DNA of 64,000 nt from Paenarthrobacter sp. A20 (GTDB lineage Bacteria > Actinomycetota > Actinomycetes > Actinomycetales > Micrococcaceae): assembly GCF_024168825.1 (NCBI RefSeq), contig NZ_JALJWH010000001.1:2294001-2358000 (forward strand), given 5' to 3'. Each line of letters opens with the position of its first letter. The stretch's first letter is position 1. The notes beneath the pieces are model-generated. The model was not told the DNA's origin. It did not search any database and saw only the letters and a program-made list of their open reading frames with translations. Below, piece after piece: positions 1 to 64,000 of the stretch. Made by a program: the position numbers and the translations under genes.

Positions 1-275
1 CGTAGTCAAAGCGGAGGGGGTTGTCGATGATCCGCTGACCGCCTTGGATGACGACGTTGTTGGGCTGTTCCATGGCCGCGGCCAAAGAGATGCCGTTGGC
101 CAGTGCGTGCGACTCTGTGGTTTGAAGCCGCGTCAGGGCTGAGCTGACATTGCTGATGCTCCCAGTAAAGGGGATTACCAACGACGCCAGCAGACCGCCG
201 ATGGGGGAGGAGCAGTGCTTTGCTCCAGAACTGATATCGCAGTTCTGTTCTCAGGGAACGCAGATACTTGCTCAT
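1..275 (-). pseudogene. ABC transporter permease, N-terminal part, frameshifted and cut by the window edge
   Basis: The start codon overlaps the stop of the upstream ABC ATPase by four bases (ATGA at 272-275), so this is the partner membrane subunit. The first 24 codons (beginning MSKYLRSLRTELRYQFW) read as a cytosolic amphipathic start. The frame is then lost at a run of five G (plus strand 203-207). Removing one base restores a coherent hydrophobic segment beginning IGGLLASLVIPF that stays open to the window edge, while the annotated frame turns into Arg/Pro/His-rich nonsense. It is either a real frameshift or a homopolymer sequencing error. The family is inferred from position and the first membrane helix only. 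Confidence 0.6.
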
Positions 276-895
276 CGAAGTGACACCATGGCTTCCCTGT
301 CTGGACGGACTTTTCCCCTCCGGATGGTGAATGTCGTAGAGGCAATGTCCTGATAGGACGCGGCGTCATGATCAGAAACGATGACGCACTTGCTGGCCTC
401 AATCGACTCCAACGCGAGGCGCAGCGCACGCCTCCCGTGATCATCCAGGCCTGAGCCTGGCTCGTCGAGCAGGATGCATGGCCGGCCACTTGCGAACGCC
501 GCCGCCAGCGTGAGCTTCTTTCGCTGCCCCAGGGAGTATGAGGATGACCTCCGACTCAGCAGTTCCCGGGTGAGAAATGTCCGGATGATGGGATGGGCGG
601 TGACCAAGCGGGGTGGGATATCCAGGAGGGCGCTGAGATTCTGCAGTCCAGTCAGGCGCTCATGGACGGCCGAGTCGTCGAAGGCTGCAGATACGTAGTC
701 TCGAAGGTCGCTCTTGTACCAGCTGGCCTCACCCTTGAACCTGACCAGTCCTGCGAGGCACTTGAGCAGGGTGGTCTTGCCGCTTCCGTTCTCACCACGG
801 ATGAGGTGTAACCCTGTTGAAGGAATGGTGAGGTTGCCGTTATTGATGACCCTTTTGAGGCCGTAGCTCTTGGATAGGTTCGTGATGCGCAGCAT
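272..895 (-). CDS. ABC transporter ATP-binding protein
   Basis: A 207-residue stand-alone ATPase subunit, close to the usual 200-240 residues. Walker A is GENGSGKT at residues 34-41, the signature is SLGQRKK near 121-127, Walker B is ILLDEP near 141-146, and the H-loop is SDHD near 174-177. It should energise the permease encoded by the overlapping downstream gene. The ATG is preceded by ATGAGG at a short distance. GC at third positions looks lower than in neighbouring housekeeping genes, which may point to transfer. The substrate is unknown; small two-gene exporters of this type often handle peptides or drugs. No regulator is adjacent on this strand. Confidence 0.85.
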   Translation of the reverse strand: MLRITNLSKSYGLKRVINNGNLTIPSTGLHLIRGENGSGKTTLLKCLAGLVRFKGEASWYKSDLRDYVSAAFDDSAVHERLTGLQNLSALLDIPPRLVTAHPIIRTFLTRELLSRRSSSYSLGQRKKLTLAAAFASGRPCILLDEPGSGLDDHGRRALRLALESIEASKCVIVSDHDAASYQDIASTTFTIRRGKVRPDREAMVSLR

Positions 896-1110
896 TGATC
901 CTCATTTGTCCCCCCACAATGAAAATGCCCGAGAATCACCGTTCGCGCTGATGGCTCCGGTGATTGAGCAACACTCTCGACCTGGGAGCAGCCCCTTGTC
1001 AAATGCGTTGGTGGCAACGGCCCCTTTCGAACACAAGCGCTCAGAGCGCCGGAGTCGAAGATGTGTACTAGAGGCTAAAATATGACTCGAATACATATCC
1101 ACATAGTGAA

Positions 1111-1124
1111 TTACACCTGTGTAA
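1111..1124. promoter_or_regulatory. Palindrome TTACACCTGTGTAA, candidate operator
   Basis: Perfect 6-bp arms around a 2-bp centre lie in the 439-bp gap between the divergent ABC ATPase and LuxR genes. Local base composition is more AT-rich than the surroundings, as in a promoter. No cognate regulator can be named. The rest of the gap (896-1334) holds the CACCTAG array and a weak minus-strand reading frame (902-1162) that I do not accept as a gene. Confidence 0.35.
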
Positions 1125-1215
1125 CTCTCGCCCAGACCTCCGTAGCGTGGAAGGTAATCCACCTGCAGAGCTGAGGGAGCTTCCCATGGATCACCTGATT
1201 TCCGACCAGCCCCAC

Positions 1216-1326
1216 CACCTAGACGGTCCCCGCCAGCACCTAGTTTTGCTCAAATCACCACCTAGATGGCCCCAAATCGGCCTGTGCAAGGCCGTTTTGC
1301 CACCTAGTCCCGATTTCTCGATCTAG
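1216..1326 (+). promoter_or_regulatory. Phased CACCTAG direct-repeat array upstream of the LuxR gene
   Basis: Exact CACCTAG copies start at 1216, 1237, 1259 and 1301, and a degenerate copy (CTAG at 1323-1326) follows. Spacings are 21, 22 and 42 bp, i.e. two or four helical turns, so all copies face the same side of the DNA. The array ends nine bases before the GTG of the LuxR gene. It looks like a binding array for an activator or repressor, perhaps autoregulatory. Confidence 0.5.
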
Positions 1327-1334
1327 CCTGCGAA

Positions 1335-3932
1335 GTGAGCCGCATGTCGGGCGTCCACGGAAACAGAAGGTCAGGTCGAGTGTTCGATTCAGAGGTTCAA
1401 CGAATCCTCGATTTCGTTGCACGCGGCATAGGGGTGCGTGTTGTCGGCGCCACCGGAAGCGGCAAGACCGCCGTCGTCAAAAGCGTGATTGCCAACCTGG
1501 AGAAGACAGGTGTCTCCGTCCACTTCATCAGCGGTCTGCGCACGCACCGCAGTATCCCGTATTCGGCCATCAAGGGGCTGGGTTTGGACATGCGCCCGGG
1601 CCGAAGTGGTGTCTTCGACGTCGCGGACGTGTTCGCCAGCCAGCTGGCCACGCCGGGAAAGCACTTGATAGTAGCTGACGACATCCATCTGGTCGACAAT
1701 GAATCCCTGGCAGTCCTGGAAGCCGTCCGCCGGCGATCCGACTGCCCAATGGTTGCCACCGCCCCGGAAACGTGGGCGTTCTCCAAAGGCCAACTCGCGG
1801 TCCTCAACCAAGGCCGCGAGGCTCACCTGCAGCTGGACCCCCTCCACTACGAGCAGGTCCACATGTTGATCGCCCAAGTGCTTGGTGCGCCTGCGGATGC
1901 AGAGGCAACGGCCCGCATCCTCACCAAGTCCGCGGGAAATCCCCGGCTCATCGTACGGATAGCCGAAACGGCGTCGCTGAGTGAGCTCCTTGTCCTGAGG
2001 GATAAACAATGGCGCATGACCGGCAGCTCCCTCTGGAATGAACACCTCCGGGGAACCCTTGAAGCGCTGCTGGCTGAGGTCACTACCGAGGAGTTCACCG
2101 CACTCCACATCATGGCAATACTGGGCACGGCGCGCATCGACATCCTGCAGAAGGTCATCACCCCCGAGATCCTGGAGAATCTTGAGCGCCGCGGATTTCT
2201 CTCCGTCATGACCGACCACCACAGCGGCTCCATCGCCGCAATCAGTCCGCCGGTCATCGCCGACCATTTCCGTGGGCAGGAGATGCTCCGCGACCGGCAC
2301 CTGTTGCGCAGCAAAATCGCGGGGATGCTTGAGACCGCTCCGCAAACGGCAACCGAAAACTCTTCAACACCTGATTGCCTCGCCCAACTTCTCGCCGAGC
2401 TCCGGCTGGAAAAGGGCGACGACGACGCAGTGACCGCCCGTCACTTCCATGACCACAACGCAGCCCGCGAACGCACGCGGTTCGAGCGATGGGAAGGAAA
2501 CAAGACAGCCGCCAACGCGGTGGCGCTCCTCCGTACGTATTGGGGTGCCCCCGTGAACATTGAACGCGCCGCTCGCGTCTGCGCAGAAACAACAACCGCC
2601 GACGCCGAAACAACAGACCTGCTGTTTCTCACGATTACCAAGGCGATGCTCGCTATTCAGACCGGCCAGGGGCCAAGCGCCGCCGTCGAAATTCTCCAGT
2701 CCTTATCTGCGGCCCAGCCCAAGTACGAAGCGGAAGTCGCAGATGCCGTTCTCTTTCTCAGCGCATCCCATGGTCGCGTTCAACCTACAGAGCCCCCACT
2801 GGAAGGTGCCGATGCGCGCGGGGGTATGCGAAACCTGGTGTGCGGGTTGCTGGAGCTATACGGCCTGCAGCCGGAAGCTGCCCTCGAGGCAGTCGAGGGT
2901 GAGGGGGACGAGGACGCCTTCCCGCACCTCCGCCCCTTCATCCGGGGTTTCGCGATGTTCGCTGCTGGCCGGGTGGATGAATCACTCGTTTTCGCCCTGG
3001 ATTGGCGTGCCGAGGCCCGCAAGAACCTGGATCAGTTCGGCGTTGTCACCAGCAGCTACATCGCTGCCCACGGACTGTTGTACAGAGGAAATTTTGAAGA
3101 GGCCGAATACCTCATGAGCAGCGTCTTTGCCATGGGCCGGCCGGGGTTTGTCGTCGATTCCTTGTACGATGCCATGCTGCGGCTTGCGGGGCTAAGGCAC
3201 GCAACCAACGTGGTCTCGCCGGCTTTCTCCATAGCTGCCCAAGCACGGGATGACGTGCACGACGTTGGACCCCTTCCCGGTATAGGTAAGGGCGCCTACG
3301 AACTCATCGCCCACAGCAGCGCCCAGCCGGCAACGTTCGACCGCAAGGCAGCCAAGCTCGTCAAACGACAATTGAAGAGCGGCTACGTTCTCGAAGCCAT
3401 GATGACGGCTTTGCTGTGCACCTGTTTGTGCCCAGGCAGGCCGGTACTGGACCTGCTGCAGAAGATCCTTAGGGAGAGCGGCATATCCGTCCACAACAAC
3501 TTCCTGGCCATTGCCGCCGCAGTAGTTGAGGGAGACCACCAGCTGCTGGGACTCCTCCTCAAGCACTACGAACCAGATACCGACACCTACCAAATCGGTA
3601 TGCTGCTCCGCGGCGCCCTCAAACGCCACGTCGTAGAAGGCGACGGTGTTGCGGCGGACGCTCTTGCGCAGGCCTCTTGGATGTTCGCTGTCCGGTTCCC
3701 GTCGGCCAATGAACAACTGTCCTTCAACGCTTTCAGGACTACGCCCCTGACTGAAAGGGAGATCGAGGTGGCTGTGCTGGCGGGACACCGCTCGAATGTA
3801 GAGATTGGCGAACACCTGGGCATCAGCGCCAGGACCGTCGAAAACCACATTTCCAACGCACTAAGGAAAACCGGTGCAACGTCGCGCAACAGTCTCTTCA
3901 TGCTCGTGGGGAATTCACTTCCACCACGCTGA
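1335..3932 (+). CDS. LuxR-family transcriptional regulator with N-terminal AAA/STAND ATPase (LAL/MalT-like)
   Basis: An 865-residue regulator. An N-terminal P-loop ATPase domain has Walker A GATGSGKT at 38-45 and Walker B LIVADD near 111-116. A long helical middle region resembles the tetratricopeptide-like part of LAL proteins. A C-terminal LuxR helix-turn-helix runs from about residue 795 (LTEREIEV, then ISARTVENHISN). Such proteins bind an inducer through the central region and activate transcription. The size suits the LAL class (roughly 850-1000). GTG 1335 lacks a ribosome-binding site; ATG 1344 is an alternative, and the message may be leaderless. The CACCTAG array just upstream suggests autoregulation. 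The inducer is unknown. Confidence 0.85.
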   Translation: MSRMSGVHGNRRSGRVFDSEVQRILDFVARGIGVRVVGATGSGKTAVVKSVIANLEKTGVSVHFISGLRTHRSIPYSAIKGLGLDMRPGRSGVFDVADVFASQLATPGKHLIVADDIHLVDNESLAVLEAVRRRSDCPMVATAPETWAFSKGQLAVLNQGREAHLQLDPLHYEQVHMLIAQVLGAPADAEATARILTKSAGNPRLIVRIAETASLSELLVLRDKQWRMTGSSLWNEHLRGTLEALLAEVTTEEFTALHIMAILGTARIDILQKVITPEILENLERRGFLSVMTDHHSGSIAAISPPVIADHFRGQEMLRDRHLLRSKIAGMLETAPQTATENSSTPDCLAQLLAELRLEKGDDDAVTARHFHDHNAARERTRFERWEGNKTAANAVALLRTYWGAPVNIERAARVCAETTTADAETTDLLFLTITKAMLAIQTGQGPSAAVEILQSLSAAQPKYEAEVADAVLFLSASHGRVQPTEPPLEGADARGGMRNLVCGLLELYGLQPEAALEAVEGEGDEDAFPHLRPFIRGFAMFAAGRVDESLVFALDWRAEARKNLDQFGVVTSSYIAAHGLLYRGNFEEAEYLMSSVFAMGRPGFVVDSLYDAMLRLAGLRHATNVVSPAFSIAAQARDDVHDVGPLPGIGKGAYELIAHSSAQPATFDRKAAKLVKRQLKSGYVLEAMMTALLCTCLCPGRPVLDLLQKILRESGISVHNNFLAIAAAVVEGDHQLLGLLLKHYEPDTDTYQIGMLLRGALKRHVVEGDGVAADALAQASWMFAVRFPSANEQLSFNAFRTTPLTEREIEVAVLAGHRSNVEIGEHLGISARTVENHISNALRKTGATSRNSLFMLVGNSLPPR

Positions 3933-4010
3933 CCCGGGATACGCTCGAAGCATCTCCTGATCACCGCCCTTTCGGGCCGTCATCAGCTTCCCAACGCGTA
4001 AAGGGTTCCT

Positions 4011-5270
4011 GTGAGCAATTCTCCGGCCTTGGCCCGCAGGCTCGGCACCTTCGATGCCTCGCTCATTGGCCTCGGCTCCATGATTGGCGCCGGCGTTTTC
4101 GCTGCCTTCACTCCAGCCGCGGCAGCTGCAGGTTCGGGGCTGCTGGTGGGCATGGTGGTGGCGGCGTTCGTGGCCTTCTGCAACGCCACGTCGTCGGCTC
4201 AACTCGCCGCCGCCTACCCGACATCCGGTGGCACCTACGTCTACGGCCGTGAACGGCTTGGACCCTGGTACGGATTCCTGGCCGGGTGGGGATTCGTTAT
4301 CGGCAAGACAGCCAGCGCAGCCGCGATGGCTATGACGTTCGCTGCCTATGCCGCACCTCAAGGCTGGGAACGCCCGGTGGCGATTGCCGCCGTCGTACTT
4401 TTGACTGCTGTGAACTATCACGGCGTAACCCGGACGGCGGGTCTGACCCGAATTCTGGTGGTTGCTGTGCTGACTGCGCTTGTCATAGCAGTAACTGCCG
4501 TGTGGGGTGGATCCGGTCCGGACTTCGGAAACATGATGGGGGAGGGGCTGCTGGCTCACGGCTGGTACGGGATTCTTCAGTCAGCCGGGCTGCTGTTCTT
4601 CGCGTTCGCCGGATACGCGCGGATTGCAACGATGGGCGAGGAAGTCCGGGAACCTCGCCGAACCATACCGAGGGCCATCGGCATCGCTCTCGGCATTACG
4701 ATCCTGATTTACGCAGTCATCGCTGTCACCCTTCTCGCGGCACTCGGCCCCGACGGTATCGCGGAGAGTACGACGCCGCTCGCCGCCGCCGTCGACAAGG
4801 GAACCTTTGCGTGGGCTGCTCCCGTGGTTCGCGTCGGAGCCGCGATCGCTTCGCTGGGAGCCCTGCTGGCTCTGATAGCCGGGCTCGGCAGGACGAGCCT
4901 GGCGATGGCGCGAGAGCACGACCTGCCGCACGCACTCGCCGCTGTGCACCCGAAGTACAAAGTGCCGCACCGTGCTGAGATGACGCTTGCGGTGGTCATT
5001 TGCGTGATCGTTGCGGTGGCGGACCTGCGCGGTGCCATCGGCTTCTCCTCGTTCGGTGTGCTGCTCTACTACTTGGTGGCCAACGTCGCTGCGTTCACGC
5101 AGCCGGCAGAGGACCGCCGGTACCCCAAGGCCCTGCAAGTGGTTGGTGCGCTCGCATGCGTGCTGCTTGTGGCAACGCTGCCGCCCCTGTCCGTCGGGCT
5201 GGGTGTGCTGATGTTTGGCGTTGGCATCGTATTCCGCCTTGTGCGCTTGCGGCGGCATTCGGACGGCTAA
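4011..5270 (+). CDS. APC-family amino acid/amine permease
   Basis: A 419-residue integral membrane transporter with about 12 hydrophobic helices. The N-terminal signature IGLGSMIGAGVFAAF (about residues 20-34) is the conserved first-helix motif of the amino acid-polyamine-organocation superfamily. A helix containing GYARIATMGEEVREPRRTIP matches the conserved helix 6 to loop 6 region. The GTG start is preceded by AAAGGG about seven bases upstream. It lies 78 bp after the LuxR gene on the same strand, so it may be a target or share its transcript. The substrate cannot be read from sequence. Confidence 0.85.
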   Translation: MSNSPALARRLGTFDASLIGLGSMIGAGVFAAFTPAAAAAGSGLLVGMVVAAFVAFCNATSSAQLAAAYPTSGGTYVYGRERLGPWYGFLAGWGFVIGKTASAAAMAMTFAAYAAPQGWERPVAIAAVVLLTAVNYHGVTRTAGLTRILVVAVLTALVIAVTAVWGGSGPDFGNMMGEGLLAHGWYGILQSAGLLFFAFAGYARIATMGEEVREPRRTIPRAIGIALGITILIYAVIAVTLLAALGPDGIAESTTPLAAAVDKGTFAWAAPVVRVGAAIASLGALLALIAGLGRTSLAMAREHDLPHALAAVHPKYKVPHRAEMTLAVVICVIVAVADLRGAIGFSSFGVLLYYLVANVAAFTQPAEDRRYPKALQVVGALACVLLVATLPPLSVGLGVLMFGVGIVFRLVRLRRHSDG

Positions 5271-5282
5271 CGTGTGCGGCTG

Positions 5283-5322
5283 GGCGCGACCCCACCAGGG
5301 GGTAGGCAGGTGGGGCCGCGCC
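5283..5322. terminator. Hairpin after the APC permease
   Basis: Arms of 14 bp (5283-5296 and 5309-5322) pair with one mismatch around a 12-base loop. No T-tract follows, so termination is plausible but not certain. The remainder of the 5271-5504 convergent gap holds another 8-bp inverted repeat (GTGCCTCC/GGAGGCAC) and the CTAGGTG copies. Confidence 0.5.
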
Positions 5323-5418
5323 GTAGTGCCTCCTACGCCAAGGGCGGGTGGGGCTCCCGCCGGACACCGGGATTCCCGCCCCGGAGGCACAAGAAGAGAC
5401 TATGGCCGGGTTTCGGCA

Positions 5419-5446
5419 CTAGGTGTTCGGATCCGGCCACTAGGTG
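5419..5446 (-). repeat. Two CTAGGTG copies 21 bp apart
   Basis: CTAGGTG at 5419-5425 and 5440-5446 is the reverse complement of the heptamer in the LuxR upstream array, with the same 21-bp spacing. A third copy at 5505-5511 includes the stop codon of the minus-strand membrane protein. It lies between two convergent genes, so the role is unclear. Confidence 0.45.
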
Positions 5447-5504
5447 CTGCACACCCATGAAATAGGGGGCGCGAAAGGCGAAGATGAGTGGTGGGCGGCA
5501 GCGT

Positions 5505-5918
5505 CTAGGTGGTGGCCCGCCGTCGAGCGTTCTTGCGTTCCACCGACTCCATGTACGTGATTATGCTTCCAATCGTCAGAGTCAGAGAGCAGATCACGGC
5601 GATCATTGTGGAGGTTTCCTGAAACGGCACCACCAGCAGCGGGCTGAGCATCATGGCGTTTCCGAACCCCGACGCGGCAAAGACGCCCGCTTTGAGCAGG
5701 AGGCATCTGAGCGGGTCAGCAATCAGTAGGGTTACCGGCGCCACGACACCCAGTGCCATAGTCAGGACGACGGCGGTGGTCCTCAGATCTACGGGATCAA
5801 GTACTTTCAAGCTTTCAGGAGGCGGGGCCGTCCCAAGCAGGGTGGCTGACACCGCAGAACACACGGCCACAACGCATGTGATGATGCGAACGGCCGCTGG
5901 GTAGAAGTGCGTGATCAC
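5505..5918 (-). CDS. Small four-helix membrane protein of unknown function
   Basis: A 137-residue protein with four hydrophobic stretches separated by short loops and a basic C-terminus (ERKNARRRATT). The GTG at 5918 was chosen because AGGAC precedes it at normal distance and the protein then begins just before the first membrane segment; the longer frame would overlap the divergent gene at 6022. I do not recognise the family. The layout resembles small membrane proteins of the holin or DUF type, but nothing else here looks phage-derived. The stop codon lies inside a CTAGGTG heptamer. Confidence 0.55.
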   Translation of the reverse strand: MITHFYPAAVRIITCVVAVCSAVSATLLGTAPPPESLKVLDPVDLRTTAVVLTMALGVVAPVTLLIADPLRCLLLKAGVFAASGFGNAMMLSPLLVVPFQETSTMIAVICSLTLTIGSIITYMESVERKNARRRATT

Positions 5919-6021
5919 TGGCAGGTCCTGTTCTGGTTGGTTCACCCCGTATACAGAGGTAGTGCGCGGAACTGGGCAGCTGTGACGCGGGCATTCGGCC
6001 TGCACTGGCAGAATTGCCGAT

Positions 6022-7272
6022 ATGGAGTCACCCACCACCGTTCCCGCCGTCGAAGTGCGCATTTCCATCAGTGAGACAGAGCCGCTGATCTGGCGGCAGC
6101 TCGTCATTCCGGAGAGTGCCACTGTTGCCGAGCTGCACGGCGCCATCCAGTGCGCCTTCGGGTGGAAGAACTCGCATTTGTACGCTGTCGCCGGCAAAGA
6201 CAGGTCAGGCAAGAAGCGCATCTTCATGGACGTCGACGACGGCGATGGTCCCGAGGGTGCCGAAAGCCCAGCTGCCGTTCAGCTGCTGGAGTTGTTCGAC
6301 GCCCAGACGCCAGGTCTTTCAGACCTGCTCTACGAGTACGACTTCGGTGACAGCTGGACGCACGAGATCGAGGTTGTGGGTCCCGCTGAGCTGCATGAGA
6401 ACACCATCGCCTGCCTCGACGGAGCGATGAGGGGACCCATTGAGGACTCCGGGGGAGTGGGTGGGTACGCCAACGTGGTGGCTGTGGTGAGTAACCGCAG
6501 GCACCCTGAGCACAGGGAAGCTGTTGAATGGCTTGAGTTCGTGACGCAGGAGCCTATCTCGAAGTTCGATCCCACGGCTTTTGATCTGGTCGCAATCAAC
6601 GGGCAGCTGCGCAGTTTGGCGCAGCGGTTCTGGCCAGGCGAGGTGACGGCTGCGGACTACGAAGCCGTCCTGGGTCCGATCCTGTGGTTCCTTAAGGAGG
6701 CCCAGCAGGACGGACTACCTTTGACCTCTGCCGGCTACTTGAAGCCCGCCTTCGTGAAGCGTGCCATGACCGAGCTTGGCTGGGACGATGAATGGATTTC
6801 GGCGGGACGGGTGGAGGTGAGCACGCAGCCAATCCTGAATCTTCGGGAACAGTTGCAGGAGTGGAAACTTTTGCGGAAGCTCAAGGACAGGCTGCTCTTG
6901 ACGCCCAGAGGACGGAAACTGGCCGGGGTCCCCGAAGCCCTGTGGGATTTCCTGGCAAATGAGTTGGCGAATCCAGACAGCGACGCGGAGCGCATCGCAA
7001 CGCCGCTGTTCATCCATTGGGAACTAACAGGGGACCAGCCACCCTACGGGCTAAGGGATCAGGTGATCCAGGCCGCGCTTCACCAAGATGGGTTGAGAAC
7101 CAGAACGGGCGGTGAGATTCCCCTGTCTTGGGCGAGCGACCTCTATTACGAGGTCACTGGGAGCCTGCACAGGCTGGAGTTGTGGGAAGGCCCCAGCTGG
7201 GGTCGACTCGACGAGAAGTTGTCCAACGCAGGGGTTAAGTTCCTCTTGGACGTTCAGAGCCGCATGGACTGA
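6022..7272 (+). CDS. Plasmid pRiA4b ORF-3 family protein
   Basis: A 416-residue protein whose first ~170 residues match the pRiA4b ORF-3 domain: VRISISETEPLIWRQLVIP, then HLYAV and YDFGDSWTHEIEV, the usual conserved blocks. The C-terminal half is a helical extension found in longer family members. These proteins occur on plasmids, in IS1096-type elements and as lone chromosomal genes; their biochemical role is unknown. No transposase is adjacent. The 3' end overlaps the convergent phosphatase gene by 38 bp. No clear ribosome-binding site precedes the ATG. Confidence 0.8.
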   Translation: MESPTTVPAVEVRISISETEPLIWRQLVIPESATVAELHGAIQCAFGWKNSHLYAVAGKDRSGKKRIFMDVDDGDGPEGAESPAAVQLLELFDAQTPGLSDLLYEYDFGDSWTHEIEVVGPAELHENTIACLDGAMRGPIEDSGGVGGYANVVAVVSNRRHPEHREAVEWLEFVTQEPISKFDPTAFDLVAINGQLRSLAQRFWPGEVTAADYEAVLGPILWFLKEAQQDGLPLTSAGYLKPAFVKRAMTELGWDDEWISAGRVEVSTQPILNLREQLQEWKLLRKLKDRLLLTPRGRKLAGVPEALWDFLANELANPDSDAERIATPLFIHWELTGDQPPYGLRDQVIQAALHQDGLRTRTGGEIPLSWASDLYYEVTGSLHRLELWEGPSWGRLDEKLSNAGVKFLLDVQSRMD

Positions 7273-8017
7273 CCACGGTCTCCAGGATGCTGCCACGCCA
7301 GGTGTCGAGAGCAGCGCGGTCACTCTCGGGGAGGTCAGCTGCCTCGATGAAGCTACATAGGTCGAACCCGGCCAGAGCCGTCCGGAAGGCTCCTTCGGTA
7401 GTGGTGCCATGGCGCTCGCAGAGTTCGTTGAGCAAGGGTTCGGCGTTGTTTCTGTTGCTGCTGGCCGCTCGGAGGTCGCCCAGCCTGACGGTTTCAAGGT
7501 AGTCACCAACGATTTGCTCGGAACTGGTGTTCACGGCCGAAAGCAGAATCATGGCGATCATGCCGGTCCTGTCCCGGCCACCCATGCAATGAAAAAGGAC
7601 GCCACCTGGTGGAGCGTTGACGATGGAGGAGATGGCAGCTCCGGCTCGTTCGGGCATCTCAGTGAGGTGGGGCAGGAAGTATAGCGCGGTCCCGACCAAA
7701 CCGTTGTCCCAGTAGCCGGCCCAGAACTCCGTGTTCTCAAGTCCGTCAAGGTCCACGTTGATCGTGGTTAGCCAGGCTGGACGTTCTTGGGTGTCCCCTT
7801 CACGTTCCTGCGGTTGGCGAAGATCGACGACAGTACGGATCCCCGCCTCGTACACTTGCTCCCACCCGGAGGGGCTGATCCGGTCCACGTTGTCGCTCCG
7901 GAAAAACACGCCACGCGGCGTCCGGGTTCCGTCGGCACGCTCCAAACCGCCGAGGTCGCGGCCGTTGGTCAGACCATCAACCCGGAGGGCACGGTCCTTC
8001 CTCCCAGACTCTTCCAT
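7235..8017 (-). CDS. Tyrosine-protein phosphatase (MptpB-like dual-specificity family)
   Basis: A 260-residue cytosolic phosphatase. The catalytic P-loop HCMGGRDRTG lies near residues 143-152, with nucleophile Cys144 and the Arg of the C-x5-R motif. The N-terminal block GLTNGRDLGGL and then FRSDNVD and VVDLR are typical of the Y_phosphatase3 group, which removes phosphate from Tyr and from phosphoinositides or Ser/Thr. ATG 8017 was chosen over an upstream GTG (8062) because the conserved domain begins just after it. It stands alone and converges with the pRiA4b gene. Confidence 0.85.
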   Translation of the reverse strand: MEESGRKDRALRVDGLTNGRDLGGLERADGTRTPRGVFFRSDNVDRISPSGWEQVYEAGIRTVVDLRQPQEREGDTQERPAWLTTINVDLDGLENTEFWAGYWDNGLVGTALYFLPHLTEMPERAGAAISSIVNAPPGGVLFHCMGGRDRTGMIAMILLSAVNTSSEQIVGDYLETVRLGDLRAASSNRNNAEPLLNELCERHGTTTEGAFRTALAGFDLCSFIEAADLPESDRAALDTWRGSILETVVSPCGSERPRGT

Positions 8018-8095
8018 GCCCCAAGTAAAGCAAAGAGGGCTAACGCCCGCGCATGCTTTCACCCATTCAACTCCCTGATGTCGGAAGCGGCGTCA

Positions 8096-8129
8096 GGGGC
8101 GACCGTTGTTCCCCGGCCACGGTCGCCCC
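8096..8129 (-). terminator. Hairpin downstream of the Excalibur lipoprotein
   Basis: Ten-base arms (8096-8105 and 8120-8129, GGGGCGACCG/CGGTCGCCCC) pair perfectly, nine bases past the stop codon. No T-tract is present, as is common in high-GC genomes. Confidence 0.55.
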
Positions 8130-8138
8130 GAACGGCTA

Positions 8139-8861
8139 CTACTTCTCGCAGCCGACTCCGTCACCGTTGCCGTCGAGTTGATAGATGTCGGTCCCAACGA
8201 CCGTCACAGGACCCCTCACATATGCTGGGCCGTTACCTTTCCCACTCGCGCAATCAACATCGGACGCAATTGGCACGCAGTCACCCGTGTAGTTCGGATC
8301 GCAATTGCTCTGTGCCTGAGGCGCAGCCGGAACAGCTTTGGGAATTAACGCAGCAGCCGCGGCGTCCGCAGCTGCTTTGTCAGCGGCGGCCTTGTCGGCC
8401 GCGGCTTGAGCCGCCGCTGCCTGATCGGCTGCAGCTTTGTCAGCAGCTGCCTTATCCGCGGCTGCTTTGTCCGCAGCCGCCTTTTCAGCTGCAGCCTTCG
8501 CAGCCGCTTCCGCAGCTCGATCATCGGACAGTTTCTTTGCGGTCGCTGAGTCCGACCACGTTAATTTGCCAGCACGGTCAACCACGCATACGTACGTTTC
8601 TCCGGAAGAAGTTTGAGTCGCCTTCTCACTTTTACAGGCCGTCCCAGCGACCTTGCTGGGTGTAGGCGACGGTATCGCAGAAGGTGTTGCCGTTGTGCTG
8701 TTCACCGAGTTGGCGTTTGTCGTCGCCCCCTGACCGCAGGCTGTGGTCATAGCCAGCAGCGACGTGATCGCAACCAGTCCCAAAGTCTTCCTGCGTTGAG
8801 CCCAGGAAGACTTGCCTGGCAAATGCCGGTTTTTGGCCGTGCGATTAGAACCCTTTTTCAC
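8139..8861 (-). CDS. Lipoprotein with Ala/Lys repeat spacer and C-terminal Excalibur domain
   Basis: A 240-residue surface protein. A basic N-terminus and hydrophobic stretch end in the lipobox-like LAMTTACG, so Cys near residue 42 should carry the lipid anchor. A cysteine-containing segment follows, then about eleven AAADK-type pentapeptides forming an alpha-helical spacer, and a C-terminal Excalibur domain ending LDGNGDGVGCEK. Excalibur domains are small calcium-binding modules found in secreted actinobacterial proteins, often with nucleases. Here there is no enzyme domain, so the protein may present the module away from the wall. The GTG start has AGGGGG upstream. Confidence 0.8.
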   Translation of the reverse strand: MKKGSNRTAKNRHLPGKSSWAQRRKTLGLVAITSLLAMTTACGQGATTNANSVNSTTATPSAIPSPTPSKVAGTACKSEKATQTSSGETYVCVVDRAGKLTWSDSATAKKLSDDRAAEAAAKAAAEKAAADKAAADKAAADKAAADQAAAAQAAADKAAADKAAADAAAAALIPKAVPAAPQAQSNCDPNYTGDCVPIASDVDCASGKGNGPAYVRGPVTVVGTDIYQLDGNGDGVGCEK

Positions 8862-8957
8862 TTATTGCCCCCTTGTAGATGCGCCGATGCGATGGCGCGT
8901 CCCGTGACCATAACATTCGGCGGAATGGCAAGGGGAGGGAAAGTTACCTATGACTTA

Positions 8958-8986
8958 GCGTGCCGCTCACATTACAGGCGGCACGC
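8958..8986 (-). terminator. Hairpin after UDP-glucose dehydrogenase
   Basis: Nine-base arms GCGTGCCGC/GCGGCACGC (8958-8966, 8978-8986) pair perfectly 14 bases past the ugd stop codon. It fits a terminator of the glycosyltransferase-ugd operon. Confidence 0.55.
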
Positions 8987-9000
8987 CAAGACCTACGGGC

Positions 9001-10386
9001 TTACGCCCGCGCATGCTTCCGTCGAGCGCTAAGGTTCGCGTCCCCGCGCTCCTCAGCCACAACCGAAGCCCCCGTCCCCAACCCGCGGACCGTCCACCCC
9101 GCGCTCCGCCAGGCCTCAGCGTCCAGGACGTTTCGAGCGTCCAGCACCATCCGGCGTCGTACGAGTGACCCGACAACCGACGGCGACAGGGAAACGTATT
9201 CATCCCACTCAGTCAGCAGCAGCACCAGTTCGGCGCCTTCGAGGGCGCGCTTGGTGGAGGCTTCGAAGCGGATTTGCGGGTAGCGGATCCAGGCGTTGTT
9301 GATGGCTTTGGGGTCGGTGACGGTCACGTGTGCGCCGGCGGCTGCGAGTTGCTGGGCGACGTCCAGGGCGGGGGAGTCGCGGATGTCGTCGGTGTCGGGC
9401 TTGAACGCGGCGCCGAGGATGGTCACCGTGCGGCCGGACAGGAAGCCGCGGCACATCTCGCGGGCCACCTCCACGGCCCGGGAACGCTGGTCAAGGTTCA
9501 CCGAATCAACCAGGGCCATCCACTCGTCCACGGACGGCACCGACAGTTCGCGTGCCTGCGCACGGAACGACCGGATGTCCTTGGGTAGGCAGCCGCCACC
9601 AAACCCGAGCCCGGCGTGCAGGTACCGGTTGCCGATGCGCGGATCCAGGCCCATCGCCTCGCTGAGCTCGCTCACGTCAGCACCCGAAGCGTCGCACAGC
9701 TCAGCCATCGCGTTGATGAAGCTGACCTTGGTGGCAAGGAACGCGTTCGACGCCGACTTGATGAGTTCCGCCGTCGCGAAATTGCAGACCAGCCGAGGGA
9801 TGCCTGCGCAGATCAGCGGCTCGTACACGGCATCCAGCACAGCGGTGACCGGAGCGCCGGCAGCGGCACCCTTGCCGCCGGGGACGCCGTAAACCAGCCG
9901 GTCGGGGACCAGAGAATCTTTGACGGCCGTGCCCTGGCGCAGGAACTCGGGGTTCCAGCCGAGCAGCACGTCAGAACGACGGGCCAGGGTCGCGCGGAGC
10001 GCTTCAACCGTGCCAACCGGCACCGTCGATTTACCCACGACGGCGGCGCCCTTGGCCAGGTGCGGCAGGAGGCTCTTCGTGGCGCCCATCAGGTAGGAGA
10101 GGTCCGCGGTGTCAGAGGTCTTGGACTGCGGGGTGCCCACGCAGAGGAAGTGCACCTGCGCATCGGCGGCGGCGGAGAAATCGGTGGTGAACTCGAGGCG
10201 GCCAGTGGTGCGACCGTCCTTCAGGAGCTCATCCAGGCCGGGTTCGTGGAACGGTGCCATCGCCTTGTTGAGCTGCTCAACCTTGGAGGAATCGACGTCG
10301 ATACCCACCACGGTGTGGCCCATCGAAGCGAGCGTTGCGGCATGGACTGCGCCGAGGTAGCCGCAGCCGATCACGGAGATCTTCAT
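9001..10386 (-). CDS. ugd: UDP-glucose 6-dehydrogenase
   Basis: A 461-residue NAD-dependent enzyme that oxidises UDP-glucose to UDP-glucuronate for cell-surface polysaccharide. The Rossmann motif GCGYLGAVHAATLA lies at residues 8-21, the central block GFGGGCLPKD carries the catalytic Cys, and the C-terminal NAD-domain motif FKPDTDDIRDSPA is present. The start ATG 10386 was chosen because the dehydrogenase fold begins at MKISVIG and AAAGGA precedes it. It overlaps the upstream glycosyltransferase stop by four bases (ATGA), so the two are translationally coupled. Confidence 0.92.
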   Translation of the reverse strand: MKISVIGCGYLGAVHAATLASMGHTVVGIDVDSSKVEQLNKAMAPFHEPGLDELLKDGRTTGRLEFTTDFSAAADAQVHFLCVGTPQSKTSDTADLSYLMGATKSLLPHLAKGAAVVGKSTVPVGTVEALRATLARRSDVLLGWNPEFLRQGTAVKDSLVPDRLVYGVPGGKGAAAGAPVTAVLDAVYEPLICAGIPRLVCNFATAELIKSASNAFLATKVSFINAMAELCDASGADVSELSEAMGLDPRIGNRYLHAGLGFGGGCLPKDIRSFRAQARELSVPSVDEWMALVDSVNLDQRSRAVEVAREMCRGFLSGRTVTILGAAFKPDTDDIRDSPALDVAQQLAAAGAHVTVTDPKAINNAWIRYPQIRFEASTKRALEGAELVLLLTEWDEYVSLSPSVVGSLVRRRMVLDARNVLDAEAWRSAGWTVRGLGTGASVVAEERGDANLSARRKHARA

Positions 10387-11549
10387 GAGGAGGGTCCTTT
10401 GCTTGAGGTAAGTTCGGTGGGGCCGGTTCCTTCGGGAACACCTGAGATGACTTCGTCGTAGTGGCGCACCAGGTCGGCGCTGAGCACAGGCCATGTCCGG
10501 CCTTGGACCGAGGCGCTTGCTGCTGTTGCGAAAGCGCGGCGCTTGGCGTCGTCGCCGATCAGGTCCTGCGCGTAACTGCGCAGTTGGGCGAGGTTTCCCG
10601 GCTCGTACAGCCAGCCAGTCCGCGAGTTTTCGACGAGGTCCAAGGGCCCGCCGCGGCCGGTCGCCACCACGGGAACGCCCGAGGCCATGGCTTCCTGGAT
10701 GGTCTGGCAGAAGGTCTCGAACTCGCCGGGATGGACAAAAAGGTCAAAGGACGCCACGGCCTCCGCCAGCGCATCTCCGCCGAGGAAGCCTGTAAATACA
10801 GCGTCAGGCAGCTGCGCTTCAAGGGCCGCGCGTTGCGGGCCATCACCCACAATCACCAGCTTGGTGTTCGGCAGATCAGCCAGCACGGCGAGGTCCTCAA
10901 CCTGCTTTTCGACGGCGAGCCGGCCGACGTAGCCGATGATGCGGTGACCGTCGGGCGCTACTGAGCTGCGCCACGCCGTCGAACGTTTGGCGGGGTTGAA
11001 ACGCGCGGTATCCACACCGCGACGCCACATGTCCACGCGCAGGATGCCGCGTCCGCGCAACTGGTTCAGGGCGAACGTGGATGGCACAAGGGTTCGGGTG
11101 GCCAGGAGGTGGATGTTGTCCACGCGGTTCCAGGCCCAGTTCTCCAGGAACGGCACGCCATAGCGGGCGGCGTAGCTGGGAACCTCGGTTTGGTAGATCG
11201 CCACAGTCGGGATGCCGAGCTGATGGGCGGCCTGCACGGCGCGCCAGCCGAGGACGAAGGGGGAGGCGAGGTGAACGACGTCGGGGGAGAAATCGGCAAG
11301 GATTCGCTTGACCCGATTCACACCACCCAACGCAACCCGCACATTCGTGTAACCGGCCAGCGGCACCGAAGGAAGCCGGTGCACATACGCACCCTTCTCG
11401 ACGCTCGAAACATCAGTGTCCGACGTCGACGGCGCGATCACCATCACCTCATCCCCGCGCTCCTGCAGATGCTCCAGCACTCGCAGTATCGAGTGGGTTA
11501 CCCCATTCATCAATGGCAGGAATGATTCGGCGACGATTGCGATCCTCAC
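10383..11549 (-). CDS. GT4-family glycosyltransferase (mannosyltransferase MgtA/PimB-like)
   Basis: A 388-residue GT-B enzyme. The N-terminal acceptor domain begins RIAIVAESFLPLMNGVTHSI, which is characteristic of actinobacterial alpha-mannosyltransferases acting on lipids. The C-terminal GT4 domain has IIGYVGRLAVEKQ, VIVGDGPQR and the E-x7-E motif in EFETFCQTIQEAMASG. Known relatives transfer mannose from GDP-mannose to phosphatidylinositol mannosides or to glucuronosyl diacylglycerol. The coupling to UDP-glucose dehydrogenase favours the glucuronosyl-diacylglycerol acceptor (inference). The GTG start has AAGG six bases upstream and is divergent from the secreted propeller gene. Confidence 0.85.
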   Translation of the reverse strand: MRIAIVAESFLPLMNGVTHSILRVLEHLQERGDEVMVIAPSTSDTDVSSVEKGAYVHRLPSVPLAGYTNVRVALGGVNRVKRILADFSPDVVHLASPFVLGWRAVQAAHQLGIPTVAIYQTEVPSYAARYGVPFLENWAWNRVDNIHLLATRTLVPSTFALNQLRGRGILRVDMWRRGVDTARFNPAKRSTAWRSSVAPDGHRIIGYVGRLAVEKQVEDLAVLADLPNTKLVIVGDGPQRAALEAQLPDAVFTGFLGGDALAEAVASFDLFVHPGEFETFCQTIQEAMASGVPVVATGRGGPLDLVENSRTGWLYEPGNLAQLRSYAQDLIGDDAKRRAFATAASASVQGRTWPVLSADLVRHYDEVISGVPEGTGPTELTSSKGPSS

Positions 11550-11707
11550 GCCTTCAACGGTGGCTGGGGCGGTTGGCTGCGCGGGTTCACTATGGTGGCC
11601 TGTGGAGGAAGAGTTGGTTAACAGGTGGTTCTCTGTTTTGTCTGAGGGCGCGCGTAGACTTCCGGTATCCGACGCGCTGGGGCGTCATGACTTCTGGGGG
11701 TCTTGCC

Positions 11708-13588
11708 ATGTTTGCTGCTGGGGATGGTTCGCGCGCGCTTGGGGGAGTAAACGTACGACGACGGCGCCGGGCAGCGGCGGGTACAGTCGCCGTCGGGTTG
11801 GGGCTGGCGTTGTTGCTGGGAACCTTTGCTTCGCCCGCCATGGCTGACGTCGTGACGAATACTGTTTCAGTGGGAGATAACCCCACCGGCATTGCGGTCA
11901 ATCCCGTCACCAACAAGGCGTACGTGGCCTCGTTCGAGGGTGTTTCGGTCATCAACGGAACGTCCGACGGGGGCCTCCTGTACTCCGGAGACATGCCCGT
12001 TGACGTTGCCGTGAACCCGGCGACCAACAAGATTTACGTCAGCGAGATTGGCGGCTCCGTTGCTGTTGTTAATGGGGTCTCTGGTGCTGTGACGTGGATT
12101 CCCGTGGGGTCATCGCCCGGCGTCATCGCAGTGAACTCCGCTACCAACAAGATTTACGTCGGCGTGAGCACTGGGATGACCATCATCAATGGGGCAACGA
12201 ACACCACCACGTCCATGGCGCTCGCCGGGGGCGCCCAGGACATTGTGGTGAACCAGGCCACCGGCAAGGTGTACGTAAAGTCCTCCGGGACCATCCGGGT
12301 AGTGGACGCAGGCGGCATCGTTACCTCCAGCATCATCATCGGAGCCGGTGGCATTCTTGACGTCGCAGTGAATGAGACAACCAACAAGATCTACTTCACA
12401 ACGCTCGGCAGGTACGGTGCGGGCGTGAGCGTGATTGACGGAATCACCGATACCGTCACCGGGAGCATTCCATCGGCGAACAACGTGGGCAAACTTGCCG
12501 TGAACCCTGCCACCAACACGATCTACGTGGCCGGGGACAGCCCCTCCATCGATGGTTTCATTCAGGTTATTGACGGTGCTTCCCAGACTCAGGTCGCCGA
12601 GCTAGGGACGGCCACAAGGATCATGGACGTCGTGGTAAACCCGGCGTCGAACAAAATCTACGCACCGCTGTCCGGCAGGGGAGTCGCCATAGTTGATGGC
12701 GCCGACAACACCTTCTCAGCCGTCTTTACGGGGCAAGATCCGGTTGACGCTGCGGTCAACCCCTCCACTGGAACCGTCTACGTGGCCAACACCGGCAGTG
12801 ACTCCGTATCAGTGATTGACGGCACCGTTCCCGCGCCGGTCAAGAACGACTTCAACGGCGACGGATCGGCCGATGTTCTGGCTCGCGACGGCTCCGGAGT
12901 CCTGTGGATGTACCCCGGCAACGGCTCCGGTGGTTGGTTGTCCCGGGCCCAGGTTGGCCCGGGTTGGAACGTCATGACGGCCCTGGTATCGCCGGGCGAC
13001 TTCAACGGTGACGGCACATCCGACGTGCTGGCCCGCGATGGCGCGGGGCTGCTGTGGCTTTACCCGGGGAATGGCGCGGGCGGGTTCCTTTCGCGCGTGC
13101 TCGTCGGCACGGGGTGGGAGGGCATGAGCGCTATCGAAGCAATCGACTTCCACGGCGATGGACGCGCGGACGTTGTGGCCCGCGACCGCGGCGGTGCTCT
13201 CTGGGTTTACCGAGGCGACGGTACGGGTGGATGGTTGCCGCGGATGTGGGCCGGGTCCGGGTGGACCGGAATGTCCGAGATCACCGGAGCGGGTGACTTC
13301 AACGGCGACGGCCTCACCGACCTGGTGGCCCGCGACGGGACCGGCGCGCTGTGGCTGTACCCGCCCAACGGATACGGCAGTTGGCTGGCGCGGCAGACCG
13401 TTGGCCAAGGGTGGAATGTGATGGACTCCCTGGTTGGGCCCGGTGACTTCGACGGCGACGGACGGGCTGACATCCTGGCCCGCAACGCTGCCGGCGAGCT
13501 GTGGCTGTACTCCGGTGCCGGGGGAACTGCTTGGCCCTCGGCTCAGCGCGTGGGTACTGGGTGGGGCGGGATGACGGCGATTCTCTGA
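11708..13588 (+). CDS. Secreted beta-propeller protein with YVTN and FG-GAP/VCBS repeats
   Basis: A 626-residue exported protein. The start at 11708 is supported by CTGGGGG seven bases upstream and puts a five-Arg signal peptide at the N-terminus, with a cleavage site at SPAMA/D. Residues ~45-375 form about eight YVTN-type blades with the recurrent core AVNPATNKIYV. After a short linker come five FG-GAP/VCBS units with DFNGDG-type calcium loops and the repeated GWNVMT/LWLYPGNG core. Both domains are propeller scaffolds used in adhesion or polysaccharide binding. No sortase signal or membrane anchor is visible, so it is likely released. Confidence 0.8.
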   Translation: MFAAGDGSRALGGVNVRRRRRAAAGTVAVGLGLALLLGTFASPAMADVVTNTVSVGDNPTGIAVNPVTNKAYVASFEGVSVINGTSDGGLLYSGDMPVDVAVNPATNKIYVSEIGGSVAVVNGVSGAVTWIPVGSSPGVIAVNSATNKIYVGVSTGMTIINGATNTTTSMALAGGAQDIVVNQATGKVYVKSSGTIRVVDAGGIVTSSIIIGAGGILDVAVNETTNKIYFTTLGRYGAGVSVIDGITDTVTGSIPSANNVGKLAVNPATNTIYVAGDSPSIDGFIQVIDGASQTQVAELGTATRIMDVVVNPASNKIYAPLSGRGVAIVDGADNTFSAVFTGQDPVDAAVNPSTGTVYVANTGSDSVSVIDGTVPAPVKNDFNGDGSADVLARDGSGVLWMYPGNGSGGWLSRAQVGPGWNVMTALVSPGDFNGDGTSDVLARDGAGLLWLYPGNGAGGFLSRVLVGTGWEGMSAIEAIDFHGDGRADVVARDRGGALWVYRGDGTGGWLPRMWAGSGWTGMSEITGAGDFNGDGLTDLVARDGTGALWLYPPNGYGSWLARQTVGQGWNVMDSLVGPGDFDGDGRADILARNAAGELWLYSGAGGTAWPSAQRVGTGWGGMTAIL

Positions 13589-13608
13589 GATTGTTACGCG
13601 TGTACTTG

Positions 13609-13636
13609 GTGCGCCGCCTATAAAAAGGCGGCGCAC
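13609..13636 (+). terminator. Terminator of the propeller gene
   Basis: Eleven-base arms GTGCGCCGCCT/AGGCGGCGCAC (13609-13619, 13626-13636) pair perfectly around an AT-rich hexaloop, 20 bases after the stop codon, with a T-containing downstream stretch. Confidence 0.75.
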
Positions 13637-13724
13637 TGTTACCTTTTGACCGAGCGAGGCCTTCGGATGTTTGGCACTCAGGCCCTTTCGAGACTTTTTG
13701 GCCTCGCTTCAAAAAGGGGACATT

Positions 13725-14357
13725 TTGAAGAAACTATTTGCACTATTAGTGCTCACTGGCATTGCTTTAACGGGCTGCAGCAAAGCAACCTCTGCGCAGT
13801 CTGGGGCGAGCACCACAGCTGTTGCTGAGCAGACGATCACGGTGCCCGACGTTGGCGGACTCACCCTCGACAAAGCCACTGATCAGCTCAAAGACCTCGG
13901 ACTCAAGGTAGATGCTGAGGACATAAATGACGGCAAGACAATCCTGTCCAAGAAGAACTGGCAGGTTGTCAGTCAGGATCCGCTGCCGGCCGTTCAGGTT
14001 GCGAAAGACTCCAAGGTAAAGCTTGGGGTGCGCCACCTTACGGACGAAACAGCGACACCTACTCCCACACCGACGCCAACTCCGATTCAGGAACCGATCA
14101 AGCTGGTCGCTCCGCCCGTTGTTGCAACGCCGGCTGTCGTCGTGCCGCCTCCGGCAGTAGTCGAGGCTCCGCCGGTGGTTCCAGTTGTGCCCGCTCAGCC
14201 TCCCGTTGTCCAAGCACCGCCGGCAGCGCCAGCGACCACCTATTACAAGAACTGCACGGCAGTTCGTGCGGCCGGTGCTGCTCCTATTCGTGTCGGCCAA
14301 CCCGGCTACGGGTCACACCTCGACAAAGACGGCGACGGCGTGGGCTGCGAAAAGTAG
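13725..14357 (+). CDS. Lipoprotein with PASTA domain and C-terminal Excalibur domain
   Basis: A 210-residue surface lipoprotein. TTG 13725 is taken as start because AAGGGGA lies four bases before it and the protein then begins with a short basic lipoprotein signal (LKKLFALLVLTGIALTGC, Cys18). A single PASTA domain follows (ITVPDVGGLTLDKATDQLKD, about residues 34-100), then a TP repeat and Pro/Val-rich linker, then an Excalibur domain ending DKDGDGVGCEK. PASTA modules bind muropeptides or beta-lactams in kinases and penicillin-binding proteins; Excalibur binds calcium. The combination suggests a wall-associated sensor or scaffold. It is the second Excalibur lipoprotein in 6 kb. Confidence 0.8.
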   Translation: MKKLFALLVLTGIALTGCSKATSAQSGASTTAVAEQTITVPDVGGLTLDKATDQLKDLGLKVDAEDINDGKTILSKKNWQVVSQDPLPAVQVAKDSKVKLGVRHLTDETATPTPTPTPTPIQEPIKLVAPPVVATPAVVVPPPAVVEAPPVVPVVPAQPPVVQAPPAAPATTYYKNCTAVRAAGAAPIRVGQPGYGSHLDKDGDGVGCEK

Positions 14358-14378
14358 GAAGTACCTCGACTTAATCAT

Positions 14379-14410
14379 GAAAGTGGCCTCCCTTTGGGGC
14401 GGCCACTTTC
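14379..14410 (+). terminator. Terminator of the PASTA/Excalibur lipoprotein
   Basis: Ten-base perfect arms GAAAGTGGCC/GGCCACTTTC (14379-14388, 14401-14410) around a 12-base loop follow the stop codon by 21 bases. Confidence 0.7.
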
Positions 14411-14424
14411 GTTAGGCTCAGCAC

Positions 14425-15117
14425 ATGACTGAGGAACTCTATGTGGGCGGCGCTCAGATTGACTTTGAGGAAGCACGGAATTTCGCCAGGCGTTATTTCG
14501 GTTCCGAAGGGAGAACGTGGTCCTATCCGGCCTATGATTCCTACCCCGGTCACCCGGGCCCGGCGGTTGGGCATGCTGACCTGTTAGCCGTCGCCCTTCT
14601 GAACGCTCATCAGAAGCCAGTGGAAACCTACTATGGGCTGGAGTCGATGCTGCCCATTATCAACGGGCGTCTGGCCGATCCACATCTAACTGGGTCCCTT
14701 GCCGAAGCTGGCGAGCAGACTATTGAGGCACTGGCGCGACTGTTCGGGACATTGGACGAGCACAAACCCTCCCAAGTAGGACTTACCAAGCTGTCTAAAG
14801 TGCTCCACCGCAAGCGGCCGGAACTCATACCCCTCTATGACAAGAACATCTACTCCTGCTACGTCGGTGAGGGCAGGCCGCTACCTGAGGACGACAATCG
14901 GAGTTGGTTCAACTTGGCCAAGCTTTTGATGCGTGCGATGAAGTTCGATCTTGAATCACAGATCGACTCGTGGAGAGCTATCGCCGCTTTAGCTACTGGG
15001 CCCGCCGTCACGCCGCTCCGAGCGATGGACATCATTGGGTGGCGATTAGGCGCGCAAATCCGGGACAGTAGCTACCTCGGTGAGTTCCGTCATAGGCGTG
15101 CTTCCACGGCCGCGTAG
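14425..15117 (+). CDS. Conserved hypothetical protein (possibly DUF6308)
   Basis: A 230-residue soluble protein with no signal peptide or membrane segment. Recognisable blocks are KVLHRKRPELIPLYDK and a C-terminal MDIIGWRLGAQIRD, which resemble a helical actinobacterial family I recall as DUF6308; I am not certain of the number. The helical content and the 'lives or dies with a ligand' style motif LIPLYD are seen in some nucleic-acid-associated proteins, but no catalytic motif is visible. It converges with an HNH nuclease gene 11 bp away. Confidence 0.55.
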   Translation: MTEELYVGGAQIDFEEARNFARRYFGSEGRTWSYPAYDSYPGHPGPAVGHADLLAVALLNAHQKPVETYYGLESMLPIINGRLADPHLTGSLAEAGEQTIEALARLFGTLDEHKPSQVGLTKLSKVLHRKRPELIPLYDKNIYSCYVGEGRPLPEDDNRSWFNLAKLLMRAMKFDLESQIDSWRAIAALATGPAVTPLRAMDIIGWRLGAQIRDSSYLGEFRHRRASTAA

Positions 15118-15128
15118 TGATTGTGCCT

Positions 15129-15680
15129 CTAGCGACGGGTCGTCAGGCCAGCGGATTTTCGCCTATTGCATGGGCCACACAGGACTTGCAGATTCTCAAC
15201 ATTGCTGCTGCCTCCCATGGACACTGGGATGATGTGATCGAATTGAAGCTCGCCGGTCGATCCGCAACTCCGGCACCTGCCTTCATCACGGGCCCAGACG
15301 TACTGTTTCGCATCGTCCGGGATGGCGCGACGAACGGCTGCGGCTTGAGGCGTCGAACCCATAGCGACCGTTGCTTGGGCTCTGTCGATTTGCTGCTGCC
15401 TGCGTTGGTTCTTCATTACTAACAGTGCCCGAATTTCTGCTGAACGGAGCCCTTCGTTCTCCCAGTAGAATCCGTTTTCGAATTGCCAGTAGCGTCGCTC
15501 ACCGATTGTGGTGAGAGCAATGGGGTACTCACTTTGGCGTTTAAGGGTTTCCGCAAATTCAGGCTTCGTAAACTTGCCCAATCGGTAAGAATTCCGGCCG
15601 ATCGTTAGAACGACGGGGCCTTTACCTGTCCAAAAGCTCGGTTGATGAAAAAGGCTGACGTTATCGGCCTTTCGAAGCAT
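15129..15680 (-). CDS. HNH endonuclease family protein
   Basis: A 183-residue protein. The C-terminal ~55 residues form a Cys-rich HNH domain: CRSCG, then LQFDHIIPVSMGG with the catalytic DH, then NVENLQVLCGPCNRRK carrying the Asn and the second Cys pair. The N-terminal 125 residues are unassigned; they contain Trp/Tyr-rich and basic stretches that might bind DNA or a partner. A plain HNH protein of this size can be an orphan restriction-type nuclease or part of a phage remnant; no methylase or phage genes are adjacent. Confidence 0.8.
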   Translation of the reverse strand: MLRKADNVSLFHQPSFWTGKGPVVLTIGRNSYRLGKFTKPEFAETLKRQSEYPIALTTIGERRYWQFENGFYWENEGLRSAEIRALLVMKNQRRQQQIDRAQATVAMGSTPQAAAVRRAIPDDAKQYVWARDEGRCRSCGSTGELQFDHIIPVSMGGSSNVENLQVLCGPCNRRKSAGLTTRR

Positions 15681-15788
15681 GTCCTACCCCCACTTAGTTC
15701 TGGCAGCCACTTCGATTCGAGGCGCTGGTGTGATTCCATACTCTAATTGACGGCAAGGACAATGAACTCGGGTTGATTGAGCGGCACG

Positions 15789-16262
15789 CTATGTGACGAA
15801 TCTGGAGTGCGGGTTGGAAACAATAGGCACCCCACCCCGCGCCCGCTTCAGATCCTTCCGCAGTCCTCGGTTATCAGCCCGGAGCTCCCTATTGTCGTCA
15901 GCCAGCCCCTGGTTGTCCTCGGCCAACCCGCGATTCTCCGCCTCCAGTTCAAGCACCAGCTTCACGCCGGCCAGGTTCAGCCCTTCATCCAGGAGCACCC
16001 CGATCCGTCGCAGCGTCGCCAGGTTCCGTTCGCTGTAACGGCGAGTTCCGCCGTCGGTCCTCTCCGGAGTGAGCAGGCCTTTGCGCTCGTACAACCGAAG
16101 GTTCTGCTGGCCAGTGCCCACGAGTTCAGCTGCTACGGAGATCGCGTAGACACCCAGCGCGTCGCGCCCGCCCCCGTCCCGTTTGCCAGTCGAAGCAGGG
16201 CCGCCGCCCGGCGCGGACGCGCCCAATCCGCCGTCGTGCTCCTCCGCAGCAGAACCCGCCAT
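15789..16262 (-). CDS. MerR-family heat-shock regulator (HspR-like)
   Basis: A 157-residue regulator. A Gly-rich N-terminal tail precedes a MerR winged helix ([20 protein letters not shown] then [21 protein letters not shown]), and a C-terminal coiled coil of repeated LAEDN/LRADN units probably forms the dimer interface. The [11 protein letters not shown]...LYERKGLL pattern and the divergent hsp20 gene identify it as HspR-like. ATG 16262 has GGGAGG five bases upstream. HspR proteins repress chaperone genes at HAIR inverted repeats; no perfect HAIR consensus is present in the 130-bp gap, although a CACC...GGTG dyad lies beside a TATAAAAAATCTATA stretch. Confidence 0.8.
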
Positions 16263-16392
16263 CAAGACCTCCCAAAATCCACTTGCACCACACTCTCGCC
16301 GGTGTTATAAAAAATCTATACCAGCCACCACAGATCAGGAAGGGCTGGCACAACAACAGAATCAGCATCAAGACCAGAGGAGTGAGAACACA

Positions 16393-16815
16393 ATGCTGAT
16401 GCGCACTGACCCGTTCCGCGATTTCGACAGGCTCGCCCAACAGGTTTTTGGCACAACAGCACGCCCTGCCGGCATGCCCATGGATGCCTGGCAGGAGGGC
16501 GAGGAGTTTGTCGTTGCCTTTGATTTGCCCGGTGTGAGCCCTGACTCCGTCGACCTCGACGTCGAGCGCAACGTCCTCACCGTCAAGGCAGAACGGAAGT
16601 CGCCAGCTGGCGAGAACTCAGAAATGATCGCCGCCGAACGCCCGCAAGGCGTCTTCAGTCGGCAACTGATCCTGGGCGACACCTTGGACACCGAAGGCGT
16701 CAAGGCCAGCTACGACGCGGGCGTGCTGACACTCCGTATCCCCGTCGCAGAGAAGGCCAAACCACGGCGCATCGAGATCACGTCCAACGGACAACGGCAA
16801 GAGATCAACGCCTGA
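16393..16815 (+). CDS. Hsp20/alpha-crystallin small heat-shock protein
   Basis: A 140-residue ATP-independent holdase. The N-terminal arm [20 protein letters not shown] is typical of actinobacterial Hsp18-class proteins. The alpha-crystallin domain follows with [28 protein letters not shown], and a late [20 protein letters not shown] containing the conserved L-x-I/V segment. GAGGAG lies about ten bases before the ATG. It is divergent from the MerR/HspR-like gene, its probable repressor, and heads a short stress group with the downstream J-domain gene. Confidence 0.9.
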
Positions 16816-16995
16816 CCCGTCCGCCCTGTCGGGAGGTTCACCCCGGGGGTGGCCCACCGGGGGTGGCCAACCGGCAGGGCGCCGACCGGGAACAACGGAG
16901 GCGGCCGCATCGGAATAGTTGGGCGCAGGCTTCGCGCCACGTCACCGCGTTTTTTAGCGCACATGAAAGCGGCCCCCGCCCGTCATCTCCCGATT

Positions 16996-17025
16996 GATGG
17001 CCCCCGGTGCACGCCGGGGGCCATC
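16996..17025 (+). terminator. Strong hairpin between hsp20 and the J-domain gene
   Basis: Twelve-base perfect arms GATGGCCCCCGG/CCGGGGGCCATC (16996-17007, 17014-17025) sit 32 bp before the J-domain start codon. It can terminate hsp20 transcripts or regulate read-through. Upstream in the same 240-bp gap are two copies of CCGGGGGTGGCC. Confidence 0.6.
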
Positions 17026-17056
17026 CCAAGTCCGCTGCAGGAAACCGGAACCAACC

Positions 17057-17470
17057 GTGAACGACCAACCTGACCACTACGCCACTTTGCACGTGCCGCC
17101 CGACGCGACGGCCCGCGACATCACCCGCGCCTTCCGCGCGCTGCTCCGGACCCATCACCCGGACACACGCCACAAGGTCGACGACGGCGACACCACCTCC
17201 GCGGCCGACCTCAAGGAACTGCACGCCATAATGCAGGCGTACGTCGTTTTGTCGGACCCAGGAAAGCGGGCGGCTTACGATCAGGCGCGGCGGAGCGGTG
17301 TGCCCGCACGAAGGCCCGGAACGCCTGGAACGCCTGGAACGCCGGTGGAGGTACGGGTCCATCGACATGAACCGGCAGGCAGCAAGGAAACCAAGCCGCC
17401 CCTGTCTTTCGGACCAACCCACTGGGAGCCTTCAACCCGAACCCTGAGAACACCAAGGAGCCATTCATGA
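17057..17470 (+). CDS. Short J-domain (DnaJ-like) protein
   Basis: A 137-residue protein with an N-terminal J-domain of about 70 residues (DHYATLHVPPDATARDITRA, then RTHHPDTRHK with the essential HPD, then YVVLSDPGKRAAYDQ). The rest is a Pro/Gly/Thr-rich tail without the Gly/Phe region or zinc domain of full DnaJ, so it is a class III J-protein that recruits and stimulates Hsp70 for a special client. The start GTG 17057 follows AGGAAA. It overlaps the next gene by four bases (ATGA), indicating a coupled pair. Confidence 0.85.
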   Translation: MNDQPDHYATLHVPPDATARDITRAFRALLRTHHPDTRHKVDDGDTTSAADLKELHAIMQAYVVLSDPGKRAAYDQARRSGVPARRPGTPGTPGTPVEVRVHRHEPAGSKETKPPLSFGPTHWEPSTRTLRTPRSHS

Positions 17471-17844
17471 GTGCTTGGCGTCCGTACGACGGCCACATCA
17501 TTCCCGCGTTCTACGAACGATTCGAGAAACGCTGGGGGAGAGGGACAGCACCGTTCCTCGACCCCGAAGTCCACGAGCAACCCATGCCACGGGCCCAGTG
17601 GATCAACCCGGACACGGGCGCGGCGGTAGCTGTTGTCCCCATCTGGACCGACGATCCCGAGCACAGGTCCTTCGGCGTCTTCTACCTCCCACCCGCCGGC
17701 GATATCTGGATGCTCCGCCCCGGCCCCACCACGTTCCTGGAACCCAACGCCGGATCCAGTAAAGAGCAGGTGACGCTCCGCAACGATGCCTTCAAGAAGG
17801 CCGTCAACCACGCCAAGGAGTTCATCTACGGCCCGCAGCTTTGA
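17467..17844 (+). CDS. Conserved hypothetical protein coupled to the J-domain gene
   Basis: A 125-residue soluble protein with many aromatic residues (RPYDGHIIPAFYERFEKRWG, FGVFYLPPAGDIWMLRPGP) and no known catalytic motif. The start codon overlaps the stop of the J-domain gene, so the two proteins are made together and may interact; it could be the J-protein's client or adaptor. I do not recognise the family. Confidence 0.6.
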   Translation: MSAWRPYDGHIIPAFYERFEKRWGRGTAPFLDPEVHEQPMPRAQWINPDTGAAVAVVPIWTDDPEHRSFGVFYLPPAGDIWMLRPGPTTFLEPNAGSSKEQVTLRNDAFKKAVNHAKEFIYGPQL

Positions 17845-17851
17845 GGGGGTG

Positions 17852-17914
17852 CGCCGAGGGGTGGGATCTCGGGGGAAAGTAGGCCTCAAACTGCTGGGGT
17901 GTCGCCCCTCGGCG
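17852..17914. repeat. Inverted repeat CGCCGAGGGG/CCCCTCGGCG upstream of the VOC gene
   Basis: Ten-base arms at 17852-17861 and 17905-17914 are perfectly complementary. The right arm belongs to a 31-base sequence (17884-17914) that recurs at 19682-19712. It may terminate the J-domain transcript or form part of a leader for the VOC gene. Confidence 0.45.
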
Positions 17915-17999
17915 AGGGAATAGCCACAATTGCGGACCGATCCTGACCTCGATCAGTCGTAGTCTGAAACCACGGAACCCCGACGAAGAGGACGCAGTC

Positions 18000-19037
18000 A
18001 TGACCGCGGCAGACCCGACCATCAGCACAGTCCCGACTGGCTACTCCAGCGTCAGCCCCTGGCTCATCACTCGAGACACGAACGCCCTCTTCGAGTTCAT
18101 CACGGCTGCGTTTGGCGCTGAGGAGATCGACCGGGTCGTTGGCGAGGACGGGACCATCGGGCACGCGGAAGCGCGGATCGGCGACTCAGTAGTCCTCGCA
18201 TTCGACAGCCGACCGCATTGGCCCGCAACGCCGTCGTACCTCCGTCTTTATACGCACGACGCCGATGCCGCCTTCCACGCCGCCCTCGCCGCGGGTGCCA
18301 CCACGGTTTCGGTCCCCGACAACAGCGCCTGGGGTGACCGTGGCGCCCGGATTCTGGACCCGCTGGGGAACGTCTGGTGGATCATGTCGCACATGGAAGA
18401 CGTCTCCGACGACGACGCCGCCAGCCGCTCGCAGGCCCCCGAATACGCGGCGGGGATGGACTATGCGGTCGATTCCCTCCATCGGCACATGATCGGCCAG
18501 CCGGACGCACCCGTCCCCGATGAAGTGACGTCCATGTCCCCGCTGGTTCGAGCCGACGGCATCAGCCACATTCCCGCTGGCTACCGTTCCGTGGAACCCT
18601 GGATCATCACGAGCAGCACACCCGGGCTCCTGGACTTCCTCACTGCCGCGTTCGGCGCCCAGGAAGCGTTCCGGGTCCCCATGGAAGACGGGTCCATCGG
18701 GCACGCTGAGGCGAAGATCGGCGACTCGAACATCCTCGCCTTCGATTCCCGCCCGGGCTGGCCGCCGACTCCGGCCTTCCTCCGCGTCTACGTCGACGAC
18801 GGCGATGCCACCTTCGCTGCCTCGCTCGCCGCGGGTGCCACGGCGGTCACGGACATGACGGAGATGTTCTGGGGAGAAAGAGTGGGCCGCGTTCGGGATC
18901 CTTTGGGCAATCTCTGGTGGATCCACTGCCGGGTCGCAGAGCTCAACGAGGAGGAGGCCTACGCGAGGGCGGGCGATCCCGAGTTCGTGAAGGCCATGGA
19001 GTACGTATCGGGCGTGGACTTCTTCGCGAGGGGTTAG
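18000..19037 (+). CDS. Tandem VOC (glyoxalase/PhnB-like) family protein
   Basis: A 345-residue protein made of two homologous VOC units (about residues 12-135 and 190-320). Each has the same blocks: FITAAFGAEE/FLTAAFGAQE, GTIGHAEARIGDS/GSIGHAEAKIGDS, LRLYTHDADAAF/LRVYVDDGDATF and DPLGNVWWIMSH/DPLGNLWWIHCR. A linker contains a Met-rich helix, and a related helix ends the protein. PhnB-like VOC proteins lack an assigned reaction; the fold serves metal-dependent lyases, dioxygenases and antibiotic-binding proteins. The duplication makes a single-chain version of the usual dimer. GAGGA precedes the ATG. Confidence 0.8.
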   Translation: MTAADPTISTVPTGYSSVSPWLITRDTNALFEFITAAFGAEEIDRVVGEDGTIGHAEARIGDSVVLAFDSRPHWPATPSYLRLYTHDADAAFHAALAAGATTVSVPDNSAWGDRGARILDPLGNVWWIMSHMEDVSDDDAASRSQAPEYAAGMDYAVDSLHRHMIGQPDAPVPDEVTSMSPLVRADGISHIPAGYRSVEPWIITSSTPGLLDFLTAAFGAQEAFRVPMEDGSIGHAEAKIGDSNILAFDSRPGWPPTPAFLRVYVDDGDATFAASLAAGATAVTDMTEMFWGERVGRVRDPLGNLWWIHCRVAELNEEEAYARAGDPEFVKAMEYVSGVDFFARG

Positions 19038-19084
19038 CTCTCGGCAGTAAGCGGGCTTCAACGTGCGCAGAGCCAATCGCGGGC

Positions 19085-19591
19085 TTATTGCCAGAAATCC
19101 TTGTGAGGGGCAGCAGCCTCGTCCTCCAGGAGAGGGCCCACCACAGAGATTTTGCGCTGACCGCAGCTGAAGACTTCGCGGCAGGGAAGGGACAGGGTGG
19201 GGTTTTCGGGGTTATCTCCCGTAATGCTCAGCAGTGATTCTTCGCTGAGCCCGTAAACCACTCGCCCGATGCCCGTCCAGTAGACAGCGCCGGCGCACAT
19301 CGCACACGGTTCTGCGCTGGTGTACAGCGTTGACCGCGCCAATTGCTCGGTACTGAGCTGCCGAAATGCTTCCGCCGCAGCCCTGAGTTCGGCGTGCTGG
19401 GTCGGGTCGCCTTCCGGCGGCATCGAATTGTTTCCCTTCGAGCTCACCACCGTGCCATGCTCGTCCACCACCACGGCGCCGAATGGATGCCGTCCCTCAG
19501 CCTTGACTTGGTGGGACAGCGTGATGGCCAGGCGCAGGAAGTCCACGTCCTGTTGGGAGACGGCAGAGCCGGGGTTCTCAGTGTTTGTCAC
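19085..19591 (-). CDS. Nucleoside/guanine deaminase (cytidine deaminase-like zinc enzyme)
   Basis: A 168-residue zinc hydrolase of the CMP/dCMP deaminase fold. The zinc and catalytic sites are visible as QHAEL (His ligand and proton-shuttle Glu) and PCAMC (two Cys ligands). The PFGAVVVDEHG block and AVYWTGIGRVVYG are typical of guanine deaminase (GuaD) and TadA relatives; the C-terminal part (GDNPENPTLSLPCREVF) favours a small-molecule deaminase over tRNA adenosine deaminase. GTG 19591 was chosen because GAGAGA precedes it and upstream codons run through a hairpin region. Confidence 0.8.
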   Translation of the reverse strand: MTNTENPGSAVSQQDVDFLRLAITLSHQVKAEGRHPFGAVVVDEHGTVVSSKGNNSMPPEGDPTQHAELRAAAEAFRQLSTEQLARSTLYTSAEPCAMCAGAVYWTGIGRVVYGLSEESLLSITGDNPENPTLSLPCREVFSCGQRKISVVGPLLEDEAAAPHKDFWQ

Positions 19592-19724
19592 TTCTGAATC
19601 TCTCTCTTGGTATGGATTAGACGAAGAGGCCGTGGGGCTCACCGACGCGGTCGAGGTACTCACGACGCCGCGCAAACAGCCCCTCAAAGCCCCGAGAAGT
19701 CGCCCCTCGGCGGGAGGCGCGGCA

Positions 19725-19784
19725 CAAAAGCAAAAAGAAGGCTGGTGCAGCCTAGGGAAAGAATCCCAAGGCGGCTGCACCAGC
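19725..19784 (-). terminator. Intrinsic terminator on the minus strand with no gene in front of it
   Basis: Twelve-base perfect arms GCTGGTGCAGCC/GGCTGCACCAGC (19741-19752, 19773-19784) are followed on the minus strand by CTTCTTTTTGCTTTT. This is the most canonical Rho-independent terminator in the window. No protein gene ends here on that strand. The 443-bp gap 19592-20034 therefore may hold a small RNA or a terminated leader of the deaminase gene; two smaller hairpins (GGGAG/CTCCC and CCCGG/CCGGG) lie further upstream. Confidence 0.6.
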
Positions 19785-20034
19785 TGCTAGTACGACTTTC
19801 TGCTATGAGTTGTGACACCTATTCATTGGCCGCTCCTAGTTCCCGGCTTCGCTTGTTTCCGGGCCTTTCAAAGTCTGTGCAGGTGAGGCGGAGCTGAGGT
19901 GGCAACTGAGGGCTCCGTGCCCCGGGAGAACACCTCCCATCTTACGGCGGCTGCGTGAAAAAAGCGCTGGAATTCGCGGTATTTCAGGGGCGCCTGCGGG
20001 CCGTGCGCTGCCTGCCGTGGCACGATAGATCACG

Positions 20035-21366
20035 ATGAAACTGCGCGCTGATCAGACCGGAAACCGTGGCCTCCCGATGCCCCTTTGGCTGCAGGGTGGT
20101 TTGGAATCGGCGCAGGCAGCCTTCATTTCGGCCATCGTGGTGGTGCTCCCGCTGGTGGGAGTGTGGGCCACCGACGGATTCCAAGACCGGAACGTGGACT
20201 CCTTGGCTCGCTTGGCCGGCCAGGCCTGGCTGCTGATTCACGGCGTTCCGCTGGAGTTGGCCCAAGTCAGCCTCGGCACTGCGGGCCAGCCGGGCTCGGG
20301 CCTGTTGTCACTCATTCCTTTGGGCCTGACGCTCATCCCCTTCCTACTCGCCTGGCGGGCCGGGCGCCGCCTCGCCCGTGCCTCGTACACAGACCAGCTG
20401 TGGCAGGCATTCTTTGGCGCATTCGTTGTCTACGCGGCTTTCGGTGCAGCTACCGGGTTCGTGTGCCGCACCTCCGAAGTGGTCATCAACCTCTGGCTTG
20501 CCATGACCATTCCGCTGATCTCCTTCGGCCTGGGCATGATCGTCGGCGCCCGACGCGAGGCAGGCTCGTGGAGCCGCCTGATCGGCGTTGACGCCGTAGC
20601 CTGGCTTGCTAAGACGAGCCAGCACTCGCGCTGGGCGGGCTCGTATGTGGGCTCGGCGTTGAAGGCCGGCTTTGTCGCGGCGATGGCTGCCGTGTGTTTG
20701 GCCGCACTGCTCCTGGCGGTGACCATTGTGTGGCACTGGACGGACATCATCGCCGTCTACGAAGGCATCCAAGCCGGCGCCCTCGGCGGAGCCGTGCTCA
20801 CTATCGCGCAGCTTGGATTCCTGCCGAACCTCGTGATTTTCGCCCTGTCCTGGTCCTCCGGCGCCGGCTTCTCGCTCGGCGTTGGCTCAACGGCGGGTCC
20901 GTTGGGTACAGCCGTCGGACCGCTCCCGGCCGTCCCGGTCCTTGGGGCCCTTCCCGCGGGCCAGCTCGACGCCGGGGCCATGGCCCTCGCGCTTCCCGTC
21001 GTAGCGGGCATCCTGGCGGGCTGGTGGTTCCTGCGTGAAGGCGAAAACCACTTCGACGAGTGGCTCTCCATCAAGATCAAAGCCCGCTGGTTCACGGCAA
21101 CCGTCTCAACCCTGTTCCTGGGCGCATTCATCGGCGCAGTTGCCGGCCTGTTGGGCGGTGCCTTGGCGTGGATCGCGCGCGGATCGGCCGGCATTGGCCG
21201 GCTCACGGAAATCGGACCCCACCCGTTGTGGACGGCAGTCTGGCTGGCCGCGGAAGTGGGCATCGGCGTCGTTATCGGTTACGCAGTGGGGCCGTGGCTG
21301 GAACGCCGTCAGAAGCTGCGCGAGGCGGACCTCGACGAAGCAGCGTACGACGACGAACACGCCTAA
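20035..21366 (+). CDS. Multi-pass membrane protein PerM-like (DUF6350)
   Basis: A 443-residue protein with about ten predicted membrane helices and a charged C-terminus. It resembles the actinobacterial family of Mycobacterium tuberculosis Rv0955 (PerM), a membrane protein needed for cell-division stability, and its place just before purN matches the Rv0955-purN-purH order. Recognisable features are the early GGLESAQAAFISAIVVVLP helix and the Gly/Ala-rich later helices. The assignment rests on position and topology more than on motifs. Confidence 0.65.
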   Translation: MKLRADQTGNRGLPMPLWLQGGLESAQAAFISAIVVVLPLVGVWATDGFQDRNVDSLARLAGQAWLLIHGVPLELAQVSLGTAGQPGSGLLSLIPLGLTLIPFLLAWRAGRRLARASYTDQLWQAFFGAFVVYAAFGAATGFVCRTSEVVINLWLAMTIPLISFGLGMIVGARREAGSWSRLIGVDAVAWLAKTSQHSRWAGSYVGSALKAGFVAAMAAVCLAALLLAVTIVWHWTDIIAVYEGIQAGALGGAVLTIAQLGFLPNLVIFALSWSSGAGFSLGVGSTAGPLGTAVGPLPAVPVLGALPAGQLDAGAMALALPVVAGILAGWWFLREGENHFDEWLSIKIKARWFTATVSTLFLGAFIGAVAGLLGGALAWIARGSAGIGRLTEIGPHPLWTAVWLAAEVGIGVVIGYAVGPWLERRQKLREADLDEAAYDDEHA

Positions 21367-21406
21367 GCGGGTCCTCTTCCGCTGTCGCTGGGGAGCCTCA
21401 GCCGGC

Positions 21407-21829
21407 TTAGCGAAGCGACCCCGGCATCGAGTCCTCGAGCTGCGTCATGCACTGCGTTTTGGCGGATTCCGTCAACGCCCCGCGCGAGCAATCCTGGTAC
21501 GTGCTGACCTGGTTGAAAAAGAGCATCGACGTCAGGATGAGCAGGCACATGACGGCCGAAACGATGAGGCCGGAGATGGTCCCGAAGAGAATCAGCCGCG
21601 GGTGCTTGTACTTCAGCGTCCTCACCAGAACCACAATCCCCAACACCAAACCCGCGAGCGTCAGGATGGCACTCAACCACACGTAATTCACGTTCAGGGA
21701 GAACACGAAGAACGCACCCAGAGCCGTCAAAAGGAATGCACGGAACAGGATTTGGGTCACGCCGAGGGCGGACTTTTCGGCCTCTGAGCGGGGTTGCTGG
21801 CTCGGCTTGGGACCGACGTCGGGATTCAT
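21407..21829 (-). CDS. Small membrane protein of unknown function
   Basis: A 140-residue protein with a charged N-terminal 30 residues and three hydrophobic helices (FLLTALGAFFVFSL, LSAILTLAGLVLGIVVLV, LFGTISGLIVSAVMCLLIL), then a short Cys-containing tail (DCSRG, QCMTQ) that could form a disulfide outside the cell. ATG 21829 is preferred over 21856 because GTAGG lies at the right distance. It sits antisense between perM and purN, a position often occupied by a small membrane protein in this genus. Confidence 0.55.
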   Translation of the reverse strand: MNPDVGPKPSQQPRSEAEKSALGVTQILFRAFLLTALGAFFVFSLNVNYVWLSAILTLAGLVLGIVVLVRTLKYKHPRLILFGTISGLIVSAVMCLLILTSMLFFNQVSTYQDCSRGALTESAKTQCMTQLEDSMPGSLR

Positions 21830-21867
21830 GTTTTCCAGCCTACGCGAGCCGCCCATAAGCTAGTGCA

Positions 21868-22437
21868 ATGCGCATTGTTGTCCTCGTCTCCGGTACCGGT
21901 TCCAATCTTCAGGCAGTCATCGACGCCGTGAAGTCGGGTGAACTGGATGTCGAGATCGCCGCTGTGGGTGCCGACCGCCCCGACACGTATGGCGTGGAAC
22001 GCTCCGACGAGGCCGGCATTGAGACCTTCGTGGTCAACTTCAACTCGTTCGAAACCCGTGCTGAATGGGACACCGCACTGCGCGACAAGGTCCTGTCCTA
22101 CAAGCCGGACGTCGTGGTGTCTTCCGGGTTCATGAGGATCGTCAGCTCCGACTTCATTGATGCATTCGGTGGCAAGTACGTCAACACGCACCCCGCGTTG
22201 CTCCCATCCTTCCCCGGCGCCCACGGAGTGCGCGACGCCATCGCGTACGGCGTGAAGGTCACGGGCTGCACCGTTCACTGGGCCGACGCCGGCGTGGACA
22301 CGGGCCCCATCATTGCGCAGGAAGCCGTTGCTATCCTTCCTGAGGACTCCGAAGAATCCCTGCACGAGCGCATCAAGGTAGTGGAGCGCCGCCTGCTGGT
22401 CCAGACCCTCGCAGACCTCGCCGCCGCACCCAACTGA
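21868..22437 (+). CDS. purN: Phosphoribosylglycinamide formyltransferase
   Basis: A 189-residue enzyme of purine synthesis that transfers the formyl group of 10-formyltetrahydrofolate to GAR. The N-terminal IVVLVSGTGSNLQAVIDA binds the ribose phosphate. The catalytic residues are in NTHPALLPSFPGAHG (Asn and His) and HWADAGVDTGPII (Asp). Length and motif order are those of bacterial PurN. In most actinobacteria purH follows directly; here it is 6 kb away. The last two codons and the stop lie inside a palindromic repeat element. Confidence 0.95.
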   Translation: MRIVVLVSGTGSNLQAVIDAVKSGELDVEIAAVGADRPDTYGVERSDEAGIETFVVNFNSFETRAEWDTALRDKVLSYKPDVVVSSGFMRIVSSDFIDAFGGKYVNTHPALLPSFPGAHGVRDAIAYGVKVTGCTVHWADAGVDTGPIIAQEAVAILPEDSEESLHERIKVVERRLLVQTLADLAAAPN

Positions 22438-22494
22438 GTCGCAGCACCTGTTCCACTGAGCCCTGAGTGGAGCGTTTGCTGTTACCTAGTTGGG
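22429..22494. repeat. 66-bp palindromic element, degenerate copy, at the end of purN
   Basis: It begins with CCCAACTGAGTCGCAG, the exact reverse complement of the tail shared by the other two copies, and ends GCTGTTACCTAGTTGGG, an imperfect match to the opposite end. The length is 66 bp, the same as the copy after the next gene. It supplies the purN stop codon. Confidence 0.6.
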
Positions 22495-22511
22495 TGGCAG
22501 GAACGAAAGGC

Positions 22512-22520
22512 TGTGGATAA
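22512..22520 (+). promoter_or_regulatory. TGTGGATAA box upstream of the first AbiEi/DUF559 gene
   Basis: The sequence equals the DnaA-box consensus (TTATCCACA on the other strand). It lies 37 bases before the ATG, exactly as in the second gene of this family at 27091. Between box and start both genes share GCATGGGC just before the ATG. Confidence 0.5.
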
Positions 22521-22557
22521 CGCCCCAGGCTCCCGTCGCATTTGCCAGCATGGGCTG

Positions 22558-23493
22558 ATGAAGATCCCACGGCCGCTCCCGGCAGACCTCACTTCGAAAT
22601 CCTTTACAACGCAGGAAGCACTCGATGCCGGAGTGTCGGTTGGGCGCCTGCGTTACCGGGATCTGGACTCGCCGAGCCGAGCCATTCGAGTCCCTCGTCT
22701 GGACACCGAACATGCCTTCGCGGACATGGTTCGGCCGATCACTCAGGTCACACCATTTTCGGCGGCGTCCCACGCGACGGCGTTCCTACTATGGGGGTTT
22801 CCTGGCTTCCTGCCCGGCAGCCACGAGCCTGGGATTCATATTTCGCGGCCCCACGCCATGGCCATCCCTCGACGACGCGGTGTGGTGGGACATCGAGGTC
22901 AGTTCTTCGAGGATGAAATCACCACGTTCAATGGCCTGCTCATCACCAGCCGGGCTCGGACGTGGCTGGACTGCGCGCGGAAGATGGACATCGACGAGAT
23001 CACCGTTGTGGCCGATCATTTGCTGCGTATCCCCAGACCGGAATTCGAAGGACGGAGTTCGCCCCACTGCGCCATGGATGAGCTCGAAGAGATGCTTGAC
23101 CGTCACTGGGGGACACCTGGCATCCGCAAGGCCCGCCTCGCTTTGGAACAAGCATGCGTGGGGTCCGACTCGGCTCCCGAAACGCGACTGAGGCTGGCGC
23201 TCAAGTGGGCTGGCCTACCCACAGCGGAAGTCAATGTTCCTACGGAGCTAGGTCCCGGCGTCGTGCGTCAACCGGATTTGGCCTATCGCGAGCAGCGCGT
23301 TGCCGTGGAGTACGAAGGTGAGGGTCACTCGGATCCGGAGCAGATCGTGAGGGACATCGCCCGGGAGGAGGATTACAGTCGAGCCGGCTGGACCCTCGTG
23401 AGGATCTCAAAGCGGCACATGAGCAACAACGCGAGGTCCGCCGTGGCCAAGGTGCGGCGGGCGCTCGAACAACGCGGCTGGTCACCCAAGTAA
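22558..23493 (+). CDS. AbiEi-like protein with C-terminal DUF559 (Vsr-fold) domain, copy 1
   Basis: A 311-residue protein. The N-terminal half resembles the AbiEi antitoxin winged-helix family (FTTQEALDAGVSVGRLRYRDL, then VSHATAFLLWG-type text). The C-terminal ~100 residues form a restriction-endonuclease-like DUF559 domain with RQPDLAYREQRVAVEYEGEGH, where D and E-x-E may be the metal site, and WTLVRISKRHM. ATG 22558 is set by alignment to the copy at 27091; the upstream GTG 22513 would sit inside the shared TGTGGATAA box. No partner toxin gene is adjacent. It is flanked on both sides by 66-bp palindromic elements. Confidence 0.75.
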   Translation: MKIPRPLPADLTSKSFTTQEALDAGVSVGRLRYRDLDSPSRAIRVPRLDTEHAFADMVRPITQVTPFSAASHATAFLLWGFPGFLPGSHEPGIHISRPHAMAIPRRRGVVGHRGQFFEDEITTFNGLLITSRARTWLDCARKMDIDEITVVADHLLRIPRPEFEGRSSPHCAMDELEEMLDRHWGTPGIRKARLALEQACVGSDSAPETRLRLALKWAGLPTAEVNVPTELGPGVVRQPDLAYREQRVAVEYEGEGHSDPEQIVRDIAREEDYSRAGWTLVRISKRHMSNNARSAVAKVRRALEQRGWSPK

Positions 23494-23550
23494 GTCGCAG
23501 TTCAGGTCGTTCCCAGGGCTGGGAACGACCTGAACTGCGACTCAGTTGGG
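23485..23550. repeat. 66-bp palindromic element with perfect 22-bp stem
   Basis: The arms 23493-23514 and 23521-23542 are perfectly complementary around AGGGCT, and the element ends with CTGCGACTCAGTTGGG. The left end provides the stop codon of the AbiEi/DUF559 gene. It can act as a bidirectional terminator between this gene and the convergent MFS gene. Confidence 0.8.
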
Positions 23551-23565
23551 TACGAGGCGGGGCGG

Positions 23566-24918
23566 TTACGAGAGTTCGCGCTGCTTCGTTTCGGGGGCGA
23601 GGAACGCCATCCACAGCACGGACAGCAGCACCAGGCCACCAGCCATCGCGAAGGACTGCGCCAATCCGAACTCCGGCCAGAAGAACGATGCGAACACCAG
23701 GGGCCCAAAGCCTGCCCCGATCCGGGAGAACGTCGACGCCCAGCCGAAGCCCGAGCCGCGAAGCTCAGTCGGGTACAGCTCGGACACGTAGGCGTAGAGG
23801 ACCGGGATGGCCACTTGGACCACGAACCCGAACACCAGCAGCCAGAACACGGCAGCGGAGGGAACGTCCACCACGAAGGCCACGATCACTAAGGTCAACG
23901 CGGACAACGGACCGGTGATGGCCAGGATCCACTTGCGACCCACCCGCTCCACCAGCAGCGCTGCCACCACCACACCCAGGAGTCCGACGGCGGCCATGCT
24001 CGCCGTCGTGACGAACGCCTTGTACTCCTCAAACCCAGCACCGATGAGAATGCGCGGCATCCACGTCAGCGACAGGTAATAGACCAGCAGGATGCTGAAG
24101 AAGAGTGCCCATGCAGCGGTGGTGATCTTCCAGTTGAACTGCCAAATCCGCCGCAACTGGGCCCAGGCGCTGCCGGGGGAGAGGCGCGGCGCAGCCTGCG
24201 GTTCGGGCAGGCTATACGCCCGCGGCGAAGCACCTGTCGCCTCGACCAAGCCATCAATCACCGCCGCAGCCTCGGCACGGCGACCCGCACGGATCAGGAA
24301 CAGCGGTGACTCGGGAACCGAACGGCGCACCCAGAAAACGAGCAACGCCGGCAGCACCATGATCAGCATGGTGAGCCGCCAGTCGCCGAAGGCAGCAACG
24401 AGCCCGGCCGAGATGAAGCCACAGAGCGCAGCACCGATGGGCCACCACCCGTCCATGGCCGTGAGCACCTTGCCGCGTTGCTTCCGGGGCGTGAACTCTC
24501 CCACCAGTGCGTAGTCCACGGGGATGCAGCCGCCCAGGCCGAAGCCGGCCATGAAACGGAAGATGCAGAACCACACGATGTCCGGCGCGAACGCACCCAG
24601 AACCGTGAAGATGCTGAAAATCAGGAGGGTGGCCGTGAAGGCCTTCTTGCGTCCGATGGTGTCCGCAATGGTGCCCCATGCGAACGCACCCACGGCCATT
24701 CCGATCAGGTTGGCCGTGCCGATCCACGCAGCGTCAGCCGGCTGCAGGGACCAGTGCTTGGACAACAGCGGAATCAGGATGCCGTTCAGCGTGACATCCC
24801 AGGCGTCGAACATGAACCCGAGCCCGCCGATCAGGAAAATCCGTCCTTGGACCTTCCACCGCCATGGCAGGTCCTGCACAACTTGTTCGCCGCTGGGCAC
24901 GGCTGTGTATGTATTCAT
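23566..24918 (-). CDS. MFS transporter, sugar-porter/AAHS-like
   Basis: A 450-residue permease with 12 predicted helices. The loop 2-3 motif GTIADTIGRKKAF and the matching LLVERVGRKWIL after helix 8, together with YPTELRGSGFG, are signatures of the sugar porter and related families. GGAGGG sits four bases before ATG 24918. It is the last gene of a minus-strand operon behind a BadF-type kinase and murQ, so N-acetylmuramic acid or an anhydro/disaccharide form is the likely substrate (inference from context). Confidence 0.85.
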   Translation of the reverse strand: MNTYTAVPSGEQVVQDLPWRWKVQGRIFLIGGLGFMFDAWDVTLNGILIPLLSKHWSLQPADAAWIGTANLIGMAVGAFAWGTIADTIGRKKAFTATLLIFSIFTVLGAFAPDIVWFCIFRFMAGFGLGGCIPVDYALVGEFTPRKQRGKVLTAMDGWWPIGAALCGFISAGLVAAFGDWRLTMLIMVLPALLVFWVRRSVPESPLFLIRAGRRAEAAAVIDGLVEATGASPRAYSLPEPQAAPRLSPGSAWAQLRRIWQFNWKITTAAWALFFSILLVYYLSLTWMPRILIGAGFEEYKAFVTTASMAAVGLLGVVVAALLVERVGRKWILAITGPLSALTLVIVAFVVDVPSAAVFWLLVFGFVVQVAIPVLYAYVSELYPTELRGSGFGWASTFSRIGAGFGPLVFASFFWPEFGLAQSFAMAGGLVLLSVLWMAFLAPETKQRELS

Positions 24919-24969
24919 TTGCCCTCCTGCATGCAACTTTATGCGCTGGGCACCGGGCTGCCGTCCGGG

Positions 24970-25929
24970 CTACTTCTGGTTCTCGATCGCCCGCCGCAGG
25001 AAACCACCGGCTTCCTCCAGGGCACCCTTGGCCTGACCAGCCTCGATGCCTGTCAGGAGCACCAGAATCGCCGCCTTGACCGACCCGCCAACCGAATCCA
25101 ACGCGGTAGCGGCTTCATGGGCATCAACGCCGGTTGCGTGCTGAACGGTGCGCTGCGATCGGGCCAGCAGCTTTTCATTCGTGGCGCGCAAGTCCACCAT
25201 GAGGTTGCCGTACGTCTTGCCAAGCTTCACCATCACCAGCGTGCTGATCATGTTGAGGACAAGTTTCTGGGCCGTGCCCGAGTTCAGCCTGGTGGAACCC
25301 GCGATGAACTCCGGACCCACCACAACCTCGATCGCAGCATCCGCCACATGACTTACTGCCGAGCCCTTGTTGCACGCCAGCGACGCCGTGAACGCGCCCC
25401 GCTTCCGGGCCTCCTCCAACGCACCGATCACGTAAGGCGTCCGGCCCGAGGCCGTGATACCCACGACGGCGTCGGCTTCGGTCACGTTGATATCGTGCAG
25501 GTCGCGTGCGCCGGCAGTTGCGTTGTCCTCGGCGTACTCAACGGGTTTCTGGATCGCCTGCACACCGCCTGCGATGAGTCCGACGACGAGTCCGGGCGGG
25601 GTGCCGAACGTTGGCGGGCATTCGCTCGCGTCGAGCACACCCAAGCGACCGGCCGTGCCGGCTCCCACATACAAAAGGCGGCCGCCGCGCTGGAGCCGCT
25701 CCGCAACGGCGTCGACGGTTTGAACAATGGCGGCACTGGCCGCTTCAACCGCAGCGTGTACTCCTGAACTGTGGGAAAGCATCGCGGCCACGAGTTCTTC
25801 GGTGCCCAGGATGTCCAGGTTTTCCAGGCCCTCGGCCGTGGCCTCCGTCGCCAACCCTGCGAGTTCCGTGCGCAGGCCCGCGAGTTTGTCCGCGTCGTTG
25901 GGGTTAGTCGGGCCAGTTTGTGCCGTCAC
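24970..25929 (-). CDS. murQ: N-acetylmuramic acid 6-phosphate etherase
   Basis: A 319-residue SIS-domain enzyme that cleaves the lactyl ether of MurNAc-6-phosphate to GlcNAc-6-phosphate and D-lactate. The sugar-phosphate site is GRLLYVGAGTAGRLGVLDASE with the following CPPTFG, and the catalytic Glu is in this block. Other family motifs are GRTPYVIGAL and PEFIAGSTRLNSGTAQKLVLN. GTG 25929 has AGGAAAGG upstream and overlaps the kinase gene by 26 bp, showing tight coupling. It places the operon in peptidoglycan recycling. Confidence 0.93.
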   Translation of the reverse strand: MTAQTGPTNPNDADKLAGLRTELAGLATEATAEGLENLDILGTEELVAAMLSHSSGVHAAVEAASAAIVQTVDAVAERLQRGGRLLYVGAGTAGRLGVLDASECPPTFGTPPGLVVGLIAGGVQAIQKPVEYAEDNATAGARDLHDINVTEADAVVGITASGRTPYVIGALEEARKRGAFTASLACNKGSAVSHVADAAIEVVVGPEFIAGSTRLNSGTAQKLVLNMISTLVMVKLGKTYGNLMVDLRATNEKLLARSQRTVQHATGVDAHEAATALDSVGGSVKAAILVLLTGIEAGQAKGALEEAGGFLRRAIENQK

Positions 25930-26854
25930 GGTGGATGTACCTTTCCTGGATGAGCCCGCGGCGCGTCGCAGCGAGGGCAGCACCGTCCAAGCCATCGCCG
26001 AGCGGGGCCACCACCTCAATCCCAGCCGAAGCGAGTGACTTCCGCAAGAGCGCCGCGAAGAAGTCCGAGCCCACCACTCCGCCCAGCATCGCCACGCGGG
26101 GTGTGCCGCCCTCGTCGCCGCTGGACGCGAGCTTCACGGTGCGGGTCAGGATGCGGCACGCCTCGCCGATGATGTCATGCGCGACGGCGTCACCCACCTC
26201 CGCCGCGTGCAGAACCAGCGGCGCGAAACGGGCCATCGCGCGGTAGGGGTTCTCGTTGGCCGCGAGCCAGCCCGGCAGCATCCCGGGCGACTCGACCAGT
26301 GCGCCGGCCGCAGCCGACAGCGATGTGGCAGGGCCGCCGTCGTACGCTTCAAGAACTGCCTGCAGGCCTTGCTGGCCGATCCATCGTCCGCTGCCGCGAT
26401 CCCCAAGATAGGGTCCCCAGCCGTCGGCCCGGTGCAGGACTCCGGAGTCATCGAACCGGAAGGCGACGGCGCCTGTCCCAACGATGAGCGTGGTGCCGGG
26501 GGCGCCCTGGAGCGCGCCGAGCTGGGCGGCTGTGGCGTCGGAGAGCACGGCTGCCGGGACACTGAACCGCTGGGACAGCATGGTGGCGAGTTCCTGCGAC
26601 TTCTCGGCGGATGCTTCAACCCCGGCCACGGCGGCCCCAATACCGGTCAAGGTGCTGACGGGGAGGCCGGGCGGCAATTGGCTGACCGTCTCTAGGAGGA
26701 GGTCGAAAGCCAGGGTTGGCCCGTTGTCCACGTGCACTCCGGGGAAGCCGTGCTGGTCGGCGGCGCCCAGCAACTCTGTACCGCTGCGCAACTCGACGCG
26801 GCAGCGGCTCTTCCCTACATCGGCAACAAGTACGACATCGTTGGGGGCTTCCAT
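25904..26854 (-). CDS. BadF/BadG-type amino-sugar kinase (MurK- or NagK-like)
   Basis: A 316-residue kinase of the ASKHA superfamily. Phosphate-1 motif VADVGKSRCRVEL is at the N-terminus, phosphate-2 is TTLIVGTGAVAFRF, and GWGPYLGDRGSGRWIGQQ is the family's signature loop. Clostridial MurK, a kinase for MurNAc and GlcNAc, is of this type. Overlap with murQ implies that it supplies MurNAc-6-phosphate from imported MurNAc. AGGG lies eight bases before the ATG. GlcNAc kinase activity is the main alternative. Confidence 0.82.
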   Translation of the reverse strand: MEAPNDVVLVADVGKSRCRVELRSGTELLGAADQHGFPGVHVDNGPTLAFDLLLETVSQLPPGLPVSTLTGIGAAVAGVEASAEKSQELATMLSQRFSVPAAVLSDATAAQLGALQGAPGTTLIVGTGAVAFRFDDSGVLHRADGWGPYLGDRGSGRWIGQQGLQAVLEAYDGGPATSLSAAAGALVESPGMLPGWLAANENPYRAMARFAPLVLHAAEVGDAVAHDIIGEACRILTRTVKLASSGDEGGTPRVAMLGGVVGSDFFAALLRKSLASAGIEVVAPLGDGLDGAALAATRRGLIQERYIHRDGTNWPD

Positions 26855-26868
26855 GGATCAACCCTATG

Positions 26869-27000
26869 TTGTGGGGCCCGCTCTGCGTGTTTGGTGAGCG
26901 GTTCGGGGTGCAGAACAGGCCTCGCAACGGGTGGTCCGTGAGTTGTGGGGCCCGCTCTGCGTGGTTGGTCGGGGTTTCGGGGCGCAAAGCCGGCCTCGCA
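26869..27000. repeat. Two tandem ~74-bp palindromic units upstream of the kinase and AbiEi copy 2
   Basis: Units begin TTGTGGGGCCCGCTCTGCG at 26869 and 26943 and end near GGCCTCGCA. Each has outward arms complementary to each other in the style of REP hairpins. The same family forms the array at 28042 and the lone copy at 54935. They lie in the 236-bp divergent gap 26855-27090. Confidence 0.75.
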
Positions 27001-27044
27001 TTTTCTGTGGAGGAAAAGTCAAAAGCCCATCAAAGGGCGATTTC

Positions 27045-27053
27045 TGTGGATAA
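27045..27053 (+). promoter_or_regulatory. TGTGGATAA box upstream of the second AbiEi/DUF559 gene
   Basis: An exact copy of the box before the first AbiEi/DUF559 gene, again ending 37 bases before the ATG. A related TCTGTGGA lies 41 bp further upstream. Confidence 0.5.
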
Positions 27054-27090
27054 CCGAATGTGAGCCATCATTTCCGGCAAGCATGGGCCC

Positions 27091-28020
27091 ATGCGGAATC
27101 TCACTCCCTTGCCTCTGAACGTCGACCCTCAAGGCTTCCTCGTCGCCGACGCTTACGCTTCCGGCGTACCACGGTGGCGACTCCAGACGAAAGAACTTGT
27201 GACGCCGAGCCGTGGCATCCGTATCGCTAGGGCAAACGAACGCGACCTCGAACTGCTCGGGCGGCTGCACACCGCTGTGACTCCACGCTGTGCAGTCAGC
27301 CACGTCACTGCAGCGTTGTTGTGGTGCATGCCGCTCCCCATCTACCTCGAGGAAGAGGGCAGGAGCGGGCTAATCCATGTGACCCGCCGGCAAGAGATCG
27401 GGAGGGTCAAGCGTCGGGGGGTGGTCGGGCACCGGGCTCCGCTCTTGGCGCGGGATGTTCGGGTGTTGAACGGTGTCCAAATGACTTCGCCGGAATGGAC
27501 GTGGGTGGATCTGGCTAGACACATGGGCAGGTCATCGCTTGTGGCCGCCGGCGATTTTCTGTTGGCGCGCGAGAATCCGTTGTCCTCGCTTGAGGCGATC
27601 CAGGAAGTCATCAATAGACGCCCCAAGGTCAAAGGCATCCGGATGGCCCGGGAAATTCTGCCATTGTTGCGCACGGGCGTAGATTCGCCGCAGGAGTCAA
27701 GGCTGCGTCTGAAAATCGTCGACGCCGGGCTGCCGGAGCCAACTGTCACCCAGCCAGTTTATGACGATCACGGTCGCTACATCTCAACGCCGGACCTCCA
27801 GTACAAGGGGTACAAAATTGCTATGGAATACGAGGGCGATCATCACCGCGCCGACCCAGTGCAGTGGGGCAAGGACATCGAACGCGACGATCGACTTCGC
27901 GCGTTGGGGTGGATTGTCCTGAAATTCTCCGAAGTCCAGATGAAGGGCGGGTGGGTCAATGCCGAGCGGAAAGTGCGGGACGCTTTGACGTCGCGCGGGT
28001 GGCGAGGGCCGTCGTCGTGA
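27091..28020 (+). CDS. AbiEi-like protein with C-terminal DUF559 (Vsr-fold) domain, copy 2
   Basis: A 309-residue paralogue of the gene at 22558, alike over its full length but clearly diverged. Shared blocks are TPSRGIRI/SPSRAIRV, RRRGVVGH/KRRGVVGH, and the nuclease-fold stretch STPDLQYKGYKIAMEYEGDHH with D and E-x-E, then LGWIVLKFSEVQMKGG. No toxin partner is adjacent. Palindromic GTGGGGCC repeats lie on both sides (26869-27000 and 28042-28470). Proteins like these are abundant in actinobacteria and lack a proven function; DNA cleavage or binding is plausible. Confidence 0.75.
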   Translation: MRNLTPLPLNVDPQGFLVADAYASGVPRWRLQTKELVTPSRGIRIARANERDLELLGRLHTAVTPRCAVSHVTAALLWCMPLPIYLEEEGRSGLIHVTRRQEIGRVKRRGVVGHRAPLLARDVRVLNGVQMTSPEWTWVDLARHMGRSSLVAAGDFLLARENPLSSLEAIQEVINRRPKVKGIRMAREILPLLRTGVDSPQESRLRLKIVDAGLPEPTVTQPVYDDHGRYISTPDLQYKGYKIAMEYEGDHHRADPVQWGKDIERDDRLRALGWIVLKFSEVQMKGGWVNAERKVRDALTSRGWRGPSS

Positions 28021-28041
28021 AAGTTCGCTGGGCGTGGGATT

Positions 28042-28470
28042 TGTGGGGCCTGGTGTGCGCCTTTCGTGCTCCGAGGGGGATGCGTAGCGGGCCTCGCAAC
28101 GTAGGGGGTTAGTTTGTGGGGCCTGGTGTGCGTGGGTGGTGGGTGGTTTGGGGCGCAGAGCGGGCCGCGCAACGTAGGGGTGCGACTTGTGGGGCCTGGT
28201 GTGCGTGGGTGGTGGGTGGTTTGGGGCGTAGAGCGGGCCTCGCAACGTAGGGGTGCGACTTGTGGGGCCTGGTGTGCGTGGGTGGCGGGTGGTTTGGGGC
28301 GCAGAGCGGGCCTCGCAACGTAGGGGGTTAGTTTGTGGGGCCTGGTGTGCGTGGGTGGTGGGTGGTTTGGGGCGTAGAGCGGGCCTCGCAACGTAGGGGT
28401 GCGACTTGTGGGGCCTGGTGTGCGTGGGTGGTGGGTGGTTTGGGGCGCAGAGCGGGCCGCGCAACGTAGC
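28042..28470. repeat. Six-unit 73-bp tandem array between AbiEi copy 2 and purH
   Basis: Units begin TTGTGGGGCCTGGTGTGCG at 28042, 28115, 28188, 28261, 28334 and 28407, an exact 73-bp period. Units 2-6 are nearly identical; unit 1 is diverged in the middle and unit 6 is cut short. Each unit ends with AGAGCGGGCCTCGCAAC, which is partly complementary to its own start. Units differ only by small swaps (GCGCA/GCGTA, CTCGC/CGCGC, TGCGAC/GTTAGT). The array ends 113 bp before purH and may overlap its promoter. Confidence 0.9.
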
Positions 28471-28582
28471 AAGGGCATCAAAGACGCAAAACCGGACCAA
28501 CCACGAAACACGATAAACTCTCCGTATCCCCACACCCGCGATACCACCCGCGACATCTACGCGAACTAAGACGGAGACTTTT

Positions 28583-30253
28583 GTGAGCTTGACGCAGCTT
28601 GACCGTGTTCCCATCCGCCGTGCACTGATCTCGGTTTACGACAAGACGGGACTGGAGGAGCTCGCGAAGGGCCTGCACGCAGCCGGCGTCGCCATTGTTT
28701 CCACCGGCTCCACCGCCAAGAAGATCGCCGCCGCAGGCATCCCGGTCAAGGAAGTCGAAGAAGTCACCGGCTCCCCGGAAATGCTGGACGGCCGCGTCAA
28801 GACCCTGCACCCGCGCGTGCACGGCGGCATCCTGGCCGACCGTCGCGTCCCGGCACACATGGACACTTTGGCCGGCATGGAGATCGAAACCTTCGACCTC
28901 GTGGTGGTGAACCTCTACCCGTTCGTCGAGACCGTGAAGTCCGGCGCAGCGCAGGATGACGTGGTGGAGCAGATCGACATCGGAGGCCCCGCCATGGTGC
29001 GTTCGGCCGCGAAGAACCACGCCGCCGTCGCCATCGTCACGGACCCGCACTTCTACGGCGCAGTAGTCGACGCCGCAGCCCACGGCGGTTTCGACCTGAA
29101 CACCCGCCGCCGCCTGGCTGCCAAGGCCTTTGCGCACACGGCCAGCTACGACAATGCTGTTGCCACCTGGACCGCCAGCCAGTTCCTCGACGAAGACGGC
29201 GACGGCATCATTGACTGGCCCGCCTACGCCGGCCTCGCCTTGGAACGTTCCGAGGTCCTGCGCTACGGCGAGAACCCGCACCAGCAGGCCGCGCTGTACG
29301 TGGACAAGGCTGCCCCGGCTGGCATCGCCCAGGCCGACCAGCTGCACGGCAAGGCCATGAGCTACAACAACTTCGTTGACGCCGATGCCGCCCTCCGCGC
29401 TGCCTTCGACTTCGCCGAGCCAGCAGTAGCGATCATCAAGCACGCCAACCCCTGCGGTGTCGCCGTCGGTTCGGCTGATGCTGCGGACCCGATCGCCGAC
29501 GCCCATGCCAAGGCCCACGCCTGCGACCCCGTCTCCGCGTTCGGCGGCGTCATCGCGGCGAACCGCACAGTGACCGCCGGAATGGCTCAGACCGTTGCCG
29601 GCATCTTCACCGAGGTTGTCATCGCACCGGACTTTGAGCCGGAAGCCGTGGAGATCCTCTCCAAGAAGAAAAACATCCGCCTCCTCGCCCTTCCCGAGGG
29701 CTACGGCCGCTACCCGGCCGAAATGCGCCAGGTTTCCGGCGGCGTCCTGGTCCAGATGAGCGACAAGGTGGACGCCGACGGCGACAACCCCGCCAACTGG
29801 ACCCTCGCAGCCGGCGAAGCAGCTGACGGGGCAACCCTGGCGGACCTGGCCTTCGCCTGGACCGCGTGCCGCGCCGCGAAGTCCAACGCGATTCTGATCG
29901 CCGACCACGGTGCCGCCGTGGGTATCGGCATGGGCCAGGTCAACCGCCTGGACTCCTGCCGCCTGGCCGTCGAACGCGCCAACACGCTGGGCGTGCAGGT
30001 GGAGTCCGACGTCGAAGGTGCCGGCGGTGCCTCCAACGCCAGCGGTTCAGACGCACCTGAGCGTGCCCGCGGTGCCGTTGCAGCCTCGGATGCGTTCTTC
30101 CCGTTCGCTGACGGCCTGCAGATCCTGATCGACGCCGGTGTCCGTGCCGTCGTCCAGCCGGGCGGTTCGGTCCGCGACGAGGAAGTCATCGCCGCAGCCA
30201 ACGCTGCCGGCATCACGATGTACTTCACCGGCGCACGCCACTTCTTCCACTAG
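28583..30253 (+). CDS. purH: Bifunctional AICAR transformylase/IMP cyclohydrolase
   Basis: A 556-residue enzyme catalysing the last two steps of IMP synthesis. The N-terminal MGS-fold cyclohydrolase ([39 protein letters not shown]) is followed by the transformylase domain with [23 protein letters not shown] (catalytic Lys-His) and [10 protein letters not shown]. The C-terminus ends in [15 protein letters not shown] and TGARHFFH, as usual. GTG is used, with GGAG upstream. Separation from purN and the tandem array in front of it are unusual. Confidence 0.95.
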
Positions 30254-30292
30254 AAGAGGTACAGCCCGCGAGGGCCATAGCAGCACAACGAA

Positions 30293-30326
30293 ACGGCGGC
30301 CGCCCCCAGTAGGGGACGGCCGCCGT
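30293..30326 (+). terminator. Terminator between purH and the convergent protease gene
   Basis: Ten-base perfect arms ACGGCGGCCG/CGGCCGCCGT (30293-30302, 30317-30326), with inner CCCC/GGGG pairing, are followed by CGTTGTT. Confidence 0.75.
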
Positions 30327-30354
30327 CGTTGTTAACAGGGACTTGCTAAATCGG

Positions 30355-31356
30355 TTACGAAGCCGACGCGGTGTTGTAGGTGGACTGGATCACGGTGCCC
30401 CAGTACGGGCCGTACATGGTGCTGGAGTTGCTGCCGTAGCCGTAGCTGTTCACGGAGTTCTGGTAGCCGGAGGAGCTGTTGCCGATGAACCACGGACCGC
30501 CCGAGGAACCACCGGTCATGTTGCAGGGGATACCCTGCGTGGCGAACTGCGGGTTGTAGGGATCGTTGGTGGCGGTGCCGGAGCAGCTCTTGAGCGATTC
30601 ACCGTTGAAGGGCGAGCCTGCAGGGTAACCGAAGGACTTGTAGCTCAGGCCGCGGGCGGCGTTGAACTGGACGCCGGAGGAGCCTACGACGTCGGCGAGC
30701 TTCTGGCCGTTGAGGGTGTTCATGACAGCAAACGCGGTGTCGTACTGCATGTTGCCGTTGGAGGCCCACTGGGTGGGGGCGTACAGCGCCTTTGCCGTCC
30801 ACTTCCCGTAGGGTGCTGCGCCGTTGAGGTACGCCGGAACGAAGACGAAGTTGGTGGCGTAGGCGCCCGGGCCCTCATTGAGGCAGTGTCCGGCGGTGGA
30901 CACGGTGCTCTTGTTGGCCGCGGTGACCGAGTTGCCGGAGCAGACGTAGTTGGAGCCGCCCAGGGTGAAGAAGATCTTGCCGATGTGCTTGACCGGCGTT
31001 TCGCTCTGGTTGACCTTGCGATCGATGGTTTTGGATTCGGTGGTGGCCTGCTGGCCGGCGATGCTGCTGACGGCGCCCGGGGCTTCGGTGACCGGGGCCT
31101 TGCCGAGGTTGAGGAGCTTGCCGCGATCCAGTGCCTTGGCGGCCAGGATTTCGCCGGACTGGGCGGTCTTCATGCGCTCCGGCGTCCAGTAGTCTGCAGC
31201 GCCGGCGTCCGACACTGTGTGGCTGCTGACCGCAGCGCTGCTGGAGTCTGTGGTGTTTACCGGAGCCGCGTTGGCGCTGGTGGTGCCGACCAGCGCCAGG
31301 ATTGCGGCAGCGGACAGACTCAGCAGGCTTGTGGCCAGGGTCTTGGTTTTTGTCAC
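30355..31356 (-). CDS. Secreted trypsin-like (V8/glutamyl endopeptidase-like) serine protease
   Basis: A 333-residue preproprotein. GTG 31356, with AGGA six bases upstream, gives a signal peptide ending TTSANA/A, then a propeptide of about 90 residues. The catalytic triad is visible: His in VSTAGHCL, Asp in NMQYDTAFAV and Ser in MTGGSSGGPWF. Two Cys pairs (YVCSG...GHC; KSCSG...IPCNM) should form the usual disulfides. The C-terminus is rich in Ser, Tyr and Gly. It is a stand-alone extracellular protease with its own promoter. Confidence 0.88.
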   Translation of the reverse strand: MTKTKTLATSLLSLSAAAILALVGTTSANAAPVNTTDSSSAAVSSHTVSDAGAADYWTPERMKTAQSGEILAAKALDRGKLLNLGKAPVTEAPGAVSSIAGQQATTESKTIDRKVNQSETPVKHIGKIFFTLGGSNYVCSGNSVTAANKSTVSTAGHCLNEGPGAYATNFVFVPAYLNGAAPYGKWTAKALYAPTQWASNGNMQYDTAFAVMNTLNGQKLADVVGSSGVQFNAARGLSYKSFGYPAGSPFNGESLKSCSGTATNDPYNPQFATQGIPCNMTGGSSGGPWFIGNSSSGYQNSVNSYGYGSNSSTMYGPYWGTVIQSTYNTASAS

Positions 31357-31466
31357 GTTGTTCCTACCTATCGAGGGAGTGAGGCGGCCAGTGATGGCGA
31401 CCGCCGACTGACGGAATTGAAGGTATCGAACGTATGACAAGTTTGTAAAGAGATGTTTCATAGTTT

Positions 31467-31495
31467 GTGATAATTTGCTGTCACTTCCTCGTCAA
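31467..31495 (-). promoter_or_regulatory. Predicted promoter of the secreted protease gene
   Basis: On the minus strand TTGACG (31495-31490) and TATCAC (31472-31467) are separated by 17 bp. A second match, TTTACA with ATACCT 17 bp later, lies closer to the gene. The 181-bp gap is AT-rich for this genome. Confidence 0.4.
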
Positions 31496-31537
31496 GTGGC
31501 GGGGTCCCTTTGGCGTGCGGTTGAACCGGTGCAAACG

Positions 31538-32125
31538 TTAGTCGTTTTTGGCGGTGACATTGCCCGGGAGGGGCTCCGGCACAACACCCGGCCATTGACC
31601 GTCCTGTGTGAGCAGTGAGAGATTCCGCGCGCCCTCGGAGCCATCGGCGCTGAGCGGGATGACGACGGTGCTGTGCTGCGAGGGGTCACGGCTGAGGGGC
31701 GGGATCCAGCCCGACCCCGTGGCGGCGGACGCCAGGTCGAAGAGCGGCTCCCCGTCAGCGGTGCTTGCGCTGATCTGGATCTGCGTATTCGGCATGTAGC
31801 CCTCGCCCACGGACCAGGTGCTCCGGACGATGTAATCCACCAGCACGTCGCCGTGGAGGACGGCGTATCCGGGGTCAATCTCGAACGCCACGGAGTACCC
31901 GGTGTTGCCCTTCACATTCGGAGGACCCCCTCCGGCGAAGTCGGTAACCAAGATCCCGGGGACGGCGTCGATGGCCTCGCGGGCTTCCGCGAGCGTCTGG
32001 CCCGTGCCGGCGTCGTGCGGGATGGTCTGCCGTGGTGACGGCGCGGGAACGGTGCAAGCGGTCAGGGTGAGAAGAATCCCGGCAACGACGGCAGCCCGGG
32101 CGAAGGATCGGTTCGTGCGGGTCAT
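31538..32125 (-). CDS. Putative lipoprotein of unknown function
   Basis: A 195-residue protein with a twin-basic start (MTRTNRSFARAAVVAGILL) and lipobox LTACT, Cys about residue 24. The mature part contains DPGYAVLHGDVLVDYIVRSTWSV and GWIPPLSRDPS, with no recognised domain; the predicted beta content would suit an extracellular ligand-binding or beta-lactamase-inhibitor-like fold. ATG 32125 begins right at the signal peptide. It is divergent from icd. Confidence 0.65.
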   Translation of the reverse strand: MTRTNRSFARAAVVAGILLTLTACTVPAPSPRQTIPHDAGTGQTLAEAREAIDAVPGILVTDFAGGGPPNVKGNTGYSVAFEIDPGYAVLHGDVLVDYIVRSTWSVGEGYMPNTQIQISASTADGEPLFDLASAATGSGWIPPLSRDPSQHSTVVIPLSADGSEGARNLSLLTQDGQWPGVVPEPLPGNVTAKND

Positions 32126-32282
32126 GGTTTCACTATGTTCGGTTTTGCTTGGAATGCGATACTGACGCGCCCGGGAGCCCGCAGAAACCACGGCAGTCGA
32201 CGCCCGACGCCGGTCGGCAGCGACGGCGGTCAGGTCGCCGTCGGGCGTAAATCGCTTTCCCGGGGTGGTAACGAACACGTGA

Positions 32283-34592
<2,310 letters not shown>

Positions 34593-34598
34593 TCCCTC

Positions 34599-34631
34599 GA
34601 GCCCGGGTGCCTTTCACGGGCGCCCGGGCTC
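34599..34631 (+). terminator. icd terminator
   Basis: A GC-rich stem of 13 pairs (GAGCCCGGG/CCCGGGCTC outer arms, one G-T inner pair) begins seven bases after the icd stop codon. Confidence 0.7.
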
Positions 34632-34632
34632 C

Positions 34633-34695
34633 GAGTTTTTGTACAGATAATGCCCCCAAGACGCGGTCTTGGGGGCATTATCTGTACAAAAACTC
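34633..34695. terminator. Perfect 30-bp-arm hairpin between convergent icd and the FAD oxidase gene
   Basis: Arms 34633-34662 and 34666-34695 match perfectly over 30 bases with a GCG loop, and the right arm touches the stop codon of the oxidase gene. It is far longer than a terminator needs to be. T5/A5 runs at the outer ends allow bidirectional action. Confidence 0.8.
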
Positions 34696-35805
34696 CTAGC
34701 GGTCCGCGTGGAACCGCTCCGGTGCCAAGCCGCCGTCGACGATGTCTTTCAGCACCCGGCCAATCGCCGGGGTGAACTTGAATCCGTGACCCGAGAACCC
34801 GGCGCCCACCACCAGGGGACCGAAACGGTCCAGGACGAAGTCCTCGTTGGGCGTGGTGGTGTAGGTGCAGCTGATGGGAACCGCGGTGGAAGGGTCGACG
34901 CCGGGAAGCCACTCTTCTGCGTACCGCACCAGCGCTTCCATCTGGTGGGGGATGGGCTCGAACGTGCGCTCGTCGGGGTCCATGACGGGGCCGACGCCAT
35001 GCCAGCCGGCCTTCACGCCTTCGCCCGGGGTGAGCATGCCGTAAACCGGGCTGTACCAGTACTCGTAGGCTTCGTTGTTGGGATCGGGGTCCGGGCTGTG
35101 GTTGAAGCTCGGCCACACGAAGGTGTTGTCCGTCGGCGTGAAGTGGGCCGGCTGCTCCTGGGTGACCACCAACGCGGGCAGGTCCGTGAGCTTGCCGATG
35201 AGCTTGGGGGTCCAGGCTCCGGCGGTGACCACCACCCGATTGGCCGTGTATTCGGTCTCCTCGGTCACCACCACCACCGATTCGGCGCCGTCGACGCGGA
35301 TGTCGCGGACCGGCGTCGAGTACTTGAAGACCGCACCGTGGGCCTCGGCGGATTTGCGGAGCGCCGCCAGTGCGTCGGCGGAACGGATCCGGCCTGAACC
35401 CGGCACGAAGAGGACATCGGTGGCGAAGTTCATGCCCAGCCAGCGGTTGGCGGCCTCTTCGGCGGAGATGAAGTAGCTCTCGATGCCGCGTGCCTCGTGG
35501 GCCTCGCGGACTTCTTTCAAACGGGGGCGGTTGCCATGGTTCGCCAACCCCACCAGGTCCAGCAGCGGCGCGCCGTTCTCGGCAGCCAGTTCGTCCCAGA
35601 GGGTCTTGGATTCGGCCAGGAGGTCCAGGTAGTCGGCCTCGGCGTAGGCGGTGTTGAAATTGCGGGTGGCGCCGTGCGAAGCGCCGATATGGTGCCCGGC
35701 CTCAAACTGCTCCAACAGGACCACCGAGCGGCCCGAGCGGGCGAGTTGCCACGCGGCCGCCGATCCCATGGCTCCTCCGCCAACAACTACAACATCGACC
35801 TGCAT
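34696..35805 (-). CDS. solA: FAD-dependent N-methyl amino acid oxidase (SolA/monomeric sarcosine oxidase family)
   Basis: A 369-residue flavoenzyme. The dinucleotide motif VVVGGGAMGSAAAWQLARSG lies at residues 5-24. ISCTYTTTPNEDF near residue 305 contains the Cys that binds FAD covalently in monomeric sarcosine oxidase and N-methyltryptophan oxidase. GAGFSGHGFKFTPAIG near the end is the second family motif. ATG 35805 has GGAG five bases upstream. It follows phnE on the same strand across a palindromic element, so an N-methylated aminophosphonate or its breakdown product (for example sarcosine) may be its substrate; this is inference. Confidence 0.85.
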   Translation of the reverse strand: MQVDVVVVGGGAMGSAAAWQLARSGRSVVLLEQFEAGHHIGASHGATRNFNTAYAEADYLDLLAESKTLWDELAAENGAPLLDLVGLANHGNRPRLKEVREAHEARGIESYFISAEEAANRWLGMNFATDVLFVPGSGRIRSADALAALRKSAEAHGAVFKYSTPVRDIRVDGAESVVVVTEETEYTANRVVVTAGAWTPKLIGKLTDLPALVVTQEQPAHFTPTDNTFVWPSFNHSPDPDPNNEAYEYWYSPVYGMLTPGEGVKAGWHGVGPVMDPDERTFEPIPHQMEALVRYAEEWLPGVDPSTAVPISCTYTTTPNEDFVLDRFGPLVVGAGFSGHGFKFTPAIGRVLKDIVDGGLAPERFHADR

Positions 35806-35867
35806 GCCTGCTCCATTCGCCCTCTTCAACAACCCCAAACAGGGCCACCTCCCATTCTGCCCCCTCA

Positions 35868-35934
35868 CCCACGTAGGTCGCAGCAGACGCCCTTTTGAGC
35901 GGTCAAAAGGGCGTCTGCTGCGACTCAGTTGGGG
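35868..35934. repeat. 67-bp palindromic element with perfect 22-bp stem
   Basis: Arms 35877-35898 and 35903-35924 are perfectly complementary around GCGG; the right end is CTGCGACTCAGTTGGG, identical to the element at 23485. The inner stem sequence is unrelated to the other copies. It separates phnE from the oxidase gene on the same strand and may weaken read-through. Confidence 0.8.
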
Positions 35935-35945
35935 CGGGACGCACG

Positions 35946-36800
35946 TTACGCGGCCAGGCGCCTCCGGATCCACGCGGAGAACTGGTCCACCACGATGATC
36001 AGCACCAGCACGATCAGGATGTGCGTCAGCATGGAGTCGAACTGGAACGACTTGATGGACTGGTTGATCAGGAGCCCGATGCCGCCCGCGCCCACCAGGC
36101 CGAGGACCAGCGAGGACCGGACGTTGACGTCGAAGCGGTACAGCAGCAGGCCCACGAACTGGGGGACCACCATGGGCAGTGTGGCGTTGGCTACCTGTTG
36201 GATCCGGTTGGCACCGGCGGTACGGAGTGCCTCCTGCGGTCCGGCGTCGATCTCCTCCATGGACTCGGCCCATAGCTTGCCCATCACGCCCGTGTTGTGG
36301 CAGATCAGGGCGAGCACGCCGGCGAAGGGACCGAGCCCCACGGCCGTCACGAAGATCAGCGCAAACACGATGTCCGGCACGGCGCGGAAGAACGACAACA
36401 CGGCCCGTGCGCCTTGGTATACCAGACGGTGCGGGCTGGTGTTCTCGGCGGCCAGCGCAGCCAGGAGCAGGGCGAACGGCACAGACAACGTCGTCCCCAA
36501 GAGCCCGATCCACAGGGTCACCAGCGTGGCTTCCAGGCCAGGCTTCAGTGTCTTCTCCCAGCTCAGGTCAGGCGGGAACGCATCGCCGATGAACGCGGCC
36601 ATGCCCTTCCAACCGTCCACCAACAGCTCAGGTTTGAAATCAGTCCCCTCGATGGCCACAGCGTGAAGTCCGACGACGGCGGCAGCCACTGCCGCCGTCG
36701 TGATCCACCGCAGGGGCTTCTTCGGGCGGACAAGTGCCACTCGGTTTTTTGCGGTTGAGTCCCGGCGGGCGACGGCCGGGGTCAGGGTCTGGGGTGTCAT
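35946..36800 (-). CDS. phnE: Phosphonate ABC transporter permease
   Basis: A 284-residue permease with about six helices. The conserved cytoplasmic EAA-type loop is at SMEEIDAGPQEALRTAGANR, and the PhnE family text ALLLAALAAENTSPHRL and VRSSLVLGLVGAGGIGLLI is present. Its start overlaps the phnC stop by four bases (ATGA). It forms the membrane channel of a PhnCDE importer for phosphonates. Confidence 0.9.
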   Translation of the reverse strand: MTPQTLTPAVARRDSTAKNRVALVRPKKPLRWITTAAVAAAVVGLHAVAIEGTDFKPELLVDGWKGMAAFIGDAFPPDLSWEKTLKPGLEATLVTLWIGLLGTTLSVPFALLLAALAAENTSPHRLVYQGARAVLSFFRAVPDIVFALIFVTAVGLGPFAGVLALICHNTGVMGKLWAESMEEIDAGPQEALRTAGANRIQQVANATLPMVVPQFVGLLLYRFDVNVRSSLVLGLVGAGGIGLLINQSIKSFQFDSMLTHILIVLVLIIVVDQFSAWIRRRLAA

Positions 36801-37552
36801 GCTGCGATATTCCTGTCCGGGGCATACAACGTGTCGAGATGTTCGGCCGTGACCGCTGTGGAGGGGAGGTCGAAGGTCATGGATCCTTGGAGCAGCCCGA
36901 TGGACCTGTCCGCGTAGCGCAGGGCCAGGTCCGGCTGGTGCAGGACGGCGGCAACGGCCAGCCCTTCGGAGTGCGCGAGCTCGCGCAGCAGCGCCATGAC
37001 CTGCTCAGCGGCATGCGGGTCCAGGGCGGACACCGGCTCATCGGCGAGTACGACGTCGGCCCGCTGGCAGAGTGCCCGGGCTACGGCGACGCGCTGCTGC
37101 TGTCCGCCGGAGAGCCGGCCAACGCGGTCGAAGGCCCGGTCGGCCAAACCGACGCGGTCCAGGCAGTCGAGGGCCTCCTGCTGGACATCGGCCGGGAACA
37201 AGAGCGGCGACAGCGAACGCACAGTGGGAATCCGGGCGAGGGCCCCGGCGCAAACATTGTCCAGGGCCGTGCGGCGGGGGACCAAATGGATCTTCTGAAA
37301 GATCATGGCCATTCGCTGGCGCGCCTGCTGCAGCTCACGGCCTTGCAGGGAATCCAGTGCAGCACCGTCGATGCTGATGCTGCCGGCGTCGGGTTCCGTG
37401 ATGCCCATGACGCAGCGGAGGGTGGTGGACTTACCGGAGCCGTTGGCGCCCAGGAAAGCGACCAGCTCGCCAGCGGCAACGGAGAAGTCCACTCCTTGAA
37501 GCACCGTCCGCCCGCTGAAGGACTTGCGTAAGCCTTGGACGGAGAGAGGCAT
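36797..37552 (-). CDS. phnC: Phosphonate ABC transporter ATP-binding protein
   Basis: A 251-residue ATPase. Walker A is GANGSGKST (about residues 34-42), signature LSGGQQQRVAVARAL, Walker B VVLADEPVSALD and H-loop near VLHQPDL. IFQKIHLVPRRTALDNVCAG is typical of PhnC. It drives phosphonate import with the PhnE permease and PhnD binding protein. It shares one base with the phnD stop (TAATG) and four with phnE, so all three subunits are coupled. Confidence 0.92.
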   Translation of the reverse strand: MPLSVQGLRKSFSGRTVLQGVDFSVAAGELVAFLGANGSGKSTTLRCVMGITEPDAGSISIDGAALDSLQGRELQQARQRMAMIFQKIHLVPRRTALDNVCAGALARIPTVRSLSPLLFPADVQQEALDCLDRVGLADRAFDRVGRLSGGQQQRVAVARALCQRADVVLADEPVSALDPHAAEQVMALLRELAHSEGLAVAAVLHQPDLALRYADRSIGLLQGSMTFDLPSTAVTAEHLDTLYAPDRNIAA

Positions 37553-38466
37553 TACAGGTCCTTCTCGGTGAGGCCCATGGTCTCGGCAAGGTCGAACAGC
37601 GGCGTGTAGTTGTCCTTGGTGACCTCCAGCAGCGGCCCCGGAGGGGTGACATCCAGGAACTCCCCAACTTTTGCCACGTCCGCGGGATCAAGGCTCAGGA
37701 ACGCGTCCTTGACGGCAGCCTTGAAGGCGGGATCGGCGTCGCCCCGCACGGTGATGGGATCGTTGGGGATGGGGTCGGACGTCCAAACCTGGCGGAAATC
37801 GTCCTTCTTGAATGTCCCTGCAGCGATCGCGGTGGCCAGCGTCTGGGAGTTGATCTCGGCAGCATCCACCTTGCCGTTGGTCAGGGCCAGCAAAGCTTCG
37901 GGGTGGCCGCCCGTGTAGTCCATCTTGATGTCGGCGTCGGCGATTCCGGCTTCGCGGAGGCCGAAGCGCGGCAGCACGTCACCCGAGGTGGACCCCACGC
38001 TGCCCAACGCGAGCGACTTGCCCTTGAGGTCGCCGATGGCCTGGATGGTGCTGTCCTTGGGAACCCAGATCCCGGCGGTGTACGTGCTCAGTTCCTTCTC
38101 CGCGGTGCCGAACGAAACCAGGGGTTCGGCACCGGCTTTGGCATCTGCGAAGACATATCCCAGCGGACCGAACTGGCCCAGGTCCAGCTTTCCGTTGCGC
38201 ATGGCCAGGACCTCGGCGGCGTAATCCTCAACCACCTGGACGCTGACGGGGCATTCGAGCTTCTTGGACAACGCCGCGGCCAGGACATCGTAGGCGGGCT
38301 TGAGCTTGGCCGGGTCCTCGTAGGGCTCGATGCCGAACTTGATCTCACCATTGGGGCAGGTGGCCGACGTCGCCTCAGGCGAGGACTGGGCTGAGCCGCC
38401 ACAGGCCGTCAGTGCGAGGGCCGCGGTTAGGGCAAGGGCGGAGCCGGTGAAGAGCGAGGTTTTCAT
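37552..38466 (-). CDS. phnD: Phosphonate ABC transporter substrate-binding lipoprotein
   Basis: A 304-residue binding protein. The signal peptide ends in the lipobox LALTACGG (Cys about residue 22). The PhnD family features are IKFGIEPYEDPAKLKPAYDVLA, the ligand loop GSVGSTSGDVLPRFGLREAG and HPEALLALTNGKVDAAE. ATG 38466 has AAGGA upstream. It captures a phosphonate outside the membrane; the neighbouring amine oxidases point to an aminophosphonate. Confidence 0.9.
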   Translation of the reverse strand: MKTSLFTGSALALTAALALTACGGSAQSSPEATSATCPNGEIKFGIEPYEDPAKLKPAYDVLAAALSKKLECPVSVQVVEDYAAEVLAMRNGKLDLGQFGPLGYVFADAKAGAEPLVSFGTAEKELSTYTAGIWVPKDSTIQAIGDLKGKSLALGSVGSTSGDVLPRFGLREAGIADADIKMDYTGGHPEALLALTNGKVDAAEINSQTLATAIAAGTFKKDDFRQVWTSDPIPNDPITVRGDADPAFKAAVKDAFLSLDPADVAKVGEFLDVTPPGPLLEVTKDNYTPLFDLAETMGLTEKDL

Positions 38467-38519
38467 GGGATTCCTTATGCGAAGGGAGGGGAGAACGGGG
38501 ATATTCAGTACAAGGTGAG

Positions 38520-39731
38520 TCAGTACAGGCGCGACACGTTGCTGTGTGCCAGGCCGAAGGACAGGGTCATGCCTACGCCCGAGGTCACGGACACCACCGT
38601 GACGCCGGGTTGGACCTCGCGGACCAGGATCGGTGCGACGTCGGAAGACGCGTAAACGCCCTGCCATCGCTGGATGATCTCCAACCGTTCACCAATCCGG
38701 CCCGTGATTTCGGTGTTGAGCGTGGTGGTCACGGCTTCGTCCAGGAACGGATCGGTCGTGCGGTGGTAATGGTGCGAGTCACCCAGGATGATGGTGCCGT
38801 CCGGGCGCTGGGTGAACATGACATTGGCTCCGACATCCAGTAGCTCGGGCTGGTTCTCCAACACCTCGGAACGGAGGGCTGCAGCAGCGGGCATGTCCGT
38901 GAACGCCGGGTACCGGAGCATGGACGTTGCGGTCAGGACTGCAGGGGCGAACTCGACGCCCGATGGTTTCGCGGCCAAAGACATCTGCAAGGCACATCGC
39001 TGGATCCGGTGTTCTTCGGCCAGGTCCGGGTACAGGTAGTCGACGTCATGGCCGACGCACACGAACACCCGCCCGGCGCGAAGCTCACCGCGCGAGGTCT
39101 GGACGGTCACGCCGTCAGTGGACTGGCTGAAGCCCAGCGCGGCGGTGTTCCAGTGAAGTTCGACGCCGGGTTGCCGGCTGAGCCAGTCGGCCAACTTTGC
39201 AACGGTGGTCCGGGGGTCGACGCGGAGGTCGTCCCGGAGGAAGGCGCCGCCTACGAGGCCGGGCCATGCCGCGCTCGAAGCACCACCGTCGTCGTGCGCT
39301 TCCTCAGCAGACGCAGCACCCAGCCGCTCCCGCGTCCCGGCGGGGGAGAGCAGCTCCACCTGGCCTGGCTCGCGGACCGCGGAGAGTTCGCGCAGGACGT
39401 TCATTTCGGCTTCGGTGCGGGCAAGTACGACGGCGCCGGCCTCGGAAGCCCAGAAACCGGCCTGCTCGGCGAACGCGAGCCAGTACTTCCGCGAGGTCTG
39501 CGCGAGTTCGTACAGTTCCCCGGACTGGGCAGTGATGCAACAGTGTCCGAAGTTGCGGACGGAGGCGCCCGCGGCGTGGTGGTCGCGATCAATGATGGTG
39601 ACGGTCAGGCCGTTGGCAACAGCGTGCGCGGCATGCGCCAAACCAACGATTCCAGCGCCAACAATCAGGACGTCGGCGGGCTGGCTCGCGCTGTTGTTGA
39701 AGGGAGTGGGGGAGGTGCTTGGGTTGTTCAC
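38520..39731 (-). CDS. FAD-dependent oxidoreductase of the TIGR03364 type (aminophosphonate oxidation)
   Basis: A 403-residue DAO-family flavoenzyme with the FAD motif VLIVGAGIVGLAHAAHAVANG at the N-terminus, SVRNFGHCCITAQ just after it, and GVYASSDVAPILVREVQPG near the end. The family I recall as TIGR03364 is defined by gene neighbourhood with a phosphonatase-like HAD hydrolase and phosphonate transporters, as here, and is proposed to deaminate an aminophosphonate oxidatively. The start is uncertain: GTG 39731 leads straight to the FAD domain, while TTG 39767 adds twelve residues and lies nearer the operator. It heads the phnDCE operon, divergent from its GntR regulator. Confidence 0.8.
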   Translation of the reverse strand: MNNPSTSPTPFNNSASQPADVLIVGAGIVGLAHAAHAVANGLTVTIIDRDHHAAGASVRNFGHCCITAQSGELYELAQTSRKYWLAFAEQAGFWASEAGAVVLARTEAEMNVLRELSAVREPGQVELLSPAGTRERLGAASAEEAHDDGGASSAAWPGLVGGAFLRDDLRVDPRTTVAKLADWLSRQPGVELHWNTAALGFSQSTDGVTVQTSRGELRAGRVFVCVGHDVDYLYPDLAEEHRIQRCALQMSLAAKPSGVEFAPAVLTATSMLRYPAFTDMPAAAALRSEVLENQPELLDVGANVMFTQRPDGTIILGDSHHYHRTTDPFLDEAVTTTLNTEITGRIGERLEIIQRWQGVYASSDVAPILVREVQPGVTVVSVTSGVGMTLSFGLAHSNVSRLY

Positions 39732-39778
39732 ACCACTGACATTGACGGCTACGGGGAGGGGAATCAAGCCAAAATGGC

Positions 39779-39794
39779 ACTTGTATATACAAGT
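39779..39794. promoter_or_regulatory. GntR/HutC-type operator ACTTGTATATACAAGT
   Basis: A perfect 16-bp palindrome containing the GTxTAxAC core of HutC-subfamily operators. It lies between the divergent oxidase and GntR genes, where the minus-strand promoter must be, so binding would block the oxidase-phnDCE operon. Confidence 0.75.
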
Positions 39795-39877
39795 TAATCT
39801 GAATTTAACGTCTGTTCATTTCAGTTCACCCCAAATTCATCTAGAGCCGCTCAAAACCAGCGTTTCGAACCAGTGGG

Positions 39878-39893
39878 ACTTGTATCATCAACT
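39878..39893 (+). promoter_or_regulatory. Second, degenerate GntR operator overlapping the regulator's -10 region
   Basis: ACTTGTATCATCAACT matches 12 of 16 positions of the perfect operator 99 bp away and ends one base before the GTG of the gntR gene. TATCAT at 39883-39888 could serve as a -10 element for a leaderless transcript. Confidence 0.5.
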
Positions 39894-39894
39894 G

Positions 39895-40662
39895 GTGAGC
39901 ACACAGCAGAACGCACCCCTCCACGTCAGGCTGAGCGAGGAATTCATGCGCCGCATTACCGACGGTGAGTGGCCCCCGGGTTACCAGTTGCCCAGCGAAG
40001 CGGAGCTATGCCGGGAGTTCGGGACCTCGCGCGGACCGATCCGCCAGGCGCTCGCCTTCCTCCGTTCCGAAGGCGCAGTGACCGGAGGACGGGGTCGTCC
40101 TCCCATGGTTCGTTCGTCCGTGCCGTCGCAGTCGTTTTCCACGTTCAACTCGTTCACCGAGTGGGCCAGCGGCATCGGCAAGAAGCCCGGCCAGCGGACC
40201 CTGGAGGTCGCGCGACGCGAAGCCAGCCCGGAAGCTGCCGAGGCACTCGGCCTCGTGCCGGGAACCACGGTGGTGGAAGTCCTGCGGGTCCGCTACCTGG
40301 ACGAGTCCCCGGCCATGATTGAGCGGACCACGTTCATCCTGGATGTAGGCCGGAAACTATTCGACTTCGACACCGACTCAGGGTCCATCTTCGCGTTCCT
40401 CAAGGAGCAAGGCGTGGATCTGCACAGCGCACGGCACACCATCGACGCCGTTGCAGCCAGCGATGAAGACGCCGAACTGCTGGAGCAACCCGAAGGCATT
40501 CCGCTGCTGCGCGAACGCCGCATCACCCGTTCCGGCGACGGCCAGCCACTCGAATACTCCGAGGACCGCTACCTGCCGGCACTGACCAACTTCACCATCG
40601 ACAACACCGTGGAACGCCGGGCCGCCCTGGTCCGCATCCATACCGAAGGAGCCACCCCATGA
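39895..40662 (+). CDS. GntR/HutC-family transcriptional regulator of the phosphonate locus
   Basis: A 255-residue regulator with an N-terminal winged helix (PLHVRLSEEFMRRITDGEWP, PSEAELCREFGTSRGPIRQAL) and a C-terminal UTRA ligand domain (PGTTVVEVLRVRYLDESPAM, PLLRERRITRSGDGQPLEYS). HutC-type members such as PhnF sense the locus metabolite. GTG 39895 lacks a ribosome-binding site and sits six bases after a TATCAT, so a leaderless message is likely. Its stop overlaps the hydrolase ATG by four bases. It probably represses both divergent transcripts. Confidence 0.85.
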   Translation: MSTQQNAPLHVRLSEEFMRRITDGEWPPGYQLPSEAELCREFGTSRGPIRQALAFLRSEGAVTGGRGRPPMVRSSVPSQSFSTFNSFTEWASGIGKKPGQRTLEVARREASPEAAEALGLVPGTTVVEVLRVRYLDESPAMIERTTFILDVGRKLFDFDTDSGSIFAFLKEQGVDLHSARHTIDAVAASDEDAELLEQPEGIPLLRERRITRSGDGQPLEYSEDRYLPALTNFTIDNTVERRAALVRIHTEGATP

Positions 40663-41330
40663 TCACCCTTGTTGCCTGCGATATGGCCGGAACCACCATC
40701 GACGAACACGGCGACGTCTACGTTGCCCTTGCCCGCTGCGTTGAAGAGACCGGCGTGGCCACCACGCCAGAGGCTGTCCAGGAATGGATGGGCGCGGACA
40801 AGGTGGAGGCCATCACGGCGCTGATCGAAGCCGGCGGAGGCACGGCGGACGCTGAAACGGTGGCGGCGGCGTTCATCCGCTTCAAGGAACTGCTCGTCGA
40901 GTTCTACGACGCCAACCCGCCCGTAGCGCTGGAAGGCGTGGAGGACGCGTTCCGTGAACTACGCCGCCAGGGCATCAAGGTGGCGCTCACCACCGGCTTC
41001 TCCCGTGACGTCGCCGAGCCCCTGCTCGAGCGGCTGGGATGGGGCGTCGGCGACGACAACCTGCTGGACGCCGTCGTCTGCTCCGACGAAGTAGCTGCGG
41101 GCCGCCCGGCGCCGCACATGATCCACCGTGCCATGGAACTAACAGGCGTGCAGGACGTCCGGGCCGTCATCGCCGCCGGCGACACCGTGAATGACCTCGC
41201 CGCCGCCAACAACGCAGGCGTCACCGCCGTCGGTGTCCTGACCGGCAAGCTGGGCCGCGACGACCTCGCAGCGCACCCGCACCACCACATCCTGGACGGC
41301 GTGAAGGACATCCCGGCGCTGCTGTCCTAG
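40659..41330 (+). CDS. Phosphonatase-like HAD hydrolase (TIGR03351 type)
   Basis: A 223-residue HAD hydrolase. The nucleophile motif is LVACDMAGTTIDEHG (Asp8), motif II is LTTGFSR, and motif III/IV is AAGDTVNDLAAANNAG. DMAGTT in place of the common DxDGTL matches the phosphonatase-like group, which lacks the Schiff-base Lys of true PhnX as far as I can see. It would cleave the C-P bond of, or dephosphorylate, the product of the nearby oxidase. It is coupled to the GntR gene by a four-base overlap. Confidence 0.85.
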   Translation: MITLVACDMAGTTIDEHGDVYVALARCVEETGVATTPEAVQEWMGADKVEAITALIEAGGGTADAETVAAAFIRFKELLVEFYDANPPVALEGVEDAFRELRRQGIKVALTTGFSRDVAEPLLERLGWGVGDDNLLDAVVCSDEVAAGRPAPHMIHRAMELTGVQDVRAVIAAGDTVNDLAAANNAGVTAVGVLTGKLGRDDLAAHPHHHILDGVKDIPALLS

Positions 41331-41340
41331 TGCCGGGCGC

Positions 41341-41429
41341 TGGCGCCGCCCGTTTGGCTGGCGCCGTCCGGTTGGCTGGCGCCGTCCGGTTGGCTGGCGC
41401 CGTCCGGTTGGCTGGCGCCGCCGTTTGGC
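41341..41429. repeat. Minisatellite of five 18-bp units
   Basis: Units TGGCGCCGTCCGGTTGGC run at 41341, 41359, 41377, 41395 and 41413; the middle three are identical and the outer two differ at two or three positions. It fills the gap between the HAD hydrolase and DoxX genes. Confidence 0.9.
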
Positions 41430-41460
41430 TGGGGACGCCCGGCATGGAAGATTGGGACGG

Positions 41461-41901
41461 GTGAAATTCCTTCACCCCTCTCCCAAGTCCTCCGCCCGTG
41501 GCGTCACCATCCTGCGCGTGGTGTTCGGCGCGCTCATCATGGTTCACGGCATCCAGAAGCTCATGGCCGGTCACCCCGCGTTCGCGGCGTCCGTCGCGGC
41601 AATGGGCGTGCAGAAGCCCGAGATCGTGGCGTGGTTGGTGATCGCCGGTGAGTTGGGGCTTGGCTTGCTGCTGGTTCTCGGTGCCTTGACCCGGGTGGCC
41701 GGGTTCCTCGCGGCGATCATGTTCGCGGGCATCTGGTTCGTGACGGAAGCGGGCAAGCCCCTGCTGACGGACAAGGCGGGCGTTACGGCAGAACTCCTGA
41801 TTGTCTACGCAGCCATCTCCGTGGCGTTCGTGTTCCTCGGACCGGGGGCGCTGTCCCTTGACCGCAAGCTCGCACGGCAACCGGCCCGCCAAGGGCGTTA
41901 A
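41461..41901 (+). CDS. DoxX-family membrane protein
   Basis: A 146-residue protein with four membrane helices. The DoxX pattern is LRVVFGALIMVHGIQKLMAG, then VAWLVIAGELGLGLLLVLGALTRVAG and AAIMFAGIWFVTE. DoxX proteins have been linked to thiosulfate oxidation and to redox protection with SodA and SseA in mycobacteria; most remain uncharacterised. GTG 41461 was chosen because the hydrophobic core starts soon after. No partner gene identifies its role here. Confidence 0.8.
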   Translation: MKFLHPSPKSSARGVTILRVVFGALIMVHGIQKLMAGHPAFAASVAAMGVQKPEIVAWLVIAGELGLGLLLVLGALTRVAGFLAAIMFAGIWFVTEAGKPLLTDKAGVTAELLIVYAAISVAFVFLGPGALSLDRKLARQPARQGR

Positions 41902-41916
41902 CGCGGCTGAGTTAAC

Positions 41917-42987
41917 TCACCGTGCGTCGTTCGGATACCGGATGCCCAGTTGTGACCGCACGCCGTCGAACAAGCGCATGACATTCACGGAGTCCTCCAG
42001 CGGCATGACCGGGCTTTCGGTGAGCCCTTGCTGCACGCAGCGCGTCACCTCACGGAGCTCGTAGGTGTAGCCGATGCCCACCACGTCGAAGCGCTCGTGG
42101 CGCGGCTCGTCCCAACCAACCCGGATCATCAGTTCGCGCGGATTGTTCACGGAACCTACTGTCTGCAGGAAGCCGAGTCCGCCAGCAACGGTGGCGGTCC
42201 GTGGCCCGTGCGCCATGAGGGAAGAGGTCAGCTGCGCCTGGGCACCGTTGGCGTACCCCAGCGTCAGTGCGTTCTGCGTGTCCACGCCGTCCTCGTTCAG
42301 CGTGCCGATCGCCGTCACCGACTGGGGGAATCCCAGTGTGCCCAAAGGCCACAGCAACGGGTAGACGGTGAGGTCCAGGAGTGCGCCGCCGCCGTCGTTC
42401 AAGGCCCAGATACGGGCAGAGGGATCGTAGGGCGCGGGGAAGCCAAGATCCGCGCTGACCCACTGAATCTCGCCTAGCTCCCCGGACGCGGCGATCGCGA
42501 AGGCCCGCTGCATGCTCGGAAGGAAACGGCTCCATACGGCCTCCATGAAGAAGACGTTGTTTTCCCTGGCCAGTTTCACCAGCTCGGTAGCTTCGCGGGC
42601 ATTGATGGTGAGCGCCTTCTCGCACAGTACGTGCTTGCCGGCACGCAGGGCCGCCGATGCAATCTGGAAGTGCTGGGCATGGGGAGTGGCCACATAGACC
42701 ACGTCCACTACGGGATCGTCGAACAGCCGCTGGTAGCCGGGCACATCGCCGTCGTCCCCGTATCCCTTGGCGAAACCAAGCGCGGCGGCGAACGCGTCCG
42801 CGGCAGCCTGGGTCCGGGAACTCACAGCGTAGGGCTCAGCGTCTTCCAGCAAGGCCAGGTCCTGCGAAACGCTGTTGGCGATGTTGCCGGTGGATACGAC
42901 GCCCCACCTTAAACGCCGGCCCGTAGCCGCTCGGGGATCCTGGTTGGTTTGCGAGAAAAGCCACGGCTTGGCGATAGGGAGGGTCAT
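41917..42987 (-). CDS. Gfo/Idh/MocA-family oxidoreductase
   Basis: A 356-residue NAD(P)-dependent dehydrogenase. The Rossmann motif RWGVVSTGNIANSVSQDLA is near residues 27-45, the conserved CEKALTINAREATELV contains the catalytic EK-x, and ARENNVFFMEAVWSRFLPS follows. The C-terminal domain includes GGALLDLTVYPL with the D-x-x-x-Y/H substrate motif. Family members oxidise sugars, inositols or trans-dihydrodiols. The start ATG 42987 has AGAGGA eight bases upstream. The substrate is not indicated by context. Confidence 0.85.
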   Translation of the reverse strand: MTLPIAKPWLFSQTNQDPRAATGRRLRWGVVSTGNIANSVSQDLALLEDAEPYAVSSRTQAAADAFAAALGFAKGYGDDGDVPGYQRLFDDPVVDVVYVATPHAQHFQIASAALRAGKHVLCEKALTINAREATELVKLARENNVFFMEAVWSRFLPSMQRAFAIAASGELGEIQWVSADLGFPAPYDPSARIWALNDGGGALLDLTVYPLLWPLGTLGFPQSVTAIGTLNEDGVDTQNALTLGYANGAQAQLTSSLMAHGPRTATVAGGLGFLQTVGSVNNPRELMIRVGWDEPRHERFDVVGIGYTYELREVTRCVQQGLTESPVMPLEDSVNVMRLFDGVRSQLGIRYPNDAR

Positions 42988-43015
42988 GACTGACATCCTC
43001 TCATTTTGGCTATCG

Positions 43016-43954
43016 CTAATGGGGAAGTTGCAGCTGCTCCAGGTCCGCAGTGGTTCCCGTCGATTCGAAGGTCAGCCTGACATTGACGTTGTAAGCGCCG
43101 GGCTTTCCGAGGTCCGGTATCCAAATCTCCGCGACTCCAGCGTCATGGTCCGTGGTGGCCAGGATCCTGTAGGCCAGGTTCTCAGCCTTCCAGCTTTCGG
43201 AGACTTCAATGCCATCCAAGGACCACGTCAGGAGCATCGGGACGTGGGCCAGGCCCGCAAGATCCAGCTTCACGGCGACAGTCCACCCGAGCGGATCCTT
43301 GCCCTGGGTGCCATCGATGACCAGCACTTCCTCCAAGGCCTTGACCAGTTCAGCTGCCACCTGGGCCGGCGGGAGCAGTTCGCCCGCCTCGTTGACCGTC
43401 ACCGGCGGGAGGAGAGCGGGAATGGCTATGAGGGCTCCGGGAACGTAGCCTTCCAGCACTTTCTGTTCCTTAACTGCGGATCGATACTCCTCGGGCGGAC
43501 GGGAGGTGATCTTGTTTGCCAAGGTGGGTGAGCCTGTGGAGGTGCCTTGGGTGGCGGATGTCGTCGCAGGAGCAGTCGGAATTGTGGGGGTGGTGGTGGC
43601 CGTGGACGTCGTTGGGGGAGGCGTGGTGGTTGGCGGAAATGTGGTGGGAGTTGGCTTCTTGCTCCCAGTAGACGCGGCCAGATTCGCTGAATAGGGCTCA
43701 AAGGCAGCTGCTGCGGCCGGGTTGAGTGTCAGGTCCTTGCCCAAGTCCGCCGGGGCGAACGCCGCAAGCGAGGTTTGTTTGAGGATGGTGAGCGATTCGA
43801 TGTCGGCAACGTCTTCGGTATTGGGCGGAATGATCCGGTCCCACAGGGCGATGATGCTGATGAGGGCTGCGGCGATGGCTCCCGCGGTGATGATCCATGT
43901 CTTGCCGCGTCGATGCCACGGAGTCTTTTTTCCTTTTTTCTTGTGTGCGGACAC
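43016..43954 (-). CDS. Membrane-anchored protein with Thr/Pro-rich linker, unknown function
   Basis: A 312-residue protein: a basic cytosolic tail (AHKKKGKKTPWHRRGKTW), one membrane helix (residues ~25-42), an acidic extracellular part, a long Thr/Pro/Ser/Ala linker (residues ~100-150), then a globular domain of about 160 residues ending LEQLQLPH. GTG 43954 has AGGAGG eight bases upstream, better than GTG 43963. The linker resembles wall-spanning spacers. The folded domain has beta-rich text such as VPMLLTWSLDGIEVSESW, which might be an Ig-like module. No family is recognised. Confidence 0.6.
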   Translation of the reverse strand: MSAHKKKGKKTPWHRRGKTWIITAGAIAAALISIIALWDRIIPPNTEDVADIESLTILKQTSLAAFAPADLGKDLTLNPAAAAAFEPYSANLAASTGSKKPTPTTFPPTTTPPPTTSTATTTPTIPTAPATTSATQGTSTGSPTLANKITSRPPEEYRSAVKEQKVLEGYVPGALIAIPALLPPVTVNEAGELLPPAQVAAELVKALEEVLVIDGTQGKDPLGWTVAVKLDLAGLAHVPMLLTWSLDGIEVSESWKAENLAYRILATTDHDAGVAEIWIPDLGKPGAYNVNVRLTFESTGTTADLEQLQLPH

Positions 43955-44156
43955 GCCCGCCACCTCCTGCCCCTGCTCACAGATTGCTCCCGCGCCGGAA
44001 CAGCGTCAACCCTGCGCAGCAGAGAATCATGGCCGACTCTTCTGTGTCGTGAGCTGTCAAGTCATACGAATGTCCGGACCGAAGATTTTCCTCGCCTAGG
44101 CTTAGGCCATCATCCCTCGCAGAGGTTCTGTGGGGAGTTACCGAAATGGAGCAGGG

Positions 44157-45254
44157 ATGGGTACTTTTCGGCGCGTCATTTTGCCGGTTGCCTGGTTGTT
44201 GGTTTTCGCGATAATCGCGGTGGCATTGGTCAAGATCGCCTTTGTGGATGGCCTTGAATCGTCCGGCGCGGAGCCGGCCCCGCTGGCCCAAGTGGATATT
44301 CCGGTGGTCCCGGCGACACGGACCACGGTTACCAACACAGTCCAGATCAAGGGCACCGTTCAGAGTGACGCAGCCGAACCGGTCCGGAGCACTTCCGCTG
44401 GCAAGGTCATCAAGATCTTCGTGGACCAAGGTGCCAGTGTCGCCAAGGGAGACGCTCTCTTCCAGGTCAAGGCCGAGCGACCCGTCACCAGCACGGCTAC
44501 CTCCAAGGACGGCACACCCACCACACCCAAGCCGGTGTACGACTACTTCGATGTCCTCGCTCCGAGCGCCGGAACCCTGCAATCCCTGTCAACGCTCATT
44601 GACCAGCAGGTGACCGTTGGCGAGTCCGTGGGCAAGATCGACCCCGGAACGTACACGGTGGCGGGCCCGGTCACCGCAGCCCAGCAGTACCGCCTGCTCG
44701 GCAAGCCCGGTCCGGCGGAAATCGCTTTGGTAGGTGGACCGGCGCCCTTCCAGTGCACCGAAGTGACGCTCAAGAACAATGCGTCCGACGACGGCGGCAC
44801 CACCTCGGGCGGGTTGGCCGCCACTGGTGGTGGTGCGGGGATGGGTGTGGGCGCAGCGATGGTGGGTCCCGGAGGAGGCGGAAGCCAGCCGGAAGAAGGC
44901 GGCACCCCCACGGGAACACTGAGCTGCGCAATCCCTTCCGACCAGCAGGTTTTCGCCGGTCTGGGAGCCACCATGACAGTCAGCGCCGGAGTCGCCCCTG
45001 ACGTCGTGACTGTTCCGCTGACCTCGGTGAAGGGCAGCGTCAAGGACGGCATCGTGTGGATTGCAGGCCCCGGAGGGACTGGTGCCGCTCCCGAGCAGCG
45101 CACAGTGCAGCTGGGGCTCAATGATGGCTCCGTAGTGGAAGTGACCTCCGGTCTGGCCGAAGGCGAGCAGGTCCTTGAATTCGTGCCCGGTGCTCCGGCT
45201 GCCCCGAACCCCATGATGGGGCCGGGCCAGGTCGCCTACGCTCCGGCGGGCTAA
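44157..45254 (+). CDS. Efflux adaptor (HlyD/MacA-like) of an ABC system
   Basis: A 365-residue membrane-anchored protein with one N-terminal helix (VILPVAWLLVFAIIAVALVK). A biotinyl-lipoyl-like half (STSAGKVIKIFVDQGASVAKGDALFQVK) and its counterpart (LAPSAGTLQSL...VGESVGKID) match the MacA type, followed by a beta-barrel portion. A Gly-rich insertion occupies residues ~225-265. ATG 44157 has GGAG upstream. It starts a three-gene operon with a MacB-like ATPase and an FtsX permease, so it probably links exporter and cell wall in this one-membrane organism. Confidence 0.8.
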   Translation: MGTFRRVILPVAWLLVFAIIAVALVKIAFVDGLESSGAEPAPLAQVDIPVVPATRTTVTNTVQIKGTVQSDAAEPVRSTSAGKVIKIFVDQGASVAKGDALFQVKAERPVTSTATSKDGTPTTPKPVYDYFDVLAPSAGTLQSLSTLIDQQVTVGESVGKIDPGTYTVAGPVTAAQQYRLLGKPGPAEIALVGGPAPFQCTEVTLKNNASDDGGTTSGGLAATGGGAGMGVGAAMVGPGGGGSQPEEGGTPTGTLSCAIPSDQQVFAGLGATMTVSAGVAPDVVTVPLTSVKGSVKDGIVWIAGPGGTGAAPEQRTVQLGLNDGSVVEVTSGLAEGEQVLEFVPGAPAAPNPMMGPGQVAYAPAG

Positions 45255-45258
45255 AGGC

Positions 45259-45984
45259 ATGACGGAACCCAAGGAAACACTTGTCAGCCTGCGGTCAGTC
45301 ACCCGATCCGTCATCCTGCCGGACGATCAGCACCTGCACATTCTCCGGGGCATCGACCTCGAGGTGCACAGTGGCGATCACACGGCAATCGTGGGACGCT
45401 CCGGCTGCGGCAAATCAACGCTCCTCAACTTGCTGGGCCTGCTGGACATCCCGACATCGGGAGAGCTTGAGTTCCTGGGCCAGTCCGCTGACCGGCTGGG
45501 CAACAACGCCCGGGCCCGGCTCCGCGGTTCCACCGTGGGCTTCGTTTTCCAGCAGTTCAATCTCCTGCCAGGTCGCAGCGCCTTGGACAACGTGATCACT
45601 CCGCTGTTTTACGCCAAGGGCAAGGAGTTCTGGAGTCGCCGCAATATCGCCATGGACATGCTGGACCGGGTGGGCCTCGCCGCCCGGGCCAACACCATGC
45701 CCAACATGCTCTCCGGTGGCGAACAGCAGCGCGTGGCCATAGCCCGCGCCTTGGTCCGGAAGCCCCGGCTTATCCTGGCCGACGAACCGACCGGAGCACT
45801 CGACGTCGAGACCGGCCAGTCCGTCATGGCACTGCTGGACACCGTCGCCACGGAGACTGCGGCCGCCCTGGTGACCATCACCCACGACACCAACGTGGCC
45901 GCACTGGCCCGCGCCTGCTATCGGCTGGACTCCGGCGTACTCAGTCCACTGCTGGTGCCCGCAGCAGCAGGAGTCAGCGCATGA
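45259..45984 (+). CDS. ABC transporter ATP-binding protein (MacB/LolD type)
   Basis: A 241-residue ATPase. Walker A is GRSGCGKST, the Q-loop is [11 protein letters not shown], the signature is [15 protein letters not shown], Walker B is [12 protein letters not shown], and the H-loop is [20 protein letters not shown] and FQQFNLLP define the LolD/MacB subgroup, whose members act as mechanotransmitters rather than classical transporters. AAAGG lies just before the ATG, four bases after the adaptor gene. It overlaps the permease gene by four bases. Confidence 0.92.
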
Positions 45985-47162
45985 CCGGCTTCGTTTCCAC
46001 GCTGGTCGAGGCGTGGCAGGAACTTCGCATCAACAAAGTCCGGATCCTCCTGGCACTCATGGGCGTGGCGTTGTCCGTGGCGGCACTGACATCCGTGGTG
46101 GGCGTCGGGAATCTGGCCCGCGAGGGCTACAAGGTGCAGTCCGAACGAAACGGCGGCCGGGTGGCAACGTTGTCGTTGAGCGTCAACGGACCAACCATGC
46201 CGGACCCGGGGAAACTCGAGAAGGCGTACCAAGGGATCCAGCAGCGCTACGGCATCACCACCTCCACCCACGTCGGTCAGACGCAAGCTGGTTTTCAGTT
46301 TCCCCGCGGCGTGACCGCCGTGAGCATGACCATCGTGGACATCGGCTACGGCATTATCCACCGAGTTCCGCTCCAACAGGGAAGCTGGTTCGCCGCTGAC
46401 GACGGTCAAAGGCTTGCACCCGCCGTCGTGGTGTCCGAGTCCTTCTACAACCAAGCCGGCAGGCCAAACCTCACCACCCATCCCACAATGAGCATCCCCG
46501 GTGACCGGCCAGCTACGGCGGTGATTATCGGCGTCGTCCCTGATACGTACCCCGATACGCCGCCGTCCGCGTTCATCCTCAGCGAGGGTGCGGCCATGAC
46601 GGGGATGGAACCGCAGATGTCCCAGTTCAAGATGTGGGTGGGCGAGGAGCAGGCCGACGCGCTCAAAGCAGCGATCACCGCGGACCTCCAAGGCCAGTTC
46701 CCCGGCTACTACGCCCAAGCCGACCGCATGGACTACGCAGCCTGGGGCGATCCTTTGGCTCCCGTGCAGTTGGTGGTGGGCGGAGTAGCCGGATTGGTCC
46801 TGCTGCTCGGCGCCGTGGGGATGCTGAACATTTCCATGGTCACCGTGCGCTACAGGGTCCGGGAGATCGGCATCCGCCGCAGCTTCGGGGCAACGTCGGG
46901 CCGGATCTTTGTTGGCGTCATGATGGAATCCGTGGTGGCCACCGCAGTGGCCGGCGTGGCTGGCGTCATGCTGGCGGTTGCGGTGGTGAAACACCCGTGG
47001 ATCGAGTCGAAGGTAGCGCCGGGGCTCACTGAGTACCCCGCGTTCCCCATCGACGCCGCTCTCCTTGGATTCGGCGCGGCTGTCCTTGTCGGCGCACTCG
47101 CCGGAGCCATCCCTGCGCTCGTGGCGGTGCGCGTCAAGGTCATCGACGCAATTCGGTTCTGA
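45981..47162 (+). CDS. FtsX/MacB-like ABC permease
   Basis: A 393-residue permease with the MacB plan: one N-terminal helix (ILLALMGVALSVAALTSVVG), an extracellular domain of about 220 residues, and three C-terminal helices including LLGAVGMLNISMVTVRYRVREIGIRRSFGAT, the FtsX signature. It forms the membrane part of the adaptor-ATPase-permease exporter. The start overlaps the ATPase stop (ATGA). Its 3' end overlaps the convergent ATPase gene of a second ABC system by 23 bp. Confidence 0.88.
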   Translation: MTGFVSTLVEAWQELRINKVRILLALMGVALSVAALTSVVGVGNLAREGYKVQSERNGGRVATLSLSVNGPTMPDPGKLEKAYQGIQQRYGITTSTHVGQTQAGFQFPRGVTAVSMTIVDIGYGIIHRVPLQQGSWFAADDGQRLAPAVVVSESFYNQAGRPNLTTHPTMSIPGDRPATAVIIGVVPDTYPDTPPSAFILSEGAAMTGMEPQMSQFKMWVGEEQADALKAAITADLQGQFPGYYAQADRMDYAAWGDPLAPVQLVVGGVAGLVLLLGAVGMLNISMVTVRYRVREIGIRRSFGATSGRIFVGVMMESVVATAVAGVAGVMLAVAVVKHPWIESKVAPGLTEYPAFPIDAALLGFGAAVLVGALAGAIPALVAVRVKVIDAIRF

Positions 47163-47832
47163 CCTCCTCGGTGAGCCGGCCCTGCTGCAGGCGGAAGCAC
47201 CGTTCAGTCTTTTTCGCCAGGCTCCGGTCATGGGTGACCACCAGGATGGTGGTGTTGTGGTCGCGGCTCAGCGAGCTCAGCAGTTCGATGATGTGCTCAC
47301 CGGTCTGTTCGTCCAGGTTGCCGGTGGGCTCATCGGCCAGGATCAGCTTGGGCTCGTTGGCCAGCGCCCGGGCAATCGCCACACGCTGCTGCTCGCCGCC
47401 GGAAAGCCGGTTGGTCCGGCGTGAGTGCTTCTCAGGATCCAATTGCACTTGCTCCAGCAACTCCTTGGCACGCTGCAGCCTGGCCGCCTTGCGGACGCCC
47501 GCGAATTCCATGGGCAGCATGACGTTGTCTACGGCACTGAGGTTGGGGATCAGGTTGAACTGCTGGAACACGAAGCCGATGTCCCGGCGCCGGTACTCGG
47601 TCAACTTGCCGTCCGGGAGCCCGGCCAAGCTGACGCCATCCACGACGACGTCACCTGAGGTGGGCTTGTCCAGCGCACCCAGGAGGGACAACAGCGTGCT
47701 CTTGCCGCTGCCGCTCTTGCCGACAATGGATGCCAGCGAACCCTTTTCGAGTTCGAAGCTCACACCGTTGACGGGCTTGATGGTCCGGTCACCGGACTTG
47801 AACTGACGGACCAGGTCCTTGACTACGATCAC
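47140..47832 (-). CDS. ABC transporter ATP-binding protein (MacB/LolD type)
   Basis: A 230-residue ATPase with [53 protein letters not shown] and VTHDRSLAKK. It is the partner of the FtsX permease whose stop lies two bases before its GTG; GAGGAG within the permease end serves as its ribosome-binding site. The two ABC systems converge here. Sequence divergence from the plus-strand ATPase shows that they are not a recent duplication. Confidence 0.9.
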   Translation of the reverse strand: MIVVKDLVRQFKSGDRTIKPVNGVSFELEKGSLASIVGKSGSGKSTLLSLLGALDKPTSGDVVVDGVSLAGLPDGKLTEYRRRDIGFVFQQFNLIPNLSAVDNVMLPMEFAGVRKAARLQRAKELLEQVQLDPEKHSRRTNRLSGGEQQRVAIARALANEPKLILADEPTGNLDEQTGEHIIELLSSLSRDHNTTILVVTHDRSLAKKTERCFRLQQGRLTEEVRTELRR

Positions 47833-47834
47833 GG

Positions 47835-49289
47835 CTATTCTCCTCGGAGTACTTCGATGGGACGGATGCGGGCGGTCAGCAATGCCGGGACCAGCGCGCC
47901 GATGATGGCAACCGCGAACACCGCTGCGATGCCTGCAGCGAGGACGCCGGGGGAGACGCTGGCAGTCACGGAGGTGAGCAGCTGGGAGGCGCCACCGAAC
48001 GGACCACCTTGGCCGCCGCCGGGCAAGCCGCCACCGCCAGGTACCGCGCCGTTTGGCATGGCCCCTGCGAGACCCCCGCCGCGCTGGGTGGTGGTGGCCG
48101 CCGTCGTGGTTGTGTTCGAACTGATGAGCGCGGACGCAATGCCGCCGCTGGCCAGTGAAGCGATCACCGCACCCACCACGCTTCCAAGAGCTACAAGAAC
48201 CAGTGACTCGAGGACGAACTGCAGGCCGATGGTGCGGTTGCGGGCACCGATCGCCTTGAGGACACCGATTTCGCGGCGGCGCTCGCGGACCAGCATGACC
48301 ATGATGAGCAGGATGATGATGCCGGCGGTGGCGAGGGCCGCGATGAAGGCGATCAGCGAGATGTTCTTGACGCTGTCCAGTGAGCTGACGGCGGTTTCGA
48401 GGTTGCGCTGGCCCTGGGTCACGTCCGCCTTGTCCGTGCCGAGTGCGTCCTGGACAGCGGTCTTGGTGCTGTCCACGTTTTCCATGCTGTTGACCGTGAC
48501 GATCATGCTGGAGAGCTCATCCGGGGTTTCGGCCAGTGCCTGCGCTTCCGGCAGGGCGACGTAGACGGCGTTGTTGCCGAACGTGGTGCCGGCGTCGAAG
48601 ATGCCTGACACGGTGAACGTCTTGTCCTGGATGGTGAAGGTGGAGCCCACCGTCAGGCTGTTCTTCTCCGCAAGCGAGGTGCCCACAAGTGCCTTCGCTT
48701 CGGCTGCGGTGTAGTCGCCCAGCCCGGTGCCGCTGGTGATGTCCAAGGCCTTGCCCGTGCTGTCCACTTCGGCGCCGATACCCGTCGCGGTGATCGGAAG
48801 CGTGCGTACCGGCTGGGTGGTGCTGCCTGTTGTTCCGGCGGAGCCGTTGCGGTTGCCCAGCGTACCGGCGTCGACGGCGGCCGTCAGGTTCGTGGTGACC
48901 GTCGCCTGTTGTCCGCCGGGACCGAAACCGCCGCCCGGGCCCTGCTGGGTGGTGCCGGTTGTTGAATCCGTGGTTCCGGTGGTCACCGTCTGGAGGCGCA
49001 CTGCCTTGGTACCAACGACCGCCGTCACGTTGGCGACCGAAGCCGCAGTCTCAGCTTCCGCCGTCGTGAGTGGTTCGCCGCCGCCTTCGAAGCCCTGGCC
49101 ACCGGCCGGATTCACCGTCAAGGTGGTGCCCACGGAAGCGTTGAGCTCCTGGACCTTGGCACCCACGGCCTGATTGGCGACCAGCATGGCCAAGGCCAAA
49201 CCGATGGCTACGGCCAGCACGACAACGACCGCCGCCGTTCTGATTTTGTTGCGGAAGGCGTTGCCTACGCTCCGGGCAAGGACGCTCAC
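47835..49289 (-). CDS. FtsX/MacB-like ABC permease with low-complexity inserts
   Basis: A 484-residue permease: N-terminal helix, large extracellular domain, three C-terminal helices with VRERRREIGVLKAIGARNRTIG, the FtsX motif. Two low-complexity inserts stand out: a Thr/Gly/Gln stretch (about residues 110-140) in the extracellular domain and a Gly/Pro-rich stretch (GGGGLPGGGQGGPFGG) in the loop before the last helix. GTG 49289 is preceded by AGAGGAGA; ATG 49310 is an alternative. It may work without its own adaptor or share the one at 44157. Confidence 0.85.
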   Translation of the reverse strand: MSVLARSVGNAFRNKIRTAAVVVVLAVAIGLALAMLVANQAVGAKVQELNASVGTTLTVNPAGGQGFEGGGEPLTTAEAETAASVANVTAVVGTKAVRLQTVTTGTTDSTTGTTQQGPGGGFGPGGQQATVTTNLTAAVDAGTLGNRNGSAGTTGSTTQPVRTLPITATGIGAEVDSTGKALDITSGTGLGDYTAAEAKALVGTSLAEKNSLTVGSTFTIQDKTFTVSGIFDAGTTFGNNAVYVALPEAQALAETPDELSSMIVTVNSMENVDSTKTAVQDALGTDKADVTQGQRNLETAVSSLDSVKNISLIAFIAALATAGIIILLIMVMLVRERRREIGVLKAIGARNRTIGLQFVLESLVLVALGSVVGAVIASLASGGIASALISSNTTTTAATTTQRGGGLAGAMPNGAVPGGGGLPGGGQGGPFGGASQLLTSVTASVSPGVLAAGIAAVFAVAIIGALVPALLTARIRPIEVLRGE

Positions 49290-49433
49290 GTTTCTCCTCT
49301 TGACCTGCATGTTCGTTCGTCCCGCTGAATGCGGGCCGCAGATCCAAGACTGCTGAGTGCTGCTGTGCTGCACACCAGCCGAAGCTATGCGTGGGCTGTG
49401 AAAGCACCCGCGCCTGCCGTTTGAGGCAAGCGA

Positions 49434-49467
49434 AAGCCCCGGCCCGCCTGCTGGCGGACCGGGGCTT
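49434..49467 (-). terminator. Terminator of the sugar-transport operon
   Basis: Fifteen-base arms (49434-49448, 49453-49467) pair with one mismatch around TGCT, 22 bases past the binding-protein stop codon, and are followed on the minus strand by TTTCGCTTG. Confidence 0.75.
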
Positions 49468-49489
49468 GCTGTCTTGCTGTGAAGAGGTG

Positions 49490-50587
49490 CTACTTGGTGA
49501 TCGGGCCGAGTACCGGATCGTCAACGTAAGCGGTCTTGACGTTCTCCAGCGTCACGATCTGTGGCGGGAGGAGGTACGCGGGGACGGTCTTGACGCCGTT
49601 GTTGTAGGAGTCCTTGTCGTTGATTTCCAGTTCCTTGCCGGCCTGGAGGTCCTTCACCATGGTGATGGCGTGCTCAACGAGCTTGCGGGTGTCCTTGTTG
49701 ATGGTGGAGTACTGCTCGCCTGCCATGATCGACTTCACGGACTCAACTTCGGAGTCCTGGCCGGTGACAACCGGGAGCGGCTTGCCGGCGGCCCTGACGG
49801 ACGTCAGCACTGCACGGGCCAAGGTGTCGTTCGGGGACAGGACGCCGTCCAGGGAAGCGGTGCCATAGCTGCCGGTGAGCAGCGTGTCAGCGCGACGCTG
49901 GGCGTTTTCTGCCTTCCATCCCTGGGTAACAGCCTGCTCGAACGAGGTCTGGCCCGAAACAACCTTGAGGGTGCCGTCGTCGATCTTCGGCTTCAGGACG
50001 CTCATGGCGCCGTCGAAGAAGACCTTCGCATTGGCATCATCCGGGGAGCCGGCGAAGAGTTCGATGTTGTACGGACCCGTCGCCTTCTTGGCCTTCATGC
50101 CGTCCAACAGGGCCTGGCCCTGCAGTTCGCCAACCTTGAAGTTGTCGTAGGCCACGTAGTAGTCCACGTTCTCGGTGTTGAGGAGCAGGCGGTCGTAGGC
50201 GATGATCGTGGCGCCGGATTCCTTGGCCTGCTGGAGCTGGGTACCCAGCTGGGCGCCGTCGATGGCTCCCACGATGATGACCTTGGCGCCCTTGGTGACC
50301 ATGGCGCTGATCTGGTTCTGCTGCTCGGATACGCCGCCGTTGGCGAACTGTACGTCCGCCTTGAAGCCGGCGCTGGTGAGGCCGTCGTTGAACAGCTTCT
50401 CCGCGAGGACCCAGTTTTCACTGGTCTTCTGCGGAAGTGCGACGCCGATCAGCGAGTCCTTGGGGAACGCTTCCCCGCCTGCTGTGCTGCTGCTTGAGCC
50501 GCTGTCAGTGCGGCCGCAGGCTGTCAGCGCCAGTGCCGCGATGGCAGCGACTGCTGCTGCCTTTCCTGCTTTACCAAACATTCGCAT
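49490..50587 (-). CDS. chvE: Sugar-binding lipoprotein (ChvE-like)
   Basis: A 365-residue periplasmic-binding-type lipoprotein with signal and lipobox LALTACG (Cys about 24). The ChvE-type features are LIGVALPQKTSENWVLAEKLF, TIIAYDRLLLNTENVDYYVAYDN with the conserved YDR/YVAYDN blocks, and VVTGQDSEVESVKSI. Relatives bind monosaccharides such as glucose, galactose, xylose or arabinose. It is the last gene of the ROK-ATPase-permease-binding-protein group. The start is uncertain between ATG 50587 and GTG 50599; neither has a strong ribosome-binding site. Confidence 0.85.
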   Translation of the reverse strand: MRMFGKAGKAAAVAAIAALALTACGRTDSGSSSSTAGGEAFPKDSLIGVALPQKTSENWVLAEKLFNDGLTSAGFKADVQFANGGVSEQQNQISAMVTKGAKVIIVGAIDGAQLGTQLQQAKESGATIIAYDRLLLNTENVDYYVAYDNFKVGELQGQALLDGMKAKKATGPYNIELFAGSPDDANAKVFFDGAMSVLKPKIDDGTLKVVSGQTSFEQAVTQGWKAENAQRRADTLLTGSYGTASLDGVLSPNDTLARAVLTSVRAAGKPLPVVTGQDSEVESVKSIMAGEQYSTINKDTRKLVEHAITMVKDLQAGKELEINDKDSYNNGVKTVPAYLLPPQIVTLENVKTAYVDDPVLGPITK

Positions 50588-50641
50588 ATCTTGGTTCACT
50601 TTCTGTGTGGGTGGGGTGGAGCGAGTCTGTCAGGAAGCGGA

Positions 50642-51910
50642 TCACGCTTCCTTGGAGATGACCTCTTTGGTGGATGTGGTTTCGTCCGGCTTGATCTCGT
50701 TATTGCGCTGGAAGCTCTTCAGCAGCAGGCCGGTAATGGACCGCTTGCCCTGGGACTTGTTGTAGACATCGAAAGCGACTGCAGCCAGGAGCACCAGGCC
50801 CTTGATGATCTGGGTGAGGTCGGCGCCGACACCCAGGAGCTGGAGGCCGTTGTTGAGGACGGCCATGACCAGGCCACCGACGATCGAGCCGATCACGGTA
50901 CCGACACCACCGGTAACGGCAGCGCCACCGATGAAGACGGCCGCAATGGCATCCAATTCCCAACCGACGCCGTCGAACGGGCCGGAAGCAGTGGAGCGGG
51001 CAACGAAGATCATGCCGGCAAGGCCGGCCAGGATGGACATGTTCATCATGACCATGAAGTTGACCTTCTTTGACTGCACGCCGGACAGCTCAGCTGCGTG
51101 GCGGTTGCCACCCACCGCGTAGACGTGGCGGCCGAGGACCGTCTTGTCAGCGATGAAACCGTAGATGAGCACCAGCACGGCAAGGATCAGGCCGGGGATG
51201 GGGAAGGACGTTCCGGGGCGGCCAGTAGCGAACAGGTACGTCGCGTAGAGGATGGCACCGCAGATCAGCACCAGCTTGGTGACCTCAACCCAGAGCTCGG
51301 GAACATCGGCGCCTAGTGCCTTGTTGGCTGCACGGGCACGCAGGGACATGATGACCACCAACGCTGCCGCCGCAATGCCAATGAGCAAGGTGAGGTTGTT
51401 GAAGCCGGTGTTCGGGCCGATTTCGGGCAAGTACCCGGAACCAATGAACTGGAATTCCTTGGAAACGGGGATGGTGTTGGACTTGCCCACGAACTGGTTG
51501 AAGCCGCGGAACAACAGCATGCCGGCCAGCGTCACGATGAAGGCAGGTATGCCCACATACGCTGTCCATAGCCCTTGCCAGGCGCCGATCACTGCTCCAA
51601 GGAGCAGGCCGAAGAGCACACCCGCCCACCAAGGCAGGCCCCAGTCCCGCATGGCGAGGGCCACCGAAACCCCCACGAACGCGGCTACGGAACCGACGGA
51701 GAGATCGATGTGGCCGGCGATGATCACCAGGACCATGCCGATGGCCAGGATCAGGATGTAGGAGTTGCCGTTGAACAGGTTGATCACGTTACCGGGGGTC
51801 AACGTGCGGCCCCCGGTGAAGATCTGGAAGAAGACGATAAGTGCCACCAGGGCGAAGATCATGCCAAACTGGCGGGTATTGCCACCAAATAGCTTCTTGA
51901 GCGCGTTCAT
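50642..51910 (-). CDS. gguB: Multiple-sugar ABC transporter permease (GguB-like)
   Basis: A 422-residue permease of the BPD_transp_2 (RbsC/XylH) class with about ten helices. Conserved text includes ILAIGMVLVIIAGHIDLSVGSVAAFVG, the standard motif, and GRHVYAVGGNRHAAELSGV in the cytoplasmic loop. The length and the XylH-like extra loop suit GguB. AAGGA precedes the ATG. It pairs with the ATPase gene 44 bp upstream. Confidence 0.88.
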   Translation of the reverse strand: MNALKKLFGGNTRQFGMIFALVALIVFFQIFTGGRTLTPGNVINLFNGNSYILILAIGMVLVIIAGHIDLSVGSVAAFVGVSVALAMRDWGLPWWAGVLFGLLLGAVIGAWQGLWTAYVGIPAFIVTLAGMLLFRGFNQFVGKSNTIPVSKEFQFIGSGYLPEIGPNTGFNNLTLLIGIAAAALVVIMSLRARAANKALGADVPELWVEVTKLVLICGAILYATYLFATGRPGTSFPIPGLILAVLVLIYGFIADKTVLGRHVYAVGGNRHAAELSGVQSKKVNFMVMMNMSILAGLAGMIFVARSTASGPFDGVGWELDAIAAVFIGGAAVTGGVGTVIGSIVGGLVMAVLNNGLQLLGVGADLTQIIKGLVLLAAVAFDVYNKSQGKRSITGLLLKSFQRNNEIKPDETTSTKEVISKEA

Positions 51911-51954
51911 TGTTTTGGTCCTTGTGTCAGGATGGGGCGAGTCTGGGCCAACGG

Positions 51955-53511
51955 TCAGGCGGTTTTGCGGGCGGAAGTCATGAGTTTCATGAGGCTTTCC
52001 TGGCTTGCTTCGTTTTTGTCCAGGACGCCGGTGATGGCGCCTTCGAAGATGGTGTAGATACGGTCGGACAGGCCCAGGAGCTCAGGGAGTTCCGAGGAAA
52101 TGACAATCACTCCCTTGCCCTGGTTCGCGAGCCTCTGGATGATTCCGTAGATCTCGTACTTGGCACCTACGTCGATTCCGCGGGTGGGTTCGTCCAGGAT
52201 CAGGAGGTCGGGGTCGGTGAACATCCACTTGGCCAGCACAACTTTCTGCTGGTTGCCGCCGGAGAGTTTGGCCACGCCTTCCTCAACCGACGGGGTCTTG
52301 GTCCGCAGTGACTTCCGGTACTCCTCCGCCACCGTGAACTCCTTGCGCGTATCCACCACCGAGTAGTTGCTGATTTTGTTCAGTGCCGCGGAAACCGTGG
52401 TGGTCTTGATGTCGTCCAGCAGGTTCAGCCCCAAGGACTTGCGGTCCTCAGTGACGTAGCCCAGGCCGGCGTCGATGGCCTGCTTGACGCTGCGGAGGTG
52501 GACCGGCTTGCCGTCCTTGTACACCTGGCCCTTGATGAAGCGGCCGTAGGAGTGGCCAAAGAGGGAGCGGGCCAACTCCGTGCGGCCGGCGCCCATGAGC
52601 CCTGCGAAGCCGACGATTTCGCCGCGGCGCACAAAGAAGTTGGAACCTTTGCAGATCAGGCGGTCCGAGATCTGGGGGTGTCCCACGGTCCAGTCCTTGA
52701 CCTCGAAGAACACCTCGCCGATCGTGGGTTCGTGGTCCGGGAAGCGGGACTCGAGCGTCCGGCCAACCATGCCCTTGATGATGCGGTCCTCGTCCACGCC
52801 ATCACGCTTGACGTTCAAGGTCTCGATGGACTTGCCGTCACGGATGATGGTGATCTCGTCCGCGATCTGTTCGATCTCGTTGAGCTTGTGGGAAATGATG
52901 ATCGAGGTGATGCCCTTGCCTTTGAGGCCCAGGATCAGGTCCAACAGGTGCTGGGAATCGGATTCGTTCAGCGCTGCGGTGGGCTCGTCCAGGATCAGCA
53001 GGCGAACGGACTTGTTCAGGGCCTTGGCGATTTCCACCAGCTGCTGCTTGCCGACGCCGATTTCCTTGATGGGGGTATCGGGATCCTCGCGCAGGCCAAC
53101 GCGGGCCAGCAGTTCGAGGGAACGCTTGCGGGCCTCGGTCCAGTCGATCACGCCCCACTTGGTGGGTTCGTTTCCGAGGAAGATGTTTTCCATGATGGAC
53201 AGTTCCGGGATCAGGGCCAGTTCCTGGTGAATGATCACGATGCCGGCCGCTTCACTGGCGCGGATGTCCTTGAACTGCTGGGTTTCGGCTTGGTACACGA
53301 TGTCGCCGGTGTAGCTTCCGTACCCGTAAACGCCGGAAAGAACCTTCATGAGCGTGGACTTGCCGGCGCCGTTTTCCCCGCAGATTGCGTGGATTTCGCC
53401 GGCCATCACACGCAGGCTCACGTTCGACAAGGCCTTCACGCCGGGGAATTCCTTCGTGATCGAGCGCATCTCCAAAAGGATGGGATCACCTTGCGTGTCG
53501 AGGGATGTCAT
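51955..53511 (-). CDS. gguA: Multiple-sugar ABC transporter ATP-binding protein (GguA-like)
   Basis: A 518-residue tandem ATPase as usual for monosaccharide importers. The first domain has [31 protein letters not shown] and [13 protein letters not shown]; the second has [18 protein letters not shown] in the degenerate P-loop position, [15 protein letters not shown] and [14 protein letters not shown]. The degenerate second Walker A is normal for the family. AAGGG lies just before the ATG. A TTGACG/TTTACT promoter lies in the 129-bp gap after the ROK gene. Confidence 0.92.
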
Positions 53512-53578
53512 CAGCCCTTACGCCTCCAATGCATGACTTCGTTGTCGGCCCCGCAGTGGCGAGGCTGTCTGATGAAAA

Positions 53579-53608
53579 AGTAAACTGGATCACGGCCCTT
53601 GTCGTCAA
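53579..53608 (-). promoter_or_regulatory. Predicted promoter of the sugar-transport operon
   Basis: TTGACG (53608-53603) and TTTACT (53584-53579) on the minus strand are 18 bp apart, 68 bp before the ATPase ATG. Confidence 0.45.
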
Positions 53609-53629
53609 GACTTGAACGCAAGAGCCAGC

Positions 53630-53643
53630 TAACGATTTCGTTA
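53630..53643. promoter_or_regulatory. Palindrome TAACGATTTCGTTA, candidate ROK operator
   Basis: Perfect 6-bp arms around TT lie 21 bp upstream of the predicted -35 element and overlap the stop codon of the ROK gene. Repressors of this family bind AT-rich palindromes; the position would suit control of the transporter operon. Confidence 0.4.
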
Positions 53644-54831
53644 CCTACCGGTAATACCCGCGTGTTGGAAGACCAAAGCGGCGGCCCCGAGTGCCTCTGC
53701 GCGCGCCCCGAGGGACGACATTGCGAGGTGGGTTGTCTCGCCCACGACAGGTACGGCGTGCCTGACCAGGCCGCGCCGGATGGGGTCCAGCAGGAGGTCC
53801 CCGAGGCCCGCCAAAGGTCCGCCCACGACGATCACTTCAGGGTTGATGAGGTTGGAGACGTTGCCCAAAGCGCGTCCCACTGCCAGTCCGGCGTCGTCCA
53901 CCACCCGCTGTGTCGCGGAGTCGCCGGCGAGGCAGTTCCGGACGATATCCTGCGGTGTCAGCAGGGTCTCCTGGCCGCGTCCCAGCAGTTCGATCATGGT
54001 GGTGGTGGACGCTATCGTTTCGAGGCAACCCCTGTTCCCACAGCGGCACACCAGGCCATGTTCGTGAATGGTTGCATGGCCGATTTCGCCGGTGATTCCC
54101 ACATTGCCGTAATAGGGAAATCCGTTGAGGATCAGGCCCGCGCCAATGCCCGAGCCGATCTTGAGGAACATCAGGTTGGAGACCCCGCTGTGGGGTCCCC
54201 ACGTTACTTCGGACAGCGCGCCCAGGTTGGCGTCGTTGTCAACGAAGACGGGGCAATTGAGCGCTTCCTCAAGCCGATGGAGGATGTCGATGCCCACCCA
54301 TTCCGGAAGGATGGCTCCCTGGGCAACCGTGCCGGAGCGGCGGTCGATGGGGCCGGGAATGCCCGCGCCCGCCCCCACCACGGCAGTGCGGTCGATGCCG
54401 TTTTCCTGCAGCAGCCTTTCCAGCAGGCGGACTGCGGCAGCGATGCCTTCCTCAGCCTGGTGGCCCAGCGGCAATTCGATGTAATCCTCGGCAATAACGT
54501 GATAGCCCAGCGAGGCCAGGACCACGCGCAGGTGCCGGCGCCCGAAGTCGATTCCGACGGCGACCGCACCGTTGCTGTTCAGCCTCACGTTGGTTGCCCG
54601 GCGCCCGGAGCTGGTGGTGGGTTCCGTGGAAACCAGGCCGGCGTCCTGCATGATCTTCACGATGTTCGAGATCGTCGCCGTGGAAAGCCCGGTCTGGCGC
54701 GACAGCTCTGCTTGCGTGGAGGGACCGCTCAGCAGGCACTCGATGATGCGTTGCTGGTTCAGGTGGCGCAGCGCGGACTGCGAGCCGGGTTTTCTTGGGT
54801 GGCTCTTCGTTGAGCGCTGCGTAGCGGGCAT
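53641..54831 (-). CDS. ROK-family transcriptional repressor
   Basis: A 396-residue regulator with an N-terminal winged helix (QQRIIECLLSGPSTQAELSRQTGLSTATISNIV) and a ROK sugar-kinase-like domain: VAVGIDFGRRHLRVVLA, CPVFVDNDANLGALSE, GIGAGLILNGFPYYG, GEIGH and the zinc motif CRCGNRGCLETIAS. It is XylR/NagC-like and should sense a sugar to control the downstream GguAB-ChvE-type importer. The ATG 54831 was chosen because the HTH begins shortly after; no ribosome-binding site is visible. Confidence 0.88.
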   Translation of the reverse strand: MPATQRSTKSHPRKPGSQSALRHLNQQRIIECLLSGPSTQAELSRQTGLSTATISNIVKIMQDAGLVSTEPTTSSGRRATNVRLNSNGAVAVGIDFGRRHLRVVLASLGYHVIAEDYIELPLGHQAEEGIAAAVRLLERLLQENGIDRTAVVGAGAGIPGPIDRRSGTVAQGAILPEWVGIDILHRLEEALNCPVFVDNDANLGALSEVTWGPHSGVSNLMFLKIGSGIGAGLILNGFPYYGNVGITGEIGHATIHEHGLVCRCGNRGCLETIASTTTMIELLGRGQETLLTPQDIVRNCLAGDSATQRVVDDAGLAVGRALGNVSNLINPEVIVVGGPLAGLGDLLLDPIRRGLVRHAVPVVGETTHLAMSSLGARAEALGAAALVFQHAGITGR

Positions 54832-54934
54832 GACAAGAAGATTGCCCCACAAGCGACGTTGTAGTCAAGAAGTGAACACAAGGAGTCAACACTCCCCGAC
54901 ATACTCCAACGCAAGAACACCCGTTATGTACCCC

Positions 54935-54993
54935 TTGTGGGGCCCGTTATGCGCGCCAACTTCGAGATTGAGGGCGCAGAGCGGGCCCCACAA
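54935..54993. repeat. Lone copy of the GTGGGGCC palindromic repeat
   Basis: Arms TTGTGGGGCCCGTTATGCGC and GCGCAGAGCGGGCCCCACAA (54935-54954, 54974-54993) pair at 17 of 20 positions. It is the best-preserved palindrome of the family seen at 26869 and 28042. It occupies part of the 319-bp divergent gap 54832-55150; nothing else is evident there. Confidence 0.75.
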
Positions 54994-55150
54994 CGGTCTC
55001 TTGGCAACAGCATGCGGGCATTGCGTCCCGCCTGGGCGCCGTGCGGGTCCAATTGCCCCGCTCCTTGCGTCCCGGCCAGGCCTACGCTTGAAGAAGAAAC
55101 CTCCCGGGCCCATTCTGTGGGCATCGGGAACAGGCGAAACCAAGGTGGTA

Positions 55151-56017
55151 ATGATGCTGCTCTCAGTCCTGCAGGCGAACGCTTCCGTGATGGACGTTGA
55201 GGCGAACCTGCGCACAATCGACGACGCCGCGCAGCGCGCCGCCCACGCAGGGGCCGGGTTGCTCCTCACGCCGGAGTTGTTCCCCGTGGGATATGCCCCT
55301 CTGCGGCTGCACGCCGAACTGGACCCTGCCACTCTCCCGGACATTCGCGAACGCCTGGCTGACATTGCCCGCCGGCACAAGATCGGCCTGGTCTACAGCC
55401 TTCCGGCAGTGAGCCGGCAGGCAGCCGTCAACCAGCAAGAGACAGCGCACGACGACGTCGCGCAGCCAGCCGCCGCTGGCAACGGCTGGCACATCACGGC
55501 TACTTTGGTGGACGCCTCAGGCGCAGAGGTTCTCAACTACGCGAAGGTGCATCTCTTTGGGCCGGAAGAGCACAAGGCGTTCGTGGCCGCCCAAGAACCT
55601 CCCGCCGTCGTGGATTTCAACGGACTCCGTACGTCGATGCTGATCTGCTACGACGTTGAGTTCCCAGAAGCTGTGCGTGCCGCCGCCACGCGCGGCGCCG
55701 AACTCCTACTCGTCCCAACGGCCCTGTCCGCCGGGTTCGACAACGTGCCGCAAGTACTCATCCGAGCCCGTGCCCTGGAGAGCCAACTCAACGTGGCCTA
55801 CGCCAACCACTCCGGACACGAGGATGTGTACACCTTCCTGGGTGGCAGCGTTGTGGCCGGTCCTGACGGCTCTCTACTGGCTGCCGCCGGGGAAGGTTCA
55901 GCTTTGCTGTTCGCCGAGGTAGGCGCGGAAGCGGTCAAAGCCGCGCGTGAGGAAGTCCCGTACCTTCGTGAGCGCAGGCCGGAACTGTACGGGCAATGGC
56001 AGGACAGGCAGGGCTAG
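55151..56017 (+). CDS. Nitrilase/omega-amidase family carbon-nitrogen hydrolase
   Basis: A 288-residue enzyme of the nitrilase superfamily. The catalytic triad is visible as Glu42 in LLTPELFPVGY, Lys in VLNYAKVHLFGPEE and Cys in MLICYDVEFPEAVR. The text VQVLIRARALESQLNVAYANHSG-like (here PQVLIRARALESQLNVAYAN) is typical of aliphatic amidases and N-carbamoyl hydrolases. AAGGTGG precedes the ATG pair 55151/55154. Its stop codon is the same CTAG tetranucleotide as that of the convergent M50-like gene. The substrate is unknown. Confidence 0.85.
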   Translation: MMLLSVLQANASVMDVEANLRTIDDAAQRAAHAGAGLLLTPELFPVGYAPLRLHAELDPATLPDIRERLADIARRHKIGLVYSLPAVSRQAAVNQQETAHDDVAQPAAAGNGWHITATLVDASGAEVLNYAKVHLFGPEEHKAFVAAQEPPAVVDFNGLRTSMLICYDVEFPEAVRAAATRGAELLLVPTALSAGFDNVPQVLIRARALESQLNVAYANHSGHEDVYTFLGGSVVAGPDGSLLAAAGEGSALLFAEVGAEAVKAAREEVPYLRERRPELYGQWQDRQG

Positions 56018-56541
56018 GGGTCAACCTGAAGCAGGTGTACTTGCCGCCGCCATGCTAGTAGGCCTTTGACCAGGCTTCTGCCGTCGCCGAAAAGTGGCAA
56101 CAAGAATATGGCGTGAAGGAAGAACCACCAGTGAAGTGCATAGTCAGGCAGCGCCAAGGCAACCGGGACCCCTGCGACACACGCCGCCAAGGGGCCGGCC
56201 AGGGCAATAAGTGCTGCCTGCCAACCCACGAGTCTTCCCATGGGAATGACTGAGAATCTCAGCAGTGTGCTCGCAAAGGTGACGTGGGTAATTCCCGGGG
56301 TCAGCTTGAGGCCGAGGACGTGGGAGCCCTCGTGAATCACAAAGCCGATCAGCAGGCAGGATGCATGGATCAGCAGCCAAAAGGCCGGTTGCAGAATCCC
56401 GGGAATCCCCGCCACCGCGGTGACTGCGCAGGCAGTGAAGCCGGCAGCCACTGCGGCGGCCGGAACGCGGACGGCCCAAACCAGGCTTTTGACGGCCACC
56501 ATGACTTTGACCTCGTCAATGGGAACCGTGCTGAGATTCAC
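56014..56541 (-). CDS. M50-like membrane metalloprotease of the peptide cassette
   Basis: A 175-residue membrane protein with about four helices. HEGSH at residues 70-74 in the second helix fits the HExxH zinc site, ALAGPLAA near 113-120 matches the conserved GP segment, and LLPLFGDGRSL near 148-156 fits the LDG-type third ligand motif of site-2 proteases. Such small M50 proteins cleave substrates inside the membrane. The GTG start overlaps the previous gene by four bases (GTGA). It is the last gene of the peptide/ABC operon, so the 79-residue peptide is the likely substrate. Confidence 0.75.
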   Translation of the reverse strand: MNLSTVPIDEVKVMVAVKSLVWAVRVPAAAVAAGFTACAVTAVAGIPGILQPAFWLLIHASCLLIGFVIHEGSHVLGLKLTPGITHVTFASTLLRFSVIPMGRLVGWQAALIALAGPLAACVAGVPVALALPDYALHWWFFLHAIFLLPLFGDGRSLVKGLLAWRRQVHLLQVDP

Positions 56542-56855
56542 CGCTGCTGTGCCTGCAGCAGTTGCTTTTTGCGGAGCTTGAGCTTTTCAAGGACTACAGT
56601 GACCGCCACGCAAAAAACGAAGAAGATGCCGAAGATGATCGCAATGGGTGTGCCGTCGGCGACCCCAATTTCCAAGGCCGTTGCGCCGCTGGCTTGCTCG
56701 TGGGCCTCGAAGAAGATGGCACCGAAAAGCCCAAATTTTCTGACGCCCACGTCCATAGTGGAAAACATGGCCATGATGAATCCTGCCACCACCATTGCCA
56801 TGGTGATCACAAATGACACTGAAAATGCCGTGATAACTCTAAGAAGCCACTTCAT
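56538..56855 (-). CDS. Small two-helix membrane protein of the peptide cassette
   Basis: A 105-residue protein with two helices (VITAFSVSFVITMAMVVAGFIM and IAIIFGIFFVFCVAVTVVLE, listed here in parts) separated by a ~40-residue loop, and a basic cytosolic tail (KLKLRKKQLLQAQQR). AAAGGAT precedes the ATG, which overlaps the permease gene by 17 bp. No family is recognised. In bacteriocin loci proteins of this size and shape are often immunity factors; that role is a guess from context. Confidence 0.6.
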   Translation of the reverse strand: MKWLLRVITAFSVSFVITMAMVVAGFIMAMFSTMDVGVRKFGLFGAIFFEAHEQASGATALEIGVADGTPIAIIFGIFFVFCVAVTVVLEKLKLRKKQLLQAQQR

Positions 56856-58266
56856 GGCGTCGAATCCTTTCCATCCTCTGCATGCCGAGGATGCTGTACG
56901 TCACAACCAAGATATTTAGAACTGAGTAAACTACTGCGCTTATCGCCGGTTCGAGATTGAATACGTTGAGGCCGAGCGTGATCGTCAAGATGACGATAAT
57001 GGCCAGCACCGCACCGACCAGAACAGTGAATGGGTTCCCCTTTTCCGGTGGAAACGCAATACCTATGAGGGTGGAGATAAGAATATTGCTGAGGCAGAAT
57101 CCTGCTACGGGCAAACACGCAGAGAGCTCAATGCCTTGAGCAAGGCTGGCCGCGGTAACCGGAATCGCGACCGTAACCCAGAGGATTATCTGCGAGCCGA
57201 GGATGCTCGCGTAGTTCCTCCACGCGCTGACGTGCAGCACTGACATGCGCCGCAATGGTTCAGAATTTACATAGGCGTACACACCCTGAAATGTAATGAG
57301 AGCCAAAACATAGGGTGGAATGACAATGTGTTGCAGCCATGCAAACAGCGAAAACGCTAAGACGAAGATGACGGAAACTAGTGTTTCGAAGCTGCGGAAC
57401 AGCACCAGCGTGCAGGCCCCCAGCCTCCACGTTGCAATCTCGGAAGGAAGCAAGATGATGAAGCGACGGAGGGGGACGTACGCTCCGGGAGCAGCGGCCA
57501 CGATGCCGGCAATAACGGCCATGGAGGCTGCGGCAAAGCTCACCACCGCGAGCCACAATCCGAAGTTCTTTTCAAGTGTGGAGTACACCAGCAGCGGCGA
57601 ACTGTAGTCACGCCCCTCGACGAAGCTCTCGGCAATCACCGCCGTCTGCTCATTCGTATAGGGGAACAGAACTGAGAGGCCTATCGCCAGGACAATCGGT
57701 ACCAGTAGTCCTCGGAGCCGTGCCAGCCGCATGATGAGGAGGCTGCGTTCCAAGAGATAGTAGGCCAGGCTGAGGAGAAGATAAACAGTCGCTACCGGAA
57801 GCCAAATGGACACCGCAATCTTCGTAATGAAATCCGGGCCCTCAAGAAGCACCGTTGATATCGAGAATGCGCCGAAAACGAAAACCGTCATCACTGCCAC
57901 CACCGATGCCTCGAACAAAGCGAAGGCAAGCGTTCGTTCCTTGTTGGTGGCAGGAAGGTGAAAGGACAACTTTAGAAGTTCATCCGCCTTCAAGAAGAGG
58001 ACCCGTATCAGCGTGTACGCAATGAGGACCCAAAAACCCACCGAAACGTTGGCGATTGCGAGGACGGGTTCGAATAAATCAGTTCCACCGAGATACTGCC
58101 GCATCACCGTGTAGCTGAGAACATTGAATCCCGCAAATCCGAGCAGCACAATAAAGGCGCCAGCGATTCGCATTGCTCTCGAGGCCAGGAGTCCACGTCC
58201 CAGAACCTGCCGGAGAATGAATGTCCAAAATAGTCGAAACAACAGGACAATGCTTTCGAGCCGCAT
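56839..58266 (-). CDS. ABC transporter permease of the peptide cassette
   Basis: A 475-residue integral membrane protein with about twelve helices and no large extracellular domain. The N-terminal part is amphipathic (VLLFRLFWTFILRQVLGRG), as in ABC-2 type subunits. Its ATG directly abuts the ATPase stop codon with no intervening base. It should form the export or immunity channel with that ATPase. The codons include more A/T-ending ones than in neighbouring genes such as the nitrilase, hinting at transfer of the whole cassette. Confidence 0.75.
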   Translation of the reverse strand: MRLESIVLLFRLFWTFILRQVLGRGLLASRAMRIAGAFIVLLGFAGFNVLSYTVMRQYLGGTDLFEPVLAIANVSVGFWVLIAYTLIRVLFLKADELLKLSFHLPATNKERTLAFALFEASVVAVMTVFVFGAFSISTVLLEGPDFITKIAVSIWLPVATVYLLLSLAYYLLERSLLIMRLARLRGLLVPIVLAIGLSVLFPYTNEQTAVIAESFVEGRDYSSPLLVYSTLEKNFGLWLAVVSFAAASMAVIAGIVAAAPGAYVPLRRFIILLPSEIATWRLGACTLVLFRSFETLVSVIFVLAFSLFAWLQHIVIPPYVLALITFQGVYAYVNSEPLRRMSVLHVSAWRNYASILGSQIILWVTVAIPVTAASLAQGIELSACLPVAGFCLSNILISTLIGIAFPPEKGNPFTVLVGAVLAIIVILTITLGLNVFNLEPAISAVVYSVLNILVVTYSILGMQRMERIRRHEVAS

Positions 58267-58983
58267 CTACTCGACTTCCATTGACTGGATGTACTCAGAA
58301 GCAAGGACCGAGAGGTTGCCATAGTCCTTGTTGACTGAACCCAGGTCCCCTTGGAAGACCAGGGCGCCTTGGATGAGGACGGTAACGTCATCGGCCACAT
58401 TCTCAAGAACGTTGAAGTCATGGCTGCACAAGAGTACCGAGCGCCCATCGCTTGCGAGATTCCGGACGTCTTTTTCGAAGATCTTTACTGATTCGATGTC
58501 CACTCCATTGAGTGTCTCATCGATAACAGTGAGACGACGTTCCAGCATGAATGCGGCAATGAGCTGGAGTTTCTTGCGCATTCCATGGGAGTAGTCCTCA
58601 ATGAGGTCACGGTGGCGACCACTCATTGAATAGCGGTCAAAGTGATGACCAAGGACATTCAGATCGAGCGGTTCAGTGTAGAGACCATGCATGAATCGAA
58701 GGTATTCTTCACCGGTTAGGAACTCGGGCAGGTAATCATTGCTCGAGAGGTACATTGCAGACATTTTCGCACTGCGACTGGAATTCCTGTGCCCGTTGAT
58801 GTGGACGCTGCCACCCTGCATTTGCAGTAGGCCCAAAATCACCTTTATGAGGGTTGACTTGCCTGATCCGTTGGGACCGATAAGACCCATGATTCTGTTT
58901 CCGGAAATGCTGAGTGAGACGTCATGCAGGACTTGCTTCTGAAAGTTGTACGCATAATCGATGTGGTCGACAGTAAGGGGCAT
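58267..58983 (-). CDS. ABC transporter ATP-binding protein of the peptide cassette
   Basis: A 238-residue ATPase. Walker A GPNGSGKS is at residues 36-43. The signature is the variant YSHGMRKKLQL near 131-141, and Walker B reads LTVIDETLNGVD near 151-162, with Thr where Pro is usual. The H-loop is CSHDF. SHGMRKK is common in drug and peptide exporters. ATG 58983 was chosen because the frame upstream overlaps the peptide gene. A 70-bp gap with a perfect stem-loop separates it from the peptide gene. Confidence 0.88.
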   Translation of the reverse strand: MPLTVDHIDYAYNFQKQVLHDVSLSISGNRIMGLIGPNGSGKSTLIKVILGLLQMQGGSVHINGHRNSSRSAKMSAMYLSSNDYLPEFLTGEEYLRFMHGLYTEPLDLNVLGHHFDRYSMSGRHRDLIEDYSHGMRKKLQLIAAFMLERRLTVIDETLNGVDIESVKIFEKDVRNLASDGRSVLLCSHDFNVLENVADDVTVLIQGALVFQGDLGSVNKDYGNLSVLASEYIQSMEVE

Positions 58984-59008
58984 TGGGCTTTGGCTCCATG
59001 ATCTGGCT

Positions 59009-59037
59009 GTGGTGGCATCGCACGACGATGCCACCAC
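59009..59037 (-). promoter_or_regulatory. Stem-loop between peptide and transporter genes
   Basis: Twelve-base arms GTGGTGGCATCG/CGATGCCACCAC (59009-59020, 59026-59037) pair perfectly around five bases. No T-tract follows, so partial termination or mRNA 3'-end protection is more likely than full termination. It is the arrangement used in bacteriocin operons to make more peptide than exporter. Confidence 0.7.
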
Positions 59038-59053
59038 CGCGGTTATCTGACGA

Positions 59054-59293
59054 CTAGACGCACTCCACCCAGACGGAAACGCCCCACTGGCTCCAACTCC
59101 AGTTGCCGACGAACCGTCCACGGCCGGACGTCAGGCACCAGATGGCCATGGCGCCCAGAATCGCGAATGCGAGGACCATAAGAACAGCGAGCAGGACGAG
59201 GAACCAACCGTCGTAACGAATGACCATATGGTCGATTTTGCTCCTGATTGCGGCCACGGTGCTGGTGGCCTGTACTGCTGTTGTAGCGAGCAT
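59054..59293 (-). CDS. 79-residue membrane peptide with Trp-rich C-terminus, putative bacteriocin or signal precursor
   Basis: GAGGGGGG four to five bases before ATG 59293 is one of the strongest ribosome-binding sites in the window. Residues 1-29 are a leader with basic residues (RSKIDHMVIRYDGW at 17-30), residues ~31-54 form one membrane helix (FLVLLAVLMVLAFAIL), and residues 55-79 form a Gly/Ser/Trp-rich tail (GRGRFVGNWSWSQWG, then VSVWVECV) with four Trp and one Cys. The positive-inside rule puts the tail outside. It heads the ABC/M50 cassette. I know no named family that fits; a precursor of a secreted peptide is the best reading. Confidence 0.7.
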   Translation of the reverse strand: MLATTAVQATSTVAAIRSKIDHMVIRYDGWFLVLLAVLMVLAFAILGAMAIWCLTSGRGRFVGNWSWSQWGVSVWVECV

Positions 59294-59460
59294 ATTTCCC
59301 CCCTCGGAAATGATGATCTGTACGGCGCCGATGAGATTCGGCACCCACGAGGAGGCTAGACACCTTGAGCAGCCCCCTAGCCGCCCGACAGCCAAAATAG
59401 GTGCCAATAGCGCCGAAAATGAGTGGTGAAAACCGCTTGCACAGAAGAATTCGGTGTCAT

Positions 59461-61101
59461 CTAGGTGGTGCCCGCCAGATCCGTGGAGTCCACCAGCTCG
59501 TCCACGTACTGCAACGCGAACCACAACTCAGCACGCACCTGCGCCTGGTTGAGGTCCATGTCCAGCAGTTCGCCGAGCACGCCGATCTGCCGCCGCACAC
59601 TGTTTCTGTGCAATCCCAGCAGCTTGGCGGAACCGTCCCAACTGCCGTTTTCGCTGAGCCATCCCCGCAGCACGCTCAACAGCGGGTCCCGCCGATCAGC
59701 TTCCAACGCGAGCACGGGCGCCAGGAGCCGCTCGGCCAGCAGGGTTCCCGCCTCGCGCCCCAAAAGTCCGGCAACGGACCACGTCACCTCATCCACGCGG
59801 GCGCTCTTGCCGGTGGTAACAACTCGACTCCGAAGCGAACTAGCTCGCTGGTAGGCGGCCGTAAGACCGGTGAGTTCCGCGGGTTCGCCGATCACCAGGC
59901 GCCACCCGAGTTTCTCAACATCGGCCAGCAGGGAGTCATCCACCTTCAGCCGTGTGATCGCAGCGAAGCCGTACTCGGTGATCTCTACGAGCTTGGTGTC
60001 GAACAGCCTCCGCCACTGCAGCAGCTCGCGGACGGGCCCGTCGTCGGCAGCACCGTCCACCCTGACGCCTTGAACCACTCGCATCTGTGCCGAGCGGGTG
60101 GAGGAGAGACTCTGCGCCACCAGGTCCTTCAGCCCGTTGACATGCTTGGTCCCGCCGGAGGTTATCGAATCCGGATGCAGCAGAACCGCCGTAGCCAACT
60201 GGCTCGGAGCAAGCGAACCGCTGGTCCGCTGCCGCACCAGCAGCTCCAGCAACCCCACAGCCGACTGCACCACGTTGTTCTGGGCCGGCGTCAGTGGCGT
60301 ATCCGAGCCGAGGATCAGTGCACCCAAGTTCGCGTCCTTGGTGCTGCGCAGAGGATGACCGAACACCAATGCCGATCCCGGCTGGTCAAAACCGTCCATC
60401 TCCACCCGCGGACCGCTGCCGGACAACAGCCGCTCCAGCATCGGCGCCAACAAAGAATGCTCGACGCCGGTGCTGCCGCCGGCATGGTGCCCGGAGGCTC
60501 CCTGCCCGCCGGTGTTGTGCCCGCGCGCCCGGACCCGCCCGTCCGCGCCAACAAGGACAGCCCACACAGGCACCCGTTGAACCAGGGCCGCGAGCAGTTC
60601 GTGCTCGGGCCTGGGGGAGAGGACCGCCCGCATGAGCTGTCGGTTGGTGTCGGCCAGTTGCCGGAAGACCCTCGCGTTGTCCGATTCCAGGAGTTGGGAG
60701 AATTCCAGCCCGATCGCCGCGAACGGCAGTGATTCCGGAACTTCGAACAAGGTGAGGTTGTGCCGGCGGCAGGCATCCACCAAAGCGTCGGGAACGGCGT
60801 CGAAATAGGGCCTGATCCCGAAGCCCAGCGCCGCCACCTTCGCATCCACCAGCCGCTGGACGTAGGCATCCACCTTCGCCGCCGAGCCACCTTTCCCAAG
60901 GAAAGGCAGCCCGGCGGTCAGGAGGAACTCACCCTCCGGCAGGTATGGCGTGGGGTCCTCAAGCTCACTGGGCTCCACCCACCGGAGCAGCGAGGCGCCG
61001 CTGCCGCCGTCGTGAAGTAGTTTCAACTCCGGCGGCAGCTGCTCCAGGAACTGTTCGAGCGTGACGAAGCTCAGGCGGGCGGTGGCGGGCTCAGGCGACA
61101 T
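59461..61101 (-). CDS. PucR-family transcriptional regulator
   Basis: A 546-residue regulator. The N-terminal PucR sensor domain (FVTLEQFLEQLPPELKLL, LLRWVEPSELEDPTPYLPEG) is followed by a GAF-like middle region and a C-terminal PucR HTH (LLSVLRGWLSENGSWDGSAK, LLGLHRNSVRRQIG). Members control purine catabolism, proline use or amine transport. Its ATG lies inside the end of the alanine racemase gene (11-bp overlap), so it is expressed with alr and may regulate alr and the divergent permease. The 167-bp gap 59294-59460 behind it should hold the peptide promoter; nothing clear was found in it. Confidence 0.85.
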   Translation of the reverse strand: MSPEPATARLSFVTLEQFLEQLPPELKLLHDGGSGASLLRWVEPSELEDPTPYLPEGEFLLTAGLPFLGKGGSAAKVDAYVQRLVDAKVAALGFGIRPYFDAVPDALVDACRRHNLTLFEVPESLPFAAIGLEFSQLLESDNARVFRQLADTNRQLMRAVLSPRPEHELLAALVQRVPVWAVLVGADGRVRARGHNTGGQGASGHHAGGSTGVEHSLLAPMLERLLSGSGPRVEMDGFDQPGSALVFGHPLRSTKDANLGALILGSDTPLTPAQNNVVQSAVGLLELLVRQRTSGSLAPSQLATAVLLHPDSITSGGTKHVNGLKDLVAQSLSSTRSAQMRVVQGVRVDGAADDGPVRELLQWRRLFDTKLVEITEYGFAAITRLKVDDSLLADVEKLGWRLVIGEPAELTGLTAAYQRASSLRSRVVTTGKSARVDEVTWSVAGLLGREAGTLLAERLLAPVLALEADRRDPLLSVLRGWLSENGSWDGSAKLLGLHRNSVRRQIGVLGELLDMDLNQAQVRAELWFALQYVDELVDSTDLAGTT

Positions 61102-62323
61102 TGCCCTGCCCGGCGGCGGCCGGCTCCTGGTAGTCGGGGCACCGGTAAGCAGTAGTTGCGTACGCCCGGGGGAGTCGGGGCGCGATCCTGTTGATGATCT
61201 CGTCCCCGTGACTGCCTATTGCGGCACCCCAGTCATCCGCGCTCGCCGCCCCTGTAGACGGGTCGCCGAACAACACGGCGGTATCGCCGACGTCGATTCC
61301 TGCAGCATCCGGTCCCAGATCCACCATGAACTGATCCATGCACACCTTGCCGATCACGGGCACGCTGCGTCCTCCAACGTTCACCACGGAGCGGCCGCTG
61401 ATGCCCTTGGGGATGCCGTCCGCATAGCCGAGCGGGATGAGGCCGAGGAACCGAGGTTCGTAGGTGATGGCCTGGTGTTCGTAGCTCACGCCGGTGCCGG
61501 CCGGAACTTTCTTGACCATGACCAGCGGCGCCGTCACGCTGAGCGCGGGGCGCAGTCCGAAGTCCGCAGGGTCCAGGTGATCAGCGGGAGCGAGGCCATA
61601 AATGGCGAGCCCTGCGCGGACCATGTCGAAGTGGAATTCCGGCCGGTCCAGGATGTTCGCCGAGCTGGAAACGTGCCGGAGTTCGGGGCTAAGCCCCGCT
61701 TCGTGTGCCTCACGGACGGCGTCCTCGAACTCGGCCACGGCGGTGGCGTTTCCTGGATGTGCGGGGACGTCGGCCCAGGCCAGGTGGGTCCAGAGGCCTC
61801 GAACGCGAAGGGTTCCGTCCAGTTCGGCTTGGCGCGCCCGGGCTACGAGTTCGGCCCAATCTTCTTTGCGCGCGCCGCCGCGGCTCAGGCCGCTGTCCAG
61901 TTCCAGATGCACGACGGCGGGACGGCCTAGGCGTCCTGCGATACCTTCCAGCACCTCCAGTTGACCTACGCTCCCGAGGGACACGTCGACGTCGTTTTCG
62001 AGTGCTTCCAGAATGGTGGCGCTTGTCTGGGATGCCAGATACAGCCACGAAAGGATGGGCACTGTGATCCCGGCCTGCCGCAGCGTGATGGCTTCGGTGA
62101 GCTGGGCGGTTCCCAGCCAGTCAGCCCCTGCATCCACAGCGGTTTGCGCCACTTCCACCAGTCCGTGGCCGTACGCGTTTCCCTTCACCACGGCCATGAA
62201 ATACGGGGCTTCGGTGCGCTTCTTAAGGGCTATGACATTGTCTGAAATCGCGGACAGGTCCACGGTGACCTGTCCGGAAAGGGCTGCCGGGGCAGCCGCT
62301 TGATAGTGTGCATTACGTCTCAT
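61091..62323 (-). CDS. alr: Alanine racemase
   Basis: A 410-residue PLP enzyme. The PLP Lys47 is in FMAVVKGNAYGHG, the catalytic Tyr of the second base is in GTGVSYEHQAI, and IGKVCMDQFMVDLG is the conserved C-terminal block. It interconverts L- and D-alanine. The position with a PucR regulator and an APC permease suggests a catabolic or D-amino-acid-use racemase rather than the housekeeping enzyme, which in this group usually lies near tsaE and the glucosamine synthase genes; this is inference. TATAGT lies ten bases before the ATG, so the message may have almost no leader. Confidence 0.9.
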   Translation of the reverse strand: MRRNAHYQAAAPAALSGQVTVDLSAISDNVIALKKRTEAPYFMAVVKGNAYGHGLVEVAQTAVDAGADWLGTAQLTEAITLRQAGITVPILSWLYLASQTSATILEALENDVDVSLGSVGQLEVLEGIAGRLGRPAVVHLELDSGLSRGGARKEDWAELVARARQAELDGTLRVRGLWTHLAWADVPAHPGNATAVAEFEDAVREAHEAGLSPELRHVSSSANILDRPEFHFDMVRAGLAIYGLAPADHLDPADFGLRPALSVTAPLVMVKKVPAGTGVSYEHQAITYEPRFLGLIPLGYADGIPKGISGRSVVNVGGRSVPVIGKVCMDQFMVDLGPDAAGIDVGDTAVLFGDPSTGAASADDWGAAIGSHGDEIINRIAPRLPRAYATTAYRCPDYQEPAAAGQGNVA

Positions 62324-62421
62324 GGTTGAACACTATAGGTCATTTTGCACCGCGGTGAGAGGTGGCTCACATGCCAGTCTTGTGGAGGGGAAATCGAAAC
62401 TACTTTGAAGGGACGTCAAGG

Positions 62422-63948
62422 GTGACTGTGCCTGTGAACACCAAAAACCCAGCGGCGGTGAGCGTCACGAGGCCGAGCCTCGGAGCCCAGCTTCTGCGCC
62501 GCAAACCCATTGGCCAGATGGTCAGCGAGGCTGGAAGCAGCGAAGGCGGTACGCCGCTGGTCCGCAGCTTCGGCGTCCTCCAGCTGACCATGATCAGCGT
62601 TGGCGCCACCCTCGGTACCGGCATCCTGGTCATCCTTGGCGAGTCCGTGCCGCTGGCAGGGCCAGCTATTTGGATCTCCTTCGTCATCGCCGGCCTCGCT
62701 GCGCTGCTCTCCGCCGTGTCGTACGCCGAGATGGCCGGCCTGGTCCCGGTGGCAGGATCCAGTTACTCCTACTCCTACGCCACCATGGGCGAGGGCATGG
62801 CCTGGATCTGTGGTTGGTGCCTGGTGCTGGAGTACGCAGTCTCCGTGGCGGCTGTTGCCGTGGGCGCGGGGCAGTACGTCAACGAAACCTTGGCCGCCTT
62901 CGGACAGTTCCTGCCCGACGCAGTGAGCCAACCGCCCGGCGACGGCGGCATAGTCAACCTCCCCGCGATGGTCATCGTGGTGCTGGCCATGATCCTGCTG
63001 GTGCGCGGTGCACGGGAGAGCGCATGGATCAACACGGCCATTGTCATCATCAAGGTGGGCATTCTGATCTTCTTCTGCGCCGTGGCCTTCACCGCCTTCA
63101 CCGCAGGTAACTTCGAGCCACTCCTGCCCATGGGCGCCGCCGGTGTTTCAGCTGCCGCGTCCAGCGTCTTCTTCTCCTACATCGGCTTCGATGCCGCCTC
63201 CACGGCCGGCGAAGAAGCCAAGAACCCCAAGCGCGACCTGCCCCGGGCCATCATGCTCTCCATGGTGATCGTCACCAGCATCTACGTCCTGGTTGCCGTC
63301 GCAGCCATCGGTGCTCGCCCCTGGGACTGGTTCGACGGTACGGAAGCTGCCCTGGTGCAGATCCTGCACGAGATTACCGGCCAGCCGTGGATCGCGTTGG
63401 TCTTCTCCATCGGCGCTGTGCTTGCGATCGCCAGCATTGTGCTGACGGTTCTCTACGGCCAGACCCGCATCATGCTCTCCATGTCCCGCGACGGCATGGT
63501 GCCCAAAGTCTTCGGCCGCGTTTCCCGCCGTACCGGCACTCCGGTGGCTGGAACGCTGATCATCGGGACCGCCGTCGCCCTCACCGCAGGCTTGGTCCCG
63601 CTTGGTGCGCTGGCGGATGCCACCAGCATCGGCACGCTCTTCGCCTTCGCCCTGGTCAACGTGGCAGTCATCTACCTGAGGCGCAACCGGCCCGACCTTG
63701 AACGCAGCTTCCGGGTCCCGTTGTACCCGATCACGCCGATACTTGGCACACTCATGTGCGCCTACCTGATGCTCAACCTCGGCGCCGATACCTGGATCAC
63801 CTTCGGCGTGTGGATGCTGGTGGGCATCGCCATCTACTTCGGCTACGGACGCCGGAACTCAAAGGTAGCCGCGCTCAGCGAGCAGGACTACCGTGAACTA
63901 ACCACCAGGGCCGTGAGCCCGGAACCTGTGAAAGCAGAAAACTCATGA
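62422..63948 (+). CDS. APC-family amino acid permease
   Basis: A 508-residue transporter with twelve or more helices and ~70 soluble N-terminal residues. Helix 1 carries QLTMISVGATLGTGILVILGE, helix 6 carries YIGFDAASTAGEEAKNPKRDLP, and the cationic amino acid transporter text QTRIMLSMSRDGMVPKVFGRV is present, so it belongs to the CAT-like subgroup. GTG 62422 was chosen (GAAGGG nine bases upstream). It is divergent from alr and overlaps the next gene by four bases (ATGA). Confidence 0.87.
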   Translation: MTVPVNTKNPAAVSVTRPSLGAQLLRRKPIGQMVSEAGSSEGGTPLVRSFGVLQLTMISVGATLGTGILVILGESVPLAGPAIWISFVIAGLAALLSAVSYAEMAGLVPVAGSSYSYSYATMGEGMAWICGWCLVLEYAVSVAAVAVGAGQYVNETLAAFGQFLPDAVSQPPGDGGIVNLPAMVIVVLAMILLVRGARESAWINTAIVIIKVGILIFFCAVAFTAFTAGNFEPLLPMGAAGVSAAASSVFFSYIGFDAASTAGEEAKNPKRDLPRAIMLSMVIVTSIYVLVAVAAIGARPWDWFDGTEAALVQILHEITGQPWIALVFSIGAVLAIASIVLTVLYGQTRIMLSMSRDGMVPKVFGRVSRRTGTPVAGTLIIGTAVALTAGLVPLGALADATSIGTLFAFALVNVAVIYLRRNRPDLERSFRVPLYPITPILGTLMCAYLMLNLGADTWITFGVWMLVGIAIYFGYGRRNSKVAALSEQDYRELTTRAVSPEPVKAENS

Positions 63949-64000
63949 CCATCGCCACTGAACTTCCGCTCGTCGAAGCCCCCGCGGACGCGGCAGCCCA
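63945..64000 (+). CDS. Start of an unidentified gene, cut by the window edge
   Basis: The frame opens at ATG 63945, overlapping the permease stop, and runs for 18 codons (MTIATELPLVEAPADAAA) to the window end. The overlap shows that it is the next gene of the permease operon, probably an enzyme acting on the imported compound. The product cannot be named from so little. Confidence 0.6.
   Translation, partial: MTIATELPLVEAPADAAA

Follow-up and report, generated by a model that had tools for sequence, protein, structure and literature searches.

Organisation of the locus

The window analysed here, a stretch of 64,000 nucleotides, contains five genes on its minus strand encoding, in this order, a 79-residue peptide with one membrane helix, an ABC transporter ATPase, a permease, a two-helix protein and a protease with an HExxH motif (Table 1). 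The peptide gene is separated from the ATPase gene by a gap of 70 bp. There are 0 bp between the ATPase and permease genes, and overlaps of 17 bp between the permease gene and the gene for the two-helix protein and of 4 bp between the latter and the M50-like protease gene, which has a GTG start. Coordinates, head-to-tail layout and overlaps agree with the initial annotation of this DNA, which had also correctly recognised an operon for a peptide product, equipped with an ABC transporter and a site-2-type protease. The frame of the peptide, preceded by the ribosome-binding site GAGGGGGG, is a real gene.

Table 1. Features of the cassette (pHOB2, staphylococcal plasmid with a homologous operon)
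Feature	Position	Strand	Remarks
tmcA-like precursor peptide gene, 79 aa	59054..59293	-	single transmembrane helix; cysteines C53 and C78; 51% identical to TMcin-G1905 across 49 aa
Predicted leader, residues 1–28	59210..59293	-	cleavage point predicted from alignment with the published mature peptide
Predicted mature TMcin, residues 29–79, 51 aa	59057..59209	-	helix, Trp-rich tail, predicted C53–C78 disulfide
Ribosome-binding site and spacer GAGGGGGGAAAT, before ATG of the peptide gene	59294..59305	-	
Long GC-rich hairpin between peptide and ATPase genes	59006..59040	-	without a T run
tmcB-like ABC transporter ATPase, 238 aa	58267..58983	-	PF00005 E 1.2e-20; pHOB2 ATPase profile match, 229 bits
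tmcC-like permease, 475 aa	56839..58266	-	no Pfam family; all-helical model
tmcE-like two-helix escort protein, 105 aa	56538..56855	-	pHOB2 two-helix profile match, 75 bits; hhalign 98.5%
tmcP-like site-2-type metalloprotease, 175 aa	56014..56541	-	HEGSH, P149-x3-D153-G154
Whole cassette, bounded by the stop codons of two flanking genes, nitrilase-type (+) and regulator (-)	56018..59460	.	

The nitrilase-type gene and the regulator gene adjoin each other in relatives without the cassette, and a blastn comparison with one cassette-free relative left window positions 55992–59487 unmatched. Because our terminator scan requires a T run, it is blind to the hairpin between the peptide and ATPase genes; its sole terminator-like site (59221–59234) lies inside tmcA on the opposite strand. 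A scan for sigma-70 promoters found none upstream of tmcA, and Rfam at gathering scores gave no match anywhere in the window.

Conservation of the cassette and its peptide

Relatives of the peptide are present in 18 of 198 genomes of the genus, its own included, with E values of at most 6.2e-11; beyond these 18 the best match has E 0.0034. The co-occurrence of peptide and M50-like genes, which the initial annotation had proposed as a check, is tight, as the other four genes adjoin the peptide gene in all 17 other genus genomes with peptide relatives. Homologous loci with an absent or broken peptide frame, named there as contrary evidence, do exist but are few, and the proposal withstands its own check: a search with the permease only, covering other families, yielded 11 loci in 10 genomes, and the peptide was intact in 10 of the 11. 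Three loci (L046, L059 and L063) retain the other four genes and lack the peptide or its start, lost in L046 by a deletion of about 160 bp that retained both copies of a GGCGCC repeat. At L009 the peptide is kept and the ATPase and permease are broken, and loss therefore runs in both directions. The five-gene cluster is real and widespread.

For residue-level comparison we used 27 intact peptides, including that of the window, from seven families as labelled (f1, f3, f4, f7, f19, f45 and f57), leaving out the truncated L046, L059 and L078, the peptide-less L063 and L056, which begins at a contig end. The single tail cysteine of the initial annotation is present (C78), but a second one, C53, sits where the membrane helix ends. 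All 27 peptides have both cysteines, spaced by 25 residues in 25 of them, by 24 in L047 and by 26 in L076. The first of the two tryptophans flanking the helix is likewise kept throughout and the second in 26/27 (Tyr in L082). The leader is the variable part, with predicted lengths of 24–43 residues. The tail is well conserved within the genus, and the predicted mature peptide, which would begin with GWFLV, has a calculated average mass of 5685.8 Da and a monoisotopic mass of 5681.9 Da. Comparison with 11 full-length genus relatives indicates purifying selection (pN/pS 0.23 overall) and a helix more constrained than the tail (0.10 versus 0.25), figures that are rough because synonymous sites are near saturation.

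Protease, permease and two-helix protein

Neither the peptide nor the permease was matched in single-protein scans with Pfam, NCBIfam and PADLOC, and hits to the two-helix and M50-like proteins did not rise above noise. The M50-like protein carries the HEGSH, AGPLAA and FGDGRSL motifs reported for it initially. An HExxH motif together with a distal Pro/Asp motif is found in 31 of 31 M50-like proteins, and H70, E71, H74, P117, P149, D153 and G154 are the only invariant columns among 19 divergent sequences, the window's included. The predicted fold is of the site-2-protease type, and a profile match establishes homology to the pHOB2 protease. PF11667 matches nine of the 19 relatives at E ≤ 0.1, the window's own protein being without a match, and PF02163 (Peptidase M50) matches one, at E 0.035; a PF02163 search of the own genome did not list the cassette gene. 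The profile of the M50-like protein had no match among PDB sequences at E ≤ 1, nor did the protein match plasmids at 1e-5. With its HExxH motif, distal Asp and predicted fold the cassette protease is like SpoIVFB, Methanocaldococcus jannaschii S2P and RseP; unlike them it is smaller, and its linkage ties it to one peptide.

The permease matches the pHOB2 permease by profile (234 bits; hhalign 99.8%) at 24.9% identity, and its predicted structure is all-helical (mean pLDDT 79.5); searching PDB sequences with its profile gave no match at E ≤ 1. Among 19 two-helix proteins, four resemble the LlsX family at E ≤ 1 (best 0.0022). We did not adopt this resemblance, as the window's own protein reaches 11.7 bits where the cut-off is 29.

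The cassette as a probable TMcin biosynthetic gene cluster

Taken together, we consider it very probable that the cassette is a TMcin biosynthetic gene cluster of the order tmcA-tmcB-tmcC-tmcE-tmcP. Over 49 residues the peptide shares 51% identity with mature TMcin-G1905, a Staphylococcus aureus bacteriocin encoded on plasmid pCT545 (Dickey et al, 2025, Nat Commun, PMC12328743), whose family is further treated in a 2026 preprint (Nur et al, PMC13252029). Our profiles also hit each of the five genes in an operon of TMcin layout on the Staphylococcus epidermidis plasmid pHOB2 (NZ_CP018844.1). The cassette had been called undescribed; it is neither undescribed nor a new kind of system, the TMcin family being already published.

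According to the published work, TMcin-G1905 is secreted and kills, and processing removes the leader on the N-terminal side of the helix, leaving a mature peptide that retains the helix and carries a disulfide; two universally conserved cysteines and two conserved tryptophans flanking the helix are hallmarks of the family, and TmcC has a 12-helix single-chain type V fold (PMC12328743, PMC13252029). The cassette has counterparts of the core genes A, B, C, E and P, recognised by homology or by similar features, and shares with these clusters a helix-containing precursor with two helix-flanking tryptophans and two conserved cysteines 25 residues apart, a DUF3267/site-2-type protease, a two-helix escort and a one-chain permease.

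Differences concern arrangement and accessories. The predicted leader has 28 residues compared with 45 in TMcin-G1905, and unlike the cluster of the latter, the present one is chromosomal, has a hairpin between A and B and lacks both tmcD and a regulator pair. The tmcD oxidoreductase is described as confined to staphylococcal clusters (PMC13252029) and is therefore not defining here; the three PF13462 (DsbA-like) and two VKOR matches of the genome all lie outside the window. The five homologous genes stand in one row in pHOB2 as well, but there the peptide gene comes last and a helix-turn-helix regulator is adjacent; the order B-C-E-P-A is also that of the preprint text (PMC13252029), whereas here the peptide comes first. 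As three arrangements in two phyla have been reported (PMC12328743/PMC13252029), the order A-B-C-E-P may already figure among them.

Alternative readings

A site-2-type protease next to a one-helix peptide gene, with a genus-conserved tail that would suit a signal, would also fit an intramembrane cut that frees only the C-terminal tail (about 20–27 residues) as an Eep-type pheromone, the product envisaged in the initial annotation. We regard this as very improbable. Selection is tighter on the helix than on the tail, none of the 27 intact peptides lacks either C78 or the helix-end C53, the homologue TMcin-G1905 is secreted with its helix, and no regulator or receptor recurs among the 20 neighbour proteins scanned, a part of all neighbours. 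Release of the tail is unlikely because the TMcin product, by analogy with S. aureus, would be the helix-containing, disulfide-bearing 51-residue peptide.

Slightly less credible still is that the peptide is no product but belongs to the ABC transporter, as a membrane subunit or as its regulator. Tight linkage to the transporter would fit, and so would L009, where an intact peptide gene lies beside a broken ATPase and permease. Against it, in three loci the other four genes persist after loss of the peptide or of its start, the peptide gene carries a strong ribosome-binding site of its own and is separated from the rest by the hairpin, secretion and killing are documented for the staphylococcal homologue, and the protease would be left without an obvious substrate.

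The Bacillus subtilis epipeptide locus yydFGHIJ comprises a peptide, an M50-like protein, an ABC transporter and a radical SAM epimerase. That the cassette is such a YydF-like cluster minus its radical SAM enzyme would fit the joint presence of peptide, ABC transporter and M50-like protein but has hardly any probability: the peptide aligns to TMcin, and none of the seven radical SAM (PF04055) matches of the genome falls in the window, as initially observed, the nearest being about 104 kb before the window begins, at a distance of about 160 kb to the cassette. The two loci share the combination of peptide, M50-like protein and ABC transporter and differ in the epimerase, which is present in B. 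subtilis and not here. The parallels first drawn to yydFGHIJ and Eep are looser than the TMcin match.

Proposed mechanism

The present analysis supplies the genes, their homology and conservation, the motif of the protease and the predicted fold; for cleavage, escort, disulfide, export and pore formation we follow the published S. aureus work. As a TMcin, the 79-residue precursor would be anchored in the producer membrane through its single helix, with the N-terminus facing inwards, and the TmcP-like protease, aided by the TmcE-like escort, would remove about 28 residues just before Gly29-Trp30. A C53–C78 disulfide would tie the Trp-rich tail, probably a β-hairpin, to the top of the helix. Since tmcD is missing here, we infer oxidation by host DsbA/VKOR-type proteins or air. 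The TmcBC-like transporter would then extract the 51-residue peptide, helix included, and the secreted peptide may insert into competing Gram-positive membranes and oligomerise into pores. The tmcA/tmcB hairpin, again by our own inference, probably allows peptide to be made in excess over the machinery.

Possible implications for TMcin dosage and immunity

TMcin clusters escaped genome mining according to the authors (PMC12328743/PMC13252029), and the preprint, by its own account, left self-immunity unstudied (PMC13252029). The main texts of both papers contain no mention of a conserved hairpin, such as the one seen here, between the peptide and ATPase genes, of an empty insertion site or of machinery-only loci without the peptide, and no treatment of how peptide dose is set (PMC12328743, PMC13252029). 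New here are soil relatives with complete five-gene TMcin clusters, and the 27 intact peptides from seven families provide a basis for judging which residues matter.

Natural alleles in which peptide and machinery are separated bear, together with a candidate RNA element, on self-immunity and peptide dose. We tentatively suggest, as a combined proposal that is possible rather than probable, that in Actinomycetota TMcin clusters the hairpin sets the dose, its shape being kept more than its sequence, by partial transcript stop or protection, and that tmcBCEP confers immunity in strains that lost tmcA. If true, the peptide would be made in excess over escort, protease and transporter, and the tmcBCEP left over in tmcA-less strains would serve to protect them from TMcin producers, giving an answer to the question of TMcin self-immunity.

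Gene order and conservation of the peptide gene

The five genes of the cassette run head to tail on the - strand, and the layout proposed in the initial annotation proved exact.

Genes of the TMcin-like cassette (window positions)
Gene	Position	Strand	Spacing
Peptide	59293-59054	-	first gene of cassette
ATPase	58983-58267	-	+70 bp gap after peptide gene
Permease	58266-56839	-	0 bp from ATPase gene
Two-helix protein	56855-56538	-	-17 bp (overlap with permease gene)
M50-like protein	56541-56014	-	-4 bp (overlap with two-helix gene)

The peptide is a real gene. Among 198 genus genomes (own genome included), 18 match it at E ≤ 6.2e-11, the next match lying at E 0.0034, and in 17/17 of the other genus loci (tblastn) the peptide is followed, in unchanged order, by ATPase, permease, two-helix and M50-like genes. 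Compared with 11 full-length relatives from outside the window's close group, the peptide gene has pN/pS ratios of 0.10 in the helix, 0.25 in the tail and 0.34 in the leader; these are rough because pS (0.66–0.80) is near saturation. A large protein collection contained 16 peptide relatives at E ≤ 0.01, and its listing calls none of them a bacteriocin. By permease, the closest named loci are those of Arthrobacter sp. EpRS71 and MYb23 (98%) and of two Paenarthrobacter species (88%), a ranking from which records very near the window (G000:C1:2294001-2358000 within the 5.38-Mb genome) were possibly excluded.

The unit seems to consist of these five genes alone, because the 20 neighbouring proteins scanned, from 12 of 14 divergent loci (L077 and L080 left out), belong to unrelated families or none. 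Within the window, the frames at 49490-54852 presumably encode a ROK-type regulator and a sugar ABC transporter in one operon, with nothing to connect them to the cassette.

Membership in the TMcin family

The cassette had initially been regarded as undescribed, but its class was published in 2025. Two reports describe TMcin as a secreted, antibacterial, pore-forming peptide; when mature, it carries an N-terminal helix, flanked by a pair of conserved Trp, and a sheet of two strands that a disulfide between two universally conserved Cys holds in place (PMC12328743; PMC13252029). According to the same reports, TmcP (DUF3267, site-2 clan) cuts off a 45-residue leader, the two-helix protein TmcE is required for this removal, TmcBC serve secretion and TmcD, found in staphylococci only, serves oxidation; homologues occur in Bacillota and Actinomycetota in three gene arrangements.

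An ungapped alignment of the window peptide with the published mature sequence of TMcin-G1905 from Staphylococcus aureus has 25/49 identical residues (E 1e-17 in a single comparison). Searched against plasmids with a cut-off of E ≤ 1, the permease had two hits: pHOB2 of S. epidermidis (24.9% identity, E 6e-12) and one plasmid from Roseburia (E 3e-5). pHOB2 encodes, in a row, an ATPase, a permease, a 95-aa protein, a metalloprotease and a 98-aa protein. Our actinobacterial cassette profiles, which contain no pHOB2 sequence, match these genes in turn with 229, 234, 75, 56 and 66 bits (E 1.3e-71 to 1e-18; the E-values flatter the matches because the set comprised five proteins, bit scores being unaffected). 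The best cross-match to a wrong pHOB2 gene reached 3.2 bits (E 0.02), and hhalign agrees with the profile matches. By layout and homology, the pHOB2 operon may be called TMcin-like. The class is known, and the cassette is a genuine new member of it, well conserved. The Roseburia plasmid (NZ_CP135163.1) encodes at 3286-5419 an ABC ATPase and a permease of distant similarity, with no annotated peptide or protease adjoining.

Co-occurrence beyond the genus

Among 396 genomes of the order, the permease profile (A4) matched nine, and among 394 of the class, four; both counts include the own genome, and one further genome is common to both. The 10 other matching genomes, all outside the window's family, carry 11 loci, which we scored with profiles built from 18 genus loci. 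Peptide frame, ATPase, permease and protease were found in 11/11 and the two-helix gene in 10/11, the peptide being intact in 10. One protease (L082) matches weakly (E 0.0053) but has HELMH and DG. Damage takes the form of a peptide without helix and a permease interrupted by about 1.5 kb (L078), an apparent deletion of the permease end, two-helix gene and protease start (L084) and a frameshifted permease (L081). The co-occurrence of peptide and M50 genes, suggested initially as a check, thus holds outside the family as well as in 17/17 genus loci (one peptide, in L046, partial).

A 1.9-Mb genome (G459) contains two divergent TMcin-type cassettes, L082 and L083, with CDDG in place of FGDG in the protease motif. 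In genome G013, the end of an open frame (L011, 6385-7038, - strand) resembles the M50-like protein (E 3.9e-14); its surroundings yielded no further cassette gene.

Predicted product

Setting C53 equal to TMcin position 25 places the predicted leader cut between D28 and G29, and R-Y/F/H-D precedes this site in 25 of the 27 intact peptides. The mature peptide would comprise 51 residues (50–53 in relatives), with a predicted mass of 5685.8 Da including the disulfide. The operon has no tmcD; three DsbA-like (PF13462) and two VKOR matches in the own genome are candidates for the oxidation.

Empty sites and peptide-loss alleles

With the upstream regulator as query, 22 of 26 genus genomes matched, three of which have the cassette (own, G012 and G022). 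In 18 of the remaining 19, a nitrilase-type gene directly adjoins the regulator with no cassette gene between; the exception is G005 (L099), where the stretch yielded no nitrilase. One such site (L088) has a regulator 98% identical to the window's, yet no cassette, and blastn against it leaves window positions 55992-59487 unmatched. Judged by this gap and the 18 cassette-free sites, the cassette was either inserted or lost as a discrete piece of about 3.4 kb lying between two convergent genes.

Some loci keep the machinery and have lost the peptide. In L046 (genome G134), a deletion of about 160 bp around 2850-3030 has taken the peptide's ribosome-binding site and, from the start codon on, roughly its first 44 codons, the other four genes being open. 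The 5′ part of the L059 peptide is foreign, beside a stretch that we take to be a transposase. In a Micrococcus MAG (L063, 5288-8268), four machinery genes lie downstream of a LuxR-type response regulator, with no recognisable peptide gene. L009 (genome G022, 4855-9407) shows the opposite state, an intact peptide beside broken transporter genes: the ATPase is frameshifted, and an insert, presumably an insertion sequence, splits the permease. Machinery retained without peptide could possibly provide immunity; recent loss of the peptide explains these loci just as well.

A predicted hairpin between the peptide and ATPase genes

In 18/18 genus loci, window included, the interval separating the peptide stop from the ATPase start is predicted to fold into a long, GC-rich stem, with energies of -25.3 to -43.0 (without shuffled controls). 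Across 14 intervals (13 of the 18 genus loci plus L059; L033, L036, L039, L042 and L047 left out), in an alignment not fitted to structure, 13 pairs are predicted, five with pair-keeping changes on both sides; since the sequences are related, this covariation is support rather than proof. Nine of 12 further loci have a hairpin with z of -2.9 to -5.7 (100 mononucleotide shuffles), among them L082, with a long interval owing to an uncertain ATPase start, and L086, for which the 120 bases after the peptide stop were folded. The hairpin is absent from L077 and L083 and in L085 does not go beyond base composition (z -1.4). The window's stem lacks a T run, and the hairpin may act as a partial terminator or 3′-end protector that would raise the peptide dose. 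What keeps this new member of interest is the order of the genes in actinobacteria, the hairpin and the natural alleles that have lost the peptide.
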